Below the pieces are notes generated by a model. The model saw only the letters and a list, made by a program, of their open reading frames with translations. It searched no databases and was not told the DNA's origin. From Rhodopirellula europaea 6C (GTDB lineage Bacteria; Planctomycetota; Planctomycetia; Pirellulales; Pirellulaceae), in the NCBI RefSeq assembly GCF_000338295.1, contig NZ_ANMO01000085.1, positions 1 to 50,984 on the forward strand: a stretch of DNA of 50,984 nt, written 5' to 3'. Positions 1-50,984 of the stretch are shown piece after piece; positions within the stretch are counted from its first letter, which is position 1; every line of letters begins with the position of its first letter. The position numbers and the translations under genes were made by a program.

Positions 1-676
1 CTGAGATGACTCCTGTATTCGTGATCGTAAAGAATCCTTGTTTTACCGAGTTGAGAATCATTCGCATGTCGTTATTGCGAGCCTCTACTTCGGCTGTGCG
101 TTGAGCCACCTTCTTTTCTAGTCCAATGACATTGTCGAAGAAACTGCGAGCGATGAAGCATGCAGCAATCGACTCAAGCACCACGAAGGCGGCGTGTATT
201 GCTACAACCCAGAATGGTGCTTCATAGTTGAAAATGCTCGAAGGAAGCAGCATCCATAGCAAGGCATGGTGTAGGGCCGCAGTCACGGCAGCGGCAACAA
301 TTACCATTGGGTTGGCAAAAACCGCCAGCAAAGCGATGAGCACGAAGAAGTAGAAATGCATCTCAATCTGCACGGGGCCCTGCCCAAAGTGCACGAGAAG
401 TCCACCCATGAACATGGCGGCGATGCCCATCACCGTCGAAATTGCTCTTTTGGAGCTCCATGTTTTCATCGCGAGCAGTGGCCCGAATAGCACCGCCGAT
501 GTCAGCACAAACGCCATCAACGGACCGGTGTCATTTAGGTACGCAATCGCGACAAAGACGGGTAAATGCAAGATGAAGAAACAAGCAGCGATCTTGTTCA
601 TTCGCTCCAAATACGTTTCTTCGAATTCCGAAGTGACGTGCGGCAATTTCAAGTATTGCAGTGTCGACTGGATCAT
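1..676 (-). CDS. Membrane sensor protein (histidine kinase or MCP-like), N-terminal part
   Basis: Reading leftwards from an ATG at 676, the frame stays open to the window edge, so only about 225 residues are present. The product has a short cytoplasmic start, then about five or six hydrophobic segments with the pattern HFGQG...HFYFFVLIALL...ALHHALLW, which is typical of the membrane sensory regions in some bacterial sensor kinases and chemoreceptors. A short charged helix (EKKVAQRTAEVEARNNDM) leads to ILNSVKQGFFTITNTG, resembling the linker that precedes PAS or HPt/CheA-like modules. The output domain lies outside the window, so kinase versus chemoreceptor cannot be settled. It starts 22 bases after the thioredoxin-like gene stop, so the two are probably cotranscribed. 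The TM pattern is seen; the family assignment is inference. Confidence 0.7.
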   Translation of the reverse strand, partial: MIQSTLQYLKLPHVTSEFEETYLERMNKIAACFFILHLPVFVAIAYLNDTGPLMAFVLTSAVLFGPLLAMKTWSSKRAISTVMGIAAMFMGGLLVHFGQGPVQIEMHFYFFVLIALLAVFANPMVIVAAAVTAALHHALLWMLLPSSIFNYEAPFWVVAIHAAFVVLESIAACFIARSFFDNVIGLEKKVAQRTAEVEARNNDMRMILNSVKQGFFTITNTGVIS

Positions 677-698
677 TTCTTTATGCCCCCGATTCGTT

Positions 699-1298
699 TC
701 AGTATTTGATGTTTAGCGGATCTACAATTGCTTTTAGGCTTTTTGAAACCGCACACCCGTATAACGGGAGTCCGGCAACCTCATTGCCCTCAAGCGTATC
801 TTGGATTATCTGATGGTCTTGGATGTCCAGGCCTCTTTTGCGAGACGTATAGCCGCCGGAGTATTTGATCTCGCCTGCATTGTTTGTGACTATCAATAAA
901 GGTGCTGATTCGACGCCGTACTTTTCTTTGAGTTTGATGGGAGTGACAACGTCAACTTGGTATCCCTGCGTTAATGCTAAATCTTCCATTGCCTTGTCCT
1001 CGCCGATCAGGACGACTCGCTCGACCGCATCGTCAACTGGCTTCCTCTTTATGACATGCTTGAGGACGCGGCGAGAACAAGGGCAGTCGCCATATAAGAA
1101 ATGGAAGGCGAACACCTGGCGATCCGAGTGAGCGACGTTGCTGACTTGGGACGCGTATTCGAAGTCTTGCCCGATTTCGGGATGTGGCAGGTTGACCCAA
1201 TGTCCTACCATGAGACTTGCTGACACCAACAACAGGGCGGCAGCCCATATCGGTATCGCTAACCGACTTGCGGCACGAATGAATGTGAAATTGCCCAT
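699..1298 (-). CDS. Membrane-anchored thioredoxin-fold protein with CPC motif
   Basis: A 199-residue protein with one N-terminal hydrophobic anchor (IPIWAAALLLVSASLMVGHW) and a periplasmic thioredoxin-like domain. The expected active site appears as YGDCPCSRR, a CxC rather than CxxC arrangement. The fold is supported by VESAPLLIVTNNAGEIKYSGGY (V-x-SAP-like cis-Pro region). A second conserved cysteine sits in the C-terminal LYGCAVSKSL. The start at 1298 is the first ATG; a TTG seven codons upstream is possible. It lies upstream of the membrane sensor with 22 bases between, suggesting a redox-sensing or signalling pair, which is inference. A role in disulfide exchange is not proven. Confidence 0.75.
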   Translation of the reverse strand: MGNFTFIRAASRLAIPIWAAALLLVSASLMVGHWVNLPHPEIGQDFEYASQVSNVAHSDRQVFAFHFLYGDCPCSRRVLKHVIKRKPVDDAVERVVLIGEDKAMEDLALTQGYQVDVVTPIKLKEKYGVESAPLLIVTNNAGEIKYSGGYTSRKRGLDIQDHQIIQDTLEGNEVAGLPLYGCAVSKSLKAIVDPLNIKY

Positions 1299-1939
1299 TT
1301 TAGATCCACTGTCTTTCAACTAGTAGCGACGTCGCCGGCCCCAATCAGGATGCGGTGTATTCCGCAGCCATTACCCCTCAGTCAATTTTGGCGACAGAGA
1401 ACGCTAACCCCGAAATGTTCACGGAGCATGAAATGGAAGGGAATCTTTTTGGATCAGGTCAGACGAGCAGGGCAACTTTGCTCATCTTGACGTTTGTGCC
1501 GACTGCCGGCGGCAGTCCTGATCGATTGTCCGGGTATTTCCGCTTGCGATCCTATCAATCACTCTGACTTTTGGATGGAGCGGCACTCATTTCGAAACCG
1601 GTTCTCTTCTGTTGGTTCCATCCGCAAACGCGAGCTTGCGGACGCTACTGATTGTAGTTTGCGGCCAAAACCGCACCGTTGGCTCGGGGCAATTATGCCA
1701 CCATCGACCAGATTCAAGTCTGCGGACGAGAATTGACAAGCAATCGCTTTTGCGCTCGCGTTTTCACTGGCCCGATCACGTGCAACGGCAATCGCATCAA
1801 AGCATGCCGTTCAAGCAGGAGTTGCCGATGAAGTTCTCTGATTCTGTCCGACTTGTTTGCACACGGGGCGGCCGGATCCATTGGTGAAGCCAAGCGGAGG
1901 AGACGATCTATTCAGAGACTTTGTGGATGTCGAAAGGAG
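1299..1939. other. Gene-free stretch between two minus-strand units
   Basis: About 640 bases with only short, unconvincing open frames on the plus strand. It must contain the promoter of the thioredoxin/sensor pair at its left end and the 3' end of the xylan operon at its right. One perfect 7-bp hairpin is seen at 1621-1642 (TCCGCAA / TTGCGGA, 8-base loop) without a T-run. No RNA gene or terminator was recognised. Confidence 0.5.
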
Positions 1940-4900
1940 TCAGAGTCCCGGGTTTCCGGTTGGCGGTGGGGCGTGATCGATCTGAGATGCCGGTCCCAAG
2001 ATTTGTGTCAAGGCGGGACGTAATGCGGCAGCCCATACTTGATAGCCGGCTTCTTCTAAATGGATGCCATCGGATGAAACATTCGGCAATAACTTACCTT
2101 CCGAGTCGATCAGTTTTTTATTGATGTTGATCCAGTGTATTCGTTCGTCGGCCTCGCTGATCGCCTGTAATTTTTGATTGACGGCATCGATAGCGTCGAC
2201 TAGCGCTGGGTTTTGATCACGAGGAAACATCGCAGTCAGAACAATTGGCACGTCGGGAAATCGACCGCGGAACTCACCGATGATTGCCTGGATCCCCTCC
2301 ACGACGTCTTCGACGTGGGACTGATTGGCCGGGCCCACCCAAGGCAGGTTGTTGGCTCCCGCCTGCAGACAAAGAACCTTCGGCGAAACTCCATCGAGTT
2401 CTCCGTTTTGCATGCGCCACAGTATGTGGTGCGTGTTGTCGCCTCCCCATGCGAAGTTGGCCGCGTTCCAGCCATGAAAAGATTTTTTCCAATGCGACAG
2501 TAGTTTGGGATAGTCCGTCGCGGCCCAGCGTCGGGTGATCGAATCACCCTGGAAGTAGACATCGATTTTTCCCTGTTTTGTCTTGGCAGCGAGCTGCCTG
2601 TGTGCTTCCCGCGAGTTTTCATCGTCGGGACGCCAAGGATCATGAGAACTGGTTTTGTTTGAGTTTTTCGATTCTCTTTCGTTGAGCAATTCGTAGACAG
2701 CATCGAAGGCTGGCTTCGGCTGGCGGTCACGGTCGAACAGCAGCGGATAATTCGTCCGATCCCACGGAAAGTAATTGAGCCAGCTTTGGCCGTCGTGCAG
2801 ATTCCAAAACGACACACGAGCAATCACGTCGCTGTATTCGTCAAAGAGCTGAAATAAAGCAACGTACTGGTCAATTGTTTGTTGTTCAATTTCGGCCGGC
2901 AGTCCGTCTTTGTAGGGATCAAAAGACTTGAGTTCGTCACGGTACTTTCCGTCTTCAGCCCACCAGCGGCCCCGTTTGACGACATCGATGTCGAGTTCCG
3001 ACACGACCACCTTCAGCCCCAGATCGCGCAGCGCGTCAAACGTTTCGCGAAGTTGTGGCAGGGAATCGTCGCCGAGTTCAAAATGTCCTTGCATGCCGTA
3101 AGCATCGACGGGAGCACCAGCGGCTTTGAGCTTGGTGAGCAGCTCGATCAGCTTTTCGCGCTTGCCGGGTTTGTGGCCGTTGTAGTCGTTGTATATCAAC
3201 AACGCATCAGGGGCGGCGGCACGTGCTGCCTTGAACGCCGTGACGATGAAGTCGATCCCTGTTGTTCGTGAGTAGACGGATTCGCGAAGCAGATCACCGT
3301 CCGTGTCTCCGATCGCTTCGTTGACAACGTCCCACATCGTGACGGCGTCACCGTATCGACTGACAACGGTTTTTACGTGCGTTTCAATCCGGCGGAGCAA
3401 TGACTGGCGTGAAACGGGCCGATTGTCTTCTTCCATCATCCACGGATCGGTGCGATCGTCTTTGGCCCAAACGAGACAATGGCCAACAACTTCAAGTCGA
3501 TTTTCGCGAGCGAAGTCAATGAAACCATCCGTGGCATCAAAGTTCCACTCGTCCTCAGCAGGGTGAATGCCTTGCGGCTTCATGCAGTTTTCGGGCGTCA
3601 GAATGCTGAAATGCTTGCGGATCAATGCGGCATCGCCTTCATTGGTAAGGATGCGATGACTAACGCCGACCCCCAACTTAAAACGATCTCCCACGGCTTC
3701 TTTCAACGAACGCTTAGTTGTGTCGTCGACGCCTGCCTGTGGCTTTTCGACCCGCGGTTTCGTTGCCCACTGCGATTTGGCCCAGCGGATGAAATGCTCG
3801 ACATTCGGCCCGTCGGTGTGACCGCCATCATGTTGTCGCCACGCCACTGCTCCATCGAGCAGGTCGACATTCACTTCTGGCATTTGCTCGTTCAAGTAGT
3901 CGTCGCTGCGACCGAGGTCCTTCGCTCCGAGCAGTCGATAGACCGGTTGGGCAGCGACGGCGGCCATGAAGCTGCCCTGATGGTCTAGCCAATGGGCGTC
4001 GCCTCGCTCGGGAATGCCATGGCTGATGAAGGTCAGCCGCGGAGCACAAAGGGCCAGCATCATGTGGGAATCGACGGGCAAGTCGCCAGGGGTTTTGCGT
4101 CCAAACGACGACTCCTCGGCCGCATACTGCAGATAGTTCCCGCACATCCAGTGGTAGGCTCCCGAGCTGGCGAGGTTTTCGAGGCTCTCGCCAAAGTTGC
4201 GACGATGCAGCGCCGTTCCGCCGGCACCCGAGGAAGCAATCAGCCCCATAGCGAATCGTTCGTCGAACGCCATCGTCACCAAAGCCGCTTTGCCGTAACG
4301 CGAGACGCCCGCGATTCCGACTCGGGTTGCATCCACCTCAGGAACTTGTTCGAAGTAATCCAGCGCACGCGAGGCCCCCCAGCCCCACGCTCGCAGCGAG
4401 CCCCACTGATCGGGCTGACGCGGCTGACCAAGGTTCGTCAGACCGATAATCCCGCGAGTCAGGCCCACACCGGCCGGTTCGGCGTCCTCTGGTTGAAAAC
4501 GCCGGCTTTGCCATCCACCGACATCCTCTTGAATCGTCGACGGGTTGATCATTGCACAGCCCCAGCCTGCAGCAATCAAAAGGTCGCGTTTCGATGGCGG
4601 TCGAGGTCCGTCGTCGCCGTCATGCTGAATGAAACGTGCGAATGGATTTGGGTCAAACGGAGTCCAGCCAAACGTTATCAGCACTGGCACGCTTCCTTTC
4701 GCGTCTCTGGGAAGCGTCAGTGACATCGAAATGTTGACTTCGATCTCGGGGCAAGCGGTATTGTCGACCTTACCAATGATGTGCTTTTGGATCGCAGGCT
4801 TGCCACCGGCTTCAACTTCGCGCGTTTCAACGACTTCCCATTTTACGTCCGGGACAGTTACAGGAATCCGACCGTACAAGTGCGTTTCAAGCATACGGAC

Positions 4901-6370
4901 TAGCTCCGGCCTTCGCGTTTCATTCCACTGCTCAGGCGTCGTGACTTCTTCGCCCGCGGTCGTGACGAGAACTTCCGGCAATTGTGGGTAAGGATTCGCT
5001 TGGGCTTCGTCGTAATTGGCTCCGTTGGGGGCATTGGCGTCGCTATTGCGCCCAGGACGCAGCTTGGTAATGCCCAACTGATCGAGCATGTCTTGGTGAT
5101 CTTGCTGAGTCGTGAAAACAACGGGCTTCGACTCCTGAGCCGACGCGGACGTGTCTTGGGCACCGTACAGGTATTCTTCAAAGAAGTCTCGCATCTTCTT
5201 GGCGTAGGGAACCCCATATTTGTCGAACGTTGCTTTGACTTGTTCGTTTGGCTTCCAATCAAAGAACGCGTGGCCGGCTCCATCGACTTGTTCGTAGATG
5301 GCTTCCTGACTTTTGGCTTCCAGCGTCTGAACGAAAGCTTCAACGCCTTCATGCCGAATCAAAAAGTCATTCGTTCCTCGCAGCAGGTACTGCGGAACCT
5401 TTCGCGTACTCGCTTGAGGAATGTTGTCTTGAGGAGCCACGGCCTCGCTCGCCTGATCACCAAGATCTTGTACAAATCGCCCTAAACCCTCGCTGGAAAA
5501 AACTCCATAGCTAGGTGCGGCAGCCCTGATCGAGGTGCTTAACTGTTGTCGAATATCAACCGAAGTTTTGCCGTCAGGTAAGTAGATGGGCTTGAACTGG
5601 AAAACTCCTGGTTCGACACCGAATCCGCCATCGCCAATTCGGTCGATCAACAACGAAGCCGCCGCGCTGAGGTGCCCTCCAGCACTATCACCGGTCACTC
5701 CCACACGATTCGGATCGCCACCGTAGGATTCCGCGTGCTCAACAATGTGAGCGATTCCACCAAAAACGTCTTCGATCAGATCCGCCATCGAGTTGGGGGC
5801 GTCGTCGCCATCGGCATCGCCGATCCAGCGATAATCCAGGCTCGCAACCACGAATTTACCTCCCTTGGTCAATTCGCGTGCCAAGCCTCTCATGATGTCT
5901 TCGTCATTGGTGGACCACCCACCGCCGTGAATGATCACAATGATCGGCAAGCGTTTGGCGTCCGTCGGCGAATAGACGTCATACTTCAGCGGCTTTTTGC
6001 CGGGTTGAGCGTAGACGACGTTGTGCGTGACTTGGACGTGGTCCACTTCGTCTGATTTGATGAACGACGCACCAAGGTGTTTGTCTTGATCGACGACGAC
6101 CTCAAACTCTCCCGTCAGCGACTCGTGATACATGGCTCCCCATCGTCCTGGGACTGAGTAGTAGACCGAATCGACGGCATAGTCATCCGATGGAGTCGCC
6201 GTCAGTTTGAGCTTTGTCCCCGCGGGTACACGACCGTCTTCAGGCAAGGGTGGCTCGATGGAGATGGAGCCGTTGGTTGTCGAGTCAACGGTAACCTGAT
6301 GCATCGTCTCCTGACCGATGGCCCAATTGCCAATGAAGCAAAAACCCAGCATTAACAAACGTAGATTCAC
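1940..6370 (-). CDS. Four-enzyme xylanolytic fusion: esterase, CE15-like, GH10, SGNH esterase
   Basis: A 1476-residue secreted protein with a signal peptide (about 1-20) and a short beta-rich repeat at 24-105. (1) Residues about 110-400: alpha/beta hydrolase of the carboxylesterase/feruloyl type, with HGGGW at 148-152, GDSAGG with Ser229, Asp335 and His367. (2) About 455-870: glucuronoyl-esterase-like CE15 domain with GVSRYGK (Ser690) and a C-terminal His in HDGGH. (3) About 885-1230: GH10 endo-xylanase with acid/base Glu1018 in WDVVNEAI and nucleophile Glu1125 in VVSELDID. (4) About 1250-1465: SGNH/GDSL esterase with GDS at 1275-1277 and the D-x2-H pair D1434/H1437, probably an acetylxylan esterase. 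Known family roles are cleaving feruloyl/acetyl groups, lignin-glucuronate esters and the xylan backbone. Last gene of the putative operon; 155 bases follow the upstream GH10 gene. Substrate assignments are inference. Confidence 0.88.
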   Translation of the reverse strand: MNLRLLMLGFCFIGNWAIGQETMHQVTVDSTTNGSISIEPPLPEDGRVPAGTKLKLTATPSDDYAVDSVYYSVPGRWGAMYHESLTGEFEVVVDQDKHLGASFIKSDEVDHVQVTHNVVYAQPGKKPLKYDVYSPTDAKRLPIIVIIHGGGWSTNDEDIMRGLARELTKGGKFVVASLDYRWIGDADGDDAPNSMADLIEDVFGGIAHIVEHAESYGGDPNRVGVTGDSAGGHLSAAASLLIDRIGDGGFGVEPGVFQFKPIYLPDGKTSVDIRQQLSTSIRAAAPSYGVFSSEGLGRFVQDLGDQASEAVAPQDNIPQASTRKVPQYLLRGTNDFLIRHEGVEAFVQTLEAKSQEAIYEQVDGAGHAFFDWKPNEQVKATFDKYGVPYAKKMRDFFEEYLYGAQDTSASAQESKPVVFTTQQDHQDMLDQLGITKLRPGRNSDANAPNGANYDEAQANPYPQLPEVLVTTAGEEVTTPEQWNETRRPELVRMLETHLYGRIPVTVPDVKWEVVETREVEAGGKPAIQKHIIGKVDNTACPEIEVNISMSLTLPRDAKGSVPVLITFGWTPFDPNPFARFIQHDGDDGPRPPSKRDLLIAAGWGCAMINPSTIQEDVGGWQSRRFQPEDAEPAGVGLTRGIIGLTNLGQPRQPDQWGSLRAWGWGASRALDYFEQVPEVDATRVGIAGVSRYGKAALVTMAFDERFAMGLIASSGAGGTALHRRNFGESLENLASSGAYHWMCGNYLQYAAEESSFGRKTPGDLPVDSHMMLALCAPRLTFISHGIPERGDAHWLDHQGSFMAAVAAQPVYRLLGAKDLGRSDDYLNEQMPEVNVDLLDGAVAWRQHDGGHTDGPNVEHFIRWAKSQWATKPRVEKPQAGVDDTTKRSLKEAVGDRFKLGVGVSHRILTNEGDAALIRKHFSILTPENCMKPQGIHPAEDEWNFDATDGFIDFARENRLEVVGHCLVWAKDDRTDPWMMEEDNRPVSRQSLLRRIETHVKTVVSRYGDAVTMWDVVNEAIGDTDGDLLRESVYSRTTGIDFIVTAFKAARAAAPDALLIYNDYNGHKPGKREKLIELLTKLKAAGAPVDAYGMQGHFELGDDSLPQLRETFDALRDLGLKVVVSELDIDVVKRGRWWAEDGKYRDELKSFDPYKDGLPAEIEQQTIDQYVALFQLFDEYSDVIARVSFWNLHDGQSWLNYFPWDRTNYPLLFDRDRQPKPAFDAVYELLNERESKNSNKTSSHDPWRPDDENSREAHRQLAAKTKQGKIDVYFQGDSITRRWAATDYPKLLSHWKKSFHGWNAANFAWGGDNTHHILWRMQNGELDGVSPKVLCLQAGANNLPWVGPANQSHVEDVVEGIQAIIGEFRGRFPDVPIVLTAMFPRDQNPALVDAIDAVNQKLQAISEADERIHWININKKLIDSEGKLLPNVSSDGIHLEEAGYQVWAAALRPALTQILGPASQIDHAPPPTGNPGL

Positions 6371-6525
6371 GTCTTTGTTCCTTGTCGTGTTGGCTTTGAA
6401 ATTGGCAAGCCCTCGTCATTGGAATGCCAACCAGTCAATTGTGCGTTGATTGTCGCGCCGTCAGTCATCTCTAGAATTCAAGCGGATGCCTAGGAAAGTT
6501 AGTCGCATTGTCATCGTGAACGAGG

Positions 6526-8826
6526 TTATTCGTCGAAATTCTTTGTTTCGATCGTCCATGCGTCGTCGTTCGCAAGTTGACTATTCTCACCAACAAACAT
6601 TTTCGCTGCATCCTGCTTTTCTTTGAGTTGCCAGTCGAGCCAAGCGATCGCTACCGGGGAATACTCGCCGCCGTGCGGTCGACGGTAGGTGCCTCCATGA
6701 CCGACATCTAGGTTCGTCATCACGAGGGGTACGTGCTCGACTCGCGAGAAATCGTCCATCGCGTTCTTGTAAGCGATGTCGGATGGACCACCCATGATGT
6801 ACAAGACCGGGGCATGGAAATTCTTGAGGTCTTCCTTGGTTAGATTCGGCATGGCTGGCATCGGAGAAAGTCCCGGTAGAACGCCGCTGTTGCAAACAAC
6901 CGTCGTCGTGATTCGTGGATCGCCTGAGATTTCGATGGCTTGTAATCCACCACACGACATCCCCATCGCGGCGACTTTGGTCGTGTCGATCTTTCCAAAG
7001 TAAAGGCTGTCGTCTTTCGTGTTCTGTGCGATGATCCAATCCAAGGCAGCAATCAGTTGAGAAGCATTCGTCCGCTGACGCGATGACTCATCTCGCTGCT
7101 TTAGTTGATCGAGTGGCCCGATGCCGAGCACGATGTATCCGTGCGATGCAATTTCATTGAGAAAGTTTTTGTGCTCCTCCGTAGTGTTTGCACACGCTCC
7201 ATTGCCCCAAAGAAGCACAGGAAGTTTTTGCTCGTTTCCAAACGCGGCGAGATCGTCGGGGCGGTAGATCGTCATGCCAGCCAGCGTGGGTGATTCCGTA
7301 ACGATTGCCGAATAAGGGCCCTGGCCGCCGTCTTCGATCTCCACCTTCTTCGGTGACTCGGGGACTTCCTCGGAGTTGTCTTTTCCCGTTAATGCGACAA
7401 TGCTCGCGTAGGCCGGTTTGGGATTGTTGTTGCTGTCGAAGAGCAGCGGGTGCTGCCCCCATCGCCAGGTGCGTCGATCGTTCAAGCCCCAAAACGTAAT
7501 GCGTTCAATGGCGTCTTCGTGTTTCTTGAAGATGGCAAACAGCTTGGCGTAGTCTTCGGCTTGTGTGTTCAAGTCTTCGACCGAAGGCGGCGCACTGCTT
7601 CGAAAGCGACGCCTGCCGAATTGACCGCCGGACTCACCGCGAATGGTAACATCGAGTTCGGTGATACTGACTTTCAGCCCCAAAGACGCATAGTCGGTGA
7701 TGGCCTTCTCGATGTCCTCAAAGGGAACGCGTCCGCTACGCCAATGCCCTTGGATGCCAACCGCGTCGATCGGTGCACCGTCGTCGATCAGTCGCTTGAG
7801 AAGCACCATCGAACTGGCGTGCTTGGGGCCCGATTCGATGTTGTAGTCGTTGTAATACAAGACGGCATCGGGATCGGCCTCTCGGGCGAACTTGAACGCC
7901 AACGTGAGAAACCCTGGACCGAGCGTTTGTAACCAATTTGAGTTTCGGAGATTCTCGGTCTTCGCCGTTTCCGAGTCACCGCCGTCGTCGATCGCTTCAT
8001 TGACCACGTCCCAGCTCTGCAACTTTCCTTTGTAACGCCCGGCAAGGGTGTCAATGTGTTCCTTCATGCGTCGCTTGATCTTCTCGGGATCGCGGCCGTC
8101 GAAAAACCAATCTGGAGTTTGAGCATGCCAAACCAAAGTGTGGCCGTGGATGGTCATTTCGTTCTTCTGAGCCCACTGCACCAAAGCATCGGTCCGCTCG
8201 AAATCCCAGCGATTTTCGCTTGGATGAACTCGCTCGGGCTTCATGCAATTCTCGGGAGTGATGGCAGCAAAATGCTCCGCGGCCAGCTCCAGTTCCTTTT
8301 CTGAATAGCGAGACGGTAGGTCTCCCGCCATTCCGACCAAAAATGAATTCTTGAACGCATTTCTAACGACGCGATCGATTTTGACATCGACCACCGGGGC
8401 GGGATCTTCTTTCGGCGGGGGCTTGGGAAGATCGCGGGTGGCGAGTGAATCCTGGCCGCCCCTTTGCCCAAACGACCGAGTGATCGCAAGGCTCTTTCCC
8501 TTAAGTTCGCCGTTGTACTCGATGCGAAACTCTCGCTCGCCAAACTGAAGAACCTCCGCGAATGAGATCGAGTCTTTGTCGACATTCACATCGACGAAGT
8601 CAACCTTTCGCTCTTCGTCGCGAGCGTCCACTTCTCCTTTCAATGTCGCGTCGCCAGCGTCATTGATTGCGATGTGAAAGTGGTACGTTTGCAATCCGAA
8701 TTGTGATTCAAATTGGCAGTGCCATGTGCCTGTCAAGACTTCCGAATTTTGCGTCGGCTCTTGAGCCGGCGTGAACGTGGCGGACAGGGCCAGGCAACAA
8801 AAGCAAGAAAGCGTTTTGGGAAACAT
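6526..8826 (-). CDS. Secreted GH10 endo-xylanase fused to an alpha/beta hydrolase
   Basis: 766 residues. A signal peptide (1-21) is followed by a beta-rich N-terminal domain (about 25-130) of unknown role and a proline-rich linker. The GH10 domain spans about 150-480: HGHTLVWH, acid/base Glu277 in WDVVNEAID and nucleophile Glu390 in ITELDVT are all present, so it should be an active beta-1,4-xylanase. From about 500 to 735 lies an alpha/beta hydrolase of the dienelactone hydrolase/PET-hydrolase-like group, with GMSCGG (Ser624) and a late GHGG His710, probably an esterase that removes side groups. It sits 54 bases downstream of the double CE1 gene and 155 bases upstream of the four-domain fusion, so it is most likely in the same transcript. 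Confidence 0.88.
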   Translation of the reverse strand: MFPKTLSCFCCLALSATFTPAQEPTQNSEVLTGTWHCQFESQFGLQTYHFHIAINDAGDATLKGEVDARDEERKVDFVDVNVDKDSISFAEVLQFGEREFRIEYNGELKGKSLAITRSFGQRGGQDSLATRDLPKPPPKEDPAPVVDVKIDRVVRNAFKNSFLVGMAGDLPSRYSEKELELAAEHFAAITPENCMKPERVHPSENRWDFERTDALVQWAQKNEMTIHGHTLVWHAQTPDWFFDGRDPEKIKRRMKEHIDTLAGRYKGKLQSWDVVNEAIDDGGDSETAKTENLRNSNWLQTLGPGFLTLAFKFAREADPDAVLYYNDYNIESGPKHASSMVLLKRLIDDGAPIDAVGIQGHWRSGRVPFEDIEKAITDYASLGLKVSITELDVTIRGESGGQFGRRRFRSSAPPSVEDLNTQAEDYAKLFAIFKKHEDAIERITFWGLNDRRTWRWGQHPLLFDSNNNPKPAYASIVALTGKDNSEEVPESPKKVEIEDGGQGPYSAIVTESPTLAGMTIYRPDDLAAFGNEQKLPVLLWGNGACANTTEEHKNFLNEIASHGYIVLGIGPLDQLKQRDESSRQRTNASQLIAALDWIIAQNTKDDSLYFGKIDTTKVAAMGMSCGGLQAIEISGDPRITTTVVCNSGVLPGLSPMPAMPNLTKEDLKNFHAPVLYIMGGPSDIAYKNAMDDFSRVEHVPLVMTNLDVGHGGTYRRPHGGEYSPVAIAWLDWQLKEKQDAAKMFVGENSQLANDDAWTIETKNFDE

Positions 8827-8880
8827 GCGACAAAATCCGTGTTGGGTTTGGAAGTGAATGGAATCGCTTGGCGAAATGAT

Positions 8881-12385
<3,505 letters not shown>

Positions 12386-12440
12386 CGAGTCATCCTAGCA
12401 GTCGCTATAAAGTGGTTCGCTCCGGAATTTCGCCATCGAA

Positions 12441-15400
12441 TCAGTGGCCGCCGCCCGCGAACTCGACGGTAACGGCGAACACAAGTGGGATCGAAAAATC
12501 ACCGCCTTTGAGGAACTCGATTTTTGTCAGCTCCTTGTCGGATTCGGCGGGGATTTTCAGGTAGCGAACTTGTTTGCCGTTGGCTTTTATGGCTGATGTC
12601 GACTCAGGCACGTCTTCACCCGCCTGATAGGTCACGATGTGCTTGCCATTGATCAGTTCGTAGTCACTTCTCGTGCCATCGCCGTAGTGCCGACGCACGA
12701 TCATGCTGGTCGTTTCGTCCTTGAACCTCGGGTAAGCCGCCCAGGCGACGCCGCCGAGCAAATGGATCGCTTCGACATTTCCAGAACAATCAATGCTGAC
12801 CGATTCCGGCAATGTGCTTGGTCTTCGTGGTGAAGCTTGCTGCAAGCCAATGATGTTGGCGATGCGATCTCCCTGTGGGTCGATCAGCTCGAAGGGGATG
12901 CCTTCGACTTCCACTCGACCGTAGGAATCGAGTTCAAACTTGTCTCCGGGACGACCGCGGAAACCGGGCAAGCCATTGCTGCCGTTGATGGTTGCCACAC
13001 TTGAAATACTCAGTGGTGCGTGCGTGCCTCGCTTTGCCAGGAATGACAACAAGTCAGCCATCTCGGCTTTCGTCATTGCACTTTCAAACCCCTCGGGCAT
13101 CAGCGATTTGGCCGACGATGTCATTTCTTCGATGTCTTCACGAAGGACCAATTTTTCCTTGCCCTGCGTGTCGATGATACGCAGCGAATTGGCCGACTCA
13201 CCCGCAAGCATTCCCGATAAGACGTTTCCGTCGACGGTCAGGATTTGATAGGTGCGGAAGTTGTTCTCAACGCTCCGCGATGGATCAAGAACATTGATCA
13301 GGATCTCTTCCTTGGGGTGCACCGACATTCCCGTCAGATTGGGGCCGATCTCGTTTCCCATCTCACCGTGGATGTGACAGGCGGCGCAATGCTTTTTGAA
13401 CATGGCGATTCCGTTGGTGACTTCGCCTTCTTGCTGGGTTACCGGCATCCACTGATCAACCAAACTTTGCCGATTGGAAGTCACCATGGCGCCGCGTGAC
13501 TCCATGAGCTTCTTCGCGCGAGCGGCGATAGAATCGGTTGGATGATTCAACAGAGCCTGACGTTGATCCAATTGCAAATCGTTGAACTGCACTTGGCCCT
13601 CAGCGATCGCGTTGAGTAGGTCTTCGGTGCTCTCCGCTCGCGAAAGTAGCAGTGTGAGAATCTGGCTTCCAAGCTTCGGCCCCAGCGATGTCCGCAATTC
13701 CAAAAGCGTTCCGGTCAACCCTTCGGTTCGGGCGGTTTGAAGGGAGCGAAGTGCCTCGACACCCGTTTCCGGCGAAAGCTGGGGCGTGAAAAATTCCTCC
13801 GCGGCGTCCAAAATTTTCGGACTATTCGGGGCGAGTCGGATCGACTGGTCCCACGCGCTCAACCGGGCGTCTGCCTCGGCGCCCGAATCCATCGCGGTCG
13901 TCAGCAATTCATCTTGGATTTCGCCGACGATCTCGTTCAGGTTCTCGACGGACCATCTGTCAGCGACGGCAAGAATGGCAGCTTTGCTTTCCACGGAGGT
14001 GTCGTCAGCAAGGAACCGATCACGAACCAACATTTGCGATGCTTCCGGCAGGCTGATCGTCAGATCTCTTGGCCAGCCATTGGCAAGACCTTCCCAAACC
14101 GTTACCGCCAAAGACGAATTCGGATCGATCAGAAGTAGTTGACCAATTTGTTCCGCAGTCGGACGATTGCGTGCGAGGTGTTCTGCCAGCACCGAGACGC
14201 GTTGGGTGATCGCGTCCAAGCTCGCTTGATCCATCTTTGTGATCGCGACGATGGCCGAAGTCGGATCGGTGGAAGCGGCTGACGTCCATGCATCTAGCAA
14301 AACGTCATCCGTTTGGATCGAAGGCAGTAGGCCGGCGAGACCATCACCGTCGATCGCATTTTGCGCATTCCCCTCGGCGACGCGAAGCAACACCGTCAAA
14401 CGGACTTTTGGGTCGACATCCTTTTGCAGGCCAGCTTCAATTGCTTGGGCGAGCTGATCTTCGTGACAGAAGCCGACCGCTGCGTTTCGCACTGGGCTGG
14501 AAACGTGCTCGAAGCCGGATTTGCAAGCGGCAGCGAGCGACTCGGCTGCGGCCACACTGTCTGATTCCGCTAAACCCGAAAGCGTCCAAATCGCGTGCAT
14601 TGCGGCGGGATTCAAGCCGATCTCGTCGACTTCTTCGCGATTGACCAAAGCAACCAGAGCTTTCAGAGTCGATTCATTCGTGGCTTCTCGCTCGACCAAC
14701 AAACGCTGGGCAGCACGACGCCAGAAGAAATTATCGCTCTTTAATGCTTCGACGAGATCTTCGTTGCTTGCACTGGCAAGTTCCATGGTGCGCGACGGCG
14801 AAGGACTGCCGGACTCGTCCGCAAGCAATCGATACACACGTGCAAACCGTTTGTCTCTCAAGTCACTTTCGTAGGCAGCACCCTTGCCGGTCTGGAATCC
14901 GTTGGGCGTCGGGTTGTGCTGGACAATGTAGTTGTACCAATCGAGCACCCAAACATTGCCGTCCGGACCAACCTCGGACATGATCGGAGCGGACCAATCG
15001 TCGATGCTCGCGACCGTGTTGAACGCATTTCGGCTGCGATAGTTTGCACCGTCTTTTTCCAGAACGAATGAACCCACCAAGTGTCCCGTCGGACCGCAGA
15101 CCATTTGGATACGGTTCCACCACGTTTGCGGATAGTTTCGTGCGGTATAAATCGCTGATCCACAAGCGGCGGTGTAGCCACCGTGGTAATCAACCTGGCG
15201 AATTTTGTCGTCGATCGGGTTGAATCGGAAGTTCTCCGAAATGGGCCCCAGAGTTTCCGGCGACCAACCCCCGACTTGATCGTAGTAGCGGTTGGGGATC
15301 GGCATGTGAACGCTAGGGCAACCGTTGGCGGTTGAACCGAAGACGTATCCTTCTTCGCTGAAACCAAGTCCCCAAGTGTTGTTGTTGGTACCACGAATGA

Positions 15401-17069
15401 ACTCCAGTGCATCGACGCGAATCGTGTGTTCGTCGAATTCGTTGGTCGTCTTCTCGGCAACGGCACCGGAATTAGCATCGATCGCGAACGCGGGAGCCGT
15501 CTGGTCGGAAGCTCCGGCTCGCACTTTGAATCGCCAAAAACCTTGGCGGAATCTCTGTTGCGGTTCGCCGTTGATGACGGGCTGTGAATTGTTGTAGCCC
15601 TGCATGCCCCAGATCCAATTGTCGGGGGCGTACTGGAAATTGCTCACGCCGCCGTGCGTGTCTCCCATCGCCCAGCCGGTGATCAGCGACTGGCGAAAGT
15701 CAGCCTTGCCATCGCCGTCGGTGTCTTTGAGATAAACGGTGGTCTGGCCGTCTTGAACGATCACGCCACCGCGGTAGCAGACGAGAGTTGAGGGGATACT
15801 TAGATTTTCGGCGAAGACCGTGAACTTATCCGCTTGGCCATCGTTGTCGGTGTCTTCACAGACTTTGATTCGGTCGCGTCCGACGGCCGGCTTTTCTTTG
15901 AGCTCGTTCGGATAATCCACCGTTTCGCAGACCCAAAGGCGACCGTTTTCGTCCCAGTTCATTGCGATCGGTTTTCCTCTTAAACCGGCAGCTTTCTCGT
16001 GATCGATTTCTTGGTTGGGCCAGTTCTCGCCCGACTCTTTCGCCCAAATGGCGAGGTTTAATCCTTTCGGTGTCGCGTAGGCATCGATCGACTTTTCGGC
16101 CTGCTGCGGATCTTGCATCATTGAGAGCGGCTCGGCCTGAGTTCCCCACTGAGCGCCAGGCGTGTAGTTGGGAATCTTTGCGCCCACGTCGGTCGCTGAA
16201 AACGTTTCGTCGTCCACCGATGGCGGGTCCATCTCGGGCGTGGAGAACGGGCGATTGGCGGCGGTGACCGCCTCGGCCTTTGGTTGATCGGAATCGTCAT
16301 CTCCAACGAACGCCGTCAGCGTTTCCCCGCACGCCCAGAGCGTGCCGCGAGCGATGAGCCGCTGGAAATCAACGTTGGACCAAGTGCGATGGTCGTGTCC
16401 CCAAGCGGTGTAGAACACTCGGCCTTCACCACTGGTTCGCACCCACGTGTAAGGTTCGCCATCGGGATTGCTGACCGGACCCGACTCACTACTGCGGGTC
16501 TCCAGCACCGTCTTATCTGGGTTGAGTTTGCTGTGTCGGTAACTCTCGTCCATCGATCGAATGGGATTTAGACCATTCATGATCGGATGATCGGCCGCGA
16601 CAATCTTCGTTTCAAAGCGGGTGAATCCGTGACTTTGAAATTGTCCACCTACCAAGTCGATGTACTTCGGCGAATTCAAAAAGCAGAACGACGCGCAATG
16701 AACGGTAATCAGCCCGCCTCCCTGATTGACGAAATCCAGCAACGCAGATTCGGACTCAGGCGTGATGCGTTCGATGTTCGCGAAGATCATCAGACCGTCG
16801 TACTTCTTCAAACTTTCCGGGCTGATATCTCCCAGCTTCTCGGTGTACCGCAGCTCGATCCCTTGTTCGCGAAGCGGCTCGGCTAAGTGGCGGTAGAACT
16901 CGGAGGGTTTATGAAACCCAGAGTCGCCAAGCATCAATACTGAGACAATTTGCTTTGCGGCAACACGGGAGCCTGAGGGAGAAGAGTCTTCTGCTGACGC
17001 GAACGGGCAACTGATCAGAGCAGCGACCAACATGATCGTCGCTGGTCGAGTTTGAATGACGGCCTTCAT
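12441..17069 (-). CDS. ThuA / PVC-type dehydrogenase propeller / HEAT / cytochrome c / NPCBM-like fusion
   Basis: 1542 residues with a signal peptide (1-26). Residues about 40-250 are a ThuA-like (trehalose-utilisation) domain with VLMLGDSGFH and GGGLITVHCAS. About 325-750 is the planctomycete-verrucomicrobial membrane-bound dehydrogenase propeller (PKGLNLAIWAKE, NWDENGRLWVCETVDYPNE, DTDNDGQADKF). About 760-1200 is alpha-helical and HEAT-like. A class I haem motif CAACH occurs near residue 1226, followed by the usual planctomycete haem-domain tail (NEIGPNLTG, LMPEGFE). The C-terminal 190 residues resemble an NPCBM/carbohydrate-binding module. This architecture is thought to oxidise sugars or glycosides outside the cytoplasm and pass electrons to c-type haem, but the substrate is unknown. 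First gene of the putative xylan operon. Confidence 0.85.
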   Translation of the reverse strand: MKAVIQTRPATIMLVAALISCPFASAEDSSPSGSRVAAKQIVSVLMLGDSGFHKPSEFYRHLAEPLREQGIELRYTEKLGDISPESLKKYDGLMIFANIERITPESESALLDFVNQGGGLITVHCASFCFLNSPKYIDLVGGQFQSHGFTRFETKIVAADHPIMNGLNPIRSMDESYRHSKLNPDKTVLETRSSESGPVSNPDGEPYTWVRTSGEGRVFYTAWGHDHRTWSNVDFQRLIARGTLWACGETLTAFVGDDDSDQPKAEAVTAANRPFSTPEMDPPSVDDETFSATDVGAKIPNYTPGAQWGTQAEPLSMMQDPQQAEKSIDAYATPKGLNLAIWAKESGENWPNQEIDHEKAAGLRGKPIAMNWDENGRLWVCETVDYPNELKEKPAVGRDRIKVCEDTDNDGQADKFTVFAENLSIPSTLVCYRGGVIVQDGQTTVYLKDTDGDGKADFRQSLITGWAMGDTHGGVSNFQYAPDNWIWGMQGYNNSQPVINGEPQQRFRQGFWRFKVRAGASDQTAPAFAIDANSGAVAEKTTNEFDEHTIRVDALEFIRGTNNNTWGLGFSEEGYVFGSTANGCPSVHMPIPNRYYDQVGGWSPETLGPISENFRFNPIDDKIRQVDYHGGYTAACGSAIYTARNYPQTWWNRIQMVCGPTGHLVGSFVLEKDGANYRSRNAFNTVASIDDWSAPIMSEVGPDGNVWVLDWYNYIVQHNPTPNGFQTGKGAAYESDLRDKRFARVYRLLADESGSPSPSRTMELASASNEDLVEALKSDNFFWRRAAQRLLVEREATNESTLKALVALVNREEVDEIGLNPAAMHAIWTLSGLAESDSVAAAESLAAACKSGFEHVSSPVRNAAVGFCHEDQLAQAIEAGLQKDVDPKVRLTVLLRVAEGNAQNAIDGDGLAGLLPSIQTDDVLLDAWTSAASTDPTSAIVAITKMDQASLDAITQRVSVLAEHLARNRPTAEQIGQLLLIDPNSSLAVTVWEGLANGWPRDLTISLPEASQMLVRDRFLADDTSVESKAAILAVADRWSVENLNEIVGEIQDELLTTAMDSGAEADARLSAWDQSIRLAPNSPKILDAAEEFFTPQLSPETGVEALRSLQTARTEGLTGTLLELRTSLGPKLGSQILTLLLSRAESTEDLLNAIAEGQVQFNDLQLDQRQALLNHPTDSIAARAKKLMESRGAMVTSNRQSLVDQWMPVTQQEGEVTNGIAMFKKHCAACHIHGEMGNEIGPNLTGMSVHPKEEILINVLDPSRSVENNFRTYQILTVDGNVLSGMLAGESANSLRIIDTQGKEKLVLREDIEEMTSSAKSLMPEGFESAMTKAEMADLLSFLAKRGTHAPLSISSVATINGSNGLPGFRGRPGDKFELDSYGRVEVEGIPFELIDPQGDRIANIIGLQQASPRRPSTLPESVSIDCSGNVEAIHLLGGVAWAAYPRFKDETTSMIVRRHYGDGTRSDYELINGKHIVTYQAGEDVPESTSAIKANGKQVRYLKIPAESDKELTKIEFLKGGDFSIPLVFAVTVEFAGGGH

Positions 17070-17677
17070 TTCATATTCCGATTGTGTGAATTGTTGTCAA
17101 TGCATGCCTGTGATCGCGGCAAGCAACGCACTCGAGCAAGGAGCGAACGAGGATGCGATGCATTTCATCGGCGGCAGGTCCGCTGTCTAGACCAAGCGAC
17201 TCTACTTCCTGCAAAGCCCGTTTCCCGTTGCATTTCTTAAGGAACCGCATGTTGGTATTGGGGCCTTGTGCATTTTGGCGTTGGGCGACGCTCGTCGAAA
17301 CGTGCGTGTACGCACAAACCGTTTCCGCGAACAAAAGTTTCGCACATTCGTGTGGGTTTGTCGATTTCGTTCAGCCACAGAGCGATGTGGATTCGGGTTG
17401 ATGCACAAGAAACCGCCAAACCGCGGCAAACAAGCGATTTACTTTCAGGATCGATATGCAATTTGATTGCTCCATCAAGGATCGCTCTGTTGTTACGAAT
17501 GCGGGCTACGTTTTTTCTGCGGGTCGAGATAAACTGCAATGAGCTGGAGGTATTTCACGCGGCGAGAGGTGATTCGATTGTGCGACAACTTGATCGATAT
17601 GCTTGTTTGTGATGAAGCTGACCAACGCAGACCGGCCGGAACAGCAGCAATTCCGAATAGGATAAGTCGCGTAGACC
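17070..17677. promoter_or_regulatory. Divergent promoter region between xylan operon and MarR gene
   Basis: About 600 bases without a convincing gene, between the divergent starts at 17069 (minus) and 17678 (plus). It should hold both promoters. Two short palindromes are visible: GTGCGT-GT-ACGCAC at 17302-17315 and TTGTGCGACAA at 17578-17588. MarR proteins bind such inverted repeats, so these are candidate operators, but no promoter boxes could be assigned with confidence. Confidence 0.45.
17302..17315. promoter_or_regulatory. 14-bp inverted repeat, candidate MarR operator
   Basis: GTGCGT and ACGCAC face each other around a 2-base centre in the middle of the divergent region. It is the most symmetric site seen there. 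Its role as an operator for the adjacent MarR protein is inference from position and symmetry only. Confidence 0.35.
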
Positions 17678-18127
17678 ATGACAGATTCGATAGACCAAGA
17701 GCGTGGACTGCCTCTGGCCCTGCGTGCTGCGTACATGGCACTTCACCGCAGCACGGATGCGAGGTTTGCACCGCATGGAGTGACGGCGGATCAATTCGTA
17801 TTGCTGCTTGCTTTAAACGAGAGCAGCACGCTCACTCAGCGAGAGCTGGCAGACCGGATTGCATCCGACCCAAGCACGGTCCGAGCGATGTTGGTGCTTT
17901 TGGAGAAGAAGGGATTTGTCCGGAGAGTAGCTCATCCAACCGATTCGAGAGCCAAGTCGGTGAAGCTGACGCCGAACGGGAAACGTAAGCTTCGAAAGCT
18001 ATGGGAAGTCGGGCAATCGATTCGTGATGAAATGTATCAATCGATGACGACGAAAGAAGCCGACATTCTAATTCGGTTGCTTCGTCGAATACCCGACATA
18101 CTCAGCCGCGGAAGGACAACCGTCTAA
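17678..18127 (+). CDS. MarR-family transcriptional regulator
   Basis: 149 residues, the usual size for MarR. The winged helix is clear: TQRELADRIASDPSTVRAMLVLLEKKG as the HTH (about residues 47-73) followed by the wing FVRRVAHPTDSRAKSVKLTPNG, where the Asp-x-Arg pair of the family is kept. Alpha helices at both ends form the expected dimer interface. It is divergent from the five-gene xylan operon across a 600-base spacer, so it is the leading candidate for controlling that operon, possibly released by a phenolic such as ferulate, as in some known MarR repressors of hydroxycinnamate genes. That ligand is inference. Confidence 0.9.
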   Translation: MTDSIDQERGLPLALRAAYMALHRSTDARFAPHGVTADQFVLLLALNESSTLTQRELADRIASDPSTVRAMLVLLEKKGFVRRVAHPTDSRAKSVKLTPNGKRKLRKLWEVGQSIRDEMYQSMTTKEADILIRLLRRIPDILSRGRTTV

Positions 18128-18957
18128 GTTGCAACGAAGCAAGAAGTCTCAGTTGCTTCGTTAAACACAATGTTAGGCACAGAAATTTACATCCTGTTGG
18201 GCAAAGGAACAGCAGAGACTCGATCGATGATCAGTTCCGCTGAGCATCTTGGTTTCAAATGCCTGGCTGAGAATCCCGGCCACAAGCGTCGCCAATCGGC
18301 AATCCGATCAGCACCGTCGAAGCCGCCGCAAGTACCCCCGACAGGATTCGACCAGGGCCGTATTTCTCGGGAAAAAGTAGGCTCTGCGGCAAAGTCGGGA
18401 CAGAAAGCGGGACAGGTTGAAAAGCCTCGTCGAGCTTTGGCCTGGCTTCTTCATCGGCGGCGTATCCGCCCATCAATTTCCGGCACGCACTCTGGCGTGA
18501 TTTCGGTTGTCGCATCACGCGGCGACTTCTTCCGGCGTGTCTCCAACGACAGCGACATACGGGAACATCGGAGAGTTCGGAAGTGCACCAACGATCGACC
18601 TCGCTTCGCAACCGACCATCGGATCTAGCGTGGGCGCTGCTCACTTGGATTGGTTGCGTCGTTCTCAATCACTCCACTTCCTCTGCGGATCAGGTTTTGA
18701 TCCGTCGCCTTCGCGTCTTCTGACTTGAGGCGGCACCGAGCCACTCTGGCTGCGATGAGGGCGTGCACCGAATCGACTGCAAATTTTCCTCGCTCAGCCG
18801 CCGTTTTGTTCCCTGGTGCAACAAATCGGGAATAGCCGTTTGCCAAATTCAGTTTGTACTTGACGCATTTACCAGGGTGAACGTCGGGCAGTTGGTCAAC
18901 GTGGCCACTCGATTTTCACCTGATGCGTCGCCTCAATTGCAAGTTTTTGGCGAGCAC
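18128..18957. other. Gene-poor stretch with decayed-looking fragments
   Basis: About 830 bases between the MarR gene and the excisionase-like gene. Open frames exist on both strands (for example a minus-strand frame over 18255-18668) but none has a recognisable domain or a consistent coding signal. The 43-base hairpin repeat at 18478-18520 lies inside. It may be a scar left by earlier insertions at this recombination-rich site. Confidence 0.45.
18478..18520. repeat. Hairpin repeat family H, copy 1
   Basis: Starts TTCCGGCACGCA and ends in the stem GCGTGAT...ATCACGC (18495-18501 with 18514-18520) around a 12-base loop. A second copy in the same orientation is at 20615-20657. The stem and loop length are conserved while the loop bases differ, which suggests the structure is kept. 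Confidence 0.7.
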
Positions 18958-19218
18958 ATGAGTGATTCTCCGAATCGAAAGATCTCCGTCCCCAAACGAT
19001 TGGACGCCCGTTCAACGCGGATTGAACTGCGGCGTCCGAAAACCGACCGATCAAGCGAACCCCTCGCATTCACGTACCAGCAAGCAGCGGACGCGTTGCA
19101 GGTCAGCGTGTCGACGATCAAGCGTCGCGTCGAATCAGGAGATCTCCACGTCGTGATGATCGGCACGCTCCCCCGGATCCCCAAAGCCTCGATCCAGCAA
19201 CTGCTGGGCGAAGCGTAG
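18958..19218 (+). CDS. Excisionase-like MerR-type HTH protein
   Basis: 86 residues from the ATG at 18958; the frame is open further upstream, but this ATG begins the protein-like part. Residues about 38-84 form a compact winged-helix of the excisionase family: FTYQQAADALQVSVSTIKRRVESGDLHVV, then an Arg-Ile-Pro-x-x-x-Ile tail. The N-terminal 35 residues are basic. It is followed 66 bases later by a tyrosine integrase on the same strand, the usual Xis/Int pairing of integrated elements; it likely sets the direction of recombination or regulates the integrase. Confidence 0.75.
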   Translation: MSDSPNRKISVPKRLDARSTRIELRRPKTDRSSEPLAFTYQQAADALQVSVSTIKRRVESGDLHVVMIGTLPRIPKASIQQLLGEA

Positions 19219-19284
19219 CCGTCGGCTGCTCGCTCCTGGAATGGATCCAAATCCTAAACCAATCAACTTCTTAGAAAGGGCATC

Positions 19285-20457
19285 ATGCCAAACCCCATTG
19301 CGTACAAAAAGTACAACAAGACAGCGTACCTCTTCCGTTTCAATCGACCTGATACAGGCAAGCGAACCACCTTGCGTCTGGGTGTCGTTTCGAAGTTCGT
19401 TGCAAATGACTTCGGTCAAAGGATTGACGAGATTCTGGAATGCAACAAGTACCAAACCGATTTGAGCCCGAAGCTCTATAGCTGGCTCTCGAAGCTGGAA
19501 GACGAGACCTACGACTTGCTCGTCAAGGCCGGGCTCCTGGCTGCCCGTCAGGCATCGACCCTGCCGCGATTGAAAGTCTTCCTTGATGACTATCGAGAAC
19601 TCAAGAAGGGCGGTGGCGGACGAAGCGGCGGCTGGAAGCCTGGCACCTCGAACAATCGCAAGCAAAGCGCGGATGACTTGGTCCGGTACTTCGGCGAAGA
19701 CAAGGCTCTCCACGAAATCAGTGCTGGTGACGCGGAGGACTGGTTCCAGTGGATGCAGAAGCCAGGTCCCAAGGGACGTGGACTATCCGCGGCCACCGCA
19801 TCGAAGAAGCTCAAGGACGCTCGCCAGTTTTTCCGTTACGCGGTCAAGAAAAAACTGATCGAGGAAAATCCATTCGAAGATCTTCGAATTCCAACCCAGG
19901 ACAATCCTGATCGGCTGGTCGAAGTGACTCGCGAGACGGTGCAGAAACTGATTGATGCGTTCGACGATCCTGAGTTCAAGCTGGTCCTTGCGTTGGCCCG
20001 GTTTGCTGGGCTGCGTGTGCCCTCGGAGGTTTCTTGCCTCACCTGGGATGACATCGACTTTGATGAAGAGACGATGCGTGTCTTTGCTTCCAAGACGGAG
20101 CACCACTCACGTGGTGGCCACAGAATCTGCCCGCTTCTTCCTGAGCTCGTTCCTTACCTCCAGGCCGTACGGCCAGCCGACGCAAAGCACGATGACTTCG
20201 TGTTCAGGCAACTACGAGGCCCGAAGTTGAATTTGCGGACACCTCTGCTTCGCAAGATTGAGTCGCTGAAGATGGAGCCATGGCCAAAGCTCTTCCAGAA
20301 TCTACGAGCGAACGCACTGACCGACTTGGCTGAGGAGCACCCGATCCACAAGGTTTGTCGTTGGCTTGGCAACACGGTCGATGTAGCGATGCGACACTAC
20401 GTGATCATCAAGAAGCGAGAATATGACGGGCCCCGCCAGGACAGGAAAAATCGCTAA
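19285..20457 (+). CDS. Tyrosine recombinase (phage-type integrase)
   Basis: 390 residues. The N-terminal 100 residues are a basic arm (YKKYNKTAYLFRFNRPD), then a SAM-like core-binding domain (about 105-215) with RQFFRYAVKKKLIEENPF, then the catalytic domain (about 225-385). Catalytic pieces visible: Arg in AGLRVPSE, Lys in ASKTEHH, Arg in FQNLRANAL (the usual His of HxxR is Asn here), Trp-Leu-Gly-Asn and the Tyr nucleophile in MRHYV. The Asn substitution is common in planctomycete integrases of this type. An AGAAAG ribosome-binding site lies just ahead of the ATG. It probably belongs to a small integrated element with the upstream excisionase-like gene. Confidence 0.88.
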   Translation: MPNPIAYKKYNKTAYLFRFNRPDTGKRTTLRLGVVSKFVANDFGQRIDEILECNKYQTDLSPKLYSWLSKLEDETYDLLVKAGLLAARQASTLPRLKVFLDDYRELKKGGGGRSGGWKPGTSNNRKQSADDLVRYFGEDKALHEISAGDAEDWFQWMQKPGPKGRGLSAATASKKLKDARQFFRYAVKKKLIEENPFEDLRIPTQDNPDRLVEVTRETVQKLIDAFDDPEFKLVLALARFAGLRVPSEVSCLTWDDIDFDEETMRVFASKTEHHSRGGHRICPLLPELVPYLQAVRPADAKHDDFVFRQLRGPKLNLRTPLLRKIESLKMEPWPKLFQNLRANALTDLAEEHPIHKVCRWLGNTVDVAMRHYVIIKKREYDGPRQDRKNR

Positions 20458-20532
20458 TCGATCAAGTGACACCCATTCCAATTTCCCTCGTTCCGAACAA
20501 GGAAAACAAGATGAAGAAGCCCAGCAAAAGTG

Positions 20533-20599
20533 GGAACGTTGAAAGACCTTGTCCTTCATCCATTTGGTTTGCTTATCACAAGCAAGCCACCACTGTGGA
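20533..20599. repeat. 67-base direct repeat R, copy A
   Basis: Begins GGAACGTTGAAAGACC and matches copy B at 21623-21689 with four mismatches in 67. Within it, GGTTTGCTT and AAGCAAGCC can form a 9-bp stem with a 5-base loop. The two copies flank the truncated serine recombinase. Confidence 0.85.
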
Positions 20600-20614
20600 G
20601 ATCAACCCCGTAGC

Positions 20615-20657
20615 TTCCGGCACGCATTCTCGCGTGATCTTGGGCGACGTATCACGC
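20615..20657. repeat. Hairpin repeat family H, copy 2
   Basis: Same layout as the copy at 18478: TTCCGGCACGCA followed by GCGTGAT (20632-20638) and ATCACGC (20651-20657) with a 12-base loop of different sequence. It directly follows direct repeat R copy A. Confidence 0.7.
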
Positions 20658-20822
20658 CGCCCCGCCGTCCGGCTCGTCGAGGCCAGCAGCTGACCACATC
20701 ATTTTCGATGCAATTTGGTACGTCCTTCGAGGATTCGGAGGACGCACTTCTTCCTTTTACTATCCACTCAACATGGCGACCGTCCAATGACGACTCAGCC
20801 ATGCCGACAGAAAGAAACTCTC

Positions 20823-21632
20823 ATGTCAAAAAACAATTCTTTTCAATCAATGTTGGCGGACTTCGTCAACGCACCGATGCCCAACGAATCGAAGCGTCCC
20901 TGCGGACTGCCGAATCGTGCCGACCTCCTCGAATTGACGATCACCTACCTGACGCGTCAGGCTCAGCATTGGCCTGAACTGGTCGGGAGAGAGCTTCTGC
21001 CTGAGCATAACCCGGAGTCGCTCACCCGGTTGGTGGTCGAGTTCGAGAAAAGTTACGTCTCGGGTCAGTTCGTTTCTTCGAATGTTCTGGCGACCCTCGG
21101 ATCCGACTCCCCTGAACTTGGTGCTGCCTACATCCGCTACAGCGACGCCAACTCGAATACGCGGTCGCTCGATCAACAGCTAATCAACGTTCTGCAAATC
21201 GCGCGGCGGGAACAGGTCTTCATCCCTTGGAACCGCGTTTTCGCCGACGCGGCGATTAGCGGGACGACGTCCGCTCGAACGGGCTACCAAATGCTCGGGA
21301 ACTTGATCCAGTCCGATCAAACACGGGTCGCTCGTCTGTTCGTCGACGACCTTGACCGACTGAATCAAGAGCAGATCGAGTCGCTACAGTTTCTTCAACT
21401 GATAAATCTGAACAACATGCGTCTCGCAACCGCTAACGGCTTTGACTCGTCACAGGGAATGTCGAAAGTTGCCCGCTCGTTCAAAGCTAAGCAGAACAAG
21501 TTCTTCGTTGCCCAGCTAACGGGAAAAGTGTTTCGCCGCATGATACACGAAAATACCCAGAGACAGAAACTCGGTCTGCCGCCAACGGGACTCAAAGTCG
21601 TGCCCAAGCGGGAAAGAAAGCCGGAACGTTGA
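20823..21632 (+). CDS. Truncated serine recombinase (catalytic domain only)
   Basis: 269 residues from the ATG at 20823, preceded by AGAAAG. After about 90 N-terminal residues of unknown fold comes a resolvase-type catalytic domain: YIRYSDANSNTRSLDQQL with the nucleophilic Ser, then FADAAISGTTSARTGYQ and the D-L-D-R loop. The protein ends at GLPPTGLK plus ten residues, whereas the intact relative at 22109 continues for over 500 more residues (recombinase domain, zinc ribbon, coiled coil, HTH). The stop codon is supplied by the start of direct repeat copy B (GGAACGTTGA), so the truncation coincides with the repeat. It may be non-functional in integration, or act as a competitor or small resolvase; that is inference. 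Confidence 0.75.
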   Translation: MSKNNSFQSMLADFVNAPMPNESKRPCGLPNRADLLELTITYLTRQAQHWPELVGRELLPEHNPESLTRLVVEFEKSYVSGQFVSSNVLATLGSDSPELGAAYIRYSDANSNTRSLDQQLINVLQIARREQVFIPWNRVFADAAISGTTSARTGYQMLGNLIQSDQTRVARLFVDDLDRLNQEQIESLQFLQLINLNNMRLATANGFDSSQGMSKVARSFKAKQNKFFVAQLTGKVFRRMIHENTQRQKLGLPPTGLKVVPKRERKPER

Positions 21633-21689
21633 AAGACCTCGTCCTTCATCCACTTGGTTTGCTTATCACAAGCAAGCCACCTCCGTGGA
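21623..21689. repeat. 67-base direct repeat R, copy B
   Basis: Near-identical to copy A (20533-20599), same orientation, about 1.09 kb apart. Its first ten bases overlap the 3' end and provide the stop codon of the truncated recombinase. The internal 9-bp hairpin is intact. Confidence 0.85.
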
Positions 21690-21700
21690 AAACAACTCTG

Positions 21701-21985
21701 TACCTGACGCGTCAGGCTTAGCATTAGCCTGAACTGGTCGGGAGGGAGCTTCTGCCTGAGCACAACCCGGAGTCGCTCACCCGGTTGGTGGTCGAGTTCG
21801 AGAAACGTTTCGTCTCGGGCCAGTTCGACTCTTCAAACGCCCCGCCGACGCTCGGAGCCGAACTGACGCAAACATTTGGTTCAGCACAGCCCGTTCGCCA
21901 CTGCGAATTTGATGCGTGTCACCCCTCGTGCCTAAAACGCTCGATCCGAGGTGATCGCTCCCATCCGCAGCGAACGGGCCGCTGA
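21701..21985 (+). pseudogene. Decayed N-terminal fragment of a serine recombinase
   Basis: From 21701 (TACCTGACGCGTCAGG) the DNA closely follows the N-terminal coding region of the truncated recombinase (20947 onward): the shared protein reads ELVGRELLPEHNPESLTRL, VEFEK, VSGQF. It lacks a start, carries stop codons in the opening part (YLTRQA*H*PEL) and loses similarity after about 21865. The catalytic Ser region is absent. It is a partial duplicate, and lies between repeat copy B and the intact recombinase. Confidence 0.75.
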
Positions 21986-22108
21986 ATCCAACGCCCAAGC
22001 TGAAGAGCATCGAGACTCTTCTTTAGCTCCCAAACCGTTTTCAAACTTCGCCACTGACCGAGTGCAGTTCGATATTGCCGGTCCCCTTTTCTTCAAAGAG
22101 AACAAATC

Positions 22109-24583
22109 ATGACGAACCAAAACCAAAACCAAAAATCCATCTCCAAGACTCCGCCTGTCGCCGGCCTGCCCAGCGACGACGCACTCAGAGAACTCGCCAA
22201 AACCTACCTGAACAAACAATACCAGCACTTCCCCGAATACCATTCACTCGGACTCCTGCTGGACCGCACCGAAGCGTCCCACGAGAAGATGGCTAAGCAG
22301 TTCAGTAAAACCTACCGCTCGGGCAGCGTGCATTCATTTACGCCAACTTCGCAGGTTCCCGAGAACATGACGGTGGCCGCGTGCTACGTGCGTTACAGCG
22401 ATGCCAACTCGAACACTCGCTCGCTCGACCAACAACTCACCAACGTACTCGAAACAGCCAGACGCTCCGATGCCTTCATCCCCTGGGAACACGTCTTTGC
22501 TGATGCCGCGATCTCCGCGACGACGACTGCTCGTCCCGGATATCAATTGCTGCGGAACATGGTTGAATCGACGGAAACCATTCCCGTGGTCATCTTCGTC
22601 GATCAACTTGATCGACTGCATCGCGATCTAGTAGAAGCAAATCAGTTCAGGAGGATCCTCGAGTCGCGGCATCGCCGACTGATGACAGCGGACGGCTACG
22701 ACTCCACGAACGGGTTTGCAAAAGTTGCCCACGCGTTTTCGTCGCTGGAGGGCGAGATGTACATCGACCAACTTAAAGTGAAAGTCGATCGCGGTATGAC
22801 CGACGCGTTCAAAAACGGAAAGCACGTCTCCGCACCACCAACGGGATACAAACTCGTCGAATGCAAGGACGCCGAGGGCAACGTTATCATCAATTCCAAT
22901 AGCAGAGTGGAGAGAAAAGTTGTCATCGACGACGAAGCCGCTGAGGTTATACGGAGAATCTTCAAAATGTACGCCGAAGAGAAGCTCAGCCCGGCGAAGA
23001 TTGCGAAGGTACTCGACGGCGAGTCCGCGCTCGAAGGCTCCAGATGGGGCCAATCTAGCGTGACACAAATGCTCAAGAATGAAAAATACATTGGACGCTG
23101 GACTTGGAAAAAAACCACGCGTGTCCAGGATCCTGTCACAGGGAAACAGCGTTCGGTGCCCGTTCCTGAGGAAGAGCGATTGGTAGTCGAATTCCCAGAG
23201 CGCCGAATCGTCCCGCAAGAACTTTGGGAGGCGGCAGTTTCCCGAATGGCGGAGGTATCTCGAGACACCAATCCGCCCAAAGGCCAACGAAAAACATCGC
23301 GGCAAGAAGCCTATCCAACGATGCTCTTCGATCTTTGGTGCGAGAAGTGCGATGCTCCGTTGCGGCGTTTTCGGTCCGTCGGGGACTATGTCCAAATGAG
23401 CTGCCCTCATGGGAAGGACGGCTTGCGGGGCTGCGACCTCAAGTCGTCCAAATCTCTCCGCATCATCGAAGAGTGTCTACTGACGCCCATCAAGCAACAA
23501 CTCTTTGCCGACGGCTATGCCGAGCGACTCTGTAGCGAAGCCAACAAGTTCCTGGCGGAAGAGGCCTCCAAACCACCTGTCGACACGAAGAAGATCGAGC
23601 GGAAGGTCGCGTCCCTTACGGCGAAGTTGAAACGAAACGGACAGCGTCTCTCTAGCCTCGATGAGGGTGTGGCAGCCGACAGCCTGTTCGAGAGTATTCA
23701 GATTGATCAAAACGCTCTGACTGATCTGAGGGCAAAACTCGCACTCACGGCGAAAGCGAACTTCCGCCCCGAGCCGCTCGACGCCGAAACGATCCAAGAG
23801 TTTCTCGCAAACTTGCGTGAACTGCTGCACGACGACATCGTCAAAGCTCATGGCGTCCTTTCGAAGATGGTCGGTCAGGTACGCGTATCACTCGGTGAGA
23901 AACAAGGGCGAACTCACACGTGGCGAGCAAAGCTCAATCTAAACTCAATCCCGGCGCTGGTCGAAATTGGAAAGCAAAGGGATTGTCCAACCACACACTC
24001 ACTGGAGTTCCTTCAAGTGTGTAGTTGGACAACGGACGATCAGCAGCGAGTGACGATCGTTGACATCCCCAATTATCAGCGAATTGCGGCAGCTGCGATC
24101 AAAATGTATCGTGCAGGGTCGCCGGTCAATCGCATTGCCGTGGCTCTGAAGAGCGATCCATCGACCGTCAAAAAAGCAATCGAGTGGGCGGAAAACAACG
24201 ACACGGGCTTCATTCCACCCGCCGACTTCAGCGTCCGTCGGAAGCTTGCGAACAACAAAACGGCAAAGATCGGCCCCGAAGTCGTACGGCTGCGAAACCA
24301 AGGCCTCAGGTTCGAGGAGATCGCCGAAAAGCTCGGTACAACGGGAGGCACCGCCTCACGAGCCTACAAACAATTCCATTCCGAGAAGAACATCGCAGCT
24401 GTTGAGAAGGGAGAGCTTCTCGACACCGGAAAAAACAAACGAAAGATTTCGCCTGATCAGGTGAACCTGATCAGGACGATGCTCGCCGACAAAGGCCATA
24501 GTCAGAGAGCGATTGCCAAGGCGGTCGGCGTCTCGCCGTCCACCGTGCGTGATGAAATCAAACGCATGGCGACTTCGATGTGA
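22109..24583 (+). CDS. Large serine recombinase with N-terminal extension and C-terminal HTH segments
   Basis: 824 residues. An unusual 90-residue N-terminal extension precedes the catalytic domain, whose nucleophile is Ser97 in CYVRYSDANSN, with VDQLDRLHRD as the D-x-x-R loop. The recombinase domain (about 270-400) contains EVIRRIFKMYAEEKLSPAKIAKVL and SVTQMLKNEKYIGRWTW. A zinc ribbon follows near 410-445 (CEKC...SCPHG...GC). Then comes a coiled-coil stretch (about 490-560), and from about 650 to the end there are at least three HTH-like segments (SPVNRIAVALKSDPSTVKKA, RFEEIAEKLGTTGGTASRAY, QRAIAKAVGVSPSTVRDE). Large serine integrases normally start near the catalytic domain and end soon after the coiled coil, so both ends are atypical. 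It shares its extension with the two broken copies upstream. Confidence 0.88.
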   Translation: MTNQNQNQKSISKTPPVAGLPSDDALRELAKTYLNKQYQHFPEYHSLGLLLDRTEASHEKMAKQFSKTYRSGSVHSFTPTSQVPENMTVAACYVRYSDANSNTRSLDQQLTNVLETARRSDAFIPWEHVFADAAISATTTARPGYQLLRNMVESTETIPVVIFVDQLDRLHRDLVEANQFRRILESRHRRLMTADGYDSTNGFAKVAHAFSSLEGEMYIDQLKVKVDRGMTDAFKNGKHVSAPPTGYKLVECKDAEGNVIINSNSRVERKVVIDDEAAEVIRRIFKMYAEEKLSPAKIAKVLDGESALEGSRWGQSSVTQMLKNEKYIGRWTWKKTTRVQDPVTGKQRSVPVPEEERLVVEFPERRIVPQELWEAAVSRMAEVSRDTNPPKGQRKTSRQEAYPTMLFDLWCEKCDAPLRRFRSVGDYVQMSCPHGKDGLRGCDLKSSKSLRIIEECLLTPIKQQLFADGYAERLCSEANKFLAEEASKPPVDTKKIERKVASLTAKLKRNGQRLSSLDEGVAADSLFESIQIDQNALTDLRAKLALTAKANFRPEPLDAETIQEFLANLRELLHDDIVKAHGVLSKMVGQVRVSLGEKQGRTHTWRAKLNLNSIPALVEIGKQRDCPTTHSLEFLQVCSWTTDDQQRVTIVDIPNYQRIAAAAIKMYRAGSPVNRIAVALKSDPSTVKKAIEWAENNDTGFIPPADFSVRRKLANNKTAKIGPEVVRLRNQGLRFEEIAEKLGTTGGTASRAYKQFHSEKNIAAVEKGELLDTGKNKRKISPDQVNLIRTMLADKGHSQRAIAKAVGVSPSTVRDEIKRMATSM

Positions 24584-24878
24584 TCAACTTTTTTAGCCCA
24601 CAGCCGGCCGAATGGCCGCGCTGAAGTGCCTAGGGGACGAGTGGTTGAGTTCTGTCGCTTCGCTCAAGCCTCGTCGCTCGACGATTCCGATGGCTTGCTC
24701 GAAGGCGGCGGCATGTTCCGGCGGCACCTGACGTACAAAAGCCTTGACGATGTCGATGCAGAGATCGTGAAGCGATTTTGCAAAGCCGCCATCAAGCGGT
24801 GAGATGATCGAAAGGTTTGGTTTGCTTCGTTGGTATAGTTCGGTTCCCGCCCCGATCCTCTCGCCGTGATCACCAAGC
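24584..24878. other. Spacer with possible gene remnants on both strands
   Basis: About 295 bases between the recombinase and the CIA30 gene. A minus-strand frame reads IVKAFVRQVPPEHAAAFEQA and could be the tail of a lost gene; the plus strand reads LTYKSLDDVDAEIVKRFCKA up to a stop at about 24803. Neither has a clear start or a sure family, so no gene is called. Confidence 0.35.
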
Positions 24879-25460
24879 ATGAAACCGCTCTTTCGATTTG
24901 CCGCCGTACTCTTGTTCGCTGTCCTCACTGTACCGGCCGCGGAAGCACAGACCATAACCAGCCTCTTCGAGTTCGCCCAATCCAGTGAAGCGGCCAAGTG
25001 GCAGATCGTCAACGACGGCGTCATGGGCGGCCGATCAAGCAGCCAAGCGTCGATCGTCAAATTGGACACTGGGGAAGACGCGATGCGGTTCGCCGGCAAC
25101 CTGTCGCTCGAAAACAACGGTGGGTTCGCATCAGTACGCTCGCGGCCCAGCGGTTCACTCGGTCTCGATTCCGGCGAAACGATAGTTTTACGCGTCAAAG
25201 GCGACGGACGTCGGTACACGTTCAATCTCTACACCCCCGATCGCCGCACCGCTTTCTCGTACCAGATGCAATTTGCCACGACCGCCGGCCAATGGACGGA
25301 AGTCAAACTGCCCGTCGACCGGTTCGTCGCTCACTCCTTCGGCCGACGCATGCCCAACATGAAGCTAACGCCTAGCCAAGTGCAATCCATCGGCATTTTG
25401 CTCGGAGACAAGAAACCGGGACCGTTCGAGATCTTGATTGACTCGATCACGGTTCAGTGA
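24879..25460 (+). CDS. Secreted CIA30-family protein
   Basis: 193 residues with a signal peptide (1-24, ending AEAQ). The mature part is a single galactose-binding-like beta sandwich of the CIA30 (complex I intermediate-associated protein 30) family: WQIVNDGVMGGRSSS near the start, GGFASVRSRP in the middle and VQSIGILLGDKKPGPFEILIDSI at the end are its hallmarks. Bacterial secreted members have no settled function; binding of a small ligand or sugar is possible. The acetyltransferase pseudogene begins one base after its stop codon, so they may once have been cotranscribed. Confidence 0.85.
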   Translation: MKPLFRFAAVLLFAVLTVPAAEAQTITSLFEFAQSSEAAKWQIVNDGVMGGRSSSQASIVKLDTGEDAMRFAGNLSLENNGGFASVRSRPSGSLGLDSGETIVLRVKGDGRRYTFNLYTPDRRTAFSYQMQFATTAGQWTEVKLPVDRFVAHSFGRRMPNMKLTPSQVQSIGILLGDKKPGPFEILIDSITVQ

Positions 25461-25461
25461 G

Positions 25462-25990
25462 ATGGGTGAGAAGCAAAAGATGCTCACCGGCGAACCTTAC
25501 GGCCCGGCTGATCCAGAACTGACGGCCGATCGCCTGCACACGCGGAAGCTAATCCACACGCTGAACCACGCCGAACCGGGCGACGCCGAACGCATGAGAA
25601 ACGTTTGCCGCGAACTGTTTGGCTTGAATCGTCTTCTAGATGGGATTACGGAACCAATATCTTTCTCGGCGAGAAGGTGTACATCAACTTCGATTGCGTG
25701 ATTCTGGACGTGTGCGAAGTTCGGATCGAGAGCCTTGTGTTTGTTGCACCTGGCGTGCACATCTATACCGCCACGCATCCGCTGGACGCTGGCCTGCGCC
25801 GGACTCAAGAGTTCGGTAAGGCCGTCACGATCGGAGACGATGTGTGGATCGGCGGCAAGGCAATCATTTGTCCTGGATAACCATCGGCGACCGGAGCGTC
25901 ATTGGTGCCGGCAGTGTGGTCACCAAGCACGTGCCGACTGATGTCGTCGTCGCGGGCAATCCTGCCAGGATCATTCGCAAGCTCGTCTAG
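25462..25990 (+). pseudogene. Maltose O-acetyltransferase-like pseudogene (two frame breaks)
   Basis: The first part reads MLTGEPYGPADPELTADR, the typical opening of maltose/galactoside O-acetyltransferases (left-handed beta-helix). After CRELFGLN (about 25630) the family sequence resumes in another frame as WDYGTNIFLGEKVYINFDC, so bases are missing there. That frame runs through APGVHIYTATHPL and [16 protein letters not shown] and then hits a stop at 25878; adding one base after the Gly codon restores [19 protein letters not shown] to the natural end at 25990. The enzyme would transfer acetyl from acetyl-CoA to sugars. With two breaks it is almost certainly inactive, unless these are sequencing errors. 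Confidence 0.85.
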
Positions 25991-26098
25991 CTCCGAACAA
26001 GTCAAAAGCAACGTTTCCTATTTTTGATGAGGCAAATCGGCCGCGGATTCCGCCTGTATATTCATGGCGACCAACTTTGACCCCTGTGCGAGAATAAG

Positions 26099-29000
26099 AT
26101 GACTCCATCCGAACTTGATCTTCTTCTGGAAAAAGCTCTTTCGATGGACTCAGGGCAACGCGACGAACTAGTCAAATCGCTCCAGCCGGAAATCGCTCGC
26201 CGTCTGTCAGAACTTGTAGCAGCGTCGGAATCGCTTCGCGAGCGTCCGTTCCTGGCCAAACCAATTGCCGGTCAGGACATTGATGCAACGCTCGGCAGTG
26301 GACAGCTCGCCGAAGAATCAGCTTCTCTCTCTGGTGAATCGCTCCCATCGGGCGGTCAAGACAAACTCAATGACGAGAAGACCCTAGGTGCGGCTTCGAG
26401 TCAAACACAATTTTCCAATCTCTCTGGTCAGCAGCTTTCTCAAAGCCAAATTGGTCCTTACCACATCCTGAAACCGATTGGCGAAGGGGGGATGGGAACG
26501 GTCTTCCTCGCCGAGCAGCGCGAGCCCATTCGTCGCCGAGTGGCACTCAAGGTGATCAAGACCGAAACGCCAACTGCCGCCGTCGTCGCAAGATTTGAGG
26601 CGGAGCGGCAGGCGTTGGCGTTGATGGATCACCAAAGCATCGCTCGCGTGCTTGATGCGGGTACGACTCAAACGGGTAACCCCTATTTCGTGATGGAATT
26701 GGTCGATGGTAAGCCGATCACCGATTTCTGTGATGCGAACAAACTCTCCCCTGACGAACGGCTCAATCTATTCGCTCAGGTCTGTCGCGCGGTCCAGCAT
26801 GCCCACCAAAAAGGAATCATTCATCGCGATTTGAAACCATCCAATGTGTTGGTAGCACGTCAAGACGATCATTCAATCGTCAAGGTCATCGACTTTGGTT
26901 TGGCCAAAGCTGTGGGAAACCAAATGCACTTGGCGGGCGAACGAATGCTCACCCAGTTCGGCCAAATTGTTGGCACGCTTGCCTACATGAGCCCCGAGCA
27001 GGCGAGATTGAATGCGAACGACATTGACACACAGACCGACGTTTATTCGTTAGGCGTCATCTTTTATGAACTCATGACCGGATCGACACCGGTGACTCGG
27101 GAGCGGATGCGTGCCGAAGCGTTTGATCGCGTACTGCAGTCCATTCGCGAAGAAGAAGCCCCGAAACCAAGCATCCGACTGAGCGAGTCGGGCGAGGCGA
27201 TCGCTGGAATCTCCATGCTCCGACGTACCAACCCCAAGCGTTTGGGAATGATTCTTCGCGGCGAGCTAGATTGGATCGCCGTGAAAGCTCTGGAAAAAGA
27301 GCGGTCGCGTCGGTACGCCACCGCGGCGTCACTGGCCGATGATGTCGAGCGATACTTGCGCGGTGAGGCGATCGAGGCCAGGCCACCGAGCGTGGCCTAC
27401 CGAACCAGGAAGTTTCTACGAAAGAACTTTTTGGTCGCTGCAAGCTTGCTCGCGGTTCTGAGTACTTTGACGGTTGGGATCGTGGGGGTGAGTTGGTTTG
27501 CTTATTCGGCAAATCAAGCGGCGAAATCTGAACGCGAACAACAGCGGATTGTTACGGAAAAATCCCGCGAACTGGAGGCTACACTTCAGTTAGCCGACGC
27601 AAACTTAGCGCGGTCGCAATTCTATCTCGCAAATGCCCGACTGAATGAAAACCGAACCGAATTGGCTTTGGACACGCTTGAGAAGGTCCCGCCTCGACAT
27701 CGCAAGATCGAATGGCACTTTGCAAAACAGAAATGTACAGGGGGATTTTGCACACTTTCCGATAGCGAGTACGCGATCAACGCTGTTGCGATCAGTCCCG
27801 ACGGAAATCGAGTTGCATCGGGTGGCGAAGACGCGACCATTCGTATTCGCGATACATCAAACGGAAATTTGGTGAAAACTCTCAGCCAGCATCGACACCG
27901 TATTGAAGACCTCGTCTATTCGCATGACGGAACCATGCTTGCTTCCGCCAGCTTTGACGGCACCATCAAACTTTGGAACGCCGAAACTTTTGAACTGGTC
28001 AAAACCTACAGCGACCACGGATCGCCGGTAAATTCCGTCGCGTTCAGTCCGGATGGTACCCGAGTCGCATCTGGTTCCGATCAAGAGCTTGATCGAGATG
28101 CCAGACGCCGTGGTGAAGTGAAAATATCGACGGAAGGAACCGTCAAAGTTTGGGACATCGAGACTGGGGAGACAATTCGTTCATGGACTGACCACAGCAA
28201 CCATGTCCACGATGTAGCATTCAGCCCAGACGGAACCAAGCTAGTGTCGTCGGGAATGGAGGTGATTGTTTGGGATTTAGAAAACGGAAAGAAACTGAAA
28301 ACGCTCGAAGGTCACGAATTTCATGTTACCAGTGTGTTGTATTCCCCCGACGGCAAACGCCTTTTGTCTGCGGGGGATCGAGGAAGAACTGCAATCATCT
28401 GGGATGTCCAATCAGGCAGCCGACAACATACTCTTCGCGGCCACAATGAATTTCTGACCGGGGCAATATTCAGCCCAGATGGCATGAGTGCTGCGACGGC
28501 TAGCGCAGACCACACGATCAAGATTTGGGATAGCCAAACGGGAAAGCTCGTCCGAACACTCAAAGGACATCAGGGCTGGGTAAGAGACATCGCGTACTTT
28601 AGTGACGGAAAGACATTGGTGTCCGCAAGTCGCGATAGAACGCTCAAGTTTTGGGATCTTTCGGTGACCGACGAAGAGGCATCGTTCTCATTTGACGGGC
28701 CAGTCAATGACTTGGCTTGGTGCGATCATTCTCAACGGCTTGCGGTTGCTGGTCCAGGCACGTCGATTCAAATCCGCAACCTGAAGAGTCGCAAGCCGAT
28801 CAGAACGATCGCGACGGACCACAACCGAGAAGTAAATTGCGTGGACATCAGTAGCGATGGACAAAGGTTGGTTTCAGGAGGTTGGGACGCGACCGCGTGC
28901 CTATGGGACACAGAAACAGGCGATTTGTTATTGGAACTCGATACAAAGACAGATTCCTCGATCTCCGATGTCGCTTTCACCGCCGATGGAAAACACATTG

Positions 29001-29620
29001 CAACGACCGGGGACTCGGTTAATATTTGGAACGCGGAAACCGGTAAACACGAACTCGCGTTTGCGGAGCATAGCGACCATGTGTTTGCCGTGTCATTTAG
29101 TGATGACGGAAGATGGGTCGCCACCGGAGGGGCAAAAGATAAAACAGCCATGGTTTGGGATCGAGAAACCGGTGAGGTCAAGCTGAAGCTGCCCGATCAT
29201 CGGTTCTGGGTTTATGACCTTTGCTTCACGCCAAACAACGAAGAGCTTGCAACCGTCGCTTCAGGTACCGTGACCATTTGGCGGTTGAGCGACGGCCAGA
29301 TACAACGTCAATTCAAGCACGATGGGGTTCGGCGTGTCGCATTCCTCGACGTCTCGCGAATGCTGACCGCAAACGACTCTGCCGGCGAAAGCACGATCAA
29401 GATATGGGATGTCCAAACCGGCGAAGAACTGCTTTCGATGGATGGGCACCAGAATCGAATCGAAGCAATCAAAGTGGTTGCCGTGGAAGGTCAGGCCAAC
29501 TACTTCCTGAGCGGAGGCTACGACCAAACCATAAAAGTGTGGAGGCCGATTGTCGCTTCAAAGAACAAACTGATACGTCGAAAGTTAGCAACCGTCCAGA
29601 CGCCTCGACTAACCGACTGA
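26099..29620 (+). CDS. Ser/Thr protein kinase with C-terminal WD40 propellers
   Basis: 1173 residues. Residues about 120-420 are a Hanks-type kinase: glycine loop IGEGGMGTVF, Lys151 in VALKVIK, HRDLKPSN with Asp244, DFG at 265 and the APE-region equivalent MSPEQ. One membrane helix lies at about 445-468, then a short coiled coil (about 475-510). From about 560 to 1165 there are roughly fourteen WD40 repeats (patterns such as VNSVAFSPDGTRVASGS and TIKIWD), enough for two seven-bladed propellers, presumably outside the cytoplasm. This design is frequent in planctomycetes, often next to ECF sigma genes. Here the sigma gene is convergent and the 3' ends overlap by 12 bases. The signal sensed is unknown. 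Confidence 0.93.
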   Translation: MTPSELDLLLEKALSMDSGQRDELVKSLQPEIARRLSELVAASESLRERPFLAKPIAGQDIDATLGSGQLAEESASLSGESLPSGGQDKLNDEKTLGAASSQTQFSNLSGQQLSQSQIGPYHILKPIGEGGMGTVFLAEQREPIRRRVALKVIKTETPTAAVVARFEAERQALALMDHQSIARVLDAGTTQTGNPYFVMELVDGKPITDFCDANKLSPDERLNLFAQVCRAVQHAHQKGIIHRDLKPSNVLVARQDDHSIVKVIDFGLAKAVGNQMHLAGERMLTQFGQIVGTLAYMSPEQARLNANDIDTQTDVYSLGVIFYELMTGSTPVTRERMRAEAFDRVLQSIREEEAPKPSIRLSESGEAIAGISMLRRTNPKRLGMILRGELDWIAVKALEKERSRRYATAASLADDVERYLRGEAIEARPPSVAYRTRKFLRKNFLVAASLLAVLSTLTVGIVGVSWFAYSANQAAKSEREQQRIVTEKSRELEATLQLADANLARSQFYLANARLNENRTELALDTLEKVPPRHRKIEWHFAKQKCTGGFCTLSDSEYAINAVAISPDGNRVASGGEDATIRIRDTSNGNLVKTLSQHRHRIEDLVYSHDGTMLASASFDGTIKLWNAETFELVKTYSDHGSPVNSVAFSPDGTRVASGSDQELDRDARRRGEVKISTEGTVKVWDIETGETIRSWTDHSNHVHDVAFSPDGTKLVSSGMEVIVWDLENGKKLKTLEGHEFHVTSVLYSPDGKRLLSAGDRGRTAIIWDVQSGSRQHTLRGHNEFLTGAIFSPDGMSAATASADHTIKIWDSQTGKLVRTLKGHQGWVRDIAYFSDGKTLVSASRDRTLKFWDLSVTDEEASFSFDGPVNDLAWCDHSQRLAVAGPGTSIQIRNLKSRKPIRTIATDHNREVNCVDISSDGQRLVSGGWDATACLWDTETGDLLLELDTKTDSSISDVAFTADGKHIATTGDSVNIWNAETGKHELAFAEHSDHVFAVSFSDDGRWVATGGAKDKTAMVWDRETGEVKLKLPDHRFWVYDLCFTPNNEELATVASGTVTIWRLSDGQIQRQFKHDGVRRVAFLDVSRMLTANDSAGESTIKIWDVQTGEELLSMDGHQNRIEAIKVVAVEGQANYFLSGGYDQTIKVWRPIVASKNKLIRRKLATVQTPRLTD

Positions 29621-30301
29621 TTCGCCGCCCTTGCGTGCCTTGCGAATGATCGCGTGAAGCTTGATTCGCGCCAATCGCCAGTCTCGCTCGACCGTCGCCG
29701 GTGATACCCCAAGCATCTGTGCCGTTTCCTGAATACTCGCTCCGCTGAAAAACCGATGCTCAACCACCTCGCGTTGTCGAGGTGATTCTTCATTCAGTTG
29801 GTTCAGTGCTTCATGAAGGTCTTCAAACTCACAACCATTTTCGCTCACGAACCCTTCGAGCAAGGTATCCCAAGGCTCACGTTTTCGATCTCCGCCGCGT
29901 TTGCTTGAATCGCGTTTGCGAGCATGATCGACCAACACTTGCCGCATGGCGCGGTTGGCCGATGAGTAAAGGTGTCGCCGGTTTTCAGCGGATTCGATCG
30001 CGTTCTCGCGAAGCAATTTCAAAACGACTTCATTGACAACCCCGCTCAACCCGAGCGTATGTCCGTTCCGTTCGTTCTGCATCACCGAAACGCCACAACG
30101 CCTTAGCTCGCCTACCAGGACGCTGAAAAGATCTTCCCTCGCATTTGGGACATTCGCTCGAGCCAAATCCAGCAGATAAGTCACTGAGTTTTCAGACGAG
30201 TCGGAACGAGTGAGGCGTGATTGGTTCAAAGGACGGCCAATGAAAAGTGTAATTCTGATGCCATTTGCGCGGCTCGATTCTTCGCGATCCGTCAATTGCA
30301 T
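29609..30301 (-). CDS. Planctomycete-type ECF sigma factor
   Basis: About 230 residues from the ATG at 30301; a longer frame starts at 30355 but would overlap the CoA-binding pseudogene. Region 2 resembles VNEVVLKLLRENAIESAENRRHLYSSANRAMRQVLVDHARKR, and region 4 contains SPRQREVVEHRFFSGASIQETAQMLGVSPATVERDWRLAR, a clear sigma-70 region-4 HTH. This subgroup is common in planctomycetes and is usually encoded beside a Ser/Thr kinase that phosphorylates or otherwise controls it. Here the partner is likely the WD40 kinase gene, which is convergent with a 12-base tail overlap, so the two transcripts would be antisense at their ends. The exact start is uncertain. Confidence 0.85.
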   Translation of the reverse strand: MQLTDREESSRANGIRITLFIGRPLNQSRLTRSDSSENSVTYLLDLARANVPNAREDLFSVLVGELRRCGVSVMQNERNGHTLGLSGVVNEVVLKLLRENAIESAENRRHLYSSANRAMRQVLVDHARKRDSSKRGGDRKREPWDTLLEGFVSENGCEFEDLHEALNQLNEESPRQREVVEHRFFSGASIQETAQMLGVSPATVERDWRLARIKLHAIIRKARKGGESVG

Positions 30302-30311
30302 CGTAAGCAAC

Positions 30312-30699
30312 TCATGGTCGAGCAAGCAAAACCAAAATGCAACTTCCGTCGTCAATGACGTTGATGACGGCCTCGCGTGCAGATTCGCTGGCCTGTTCGT
30401 CTTCCGCGCCCGGCTGCATTCAGATGTGCTTTACTCCGGCCGCGATCGCGTCGGCGACGACTTGGCGAGTGACCTCGGGTGGCGTGATGATCGACAGCGA
30501 TTTGGGAACGACGGGTGGGTCAGCGATCTTCAGGTACGCCTTGTGCCCGTCAATCTCTTCGGTGATGGGGTTGAGTGGATAGGTTTTGCGGTCGGCGGGG
30601 AGCAATGCTTTGAAGACCTTGTAACCATACTTGTGCGTACGAGCCGATGCGCCGGCGACGGCGTAGGTTTGCAGCAAGAAGGGATTCGATTTCGTTCAT
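30312..30699 (-). pseudogene. CoA-binding (YccU-like) protein pseudogene
   Basis: The minus strand encodes a CoA-binding/Rossmann-like protein: MNEIESLL, then AVAGASARTHKYGYKVFKALL, YPLNPITEEIDGHKAY, PKSLSIITPPEVTRQVV and, at the end, QPGAEDEQASESA...VIDDGSCILVLLARP. Two lesions break it. One is a frameshift near 30678 just after the first eight codons. The other is a TGA at 30420-30422 in KHI*MQPGAED, where the family has Trp, so a single TGG to TGA change explains it. The remains are only lightly decayed, so inactivation is probably recent. Its left end overlaps the longest possible frame of the ECF sigma gene. Confidence 0.85.
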
Positions 30700-31013
30700 G
30701 CGGTCGAGTACTTTTGCAGAAGCGTGCGGTTCTGTAGTTGAGGGCGGAGACCTCGCAGAGAAACACTTTCGCGAAAAAACGATTTCGTGCGAACCCTGCT
30801 GACGCCAACGCGTCTATCTCTCCGAACGCACAAGTCACATTCATAGACGAGCGAGTAACGAGCTTTCTGATGTTAACGAATATTCAATCCAGTCGACTCG
30901 AACAGATACACGAAGGCAATCTCTTCGGCGGGCAACCGTTGAATACAGATAATGCCCCGGCGTATCCGCGTCTGATGTGACACTCGCTTTTATTAGCGAA
31001 CGACTTCTTCATG
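30700..31013. other. Gene-free leader before the tRNA array
   Basis: About 310 bases between the CoA-binding pseudogene and the terminator-like hairpin. No protein or RNA gene was recognised. It may carry the promoter of the tRNA array, but no promoter boxes could be assigned. Confidence 0.4.
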
Positions 31014-31048
31014 AAGGCTCGGTGTCACACAGGCATCGAGCCTTTTTT
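31014..31048 (+). terminator. Rho-independent terminator-like hairpin upstream of the tRNA array
   Basis: AAGGCTCG (31014-31021) pairs with CGAGCCTT (31037-31044) around a 15-base loop, and the T-run TTTTTT extends to 31048. On the plus strand this fits an intrinsic terminator. It would insulate the array from upstream transcription, or mark the end of an untranslated RNA whose start was not found. Confidence 0.55.
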
Positions 31049-31091
31049 CGTGTCCGCATCGAACGGGCAACTCCAATAGCGAACCCAACAT

Positions 31092-31163
31092 GGGCTGGTA
31101 GCTGAGACGGTCTAGCGGCGGTCTGAAGAACCGCAGACGAGGATTCGAGCGCCTCCCGGCCCA
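31092..31163 (+). tRNA. tRNA-Phe(GAA)
   Basis: Acceptor GGGCTGG pairs with CCGGCCC over seven pairs (one G-T). Anticodon stem GCGGT/ACCGC with loop CTGAAGA gives GAA. The D-stem has only three pairs (GCT/AGC). The T-arm has TTCGAGC as loop with four good pairs and one A-G mismatch. Discriminator A. No CCA. Confidence 0.85.
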
Positions 31164-31186
31164 CTGACAAGGAAGATATTCGCCGA

Positions 31187-31289
31187 CGGCAACTGCTGCG
31201 GCGATGGAAGCACGCCTGGTTTGGGACCAGGAGGCTGTTTTCATTTGTGAGTGGCTCCGCCACGGGCGGTTCGACTCCGAGGTGTCCGA
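31187..31289 (+). tRNA. tRNA-Pro(TGG)-like unit with long variable region, possibly degenerate
   Basis: A perfect anticodon arm CCTGG-TTTGGGA-CCAGG (31215-31231) gives anticodon TGG, identical in loop to the Pro tRNA at 32444. A D-like stem TGCT/AGCA precedes it. A TTCGACT T-loop is at 31270-31276 but its stem keeps only three pairs, and the best acceptor (CGGCAAC with GTGTCCG) keeps five of seven. About 33 bases, including a GTGG/CCAC hairpin, sit in the variable region, which is not normal for tRNA-Pro. It may be a tRNA pseudogene with an insertion or an unusual tRNA-like RNA. Confidence 0.4.
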
Positions 31290-31306
31290 CTTTTGAAACG
31301 ACAGAT

Positions 31307-31378
31307 GGTAGTCGAGGGCTGGTTGTCCAGGCCTTGCTGATAACGAGGTTGTGCCGAGTTCGATCCTCGGGGCTACCA
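31307..31378 (+). tRNA. tRNA-Ile(GAT)
   Basis: Acceptor GGTAGTC/GGCTACC (one T-G), anticodon arm CCTTG-CTGATAA-CGAGG, perfect T-arm CCGAG-TTCGATC-CTCGG, discriminator A. The D-stem is short (GGC/GCC). Confidence 0.88.
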
Positions 31379-31455
31379 CTTACGACAACGACACGAAAGA
31401 AAACCAACATGCTGCCTGCACTGCGATTGAAACGCATAGCCGCGACTGAAAAAGC

Positions 31456-31528
31456 GGGGCTGTGGTGTAACTGGCAGCATGACGGACTTTTAATCCGTTC
31501 GGTGAGGGTTCAACTCCCTTCTGCCCCA
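31456..31528 (+). tRNA. tRNA-Lys(TTT)
   Basis: Acceptor GGGGCTG/CTGCCCC with one T-T mismatch, anticodon arm ACGGA-CTTTTAA-TCCGT, T-arm GAGGG-TTCAACT-CCCTT, discriminator A as expected for Lys. The D-stem is weak. Confidence 0.85.
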
Positions 31529-31539
31529 TCGCTACACAT

Positions 31540-31612
31540 CGGCGTGTAGCTCAGGGGTGAGAGCGGCGTCCTTATAAGGCGACGGTCGCGGGTTCAATTC
31601 CCGCCACGCCGA
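31540..31612 (+). tRNA. tRNA-Ile(TAT)
   Basis: A fully regular cloverleaf: acceptor CGGCGTG/CACGCCG, D-stem GCTC/GAGC, T-arm GCGGG-TTCAATT-CCCGC, discriminator A. The anticodon loop CTTATAA gives TAT, which reads AUA directly. The outermost pair of the anticodon stem is weak. Most bacteria read AUA with a lysidine-modified CAT tRNA, so an encoded TAT is uncommon. Confidence 0.85.
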
Positions 31613-31637
31613 CTGAAACGAAACAACGACGACACAT

Positions 31638-31710
31638 GGGATTGTGGCAGACAAGGTAATGCATCGGACTCTTAATCCGAGCGATGTGAGTTCGATTCTC
31701 ACCGATCCCA
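31638..31710 (+). tRNA. tRNA-Lys(CTT)
   Basis: Acceptor GGGATTG/CGATCCC, anticodon arm TCGGA-CTCTTAA-TCCGA, perfect T-arm GTGAG-TTCGATT-CTCAC, discriminator A. The D-arm is irregular (GCA/TGC core). Confidence 0.88.
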
Positions 31711-31731
31711 CTTGGAAATAGCAAATAGCTA

Positions 31732-31796
31732 TTAGCCGTTAGCGATTAGCTCCAGCACTGGAAAGCTAGTTGCCAAGAGCTAACCGCTAAATGCTA
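31732..31796. repeat. Imperfect inverted repeat in the tRNA array
   Basis: TTAGCCGTTAGCGATTAGCT (31732-31751) faces AGCTAACCGCTAAATGCTA (31778-31796). Most bases pair, with a 26-base loop that contains TCCAGCACTG, a sequence repeated at the start of the next tRNA (31798-31807). It looks like a dispersed intergenic repeat that has inserted between two tRNA genes. Confidence 0.65.
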
Positions 31797-31801
31797 CTCC
31801 A

Positions 31802-31872
31802 GCACTGATGGTCTAACGGCAAGACTCCTCCGTCGTAACGAGGTGATGCGGGTTCGATTCCGGCTCGGTGCT
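31802..31872 (+). tRNA. tRNA-Thr(CGT)
   Basis: Acceptor GCACTGA/TCGGTGC, D-stem GTCT/AGAC, T-arm GCGGG-TTCGATT-CCGGC with one mismatch. The anticodon loop GTCGTAA gives CGT; the closing pair of the stem is C-C. G1-C72 and C2-G71, the Thr identity pairs, are kept. Discriminator T is unusual for Thr. Confidence 0.7.
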
Positions 31873-31924
31873 CTTGAACGCTTCGGCGTATTGATCTTTG
31901 ACAGTTTGGTAGTGATGCATTTTT

Positions 31925-31995
31925 GCGCCCATGATGTAGCGGTAGCCTGCTGCCTTGCCATGGCGGAAGTGTGGGTTCGACTCCCACTGGGCGCT
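31925..31995 (+). tRNA. tRNA-Gly(GCC)
   Basis: Perfect acceptor GCGCCCA/TGGGCGC, anticodon arm CTGCC-TTGCCAT-GGCGG, perfect T-arm GTGGG-TTCGACT-CCCAC, discriminator T as usual for bacterial Gly. The D-stem pairs poorly. Confidence 0.87.
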
Positions 31996-32003
31996 TTGTA
32001 GAA

Positions 32004-32075
32004 TCCGGCGTGGCCCAATGGTAGGGCGGCTCCCTGTTAAGGAGACGAGTGATGGTTCGAGTCCATCCGCCGGAG
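32004..32075 (+). tRNA. tRNA-Asn(GTT)
   Basis: Perfect acceptor TCCGGCG/CGCCGGA, D-stem GCCC/GGGC, anticodon loop CTGTTAA with stem GCTCC/GGAGA (one mismatch), perfect T-arm GATGG-TTCGAGT-CCATC, discriminator G as expected for Asn. Confidence 0.9.
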
Positions 32076-32081
32076 CTTCGC

Positions 32082-32150
32082 GAAGTTTGAAGGGTGAAGC
32101 GAGAAGTGTGAGATAGCTCGCTTCGTTTCACACCTCGGCCTTCAAGCTTC
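32082..32150. repeat. Long imperfect hairpin in the tRNA array
   Basis: Outer arms GAAGTTTGAAGG (32082-32093) and CCTTCAAGCTTC (32139-32150) pair with one G-T. An inner perfect 8-bp stem GAAGCGAG/CTCGCTTC lies at 32096-32124. It separates the Asn and Gly(TCC) genes and could be a mobile hairpin repeat or a processing signal. Confidence 0.7.
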
Positions 32151-32160
32151 CGCATGTTTC

Positions 32161-32232
32161 GTGTCCTTGGCCGAGCGGCAAAGGTTCCGGACTTCCAATC
32201 CGGCTAGGTGGGTTCGACTCCCACAGGACACT
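32161..32232 (+). tRNA. tRNA-Gly(TCC)
   Basis: Perfect acceptor GTGTCCT/AGGACAC, anticodon arm CCGGA-CTTCCAA-TCCGG, perfect T-arm GTGGG-TTCGACT-CCCAC, discriminator T. The T-arm is identical to that of the Gly(GCC) unit, suggesting common descent. Confidence 0.9.
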
Positions 32233-32247
32233 CTTTTGTCTTGAAAA

Positions 32248-32321
32248 ACTCTCTCTCCGGCGCGTCGTCGCGACGTGAGCCTTTGAAGCTCGCAGGTCGG
32301 GTTCAATTCCCGGACGGAGTG
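32248..32321 (+). tRNA. tRNA-Gln(TTG)
   Basis: Anticodon arm TGAGC-CTTTGAA-GCTCG gives TTG. T-arm TCGGG-TTCAATT-CCCGG. Acceptor ACTCTCT/ACGGAGT has one mismatch and one wobble. Discriminator G is right for Gln. The D-arm lacks the usual shape; CGTCG-TCG-CGACG can form instead, so this unit is structurally odd. Confidence 0.65.
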
Positions 32322-32342
32322 CTGATTTATTGAAGACCAAAC

Positions 32343-32433
32343 GCCGGAGTAGCAGTTGTTGGTCGCTGCACCTGACTCTGGAAGTGTTTTCCGCCGAGGG
32401 GGTCGTTCATTGGTTCGATTCCAGTCTCCGGTG
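32343..32433 (+). tRNA. Class II tRNA, probably tRNA-Ser(GGA)
   Basis: Acceptor GCCGGAG/CTCCGGT (first pair G-T), D-stem GCAG/CTGC and T-arm ATTGG-TTCGATT-CCAGT are good. At 91 bases it has a long variable region, as in Ser, Leu or Tyr tRNAs, and its discriminator G fits Ser. The anticodon stem pairs badly; the loop read as CTGGAAG gives GGA (Ser), but another register would give CTG. Anticodon therefore uncertain. Confidence 0.6.
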
Positions 32434-32443
32434 CTGATGTTTT

Positions 32444-32514
32444 CGGGTATAGCTTGGAGTAAGCGGTGTGGTTTGGGACCACGCATGGACAGTGTGCGAC
32501 TCACTGATACCCGA
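32444..32514 (+). tRNA. tRNA-Pro(TGG) with altered T-loop
   Basis: Perfect acceptor CGGGTAT/ATACCCG, D-stem GCTT/AAGC with a 5-base loop, anticodon arm TGTGG-TTTGGGA-CCACG, perfect T-stem CAGTG/CACTG and discriminator A. The T-loop is TGCGACT: position 55, almost always T (pseudouridine), is G. Confidence 0.8.
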
Positions 32515-32516
32515 CT

Positions 32517-32592
32517 GTGGCCAGATCTGGTGTTGGTTTCCAGAGACTCACTGTGAATGAGTTTGTCGCCGGTTCAATTCCGGTTGGTCACC
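32517..32592 (+). tRNA. tRNA-His(GTG)
   Basis: Acceptor GTGGCCA/TGGTCAC, D-stem TCTGG/CCAGA, anticodon arm ACTCA-CTGTGAA-TGAGT, T-arm GCCGG-TTCAATT-CCGGT, discriminator C73 as required for His. The base before position 1 is T (32516), so the normally encoded G-1 is missing. It begins two bases after the Pro unit. Confidence 0.85.
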
Positions 32593-32607
32593 CTCGTGAA
32601 CATTTCC

Positions 32608-32680
32608 GGTGGCAATTTCCTTTGGGAAGGAAGCTTGATTGTCCATCAAGTCGCTGCGGGTTCGACTCCCGTTGCCATCG
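32608..32680 (+). tRNA. tRNA-Asp(GTC)
   Basis: Acceptor GGTGGCA/TGCCATC (one G-T), D-stem TTCC/GGAA, anticodon arm CTTGA-TTGTCCA-TCAAG, T-arm GCGGG-TTCGACT-CCCGT, discriminator G as expected for Asp. It is the last unit; a truncated protein gene begins within about ten bases of its end. Confidence 0.9.
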
Positions 32681-32686
32681 CTTTAG

Positions 32687-33114
32687 TTCGCGGTAAAGAC
32701 ATCCAGATCGCTGTTTATGACGCCGAGTTGCTACGCTTCAAACGTGCGTTTCCCTGGAATCCTGAGTCCGGGCAAGTGGAAGTGAGTGCTTTGGCAGTCG
32801 ATGCCGCCAGCGGTCTCGTCTGGTCGACGGACTGGGTGAGTGGCAACTATGTCTATCGTTACCGGCTCGCCGACGGAGAATACGCCGGTAAGTTGCACTT
32901 GCGACCGGTCCCTCAGTGGCAACAGGGCATCGCGTGTTACCGTGGCAACCTTTTCATCACTGCTGATGACGGCGATGCCGACAACCAGGAGGCCGACAAT
33001 CTCTGGAAAGCGCCGGCTGATGCCACGGGGACGGGGGGCACTGTTAACCGGTTTCACAGCAATGACTTAGGTCACTGCCGTGTCAATTCCCGCGATTTTC
33101 CTGGCATGGCGTGA
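32687..33114 (+). pseudogene. 5'-truncated beta-propeller (SMP-30/gluconolactonase-like) fragment
   Basis: Directly after tRNA-Asp the plus strand reads a protein without a start: VRGKDIQIAVYDAELLRFKR, then PESGQVEVSALAVDAASGLVW, YRYRLADGEYAGKLHLRPVP and GIACYRGNLFITADDGDAD. This resembles the middle or C-terminal part of secreted six-bladed propellers related to SMP-30 or NHL proteins. The frame goes on through KAPADATGTGG into sequence that no longer looks like the family and stops at 33112. No start codon or N-terminal half remains, since the tRNA array occupies that place. It is best explained as a gene cut by a rearrangement at the array's end. Confidence 0.7.
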
Positions 33115-33144
33115 AGGATTCGCTTTCTCGCCGATCTAATAACT

Positions 33145-33639
33145 ATGAACAGTCATGAAGAATTCGAGAGCGTGGTGAATGCCCATTGGGTCGACGTTGT
33201 TCGGCTCGGCATCCTGATGTTCGCTGATGAGACCGAAGCCGAGGAAGTCGCCCAGCAGACGTTCTTCAAGGCGTATACCGCGTGGGATTCATTCGAAGGT
33301 CGCTCGAGCGTCCGAACATGGCTGTTCCGCATCGCCATCAATGTTTGTCGGAGGAATCTCACCACTCGCAAACGTTTCCAAGGCGAACGACTCGACCATC
33401 ACATCGAGCTAACGCATCCCGAGCCCGACCCGCGTGAACAACAGATGAAGGATGAGGTGAGGCAGGCCTTGAATCGACTACCGCCGCCTCATCGCTTGAT
33501 TCTGACGCTGTTCTGCATCGAGGGCCTGAAGCATCAGGAAATCGCCAGGATCTTTGATGTTCCCGAAGGAACGGTCTGGTCGCGATTGCACAAGGCCAAA
33601 CAAGAACTGAGAAAAGAACTTCAAGCAATCGAGGATTGA
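33145..33639 (+). CDS. ECF-family RNA polymerase sigma factor
   Basis: 164 residues. Region 2: LMFADETEAEEVAQQTFFKAYTAWDSFEG with VRTWLFRIAINVCRR. Region 4: ALNRLPPPHRLILTLFCIEGLKHQEIARIFDVPEGTVWSRLHKAKQELRK, the classic sigma-70 region-4 motif. Size and layout match a minimal ECF sigma. The next gene starts three bases after its stop and encodes a membrane protein whose N-terminal cytoplasmic part could be an anti-sigma domain, so the pair is probably a transmembrane-controlled regulator. Confidence 0.93.
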   Translation: MNSHEEFESVVNAHWVDVVRLGILMFADETEAEEVAQQTFFKAYTAWDSFEGRSSVRTWLFRIAINVCRRNLTTRKRFQGERLDHHIELTHPEPDPREQQMKDEVRQALNRLPPPHRLILTLFCIEGLKHQEIARIFDVPEGTVWSRLHKAKQELRKELQAIED

Positions 33640-33641
33640 TC

Positions 33642-34352
33642 ATGGATACCAAAGAAATCAGAACACTATGTCTCAAGCGTGTCTACGGAGTAGCACTGAC
33701 CGAAGGCGAACGGGACTTGGTCGCTGACTACGCACAAACTGCTGACGGCAGGGACTACCTGCGGGAGTGTCAGGAGATGAAAGACCTTCTGAAAGATGTG
33801 GCCGACGTAAACATCAAGCCGGCCGATCATGAGGCGATGGTCGAGAACTTTGAGCGTACCATTCGCCAGAAGTTCAACGAGACGGTGTTCCAACCTTGGT
33901 GGCGAGCTAACAGCGCGCCAGTTATTCTGGGAATCATGGCTGGGTTGTTCATCGTTCTCGATGATGGTTGGAGTGTCATCAATACTGTGCTGCTGGGGAT
34001 TTGTGCCTTTTGGCTGATCACGGACTGTTTCCAGCGGTACTACTATGCGAAAGTCTTGAGCATGCCTGACCTTTACGAATACGCCAAGGCATCAAGGAGA
34101 CGGTCAGACCGGATACTCCAGAGCCTGCCGGGTCGAGCGCTGTTGACCATGTTCTCCGGGCTGGCCATCGCGGCCGTGTCGTACGGTGTGTACTGGGGCT
34201 ATCGGCAGTTTGGCTTCATCGCGCCGGCGATCGTGGCCTTTGTCCTGATTGATGCGATTGCCGTTGTTGCCATCGTCGTCTACCAGTACCGCAAACTGAA
34301 ACGCTCGGATCCCGAAGTCTGGGACTGGTGGGCGGAAGAGATCAAGGAGTGA
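33642..34352 (+). CDS. Membrane protein, candidate anti-sigma factor
   Basis: 236 residues from the ATG at 33642, just after the sigma gene. The first 85 residues are soluble and charged (DTKEIRTLCLKRVYGVALTEGERDLVADY), followed by four hydrophobic helices at about 90-108, 112-130, 165-190 and 195-215. No zinc-binding anti-sigma motif (HxxxCxxC) is visible, so it is not a standard ZAS protein. The tight coupling to the sigma gene makes an anti-sigma role likely, but that is inference. Confidence 0.7.
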   Translation: MDTKEIRTLCLKRVYGVALTEGERDLVADYAQTADGRDYLRECQEMKDLLKDVADVNIKPADHEAMVENFERTIRQKFNETVFQPWWRANSAPVILGIMAGLFIVLDDGWSVINTVLLGICAFWLITDCFQRYYYAKVLSMPDLYEYAKASRRRSDRILQSLPGRALLTMFSGLAIAAVSYGVYWGYRQFGFIAPAIVAFVLIDAIAVVAIVVYQYRKLKRSDPEVWDWWAEEIKE

Positions 34353-34362
34353 TGGGCAAGAA

Positions 34363-34473
34363 ATGGAACTCCGGCGCGGCTCACTCATTGTTGCAATACC
34401 ACTGCTGCTCGGCCTTCCCACCATGCTCAACGTTGTGTTCGCCGCGCTGAATCTTCGCCGGCTTGAAAGATAG
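34363..34473 (+). CDS. Small single-pass membrane protein (36 residues)
   Basis: An ATG at 34363 opens a 36-residue frame with a charged start (MELRRGS), one hydrophobic helix (LIVAIPLLLGLPTMLNVVFA) and a basic end (LRRLER). It fills the gap between the candidate anti-sigma gene (stop 34352) and the next gene (start 34479) with spacings of 10 and 5 bases, as expected inside an operon. It has no recognised family. Confidence 0.55.
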   Translation: MELRRGSLIVAIPLLLGLPTMLNVVFAALNLRRLER

Positions 34474-34478
34474 GTTAC

Positions 34479-35192
34479 ATGAACTCTGAAACAGGGAAAA
34501 CGAAGAAAGTCAAAGGATTGAGGTTCAGTCTGGGGCAACTGCTCGGCTTCGTGTTGCTGATTGCATTGTTGGTATCCAACCTGCTTCTCGTTCAGCGTGT
34601 CCGCGACTCGGGACGTGAACTCACACAATTGCGAAGAGAGCAAGGTAAGCTCGTGGTCGACGACCCAGGCCAGATGAACATCATTCCTGTTCCAGGGCCC
34701 CAGCTGGATTGGCAGAGAAACTGGAGCTGGAGGGTCTATGCTCCGCCGGGTACGAAGATTGACATTTGCTTCTGCAACCGATTGATCCCAGCGGATGGGC
34801 TGCCCGATGAGAAAGCGAACTACATCTGGCGAAATACGATGGATGCAGAAGACTTCATTGGCTCGTTGCCGAATGGCAAACTGCTGTCCGTATCGCTGGT
34901 CAAGAAATCCAAGAACGGCACGACAAAATCATATCTGGATTTTACCGATGGCGATTCGATCTTCTCGTACCCGCTGGAACATGATGTCGATGCCAATCGA
35001 GCCAGTACGACCGACGTCGCGGCGGACGACGGTGAAAAAACGAGTGAACTGGGCAAACCCCTCGTATTGCTTCGTCACCGGTTGAGCATTCAGGAGGAGC
35101 CAATGCCAGATGGAACAACAAGTGAACGGATTCCATTTCAGCAGCCGTTGGAAGGATTCATGCTGTGGCTCGAACCCCGGAGTAAGAAGTAG
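34479..35192 (+). CDS. Membrane-anchored extracytoplasmic protein, unknown function
   Basis: 237 residues: a basic N-terminus, one membrane helix (LLGFVLLIALLVSNLLLV, about 20-38), a short coiled-coil stretch (RVRDSGRELTQLRREQG) and an extracytoplasmic beta-rich domain (WSWRVYAPPGTKIDICF, GFMLWLEPR). No family recognised with confidence. The layout is common among planctomycete proteins. It closes the sigma/anti-sigma/small-protein run, with five bases from the preceding stop, and may be a signal input partner or a target of the sigma factor. Confidence 0.75.
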   Translation: MNSETGKTKKVKGLRFSLGQLLGFVLLIALLVSNLLLVQRVRDSGRELTQLRREQGKLVVDDPGQMNIIPVPGPQLDWQRNWSWRVYAPPGTKIDICFCNRLIPADGLPDEKANYIWRNTMDAEDFIGSLPNGKLLSVSLVKKSKNGTTKSYLDFTDGDSIFSYPLEHDVDANRASTTDVAADDGEKTSELGKPLVLLRHRLSIQEEPMPDGTTSERIPFQQPLEGFMLWLEPRSKK

Positions 35193-35429
35193 TCGAGACC
35201 AATCCGGCAAGGACGCGGGCTCTGCCCAAAACGACATGCGATCAGCGACGATTTGGGCGCGTCGGTTGCATCGAACGCCAAATCAATTTCCTGGGTACAG
35301 GTAGACTTTCGGCTAGAATGCGATCATGAGTCGGGAAAACAACCCCGGGGCGCCAACCACAATGCACGGATTGAGCGGAGTCACGAAGTGCAGGTCCAGC
35401 TCTGCTAGCTCTGCCAGCCCAAACCCAAC

Positions 35430-36041
35430 ATGAATGAAACGTCGCTTAGTTTGCTGCACCGCCTTCGAGAGTCTCCCGAAACGGAGAGTTGGGATCGGCT
35501 TGTCGCATTGTACGCACCGCTCATTCGTGCCTGGCTGCGGAAGTACGACGTTCAAGAGAGTGACGCGGACGATTTGGTACAAGAGGTGTTGCTGGCCGTA
35601 TCGAAGGATCTCTGCAAATTTGAGCATGGTGGACAGCCAGGTGCTTTTCGCGGGTGGCTGAAGGGAATTCTGGTCAATCGGCTGCGAAATTTCTGGCGAG
35701 CACGAGATCGCCGTCGGGAGGCTCGCGGTCATTCCGATATCGATGAGAGGTTGGCTGAGCTGGAGATTCCGACCAGCGAGTTGAGTCAGCTTTGGAACGA
35801 GGAGCATGACCGGTACGTCTTGCGAAAGCTACTTGAACTGGTCAAGCCTCGTTTCGCCCCCAACACGTGGACAGCGTTCGACCGGGTCGCCCTCAAGGGG
35901 GAAAAACCACGTGATGTTGCAGCAGAAATGCAGATTTCGCTGAATGCCGTTGTGACAGCTAAGTCCCGAGTGCTAGGCAGATTACGTCAGGAATCCCAAG
36001 GCCTTGTCGACTCATCTTCGGGTTTTTCGGCCCTGCGCTAA
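35430..36041 (+). CDS. Planctomycete ECF sigma factor, kinase-linked type
   Basis: 203 residues opening MNETSLSLLHRLRESPETESWDRLV, a characteristic planctomycete ECF start. Region 2 is DADDLVQEVLLAVSKDL with FRGWLKGILVNRLRNFWRARDRR. Region 4 is more divergent: FDRVALKGEKPRDVAAEMQISLNAVVTAKSRVLGRLRQE, still an HTH. The kinase gene with a zinc-finger front starts 110 bases downstream on the same strand, the usual partnership for this ECF group, so phospho-control of the sigma or binding by the kinase's zinc-finger region is likely. A hairpin lies between the two. Confidence 0.9.
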   Translation: MNETSLSLLHRLRESPETESWDRLVALYAPLIRAWLRKYDVQESDADDLVQEVLLAVSKDLCKFEHGGQPGAFRGWLKGILVNRLRNFWRARDRRREARGHSDIDERLAELEIPTSELSQLWNEEHDRYVLRKLLELVKPRFAPNTWTAFDRVALKGEKPRDVAAEMQISLNAVVTAKSRVLGRLRQESQGLVDSSSGFSALR

Positions 36042-36055
36042 CATAAATGTTCGGC

Positions 36056-36079
36056 TGCGGCTCTTTAAAGATAGCCGCA
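36056..36079 (+). promoter_or_regulatory. Hairpin between sigma and kinase genes
   Basis: TGCGGCT (36056-36062) and AGCCGCA (36073-36079) form a perfect 7-bp stem with a 10-base loop. There is no T-run after it, so it is not a classic terminator. It may lower read-through or stabilise the upstream message. Confidence 0.4.
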
Positions 36080-36151
36080 CGTCACTCGCGGAAGGATCCG
36101 TCTGTGCCCGAAAGACGAATGCTGAAAATCTAACGATGGAGAGCCCTCCCG

Positions 36152-39100
36152 GTGCCTGAGCTAACAACCGTGCCTGAGCAAACAACCCACCCAAGCCCTA
36201 CCGATTTGCACGCTTACGGACTTGGACAACTTCCTCCTGATGAAGCGACTGCTATCGAGAAGCATATCGGCGAGTGCGAACCTTGCTGTGAGACCATTGC
36301 CGATCTGTCATTTGCTGACACGTTCATTGAGCTTCTGCAGAACTCAGAGCAGGAACCAGACGCTCAGACAGTGGATCATCAGACGGGCACTGCCAATCCA
36401 AATTCGGCGGGCGTTCCCGAACCGCTCGCTCAGCACCCGCGATACGAGATCATCAATCTGATTGGCAAAGGCGGTATGGGCGATGTCTATCAAGCTCGCC
36501 ACCGGAAAATGGAACGGACGGTGGCGTTAAAAGTCATCAATCGCGGACTGGTTCGAAAAGCTGAAGCCGTGGATCGTTTCCATCGTGAAGTGAAGGCTGC
36601 CGCTCAGCTCTCACATCCCAACATTGTGACTTCGCACGACGCCGATCATGCCGGGGACTTCCATTTCATGGTGATGGAGTTCGTGGACGGAGTCGACCTT
36701 TCAAAAGTCGTTAAAGACCGAGGTGCCTTGCCGGTTGCCGACGCGTGTGACTACGTCCGACAGGCAGCAGTCGGGCTGCAACACGCTCACGAACGCGGCA
36801 TGGTGCATCGCGATATCAAGCCTCACAACATGATGGTGACTGCGGATGGCACGATCAAGATTCTCGATTTCGGTCTCGCCTCACTCGCACCTGAAGCGAT
36901 CCCAGCCTCCGACACTGTGGCAGTTCGATCTGACTTAACGGCAGCGGGCGCCCTCATGGGGACTCCTGATTTTATTTCGCCAGAACAGGCCAATGACGCC
37001 CGCAGCGTTGATATTCGAAGCGATATCTACAGTCTCGGCGCGACATTTTATTTTCTGCTGTCCGGCCGTCCGCTGTTCGCTGATGGAAGCGTGATGGAAA
37101 AACTGAAGGGGCACGCACAGTTCGAACCTGAGCCGCTGAATTCTCTACGCGATGATGTACCAGCTGATCTCGCGATCATCATTTCAAAAATGATCGCAAA
37201 GGATCCAGGAAAGCGATTTCAAACGCCCGTCGAAGTGGCGGACGCCCTTTCAAAGTTCAAGGTTGCCGTCGCGGGAGACGTAGTATCGGCGAACACCGAG
37301 GTCGAAAAGGCCAGGCCTGCCTTCGTTGCTTTGACGCTACGAAGATTCTTTTCATTGTTGGCCGTGGCTATCTCGTCAGTACTTGCGATTGGACTGTTGA
37401 GCGTGAAGGGCTGCGGTGATTCTGCTCAGGAAACGCAGCATGCCTACACCGATCTCAGTTCGTATCTCCAAACGGGAAAAAAGACGAAGCATAACACCTA
37501 CTCCGTAAATGCCCTGAACGTGCTGACCGACAGCAGCGAGGGTCGGAAGCTGCTGGCAAAAATCGATGCAGATTCAGAGGAGCTTTCCTTTGCCAACTTT
37601 GAAGATGCGGGAGCGAAACACGCCATCGACTGGGCCGCGGCACTCATTCACGACGACCGTGTAACTCCACGGCAACGTGAACTCACGGTGACGGTACAGC
37701 ATGAGAGTGGGAGCTACGGACCGGTTTGGAGTGCGCCCAATCAGTTTCATCTGGAGAGTGTCCGGATAGCGAAAGGTGGAGGCTTCTCAGGGCCTAAACT
37801 TGTGATCGGTTTTACAGCATCGGACCGGGCCAACGACCGACAGGTCGTGCGGGAGACATTTCAGCTGAAACCGGGAAAGCGTTACGAAGTGGACGTTGAC
37901 CTCGTCGACGTGATCGACGGTTCGATTGACTGGATCGATCTATGGCGAAATGGAAAAGAAAAGGCCGGCGACGATCAACCAGCGACTGTCGCAGCATCGC
38001 CAAGCAAGCCCGAACTCAAAGTCACCGGCAAGACTGTCGACAAGGGCACGGCTGGACTCCCAAGTCTGTACGACTGGAAAATCAAAGGCCGTGACGTCGG
38101 TGATCTGAAAGTGCGAATGCTGCTCGCTCAGAACGGAAAGACCGAAGTCATGCAGGAATTTGATTTCGAAGAGCTGCCAGCCGAGCTCGCCAACAAGGTT
38201 CGGTTGGAGGTCAGAGACGCTGGGACAGGTGCGGACCGCAAGCGCAAGGTGAACGCTATTCTCTTCGTTGAATCTCCAGTCCCTTCGCGCAGCACAACCC
38301 TCAATGAAGACAAAGGGCTCTCGATCAGCGTCGAAGCCCCGTTCAGTAATACAACGGAACTAGCCGATCTGGAACCGATCGAACCGGGGCAGACAGAATT
38401 GCTGCTTGCCTTGAGCTACTGGAAAGGGGACATGACCCACGATCTCACGATGGAGTCGATGACCGAAGCGACAAACGACGGCAATGCCACCTTCCTATTT
38501 GTCACGGTTGACTGGTCGCCCGCGAATCCGGACGTCACACAACTCCAGGGCGACTGGGAAACCTTGTCGGTCACCGAAAGCGGAAAACAGCTTGCCACCG
38601 AAAACGGCTTTGGCGGCCTCCTGCTCCAGATTAAGGGCAACAGGTTTGTCATCAAGGAAAGGACGCCCAACGGTGATATTTCCGACGTCGACAATGGTCG
38701 GATCGAGATCGGCAGTACGACGACCCCCAAAACCATTGACTTCATTGACCGCGACCAACCCAATCAACGATCTCTCGGCATCTACGAACTCGACGACGGT
38801 GTGCTGCGAATTTGCCTTGCCGAACAAGGCGGGACCGATGCCTCTGCGGGGGAACGCATTCCTGACACGAAACCGTTAAAACGTCCCACGACGTTTGATT
38901 CCCCGGCTGGCAGCAACATTATGTTGATGGAGTTCCGGCGGACGCCAGATAACACTCTCAAGACTGTAACGCGACGGGCGGACGTTCTGGGCATGGGCAA
39001 GGTGGTGTCCTTCTTTCCGCAGGAGAGCGATCAATTGGCCACGATCGATCTCAATAAATCGGAACGGGCAGTTGAGCTATGGGTGTCGGGCGATGATGCG

Positions 39101-40345
39101 AAGCTCGTGCAGGAGGGCAACCGTGTTCGACTGGAGTTTGAAGGTTGGCCAGCCGCGGAACCCGCTGACTTTTTCGGAGGTAAGGTGATCAGCCTCTATC
39201 CCACGGCTGACGTCGCAGGAATGTTTCGCGTTCTGATCAAAGGAGATGACAGCGTCTCGTGGCCGGATAAACGGTATCTGCGGCCCGGTGTGCGCGCAAA
39301 TTGCTGGATCTTCACTGCAGCTCAGAATCCTGCGCAACAATCCGAAGCCCGGTCGTCTAAGCCCACGGTAGAAGAAGACGCTTCGGCGCCAGCGGGCGAC
39401 GTTCCAGCGAAGGAGAATGACATTCCCAACATTCAAGGCACTTGGCAGGTGACTTACTCTGAAGACGGCGGCAGAATCGCTCCGCAGGAGATGCTGAAAC
39501 AAATTCGCTTTGTGATTGACAAGCAAAATTTGACCACTGAATTTGGCGGTCGCAAGAGCGTTTCGACATACAAACTCGATCCGTCGACCAATCCCAAATC
39601 GATCGATCTCACCGAGAACGGTCGCACGAAGCGAGCCATCTACGATCTGGTAGGCGACACACTACGAATCTGCATCGCCGAAAGCGGCGACCAGCGTCCA
39701 ACAGCCTTCGACTCCCAACCGAACTCAGCCAATGACATTGTCCTGATACTGAAACGCGTGAAACCAGACAATGCTTCCGCAGACGGGACCGAGGATCAAA
39801 ACCACAATGGTCCACTATCAGAGGAACTCGCTTGCTCATTAATCCCAGAAGCGGCGTCGATCAGCAATGAAGACTTCCAGAAGTTGCAGACAAATCCTGC
39901 AGCTCAAACCATCAAGAACAAGTCACTGTCATTGGTATTGATGGCTCTCGACATTCGCGATCAATCACCTGAAGCCGCCAATGAATTCCGATTTCTCGTT
40001 GAGGGGTATCCGAAGCCGAGCGAGATCGCTGCTGCAATGTCTCCAAGCCGCTCGAAAGGCTACTTCAGCATCATTCAGCCCGATTACATCACGGAATGCA
40101 AAATCACAAATTCGACAGACGAGATTGCACGAGGAAAAGTCACGTTCAATGCCCCCAAGCTCTACATCGGGTCAGCAACATTCAAAGCCCGAAAGCACGA
40201 TGGGACATGGCAGATCGAAAAATTTCATCTGCCCTCGCGCCAAATCTCCATCGAGCTTGGCGAAGATGAAAACTGGCATCACGAAGGGAGAGAAGCTGAA
40301 GGGAACCACGCTCCGGTGGTTGACCTCAAACAAGACAATAAGTGA
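36152..40345 (+). CDS. Giant Ser/Thr kinase with zinc-finger front and two TIGR03067-like domains
   Basis: 1397 residues from a GTG start. Residues 30-50 hold an anti-sigma-type zinc finger (His38, Cys42, Cys45). Kinase domain about 98-370: IGKGGMGDVY, Lys127, HRDIKPHN with Asp221, DFG at 239-241, SPEQ. One membrane helix follows at about 399-418. The extracytoplasmic part has beta-rich sandwiches, a TIGR03067-like domain around 790-935 (LQGDWETLSVTESGK, KTIDFIDRD, LGIYELDDGVLRICLAEQ), a segment like the barrel of HlyD/membrane-fusion proteins around 945-1055, and a second TIGR03067-like domain around 1090-1205 (IQGTWQVTYSEDGGR). The zinc finger suggests that the same protein holds the upstream ECF sigma factor. 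The domain sum is unusual. Confidence 0.9.
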   Translation: MPELTTVPEQTTHPSPTDLHAYGLGQLPPDEATAIEKHIGECEPCCETIADLSFADTFIELLQNSEQEPDAQTVDHQTGTANPNSAGVPEPLAQHPRYEIINLIGKGGMGDVYQARHRKMERTVALKVINRGLVRKAEAVDRFHREVKAAAQLSHPNIVTSHDADHAGDFHFMVMEFVDGVDLSKVVKDRGALPVADACDYVRQAAVGLQHAHERGMVHRDIKPHNMMVTADGTIKILDFGLASLAPEAIPASDTVAVRSDLTAAGALMGTPDFISPEQANDARSVDIRSDIYSLGATFYFLLSGRPLFADGSVMEKLKGHAQFEPEPLNSLRDDVPADLAIIISKMIAKDPGKRFQTPVEVADALSKFKVAVAGDVVSANTEVEKARPAFVALTLRRFFSLLAVAISSVLAIGLLSVKGCGDSAQETQHAYTDLSSYLQTGKKTKHNTYSVNALNVLTDSSEGRKLLAKIDADSEELSFANFEDAGAKHAIDWAAALIHDDRVTPRQRELTVTVQHESGSYGPVWSAPNQFHLESVRIAKGGGFSGPKLVIGFTASDRANDRQVVRETFQLKPGKRYEVDVDLVDVIDGSIDWIDLWRNGKEKAGDDQPATVAASPSKPELKVTGKTVDKGTAGLPSLYDWKIKGRDVGDLKVRMLLAQNGKTEVMQEFDFEELPAELANKVRLEVRDAGTGADRKRKVNAILFVESPVPSRSTTLNEDKGLSISVEAPFSNTTELADLEPIEPGQTELLLALSYWKGDMTHDLTMESMTEATNDGNATFLFVTVDWSPANPDVTQLQGDWETLSVTESGKQLATENGFGGLLLQIKGNRFVIKERTPNGDISDVDNGRIEIGSTTTPKTIDFIDRDQPNQRSLGIYELDDGVLRICLAEQGGTDASAGERIPDTKPLKRPTTFDSPAGSNIMLMEFRRTPDNTLKTVTRRADVLGMGKVVSFFPQESDQLATIDLNKSERAVELWVSGDDAKLVQEGNRVRLEFEGWPAAEPADFFGGKVISLYPTADVAGMFRVLIKGDDSVSWPDKRYLRPGVRANCWIFTAAQNPAQQSEARSSKPTVEEDASAPAGDVPAKENDIPNIQGTWQVTYSEDGGRIAPQEMLKQIRFVIDKQNLTTEFGGRKSVSTYKLDPSTNPKSIDLTENGRTKRAIYDLVGDTLRICIAESGDQRPTAFDSQPNSANDIVLILKRVKPDNASADGTEDQNHNGPLSEELACSLIPEAASISNEDFQKLQTNPAAQTIKNKSLSLVLMALDIRDQSPEAANEFRFLVEGYPKPSEIAAAMSPSRSKGYFSIIQPDYITECKITNSTDEIARGKVTFNAPKLYIGSATFKARKHDGTWQIEKFHLPSRQISIELGEDENWHHEGREAEGNHAPVVDLKQDNK

Positions 40346-40380
40346 CTGCTGCCAATTCTCGTGACGTCATGTGTGGGACG

Positions 40381-41049
40381 ATGCTTGTTTTAACTTGGAA
40401 CCAGAATCTACTAGCATCCCATACAATGGGCAACCTGCTGCCCGGATTCCTCTTCTTGGCATTCATGTGGTGTGGCGTGCCGATTCTCGCCTGCGCTCTA
40501 CTGGGGGCGAGAGTTGGTTTGGCACCGTTTCGATGGAAACGGATCGGCGGTGCCGCACTGGGTCTGCTGATTGGAGCGGCGACGCTACCGCCGGCCTCGA
40601 TTCTTTCAGTCTGGGTGGCAGCCCGGATCGATATGCCGCCCATGCTTCCGAGACTGATTGCGTTCATCGCTGGAGGATGTTTGGCCAGTTCGTGGGTTGC
40701 CTACGTCGTCGCCCGGATCGGACGGCCCGCGACTCAAGTCCCGACGATCGAAATGCTAAACGAAAACTGCGAAAAGCTTGAACGGATCATACGCGGAAGT
40801 GTGTCCGAAGGTGGGCTGGAAGTTGGTGCTAACTCGGACGCCGGCGTCATACAAGCGGCTGGAATCCTGACGCATGATCAAGCTGTTCGCCTAGAAGAGA
40901 TTCGCCGAGAGCGGAACGCCCTGCGGCAAACCAGAACAGTCCTCCATGAGGACGTGGCTTTCTGGGTCGGCAAGTCCAAAGAGTTGCTTGATGAACTCGA
41001 CAAGCAATCCAAAAGGCACGTCACCAGACGACTTCGAATCGTGAATTAG
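40381..41049 (+). CDS. Membrane protein with C-terminal coiled coil, unknown function
   Basis: 222 residues from the ATG at 40381; a GTG at 40342 (overlapping the kinase stop) and ATGs at 40369 and 40426 are other possible starts. Three hydrophobic helices (LLPGFLFLAFMWCGVPILACALLG, AALGLLIGAATLPPASILSVWV, LIAFIAGGCLASSWVAYVVA) are followed by a charged helical tail (about 140-222) likely to form a coiled coil. No family recognised. The close position after the kinase suggests cotranscription. Confidence 0.6.
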   Translation: MLVLTWNQNLLASHTMGNLLPGFLFLAFMWCGVPILACALLGARVGLAPFRWKRIGGAALGLLIGAATLPPASILSVWVAARIDMPPMLPRLIAFIAGGCLASSWVAYVVARIGRPATQVPTIEMLNENCEKLERIIRGSVSEGGLEVGANSDAGVIQAAGILTHDQAVRLEEIRRERNALRQTRTVLHEDVAFWVGKSKELLDELDKQSKRHVTRRLRIVN

Positions 41050-41165
41050 ACGGCAATTCACGCGAAGACGAAAACCCCTATAAACCCCCGGCGGCGGGTG
41101 CTTCATCCCATTAACTGATGTACCGCGCCCTAGCGACTCATCACTTGAGCCACTCAGGGAGCTAC

Positions 41166-41774
41166 CTAAACGGCATTGGTCCTCGACCGCGACCTGAAGA
41201 TCAGGCTTGCGACCAAGGCGCCTATCATGCCGCCAACGATCCCCGTGACGTAGTGGATCAAATCGATGAACTGACTGTTGTCGTCAAGGAACGAGTAACC
41301 TACCAGGACGGAGGCGACGAACCGTCCTCCATACCAACCCGGCAGCATGGCAATCAATGCGAACGGGATGATCGCGACTCGCTGAAGCGAATACTCCTCA
41401 GCAGTCACCTCATCGTCCTGCGATGCAAGTCTCGCACGATGCAGACGCGAAGACGCGTTGATCCCACCGCCGATTGCCGCACCAAAATACGCAATTCCAA
41501 TCAAACCAGCGATCAGTCGCGAGTTATCATCCGTCAGACTGCCTGTCAGGAATACCAATGCCAGGAGCAACGCAGGAGCAAGTGCGGCACCTACAGCGGC
41601 CCCAATCAAGCAGCGTGCTCCAGACTTCAGCACGATCAGATACAGGATCACCATGGGAATTGCCAATTGGATCCAGCTCATCGGGTCGTGCCATTGAATG
41701 ACTGCAAAGGCAGGAGCCATCACTGCCGCCAGCGCGAGCAGACCAGTGATCGTAAATTGCGGCTGCGGTTTCAA
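41166..41774 (-). CDS. Multi-pass membrane protein, unknown function
   Basis: 202 residues with about six hydrophobic segments (FTITGLLALAAVMAPAFAVI, WIQLAIPMVILYLIVL, LIGAAVGAALAPALLLALVFL, LIGIAYFGAAIGGGI, VAIIPFALIAMLPG, VTGIVGGMIGALVASLIF). The start MKPQPQFTITGLLALAAVMA is typical of planctomycete membrane proteins. The stop-rich plus strand opposite offers one long frame, but with no membrane or domain pattern. It follows the zinc-ribbon gene by 57 bases on the same strand. Confidence 0.75.
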   Translation of the reverse strand: MKPQPQFTITGLLALAAVMAPAFAVIQWHDPMSWIQLAIPMVILYLIVLKSGARCLIGAAVGAALAPALLLALVFLTGSLTDDNSRLIAGLIGIAYFGAAIGGGINASSRLHRARLASQDDEVTAEEYSLQRVAIIPFALIAMLPGWYGGRFVASVLVGYSFLDDNSQFIDLIHYVTGIVGGMIGALVASLIFRSRSRTNAV

Positions 41775-41831
41775 TGGTGTCTCGATCTTTATGTGAAACG
41801 TCTTCCCAATGAGCTGGCACCGGGCCCGAAT

Positions 41832-42101
41832 TCAAAGCTCATCGCCGCAGTTCGGGCAAGTGTTGTGCATCCGAAACGACTTCAAGCGGACCCTATGTCC
41901 ACAGGCCGTACAAGGACGTCCCGCGCCTTGGAGATTCCACACGATCTCTTCGATGACGTAAGCAAAGCCCACAGTGCAAGCCAACACCAACCCAACATAC
42001 CAGGGTACAGTTTCCTTCGCGAAATTCTGCAAACAGGCGTACGTGATTGCAAGCAGGATCGACGCAACAGCGTGTTTCCATTTGCGATATCGGAACCACA
42101 T
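41832..42101 (-). CDS. Small membrane protein with zinc ribbon
   Basis: 89 residues: two membrane helices (AVASILLAITYACLQNF and WYVGLVLACTVGFAYVIEEIVW) and a C-terminal zinc ribbon with two CxxC pairs (CTACG and CPNCG). This is a small protein type often seen in planctomycetes, function unknown. It lies just upstream of the six-helix membrane protein on the same strand, and the two may form one unit. Confidence 0.75.
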   Translation of the reverse strand: MWFRYRKWKHAVASILLAITYACLQNFAKETVPWYVGLVLACTVGFAYVIEEIVWNLQGAGRPCTACGHRVRLKSFRMHNTCPNCGDEL

Positions 42102-42328
42102 GTTCTTAACTTCGTCTTAACCTTGCTCGGAAACGATACTGTTAAGCGGCGGGTTTTTCAGATGTCGCGTCCAATCGTACGAAGCACTTGGTAAACTCGC
42201 TCGTTATTCTAAAACCCGTTTCATTTACGCAGTGAAGCGATTTCAGATTTGATTGTCCGAAAATGGTGCGCCCGGCAACCTGCGGCACTGTGCCCTACCC
42301 CAACGTCATCTGTGCTTTGGAGATCTTG

Positions 42329-42895
42329 ATGAGCCCTGCTCAAGCAATCGTGTGTATGTCCCTGATATTTGTCTGTGGGATAAGCGGCAGAGCCCATGCC
42401 AACGAGACATGGGAAGACCATCCTCCATGGCTAGGAACCTGGCACGCTAATCCGGAAGTCGCCCGAATCCTGGGGTTTACCCAAGAAGGATCCGTTGAAA
42501 GGGAGATATTGAAGATCGAGTTTTTCGCGTCCCGAGATGACGCGATCGCGGCGGCCGGAAGGGATACCATCCAGCGAGTGGAATCCATGTTCTCCGAGCG
42601 GATGGGCGGCAGGCATCAGATCATTGCCGCGGGGCGATGGAACGAAGAAAGATCCACGGTCGACTCCTTGTGTTTCGTGACACAGATTCAGGGGGCAAGA
42701 TTTCTGTGGTTTGGTGACCCGAGCGTCGCCTTGAACGGTGGCGAAGTCAGCTTTGTTCGCGGAGTGGATCCGGACCATGATTTGCTCGTACTTGATTCGC
42801 ACATGCCCAGCTTCATCAAACGACGCTTGCGCCGCACGGAACAGACGGCAAGCTTTTTCAAGGCGGTGGGTTACCAGCTAAAAAAACCGAAGTAG
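42329..42895 (+). CDS. Secreted protein of unknown function
   Basis: 188 residues from the ATG at 42329, chosen because GGAG lies eight bases upstream and it opens a good signal peptide (SPAQAIVCMSLIFVCGISGRAHA); a longer frame begins at 42263. The mature part starts WEDHPPWLGTWHANPEVA and has mixed alpha/beta character (ILKIEFFASRDDAI, FLWFGDPSVALNGGEVSFVRG). The middle could be a small lipocalin-like or TIGR03067-like beta domain, but the family marks are too weak for a call. Confidence 0.7.
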   Translation: MSPAQAIVCMSLIFVCGISGRAHANETWEDHPPWLGTWHANPEVARILGFTQEGSVEREILKIEFFASRDDAIAAAGRDTIQRVESMFSERMGGRHQIIAAGRWNEERSTVDSLCFVTQIQGARFLWFGDPSVALNGGEVSFVRGVDPDHDLLVLDSHMPSFIKRRLRRTEQTASFFKAVGYQLKKPK

Positions 42896-42996
42896 AGAAG
42901 TAGTCGAGGCCGCCTCTGACGCGAGTGAGACTCTTCCCAGCCGGGAGACGCTCGCGAACGAGGTTTCATTAACCGATCGTTGAACGGTAGACCCAA

Positions 42997-44379
42997 ATGA
43001 TTCAATTCAAGATTTCCAAGCAATGGCGTCCGGTTTTCCTGACGTTACTGGCTGTCGTGGCACTATTGTTTCGCGACGCTGACGGCGATGATTCGACGAA
43101 ATCACGAATCAAGATCGATCGGGAGACGACTTTTTTGACAAGCCCGCTACGAACCGATGGAACGGTGGACTACGCGGCCGGCATCAATGCTCGAATAAAG
43201 CAGGGCGTCACCCCAGAAAACAACGTCTGCGTTTTGCTCTGCGAAGCGATGCAGCCGCTGCGGGTTTGGGACATGCCGCCGGAGTACTTCAAGGAAATCG
43301 GAAGAACGCCGCCACCGAAAGATCGCAGTCATGTCCGCTACCTTACTGCCGGAATCGCGGATCCCTCGTCCGAGGCCGCGAAGCAACGACTTTATCTTGT
43401 CGTCGAGTTTATCCAAGGTGATCCGCGTCCGTGGAAGCGATCGGAATTCCCGGAAGTTGCCAAGGTACTCGATGGTGATGCCGAGCCTCTGAGAATCGTT
43501 CTTCAGGCGACCGAACGCGACCAATTCTATTCGCCAGTCATCACGCGCGGTGTGGACGAAGTGGATCCATTGCCGCTCGTTGCGGCGATGGATCCGATGA
43601 CAACCCAGTTGCCTTACCTGGTGCATTCTCTGCGGATGCGTGCCATGCTGAATCTGGGAGAAGGCAACCACGAAGCAGCCTGGGAAGATCTACTTGCCTG
43701 CTTCAAACTCGGAAGACTCCTAGGCATGGGGATGAGCAAGACACACGCGCAACACAGTCACATGCTCGAAGAACAGAACTGTGCCGCGATGGAGGCTTAT
43801 ATTCGTACGGCGGACCCTTCTCGATCGCAAGCGAAGCAGTATCTCAGAGCACTTCAGTCTTTGCCTGCCCGCGTAAGACTGAGTGAAAAGATCGACTTGT
43901 TCGAACGTTGTGCCTATCTCGATGCACTGCTCGTCATCCGAACGAATCAGGAGGAAGCAATCGCCTATCTCGACTGTGAACCAGGTCTCGCCGCGGCCGG
44001 CAAAATGGTGAATCGGTTTTGGAAAGACGCCATTGACTGGAACGAAACGCTTCGAATCGGCAATCGGTACTACGATCGTCTGGTCAAGAGCCTGGAAAAG
44101 ACGGATCCTGCTCAGCGCCGTGAAGAGACGACGATGCTTCATCAAGAGTTGAAGAGTCTTGCGGAGAGAGCCACTGGCATTCGAGTTACGGACGACACAG
44201 CAAAGGGTAACGCGGCAACTGAGTCAAAATCGATGCTTCTCGCCGCCATCATCGCTGAAAACCTGATGTCCGACATCGACAAGCATCTGGCTTCCGAGGC
44301 TCGTATGAAGCAGCGGTTCGAAAATCTCGAAAAGACGTTGGCACTTGTCGCGAACCGCAATGGCTTTCGTGAGGAATAA
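42997..44379 (+). CDS. Secreted planctomycete-specific protein, unknown function
   Basis: 460 residues. An N-terminal signal or anchor (VFLTLLAVVALLF) leads into a mature part opening TTFLTSPLRTDGTVDYAAGINARIKQGVTPENNVCVLLCEAM, a conserved start that I associate with a planctomycete hypothetical family. The rest is mainly helical, with a motif-like DLLACFKLGRLLGMG and HSHMLEEQNCAAMEAY. No enzymatic motif was recognised. It lies upstream of the ankyrin protein on the same strand, with the next likely start 32 bases after its stop. Confidence 0.75.
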   Translation: MIQFKISKQWRPVFLTLLAVVALLFRDADGDDSTKSRIKIDRETTFLTSPLRTDGTVDYAAGINARIKQGVTPENNVCVLLCEAMQPLRVWDMPPEYFKEIGRTPPPKDRSHVRYLTAGIADPSSEAAKQRLYLVVEFIQGDPRPWKRSEFPEVAKVLDGDAEPLRIVLQATERDQFYSPVITRGVDEVDPLPLVAAMDPMTTQLPYLVHSLRMRAMLNLGEGNHEAAWEDLLACFKLGRLLGMGMSKTHAQHSHMLEEQNCAAMEAYIRTADPSRSQAKQYLRALQSLPARVRLSEKIDLFERCAYLDALLVIRTNQEEAIAYLDCEPGLAAAGKMVNRFWKDAIDWNETLRIGNRYYDRLVKSLEKTDPAQRREETTMLHQELKSLAERATGIRVTDDTAKGNAATESKSMLLAAIIAENLMSDIDKHLASEARMKQRFENLEKTLALVANRNGFREE

Positions 44380-44410
44380 GAGAAGCGAAGACAAGTCGGA
44401 GCATGTGCAA

Positions 44411-46036
44411 ATGAGCAACGCAATGCGTTTGGTGGCGGCGACAATCTTGGGCGTTCTGTTCATTGCGGTTGTCCTATCGGTCGCACAAGAGTCGACACAG
44501 GTCCCGGCTTCTGAGCGTGCGTCATCGCCGGTTGCGGAGTCACGACCAGATCAGTCGGAAGAAATCGCCAAAAGAATAACGGCGAGCGATCTCAATCAAG
44601 ATTCCAAGTTGTTGTATGAATGTCTCGTGATGCAACCCGAGGCCTGGAGGTCCGGCCTGGTCGAGAATCTCGGCGTGAGTTCCGTCGTCGGGCCGAAGCA
44701 TGATCCGAAACGTGTCAGGCAGGTGTTTCGGTCGTTCGACTTAGCTGACAGCAATGGAGAGAAGTACAAGGTTATCTTGGCGGACAGGTCAGGGCTGCGG
44801 CGAAAGCGAGTTCGTTCGACGTACATCGTGACAGATCACCATTTCGCTTTGATCGCTTGGCAATGGCCCCCTATTGACGGTGAACTTGTATCGAAAACCA
44901 AACTCCAAGGGGACTCGTTCCCGGCGGTCCTGCAATTGAGCGAAGCTTCCAGGCACAACGGTGACGTGGGACACTTCGAGTTCCGGCTGACAAAGCGAGG
45001 AATTGAAGGAATTCGAAATGGATTCGGTGGGAGGCGATGGCCTCCGTCACCCATGGTCCTCAAGCGTCGCGTGAAAATCCTGGAGCAGCGCGAGCGACAA
45101 TTGATCGATCAGCTACGCTCTTTTCTGTCGCTTCCCGATGACAGCATCGAAAAGGTTTGTTCAGAACTCGCCAAAGATGCGAAAAGGCGCCGCGAACAAC
45201 GTGCGGAACGCGAACAGCGGGCCATTGATATTGGTCCTACGGACTCGGAGGACATGCAAATCGCACTCGGCGAATCGGTGGACAGATTCGAGCAGGAAGT
45301 TCAGGAGTTGAGTTCAGCTGAGGGGGACGCATTTGACGGCCGGCTGGAACCACTCCTCCGATTGTGTATTCAACGCGGGCTGTTGGACTCGGTTAAGATT
45401 GCAGTCGCTGCAGGTGCCGATGTAAATCGATCCGTCGGCAGCGGGAGCGCGCCGTTGCACGAAGCGATGTTCAGCATGATCCCAATGCCGCTTCAAACGA
45501 GGATCGTTGAGGCACTGCTTCAAGCTGGTGCTGACCCGAACGAAACCATTGCCGAGGGAGCGAAAGGTGGCGTTTCTGGGGGACGCTCTCCGCTGATGGC
45601 GGCCTTGAATCATCGTCATCCTCCCATGTTGAAAGCGCTGTTGGACGCTGGGGCGGATTGCAACGTCACCGATAGGATTGGCAGGAACGCGTTACACCTG
45701 TTGGCGCATTCACCGCATTTCGAGGAATCACCGGCGATGGCCCAGTTGTTGATCGAAGCAGGATGCGATGTCGACAATGCCGACAATCATGGTGAGACGG
45801 TGATGCACGTGGCCGCGATGTCGGCCGCATCGTATCCAGACGGAATCGAACACAGCTTAAGATTTCTCAGGCTGATCTTAGATCAGCACCCGGACCTGTC
45901 GCTTCGGGACACGCATGGATACCGGGCCCTCCAGTCAAAACGCAAGCATCATGTTCCCCAAGACTTTGAAAAGATACTCGCGAGCCTGCGTGACCATGAG
46001 GTGGCGAAACGCTGGATCGACAGGAAAGATCAGTGA
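44411..46036 (+). CDS. Secreted or membrane-anchored ankyrin-repeat protein
   Basis: 541 residues from the ATG at 44411, with GGAG nine bases ahead; upstream in-frame starts exist but overlap the previous gene. A hydrophobic N-terminal segment (LVAATILGVLFIAVVLSVAQ) works as signal or anchor. Residues about 30-310 are of unknown fold with a charged coiled-coil region (EKVCSELAKDAKRRREQRAERE). From about 320 to 530 there are five or six ankyrin repeats (GADVNRSVGSGSAPLHEA, LLQAGADPNE, LLDAGADCNVTDRIGRNALH, LIEAGCDVDNADNHGETVMH). Likely a protein-binding scaffold. Confidence 0.85.
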   Translation: MSNAMRLVAATILGVLFIAVVLSVAQESTQVPASERASSPVAESRPDQSEEIAKRITASDLNQDSKLLYECLVMQPEAWRSGLVENLGVSSVVGPKHDPKRVRQVFRSFDLADSNGEKYKVILADRSGLRRKRVRSTYIVTDHHFALIAWQWPPIDGELVSKTKLQGDSFPAVLQLSEASRHNGDVGHFEFRLTKRGIEGIRNGFGGRRWPPSPMVLKRRVKILEQRERQLIDQLRSFLSLPDDSIEKVCSELAKDAKRRREQRAEREQRAIDIGPTDSEDMQIALGESVDRFEQEVQELSSAEGDAFDGRLEPLLRLCIQRGLLDSVKIAVAAGADVNRSVGSGSAPLHEAMFSMIPMPLQTRIVEALLQAGADPNETIAEGAKGGVSGGRSPLMAALNHRHPPMLKALLDAGADCNVTDRIGRNALHLLAHSPHFEESPAMAQLLIEAGCDVDNADNHGETVMHVAAMSAASYPDGIEHSLRFLRLILDQHPDLSLRDTHGYRALQSKRKHHVPQDFEKILASLRDHEVAKRWIDRKDQ

Positions 46037-46325
46037 TCGATAGAAGGATCCGTCAAGCCAAAAGGCTAGTGCAGATGGCCAAATCGATCTCCTTCGCGTG
46101 TCGTGCTGGCAGATGCACCCGTCTACGCGAGTTCGTAAAATCGCGTCCGGGCTTTCTTTACAAGATCTCGGACTCGGTTCTGATGAAAATGGGTAGAAGC
46201 GGGCAACTGCCAGCAGTGACCGAAGCAGTCGAAGGGATCGGTTTCGTGCAGGCACTGGGAACAACCGTTGGCTTCAAGGGGCCATGCCAACGCTCCTACT
46301 TTTCGGCGAATCTCGCGCACTCGCA

Positions 46326-47420
46326 TCATTCGATTTTTGCGTTCGTCTCCGTCCGACGGAGCACGATCAAGTATTGTTTGTCGCCTCCCACAGAGACGAA
46401 TCGATTTGGTCTACGCTCGTCCATCCACGACGATTTACAGATCACCAATTGCTCCTCGTCGAATTTGTAGACCCATCGATCAACAAAGTTGACTTTGCCA
46501 CCTTGGGTAAACTGTGTCAGCCACTTTGGGCTCTTCGTCGAATTGATTTCCCAGGTTGAAGTACTGACAAGGTTCCCATTACGTCGAAGCGTCCAGCTGT
46601 CTTCGGTTAAAGTGATCGTTTCATTTTCCCTGACGTCCATCGGCTCTCCCTCATAAGTGGCCGAAACGTATTCCCACGTCCCCAGCAGCTTTGTGATTTC
46701 CTTTGGATCAGCCGTCTTCCTCAAGGCCGGCGAACTGACCGACCGTCTCTCGAGTTTCTTTAGCCTATCGAGGTGCTTTAGGCCTTCGACGGTGAAGTGG
46801 TCTGATGTGATCGAAAGCGACTTCAACTTTTTGCACCGTTCTGAGATGAGTCGGAGTGATTCGTCCGTCAATTCCGCCGAATTCATCATCAACTCCTCCA
46901 GTTCTGGCAAGCCCTGGGTAATTTTCGCGACGAATTTGTCGGTGAACTGCCCATCGTGGATCAACAGGTGTTGAAGCGTCTTCGCCGAGCAAAGATGGTC
47001 GGCGCACTGATCCGTGCAAATCGGTCTGTCTTCACCGCCGTTGTGGGCGTTGAATTCGAGGATTCGTATCTTTGGCAGCGAGGCGATGAATTTGAGATCT
47101 TTATTATTTATCCCGTCCTTGCACAAACGAACCTCTTCAAGGTTCTTTAGTCGCCGCAACTTCCAAAGAGTATCTTCAATTTCGACGTATTCTGAGTCGA
47201 TACCCGCATTTCCCATGACGATTCGAGTGAGGCTTGTATAGCTTGAAAGTTCATCGATTTCGCTGCGCGTCAGTACCGTGCCGTACCAGAAGGTCACGCT
47301 TTCTGGTTTTCCATCTCTGTACGTCCAATCTCCCTTTGAGATGGCTTGCTGAGAAAAGGTCTTCGGTGGCTGGCTAACGACGGTCAGTGTGGCCAATGAG
47401 ATTGCTAGGATAAGTCGCAT
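46326..47420 (-). CDS. Secreted leucine-rich-repeat protein with TIGR03067-like domain
   Basis: 364 residues from the ATG at 47420 (another start seven codons upstream lacks a better signal). Signal peptide ends near SQPPKTFSQ. Residues about 50-225 hold leucine-rich repeats (LWKLRRLKNLEEVRLCKDGI, LPELEELMMNSAELTDESL, LKSLSITSDHFTVEGLKHL). The last 120 residues form a lipocalin-like domain similar to TIGR03067 (ITKLLGTWEYVSATYEGEP, DRWVYKFDEEQLVICK), the same type that occurs twice in the kinase at 36152. Role unknown; probably binding at the cell surface. Confidence 0.8.
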   Translation of the reverse strand: MRLILAISLATLTVVSQPPKTFSQQAISKGDWTYRDGKPESVTFWYGTVLTRSEIDELSSYTSLTRIVMGNAGIDSEYVEIEDTLWKLRRLKNLEEVRLCKDGINNKDLKFIASLPKIRILEFNAHNGGEDRPICTDQCADHLCSAKTLQHLLIHDGQFTDKFVAKITQGLPELEELMMNSAELTDESLRLISERCKKLKSLSITSDHFTVEGLKHLDRLKKLERRSVSSPALRKTADPKEITKLLGTWEYVSATYEGEPMDVRENETITLTEDSWTLRRNGNLVSTSTWEINSTKSPKWLTQFTQGGKVNFVDRWVYKFDEEQLVICKSSWMDERRPNRFVSVGGDKQYLIVLRRTETNAKIE

Positions 47421-47461
47421 GAAATCTGGCTCGTGGAGCACTCCTCTTCGAACTTCTGCGG

Positions 47462-47481
47462 GCTTACCCGTTCGAGTAAGC
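47462..47481. other. Short hairpin upstream of the LRR gene
   Basis: GCTTAC (47462-47467) faces GTAAGC (47476-47481) with an 8-base loop. It lies in the 5' region of the minus-strand LRR gene. Function unknown. Confidence 0.35.
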
Positions 47482-47693
47482 TATTCATAATCATCGTACC
47501 GAGTTCGTCCGCCGGCTGACACGCAACAACTGGCAGCTTGTCGGAGAAAGAAGGTCAACTTGCTTTGCGGTTCAGAAGCTAGATAAGCCTTTAAGTATGA
47601 ACCGCCGAGACGGGGATATTTCCCAGCTCTGGCTCGTTACCCGTTGCGACCGAGTCGACGGCTCATCTGGATCCATTATTCCAAGGCTTCACA

Positions 47694-48041
47694 TTGTCCG
47701 ACAATCCATACTCGCCTACCAAAAGCGAACGCGTTGCAACGTCACAGCGATCACTCACCTGTATGTTGATGTTCTGGCTGACTGCATTGCTCGGGATTGG
47801 CTTGATCATCATAACCGCATGGAATGGGTATCAGAATGCTCGATTGCTCGTGGAGAACGAGATGGGGCTTCCGCCCTATGTCGTTGCTGCCACAGCACTG
47901 TACTTTGTATGCGGAACCGGCTTGCTCTACTCTGCTTCGCTCTGGCGGTTACGTCGCGTGCGTGGCGCCTCGGTATCTTTTGCTTTGTCAGGTTTCTCTG
48001 TTTTCCTGGGGCCTTTTTTGCTCCTAAAGCTGCTGGGGTAA
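47694..48041 (+). CDS. Small membrane protein with three helices
   Basis: 115 residues if it starts at the TTG at 47694, giving MSDNPYSPTKSERVATSQRS, an opening common in planctomycete small membrane proteins. Three hydrophobic helices follow: CMLMFWLTALLGIGLIIITAW, VVAATALYFVCGTGLLYSASL and SFALSGFSVFLGPFLLLKLLG. A longer plus-strand frame (47597-48082) overlaps but shows no such pattern. The family's function is unknown. Confidence 0.7.
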   Translation: MSDNPYSPTKSERVATSQRSLTCMLMFWLTALLGIGLIIITAWNGYQNARLLVENEMGLPPYVVAATALYFVCGTGLLYSASLWRLRRVRGASVSFALSGFSVFLGPFLLLKLLG

Positions 48042-48080
48042 TCGCATTGGGATTGATTGTCACGAGGAAGTGCCCCTTCT

Positions 48081-48096
48081 GATCGTTTAGACGATC
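48081..48096. other. Perfect short hairpin
   Basis: GATCGT-TTAG-ACGATC, a 6-bp stem with a tetraloop, 40 bases after the small membrane protein. Without a T-run it is only a weak terminator candidate. Confidence 0.3.
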
Positions 48097-48225
48097 GCAC
48101 AAGCCTTCTGTTCCCCGACGCCCCATCGTCACGGTCAACACGCACCGCATCTACGCACTGGATAACTACCAATTTGATCCGATAGTTGTCGCGAGCTAGG
48201 CAGCCGTTGGCGGTCTACCGGTGAT

Positions 48226-49014
48226 CTATCTCTTGTAAAATGATGGGTCACCAAGGCAAATGTTCCTTTCAACCCACACACAGCCGTCCGGGGCAACAGA
48301 CACTTCACTCTTTTTTAGGGAGCGGCCAAGATACGTGACTAAACGCTGAAGCACTGGCTGTAGTCGTTTGGGTGCTGGATAGGGCTTGATGCCGTACGCG
48401 GCCCAATCGACCTTGTAGGTTCGCGATGTGAGCGTCACGAAAAGAAGGATTCTAGGACGCAATCTTCCTTTGTCAAAGTGACGCGACATCAGTTTAACGA
48501 GCTCGGCACGAATCTCTTCCGCCGTTGTGTCATTGGTGTCGGGCTGTTCAGGGGCGTGTTGTTCGATCCATTTCTTGAACTCACGACGCTTGGCAGTAAG
48601 AGGTGTGAGCTTGCGGCCGACTCCTCGAATGGACGGAAGTTTTGCCAACTCGCGATCGTCAAGATCGGGAATGCCTGTTTTGCGTTTCGACAATCGCGTT
48701 AGGAAATCTGCCCAGGTCGCGCCGACAACATCCACCGCCCCCTCGCTGTCGCAGCAGATTAGTGCGGGCGATCGCTTCGTGCAGAACCAAAAAGCAACGA
48801 ATCCTCCGTCTGGCAAACGGAGAATCGGAACAACTTGGTCTTTGGGGTCGAAGCCGAGTAGTTCCTTGGTCGGACCAGTCTTGATCGCAAACCATCCCAG
48901 GTCACCGCGTTGAGCTTCGCAACAGCGATCCGCAAAGCCCTGAAACGATGCCGGCAACCGGAAACCCGCTGGAAGCCTTTTCTGGATGCCGTTGAGTTGA
49001 ATCGCGTACTTCAT
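48226..49014 (-). CDS. Unknown protein, possible SMI1/KNR4 (SUKH)-like domain
   Basis: 262 residues from the ATG at 49014 (MKYAIQLNGIQKRLPAGF); a longer frame reaches 49299 but its first 95 residues look non-coding. Residues about 10-120 (GFRLPASFQGFADRCCEAQ, FDPKDQVVPILRLPDGGFVAFWF) have the look of an SMI1/KNR4-like or related immunity fold, where a loop with Pro-x-x-x-x near the start and a late Asp-Gly-x-Phe are common. The C-terminal half is basic and helical. No firm match. It sits at the end of a minus-strand set of small genes that also look immunity-like. Confidence 0.6.
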   Translation of the reverse strand: MKYAIQLNGIQKRLPAGFRLPASFQGFADRCCEAQRGDLGWFAIKTGPTKELLGFDPKDQVVPILRLPDGGFVAFWFCTKRSPALICCDSEGAVDVVGATWADFLTRLSKRKTGIPDLDDRELAKLPSIRGVGRKLTPLTAKRREFKKWIEQHAPEQPDTNDTTAEEIRAELVKLMSRHFDKGRLRPRILLFVTLTSRTYKVDWAAYGIKPYPAPKRLQPVLQRLVTYLGRSLKKSEVSVAPDGCVWVERNICLGDPSFYKR

Positions 49015-49091
49015 AAATGGTGCTTGTAGGTTAGTCGTCCAGCTAAGACGAATTGAGGGAAACGCGTGGCAGCGAAGCATGTTGCCGGTTT

Positions 49092-49292
49092 TTACATGTA
49101 TCGCCAGTGAGACCACCGCTTGTGAGAAATGACTACAGAGACGGTTGAGACTTCGGTCGATTGTTCCAATTCCGCCGTGACAGGCGACATCTCCGGAACT
49201 CGGAGTTGCCCGGACGTCCCGTTGGGATGCTCCACGATAAATCCCAAGTCGAATCGGCCTGTGATGTAAACGCGAATGCATCGTTCCGACAT
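49092..49292 (-). CDS. Possible small protein (66 residues), uncertain
   Basis: An ATG three bases after the stop of the 49296-49784 gene opens a 66-residue frame (MSERCIRVYITGRFDLGFIVEH, then PEMSPVTAELEQS). Its position fits an operon, and the opening looks beta-rich, but no family or clear ribosome-binding site supports it. It could be non-coding. Confidence 0.3.
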   Translation of the reverse strand: MSERCIRVYITGRFDLGFIVEHPNGTSGQLRVPEMSPVTAELEQSTEVSTVSVVISHKRWSHWRYM

Positions 49293-49295
49293 GGG

Positions 49296-49784
49296 TCAAG
49301 CCTCATTCACGACCCTGGCGATCGCATCCAGTGTTGTACCGTCATAGTGACCCGCCTTCGGGTTTCGTTGGCGCTTGATTGCGACGTGGAGAAACGGTTT
49401 GGCGGATGGATCAATGACTCCTTCGTCCATCAGTTGTCCGAGTCCGGTGGCGATGATGGTTGTGTCGAGCGTAAACATGTCATATTGGTCCCCAAGTATC
49501 GCATCATCAGGGTTGTCCACATCCATTTCGATCTGGGCAACGGATGCGAGCGACTCGTTGTAAGCGTGAAGATTGCCAGCAAGAATCCAATCAAAACACT
49601 CGGTAAGTGCGGCCTTCGGATTTTCCTCTCGCCAGCTTCGCCACTCATAATAGGCCTCGTTGCCTTCGTCGCTGCCAAACGGAGCGGCCTCATCCACGCA
49701 GTCCCAAAAGAACGGCTCACGCATCAATTCGCGCGCCCGCGGGTGAGCGGACTCAGGTTCGTTAAAGGGATCGTGTTCAGTCAT
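49296..49784 (-). CDS. Small acidic protein of unknown function, immunity-like
   Basis: 162 residues from the ATG at 49784 (MTEHDPFNEPESAHPRAREL). The protein is strongly acidic with conserved-looking MREPFFWDCVDEAAPFGSDEGNEAYYEWRSW, AKPFLHVAIKRQRNPKAGHYD and ATGLGQLMDEG. I cannot name its family; similar proteins are often found in polymorphic-toxin immunity arrays, which is inference. Its start overlaps the stop of the upstream gene (49781-50248) by four bases in the ATGA pattern, so the two are translationally coupled. Confidence 0.75.
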   Translation of the reverse strand: MTEHDPFNEPESAHPRARELMREPFFWDCVDEAAPFGSDEGNEAYYEWRSWREENPKAALTECFDWILAGNLHAYNESLASVAQIEMDVDNPDDAILGDQYDMFTLDTTIIATGLGQLMDEGVIDPSAKPFLHVAIKRQRNPKAGHYDGTTLDAIARVVNEA

Positions 49785-50248
49785 CGAACCTTCTGGGACC
49801 GAATTCGCGTGAAAACACAAGAGATTGCGTCATCGGGAAATACCTTGCCCCAGCAATCAGGAGCGTGGAACCGATCCGTGCCCGTCGCAGCGTGCAACGA
49901 TCGCAGTCGATTCAGCAACAGACGACACAGCTTACGTGTTTCCATCCGAGCGACGGCTTTGGCTTCCGCATCGCGTCGGTTGTCGCCTGTCCGATGCCAG
50001 AACGTGATGGACGCTGTTCCATTACCATCAGACGTCATCTCGAGTACGTGCCAAGCGGGTTCGAGCCAGAAGCCAACCATCTCTGTGCATGGTTCCGCCA
50101 GTAGGCGAGAGGTTGCCACCACGAGTTCCGTAACTGGATCGTTGCGAACAGCCGACGCATCAAATGCCCAAGACCTTTCGTCAATTTGGATCGTTACCGG
50201 GAGCCATTTAAATTTCGGCGGCTCAAAGGCGATGTCAAAACCAGGCAA
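49781..50248 (-). CDS. Small protein of unknown function, coupled to the next gene
   Basis: 155 residues (MPGFDIAFEPPKFKWLPVTIQIDERSWAFDAS). The sequence is rich in Trp, Phe and beta strands (PAWHVLEMTSDGNGTASITFWH), with the look of a small alpha/beta immunity-type protein, but no family is recognised. Its stop overlaps the start of the 49784 gene by four bases (ATGA), the strongest operon sign in this region. Confidence 0.75.
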   Translation of the reverse strand: MPGFDIAFEPPKFKWLPVTIQIDERSWAFDASAVRNDPVTELVVATSRLLAEPCTEMVGFWLEPAWHVLEMTSDGNGTASITFWHRTGDNRRDAEAKAVARMETRKLCRLLLNRLRSLHAATGTDRFHAPDCWGKVFPDDAISCVFTRIRSQKVR

Positions 50249-50293
50249 TGTTCAAACTCTCCGCGGGCAGACAATGCCAATATCGATGTCGGA

Positions 50294-50761
50294 CTAGGGT
50301 AGTTGAGAAATGAACCGACGTTCAAGGAATTGCATTCGATCGCCCGACGTCGACATCTTAACTGTTTTGCCGAGAGTCTTTCGCGCTCCTCTCGAATCTG
50401 CTAGCAGTTCGATCATTGCGTCAACCGTTCGTTCCTCGATTGTCGTGCAAATCGCCCAAGATACTTGTTCCTGAACGCGAGCGTTTAGACGCCGATCCAA
50501 CAAGCCTGCCAGAATTGGTTGCAGCTTTCGTTTGATGCTCAAGGGAATCGGCTCGCCCACGTGCTGAAGTGCAGCGGAAAGCAATGGCTGTGTCGAACCG
50601 GGATCACTGAGAGCGTCCATGACGGGAGGCCACTTTGCAGGGTTGCGAAAGGTGGAGGTTGCCCGCAGCGCGGCAATGCGTTGTGTTTTCTCGGGACAAT
50701 CAAGAAAGGGAAACAGCTGGTCAAAAATCCGATAGTCTTCAAGATGGCGAAAATAGACCAT
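50294..50761 (-). CDS. HEAT-like helical protein, 5' end uncertain
   Basis: 155 residues from the ATG at 50761. It is all-helical with repeats such as CPEKTQRIAALRATSTFRNP and ARVQEQVSWAICTTIEERTVDAMIELL, as in HEAT/armadillo proteins. The open frame continues upstream of the ATG to about 50855 without another good start, ending in a TAA, so the true N-terminus may have been lost; the possible transposase start at 50899 lies just beyond. It may be the remnant of a longer immunity or scaffold protein. Confidence 0.6.
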   Translation of the reverse strand: MVYFRHLEDYRIFDQLFPFLDCPEKTQRIAALRATSTFRNPAKWPPVMDALSDPGSTQPLLSAALQHVGEPIPLSIKRKLQPILAGLLDRRLNARVQEQVSWAICTTIEERTVDAMIELLADSRGARKTLGKTVKMSTSGDRMQFLERRFISQLP

Positions 50762-50898
50762 TCCCAGTGGGTGCAGTCGGGCTGGTAGCAGCGATCCGGA
50801 TGGAATAGGTGCCGGATTGCTATTGGAGAAAAACGGCGTCCGTGTCCCAATGCGTGTTTTTGGTTAGCAGGCCAAACACCTCACCAGGAACGGACGCC

Positions 50899-50984
50899 AT
50901 GAAGAGTTCTACCAGATCTTTGAATTCACTCCAACGACTTTGCAGTGCTCTTGATCCCAAGTTCATCAGCCAACTGCTTGCTTT
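50899..50984 (+). CDS. Start of a gene at the window edge, possibly a transposase
   Basis: An ATG at 50899 after CAGGAACGGACGCC opens a frame that runs off the window: MKSSTRSLNSLQRLCSALDPKF and on. The wording resembles the N-terminus of IS4-type transposases, but 28 residues are too few for a call. No terminal inverted repeat could be confirmed in the 100 bases before it. Confidence 0.4.
   Translation, partial: MKSSTRSLNSLQRLCSALDPKFISQLLA

Follow-up and report, generated by a model that had tools for sequence, protein, structure and literature searches.

The tRNA array of Rhodopirellula europaea 6C belongs to a family that is found in many genomes of its class, is multi-copy in several of them, is patchily distributed, and has been exchanged laterally. 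Judged from its sequence, this family probably acts as an attenuated reserve tRNA operon resembling the stress-induced trn operon of Anabaena. The copy in the window (the whole stretch of DNA that was analysed, 50,984 nucleotides) comprises the leader and the initial third of a longer tRNA-array operon and is a truncated, partly decayed duplicate, accompanied by part of the CoA-binding gene that used to adjoin it.

ARAGORN identifies 13 tRNA genes on one strand between positions 31092 and 32681. The dense, one-strand array of the original prediction is therefore real, but the remaining two of its fifteen units are relics (Pro and Gln(CTG)-like), each recognised by comparison with an intact copy. 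The units are as follows:

31092 to 31164, forward strand: tRNA-Phe(GAA), first array unit (ARAGORN; Rfam 52.4 bits)
about 31205 to 31289, forward strand: tRNA-Pro(TGG) relic, 5′ part lost (against the intact unit of C136)
31307 to 31379, forward strand: tRNA-Ile(GAT) (ARAGORN; no Rfam match; 75-base stretch at 100% identity to G009 and to one G010 array)
31456 to 31528, forward strand: tRNA-Lys(TTT) (ARAGORN; Rfam 60.9 bits)
31540 to 31613, forward strand: tRNA-Ile(TAT), anticodon not in the core set (ARAGORN; Rfam 64.9 bits)
31638 to 31711, forward strand: tRNA-Lys(CTT) (ARAGORN; Rfam 63.0 bits)
31802 to 31873, forward strand: tRNA-Thr(CGT) (ARAGORN; Rfam 43.8 bits)
31925 to 31995, forward strand: tRNA-Gly(GCC) (ARAGORN; Rfam 55.0 bits)
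32004 to 32076, forward strand: tRNA-Asn(GTT) (ARAGORN; Rfam 65.0 bits)
32161 to 32233, forward strand: tRNA-Gly(TCC) (ARAGORN; Rfam 57.4 bits)
32254 to 32322, forward strand: tRNA-Gln(TTG), acceptor pairs 5/7 (ARAGORN; stem check)
32343 to 32433, forward strand: tRNA-Gln(CTG) relic, extra bases inserted (in G012 the unit in this position is intact)
32444 to 32515, forward strand: tRNA-Pro(TGG), second Pro, T-loop TGCGACT (ARAGORN; stem check)
32517 to 32593, forward strand: tRNA-His(GTG), G at −1 not encoded (ARAGORN; Rfam 27.2 bits, below cut-off)
32608 to 32681, forward strand: tRNA-Asp(GTC), last unit, cut directly after (ARAGORN; the C7 array continues with Glu)

At 13 genes in 1.59 kb, the density lies above the criterion of at least two tRNA genes per kb that defines an array unit in the available text of PMC6409571; the survey described there took at least 15 genes, against which the window counts 13 by ARAGORN plus the two relics. 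The Rfam gathering score is reached by 8 of the 13 units, with 5 below the cut-off, and several units look poor (the acceptor of Gln(TTG), the T-loop of Pro(TGG), and His without G−1); stem counts are partly circular because ARAGORN favours units with good stems. As had been predicted, each discriminator base suits the amino acid of its unit. Encoded CCA is indeed absent from the array, but this is nothing special: by printed ends, 0 of 40 core tRNAs has it. Identity elements are mostly kept in the array tRNAs, with anticodon loops and discriminators retained and the G3:U70 pair of Ala present in 27 of 30 array units checked.

The array is accessory, as expected, since a separate and complete set of 40 core tRNAs for 20 amino acids lies elsewhere in the genome, which rules out the window array as the core set. 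Three arrays were found in this genome, namely that of the window, a longer copy on contig C136 (94% identical; C7 seems to hold its continuation), and, on C120, a remnant in which ARAGORN finds no tRNA and which adjoins an intact CoA-binding gene. The window array breaks off abruptly where the next tRNA starts. On its other side lies the following feature:

30318 to 30746, reverse strand: CoA-binding (CoA_binding_2) pseudogene (tblastn with the intact C120 paralogue: 70% identity over 144 residues, two in-frame stops)

The gene is thus broken, as originally described, but not by the array; the copy moved along with it. Insertion of the array as the cause of the damage was rejected, given that the intact paralogue adjoins the decayed array on C120. 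Full-length CoA-binding copies also lie beside arrays in relatives, and a chromosomal GNAT/CoA-binding neighbourhood of the arrays is common to several species.

At the cut end, an open reading frame leaves the array:

32557 to 33114, forward strand: open reading frame of 185 aa that runs from the array into its flank, where it consists of a gene fragment (no Pfam match)

This had been read as a propeller gene deprived of its 5′ half, but neither the name nor the loss is borne out, because Pfam gave no match and the 140-aa downstream part matched nothing in 19 relatives. Empty-site comparison with 12 other genomes of the genus gave only short, weak matches for the left flank and, apart from short pieces, partial matches of 66%–74% for the right. 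A serine recombinase (22109–24583, about 6.5 kb upstream of the array) and a tyrosine recombinase (19285–20457, about 10.6 kb upstream) are present as noted earlier, but a search for both at 56 array-related loci revealed no general link with arrays: only two loci matched, L132 with part of a tyrosine recombinase (46% over 112 residues) and L122 with a distant serine-recombinase match (24%). Neither was a recombinase seen among the annotated part of the open reading frame families common to at least 3 of 23 array loci. The arrays may have other movers.

The leader with its intrinsic terminator occurs in 57 of 248 genomes of the class, twice in the single-contig genome G004. Arrays in relatives reach 42 tRNAs in conserved order, with all 20 amino acids represented in one, and the longer operons mostly start with tRNA-Phe behind the conserved intrinsic terminator. 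Lateral exchange, already suspected, is supported by two observations. Firstly, with the leader as marker, 3 of 12 genomes of the genus (G001, G002, and G006) lack the array; G001 keeps an array remnant despite the absence of the leader, and G002, which consists of a single contig, shows 93% identity in its core-gene region. Secondly, array identity does not track core-gene identity.

Decay within the family recalls what the available text of PMC4807772 proposed for planctomycetes in 2016, namely that such clusters are horizontally acquired, degenerate, and without present function. The relics and truncation in the window, the C120 remnant devoid of any ARAGORN tRNA, the absences within the genus, and the degenerate clusters described in that paper would all fit dispensable wreckage. 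This is nevertheless very unlikely for the family, as all 22 comparisons show higher conservation in tRNAs than in spacers (the Gln(CTG) relic counted as tRNA, the Pro relic as spacer), unit order is conserved, identity elements are mostly kept, and the leader terminator carries compensatory changes.

That leader precedes the first tRNA and comprises the following features:

30976 to 31056, forward strand: array leader, made up of element I (TGTGACAC) and the intrinsic terminator (102.3 bits with covariance model R1; conservation)
30977 to 30983, forward strand: element I, GTGACAC, a putative antiterminator by possible pairing with GTGTCAC of the terminator stem-loop
31013 to 31048, forward strand: intrinsic terminator and U-tract, 5′ of the first tRNA (scan: 14-pair stem, 5-base loop, hairpin 31013–31045)

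The terminator-like hairpin of the original prediction is therefore real, and it is strongly conserved. Model R1 was built from 15 sequences, that of the window included, and the leader alignment left out L079 (wrong coordinates) and L087. In the stem, compensatory changes occur at 6 of 13 modelled pairs and 98.7% of cells are paired, counts that include three half-length reverse-strand matches; in the first alignment, further pair types were no more numerous than expected by chance (180/500). The same three matches drop out as gaps in the antiterminator covariation analysis and were omitted from the pairing and spacing counts over 52 leaders. A tRNA lies downstream in 52 of these 52 leaders, a selected set whose sources do not include L117 to L119; these are the 3 of 30 leader loci without a tRNA, L117 being at a contig end.

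The alternative 7-pair helix of element I with the terminator is fully paired in 37 of 52 leaders and has at least 6 pairs in 49. Covariation barely tests this pairing, because it is nearly invariant: 95% of cells are paired and only 3 are changed on both sides. Its score (0.104) equals that of a +2 slide control (0.103) and, in the first alignment, was reached by 34 of 500 shuffles. Element I is as invariant as the terminator stem, and together with its reverse complement it could instead be a DNA operator.

Were the hairpin only a terminator insulating the array from upstream transcription, the array promoter would lie just after it; its strength as an intrinsic terminator, the weakly supported pairing of element I, and the 43 bases between U-tract and tRNA-Phe in the window are compatible with this. 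In 16 of 52 leaders, however, the U-tract is followed within 29 bases or fewer by the first tRNA, which implies a promoter upstream and a terminator inside the transcript, and element I, further upstream, is as invariant as the stem; insulation alone is quite unlikely. A sigma-70-type promoter scan of 30700–32750 found one site, with 0.8 expected. From the spacing, the transcript appears to begin upstream of the leader terminator. Of the two features of a transcription attenuator, an intrinsic terminator inside the leader is present, and the putative helix of element I is the candidate for the other, a mutually exclusive antiterminator.

On the favoured reading of an attenuated reserve operon, transcription would start upstream of the terminator and normally end there. 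Translational stress or tRNA damage would be the trigger, upon which element I would pair with GTGTCAC of the terminator, or a factor would bind, and polymerase would read on. Read-through would yield a second, sequence-divergent tRNA set and, in some species, RNA-care proteins. In the window copy, the switch may still work, but its yield would not exceed about 13 tRNAs, which cover 10 amino acids.

Such proteins are encoded in part of the relatives, where same-strand genes for a slipin, an HNH nuclease, a 276-aa protein, or a Ro60-fold protein lie in or behind the array, the Ro60-fold protein with ARPP-1 in few. Among 47 arrays (52 loci minus five with fewer than five clustered tRNAs, counting for each gene and locus the match listed first), slipin or HNH occurs at 17, HNH in or just behind 8, a Ro60-like protein at 4, and RtcB at 3 (28%–30% identity, 2–9 kb away). 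Several of the surveyed arrays are cut by contig ends. The window and C136 arrays have none of 10 partner genes, C7 has a 95-aa open reading frame only, and neither a 276-aa nor a Ro60-like protein was found in this genome.

The 544-aa protein of relatives has the Ro60 fold (helical repeat plus VWA); sequence searches of Pfam, NCBIfam, and, by profile, PDB gave no match, its identity being by fold only. It lies 351–460 bases downstream of four arrays from different families, with ARPP-1, and its weaker homologues (28%–30%; G006, G007, and G032) have no tRNA in the retrieved loci. The 276-aa embedded protein belongs to no family in Pfam, PHROGs, NCBIfam, or PADLOC, and its model (mean pLDDT 65.9) gave no fold match (best Foldseek E 0.44). 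It occurs at 22 places in relatives, 10 in arrays and 10 outside, with 2 fragments near one or two tRNAs.

A wider reading falls somewhat short of an even chance: a planctomycete-wide, attenuator-switched 'second translation kit', whose new leader RNA would sense loss of translation or tRNA damage and release a nearly complete divergent tRNA set, in some species with Ro60-like, ARPP-1, slipin, HNH, and 276-aa family proteins, to replace tRNAs disabled by nucleases or antibiotics. The Ro60-fold neighbours could also mean that translation is not the main task of the array RNAs, which would instead be tRNA-like ligands (akin to Y RNAs) for Ro60-type or SPFH proteins, or a decoy pool. A jumbo-phage review describes, in its available text, ROT/TROVE proteins as a platform for RNA repair whose partner is tRNA-like (PMC7824862), and the irregular D-arms remarked on earlier (with the Rfam scores) and the His units without G−1 are consistent with such a role. 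It is highly improbable all the same, for a mere ligand would not need the retained anticodon loops, discriminators, and Ala G3:U70, and only 4 of 47 arrays have the Ro60-like gene.

HNH nucleases raise the question of mobile-element cargo, whereby the arrays would replace or decoy tRNAs cut by anticodon nucleases of the host or a rival, the host keeping decaying copies. HNH also accompanies mycobacterial arrays (PMC5966550, available text), such arrays are termed a putative antidefense system in the accessible part of a 2026 M. avium paper (PMC12803027), and the planctomycete arrays are patchy and multi-copy. One viral contig (IMG/VR), the only match there and found by exact pattern search, combines an array with glycosyltransferase open reading frames and a weak tape-measure match (E 4.5e-4; ten open reading frames scanned). 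Against this, plasmid and phage collections gave only short matches (3%–7% of query), so that a phage or plasmid origin finds no support; the GNAT/CoA-binding neighbourhood shared by several species is chromosomal; and of seven proteins PADLOC models matched HNH alone. An anti-defence role is accordingly considered unlikely, and the reserve operon remains the preferred reading.

That bacteria can have tRNA arrays has long been known; an experimentally supported role comes, apparently, mainly from Anabaena. In bacterial Ro60 (Rsr) RNA-repair systems, the RNA partners are Y RNAs. Four of the arrays resemble these systems in having a Ro60-fold protein (helical repeat plus VWA) and ARPP-1 downstream, but differ in that a long tRNA array takes the place of Y RNAs and RtcB is near only 3 of 47 arrays. 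Some tRNA arrays are thus tied to a Ro60-fold protein; a literature search, with subscription papers mostly outside its scope, found no report of this tie or of the leader.

The array units of mycobacteria and of their plasmids and phages are, in the available text of PMC5966550, likewise dense, multi-isotype, associated with HNH genes, and laterally spread. The planctomycete family differs in not being found in plasmid or phage collections beyond short matches, and the words 'terminator' and 'slipin' are absent from the main text of that paper. The degenerate Planctomycetes clusters with a single Ile-UAU tRNA, reported in 2016 from Porphyra isolates (PMC4807772), are very probably the same thing as the arrays described here, sharing bacterial group, kind of cluster, and Ile-UAU unit; the available text mentions no leader, embedded genes, conserved order, or copy numbers. 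One array family can now be traced through the class by its conserved order, switch-like leader RNA, and recurrent partner genes, and, if the reserve-operon reading is true, 'degenerate clusters acquired by transfer' become a testable inducible system.

The closest likeness is to the trn operon (L-array) of Anabaena sp. PCC 7120, which, in the available texts of PMC10272220 and PMC9938897, lies on the delta megaplasmid and is repressed by TrcR, with an HNH gene adjacent and slipin and rtcB in its regulon. Both are long multi-isotype arrays beside a complete housekeeping set, here of 40 core tRNAs, and thus redundant with it. The planctomycete arrays differ in their conserved terminator leader, in being multi-copy, in the lack of any plasmid match found, and in the slipin, HNH, and Ro60-like genes that some relatives have in or behind the array. 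The Anabaena operon is stress-induced and controlled by an RHH repressor; in the planctomycete arrays, the leader terminator hints at a default silence that translational stress would lift.

A dense tRNA array is certainly present in the window: ARAGORN called 13 tRNA genes, all on the plus strand, running from Phe at 31092 to Asp ending at 32681. Eight of the 13 reach the gathering score of the Rfam tRNA model, with tRNA-His (27.2 bits) slightly under it. The original prediction counted fifteen units; a total of 13, serving 10 amino acids, is to be preferred, the other two being relics when compared with intact units—a Pro unit lacking its 5′ part and a unit resembling Gln(CTG) that carries inserted bases. 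Features of the window are as follows:

19285-20457, tyrosine recombinase
26099-29620, protein kinase of 1173 aa with a long WD40 propeller
29609-30355, ECF sigma factor gene adjoining the kinase gene, on the opposite strand to it
31092-32681, plus strand, tRNA array
31205-31289, plus strand, relic Pro unit
32517-32593, plus strand, tRNA-His
44345-46036, ORF of 563 aa whose C-terminal half contains ankyrin repeats

The genome is a 7.19-Mb draft of 273 contigs, the window being C85, and its core set outside arrays, 40 different tRNAs, serves all 20 amino acids, which bears out the accessory status proposed for the array. Array units share 62%–77% identity each with the best core tRNA for the same amino acid, and Ile(TAT) is the sole window anticodon missing from the core set. 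The array does lack encoded CCA, as originally stated, but this is no special mark, since none of the 40 core tRNAs, judged by their printed ends, encodes it either.

The genome holds three copies of the array: that of the window, one on C136 that apparently continues on C7, and one on C120. The copy on C136 is 94% identical and has an intact Pro unit; the 5′ part of the window Pro unit may have gone between two GATGGAAGCA copies, both still in C136. Contig C7 begins three bases ahead of His, and its array continues beyond Asp with Glu, Glu, Trp, Val, and Ala (ARAGORN); the window copy was therefore cut where the next tRNA begins. On C120, a decayed array in which ARAGORN called no tRNAs adjoins an intact CoA-binding gene and a GNAT gene, and full-length CoA-binding matches also adjoin arrays in five relatives (G003, G004, G007, G008, and G010). 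The CoA-binding gene of the window is indeed broken, with two in-frame stops, but not by insertion of the array: given these intact neighbours, the relic is a passenger of a duplicated segment. The window array is itself a truncated, decaying duplicate.

DNA of the window array matches 48 of the 60 genomes searched (own genome counted), many of them over single tRNAs only. Loci fetched from relatives hold as many as 42 tRNAs on one strand; the L086 array covers all 20 isotypes and seven others counted cover 17 to 19. Unit order is conserved. Between L086 and each of six other arrays, including one from another taxonomic order, the common subsequence is 28 to 36 units long, where the maxima from shuffling were 12 to 14; the window order surpasses its shuffled maximum in 11 of 12 comparisons and ties with it in the remaining one (L132). 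The tRNA parts are better conserved than the spacers in all 22 comparisons with the window.

The array is preceded by a conserved leader comprising element I (TGTGACRC, nearly invariant) and an intrinsic terminator some 40 bases ahead of tRNA-Phe. A covariance model built from fifteen leaders matches 28 of the 60 genomes and, in a class-wide draw of 248 that included other orders, 57, with at least four tRNAs downstream in 27/30 and 14/14 fetched loci. Across 54 distinct rows, 98.7% of terminator-stem cells are paired, and six pairs and 37 cells are changed on both sides (shuffles, 2.4 and 10.0), in an alignment fitted to, and hence biased towards, the model; the first alignment, which was not so fitted, gives three pairs and four cells against 0.6 and 0.6. 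Element I is complementary to GTGTCAC in the terminator stem-loop, with all seven pairs possible in 37 of 52 leaders and at least six in 49; both-side changes are few, a slide control of +2 reaches an equal score, and lone-strand folds of four leaders contained the terminator and not this alternative. The U-tract lies at most 29 bases from the first tRNA in 16 of 52 leaders, and a sigma-70 promoter takes up about 40 bases; in those leaders, the promoter must therefore lie upstream and the terminator be read through. From sequence, we conclude that leader and array would form an attenuated transcript.

The leader occurs in 9 of 12 relatives within the genus. Identity to the window genome over the core region secE-nusG-rplK (Pfam) is 94% in G004, 93% in G002, and 77%–84% in G012; spacer identity to the window array is 0.71 and 0.75 in the two G004 arrays and 0.88 in G012; in G002, the leader is missing and array matches are limited to two weak ones. 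On these comparisons, array identity is out of step with core-gene identity.

Discriminator bases fit their amino acids and vary little or not at all for most anticodons, although Arg(GCG) units are mixed, with A in 12/18; 27 of 30 array Ala units carry G3:U70. G at position −1 is the known identity element for bacterial histidyl-tRNA synthetase. Core tRNA-His has it, as do His units of distant arrays, where it is encoded; 17 of 23 array His units, that of the window included, have U there without an encoded G, which urges caution on the charging of array tRNAs. ARAGORN also called stop-reading CTA/TTA anticodons inside arrays (L078:6457-6543, L132:7940-8012, and L229:2031-2102), two of the three where relatives carry Ser or Asn; these are perhaps mutated anticodons or miscalls.

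Other genes were seen around the relatives' arrays. A very conserved 276-aa protein (L073:4330-5160 and relatives) has 7344 homologues at E ≤ 0.001 among 7998 candidates scored, and searches gave no known domain or fold; its gene lies inside arrays at 10 of 22 places and outside at 10. Genes for 23S rRNA intervening sequences (IVP) occur in or beside arrays at L072, L073, L081, L083, L127, L132, L134, L249, and L250, antisense to the tRNAs in 9/9, counting first-listed matches. About 0.8 kb upstream of the L132 array (G056), a tyrosine-recombinase fragment (1236-1571) is 46% identical over 112 residues to that of the window. L176 (IMGVR_UViG_2887592959_000001), a contig filed as viral, bears a long array that has the leader described above; its ten ORFs scanned (PHROGs) gave glycosyltransferase and radical-SAM families and no structural gene apart from one weak tape-measure match.

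The bare finding of such clusters is already known, because a 2016 report describes degenerate, probably transferred planctomycete tRNA clusters with one Ile-UAU (PMC4807772). For the leader, unit order, copy history, and the Ro60-fold protein gene downstream of a few arrays, no earlier report was found in the literature searched, of limited coverage. The worth of the window array is as an entry to an operon family that spans the class and has a switch open to testing. The nearest worked-out case is the Anabaena trn operon, which comprises 26 megaplasmid-borne tRNAs, is silent, is induced by translation inhibitors, and is repressed together with rtcB by TrcR, whose regulon includes a slipin and an HNH gene (PMC10272220; PMC9938897). 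Because partner genes are common to this operon and some of the planctomycete arrays, the best reading, by analogy, is that the arrays would be a family of reserve tRNA operons.
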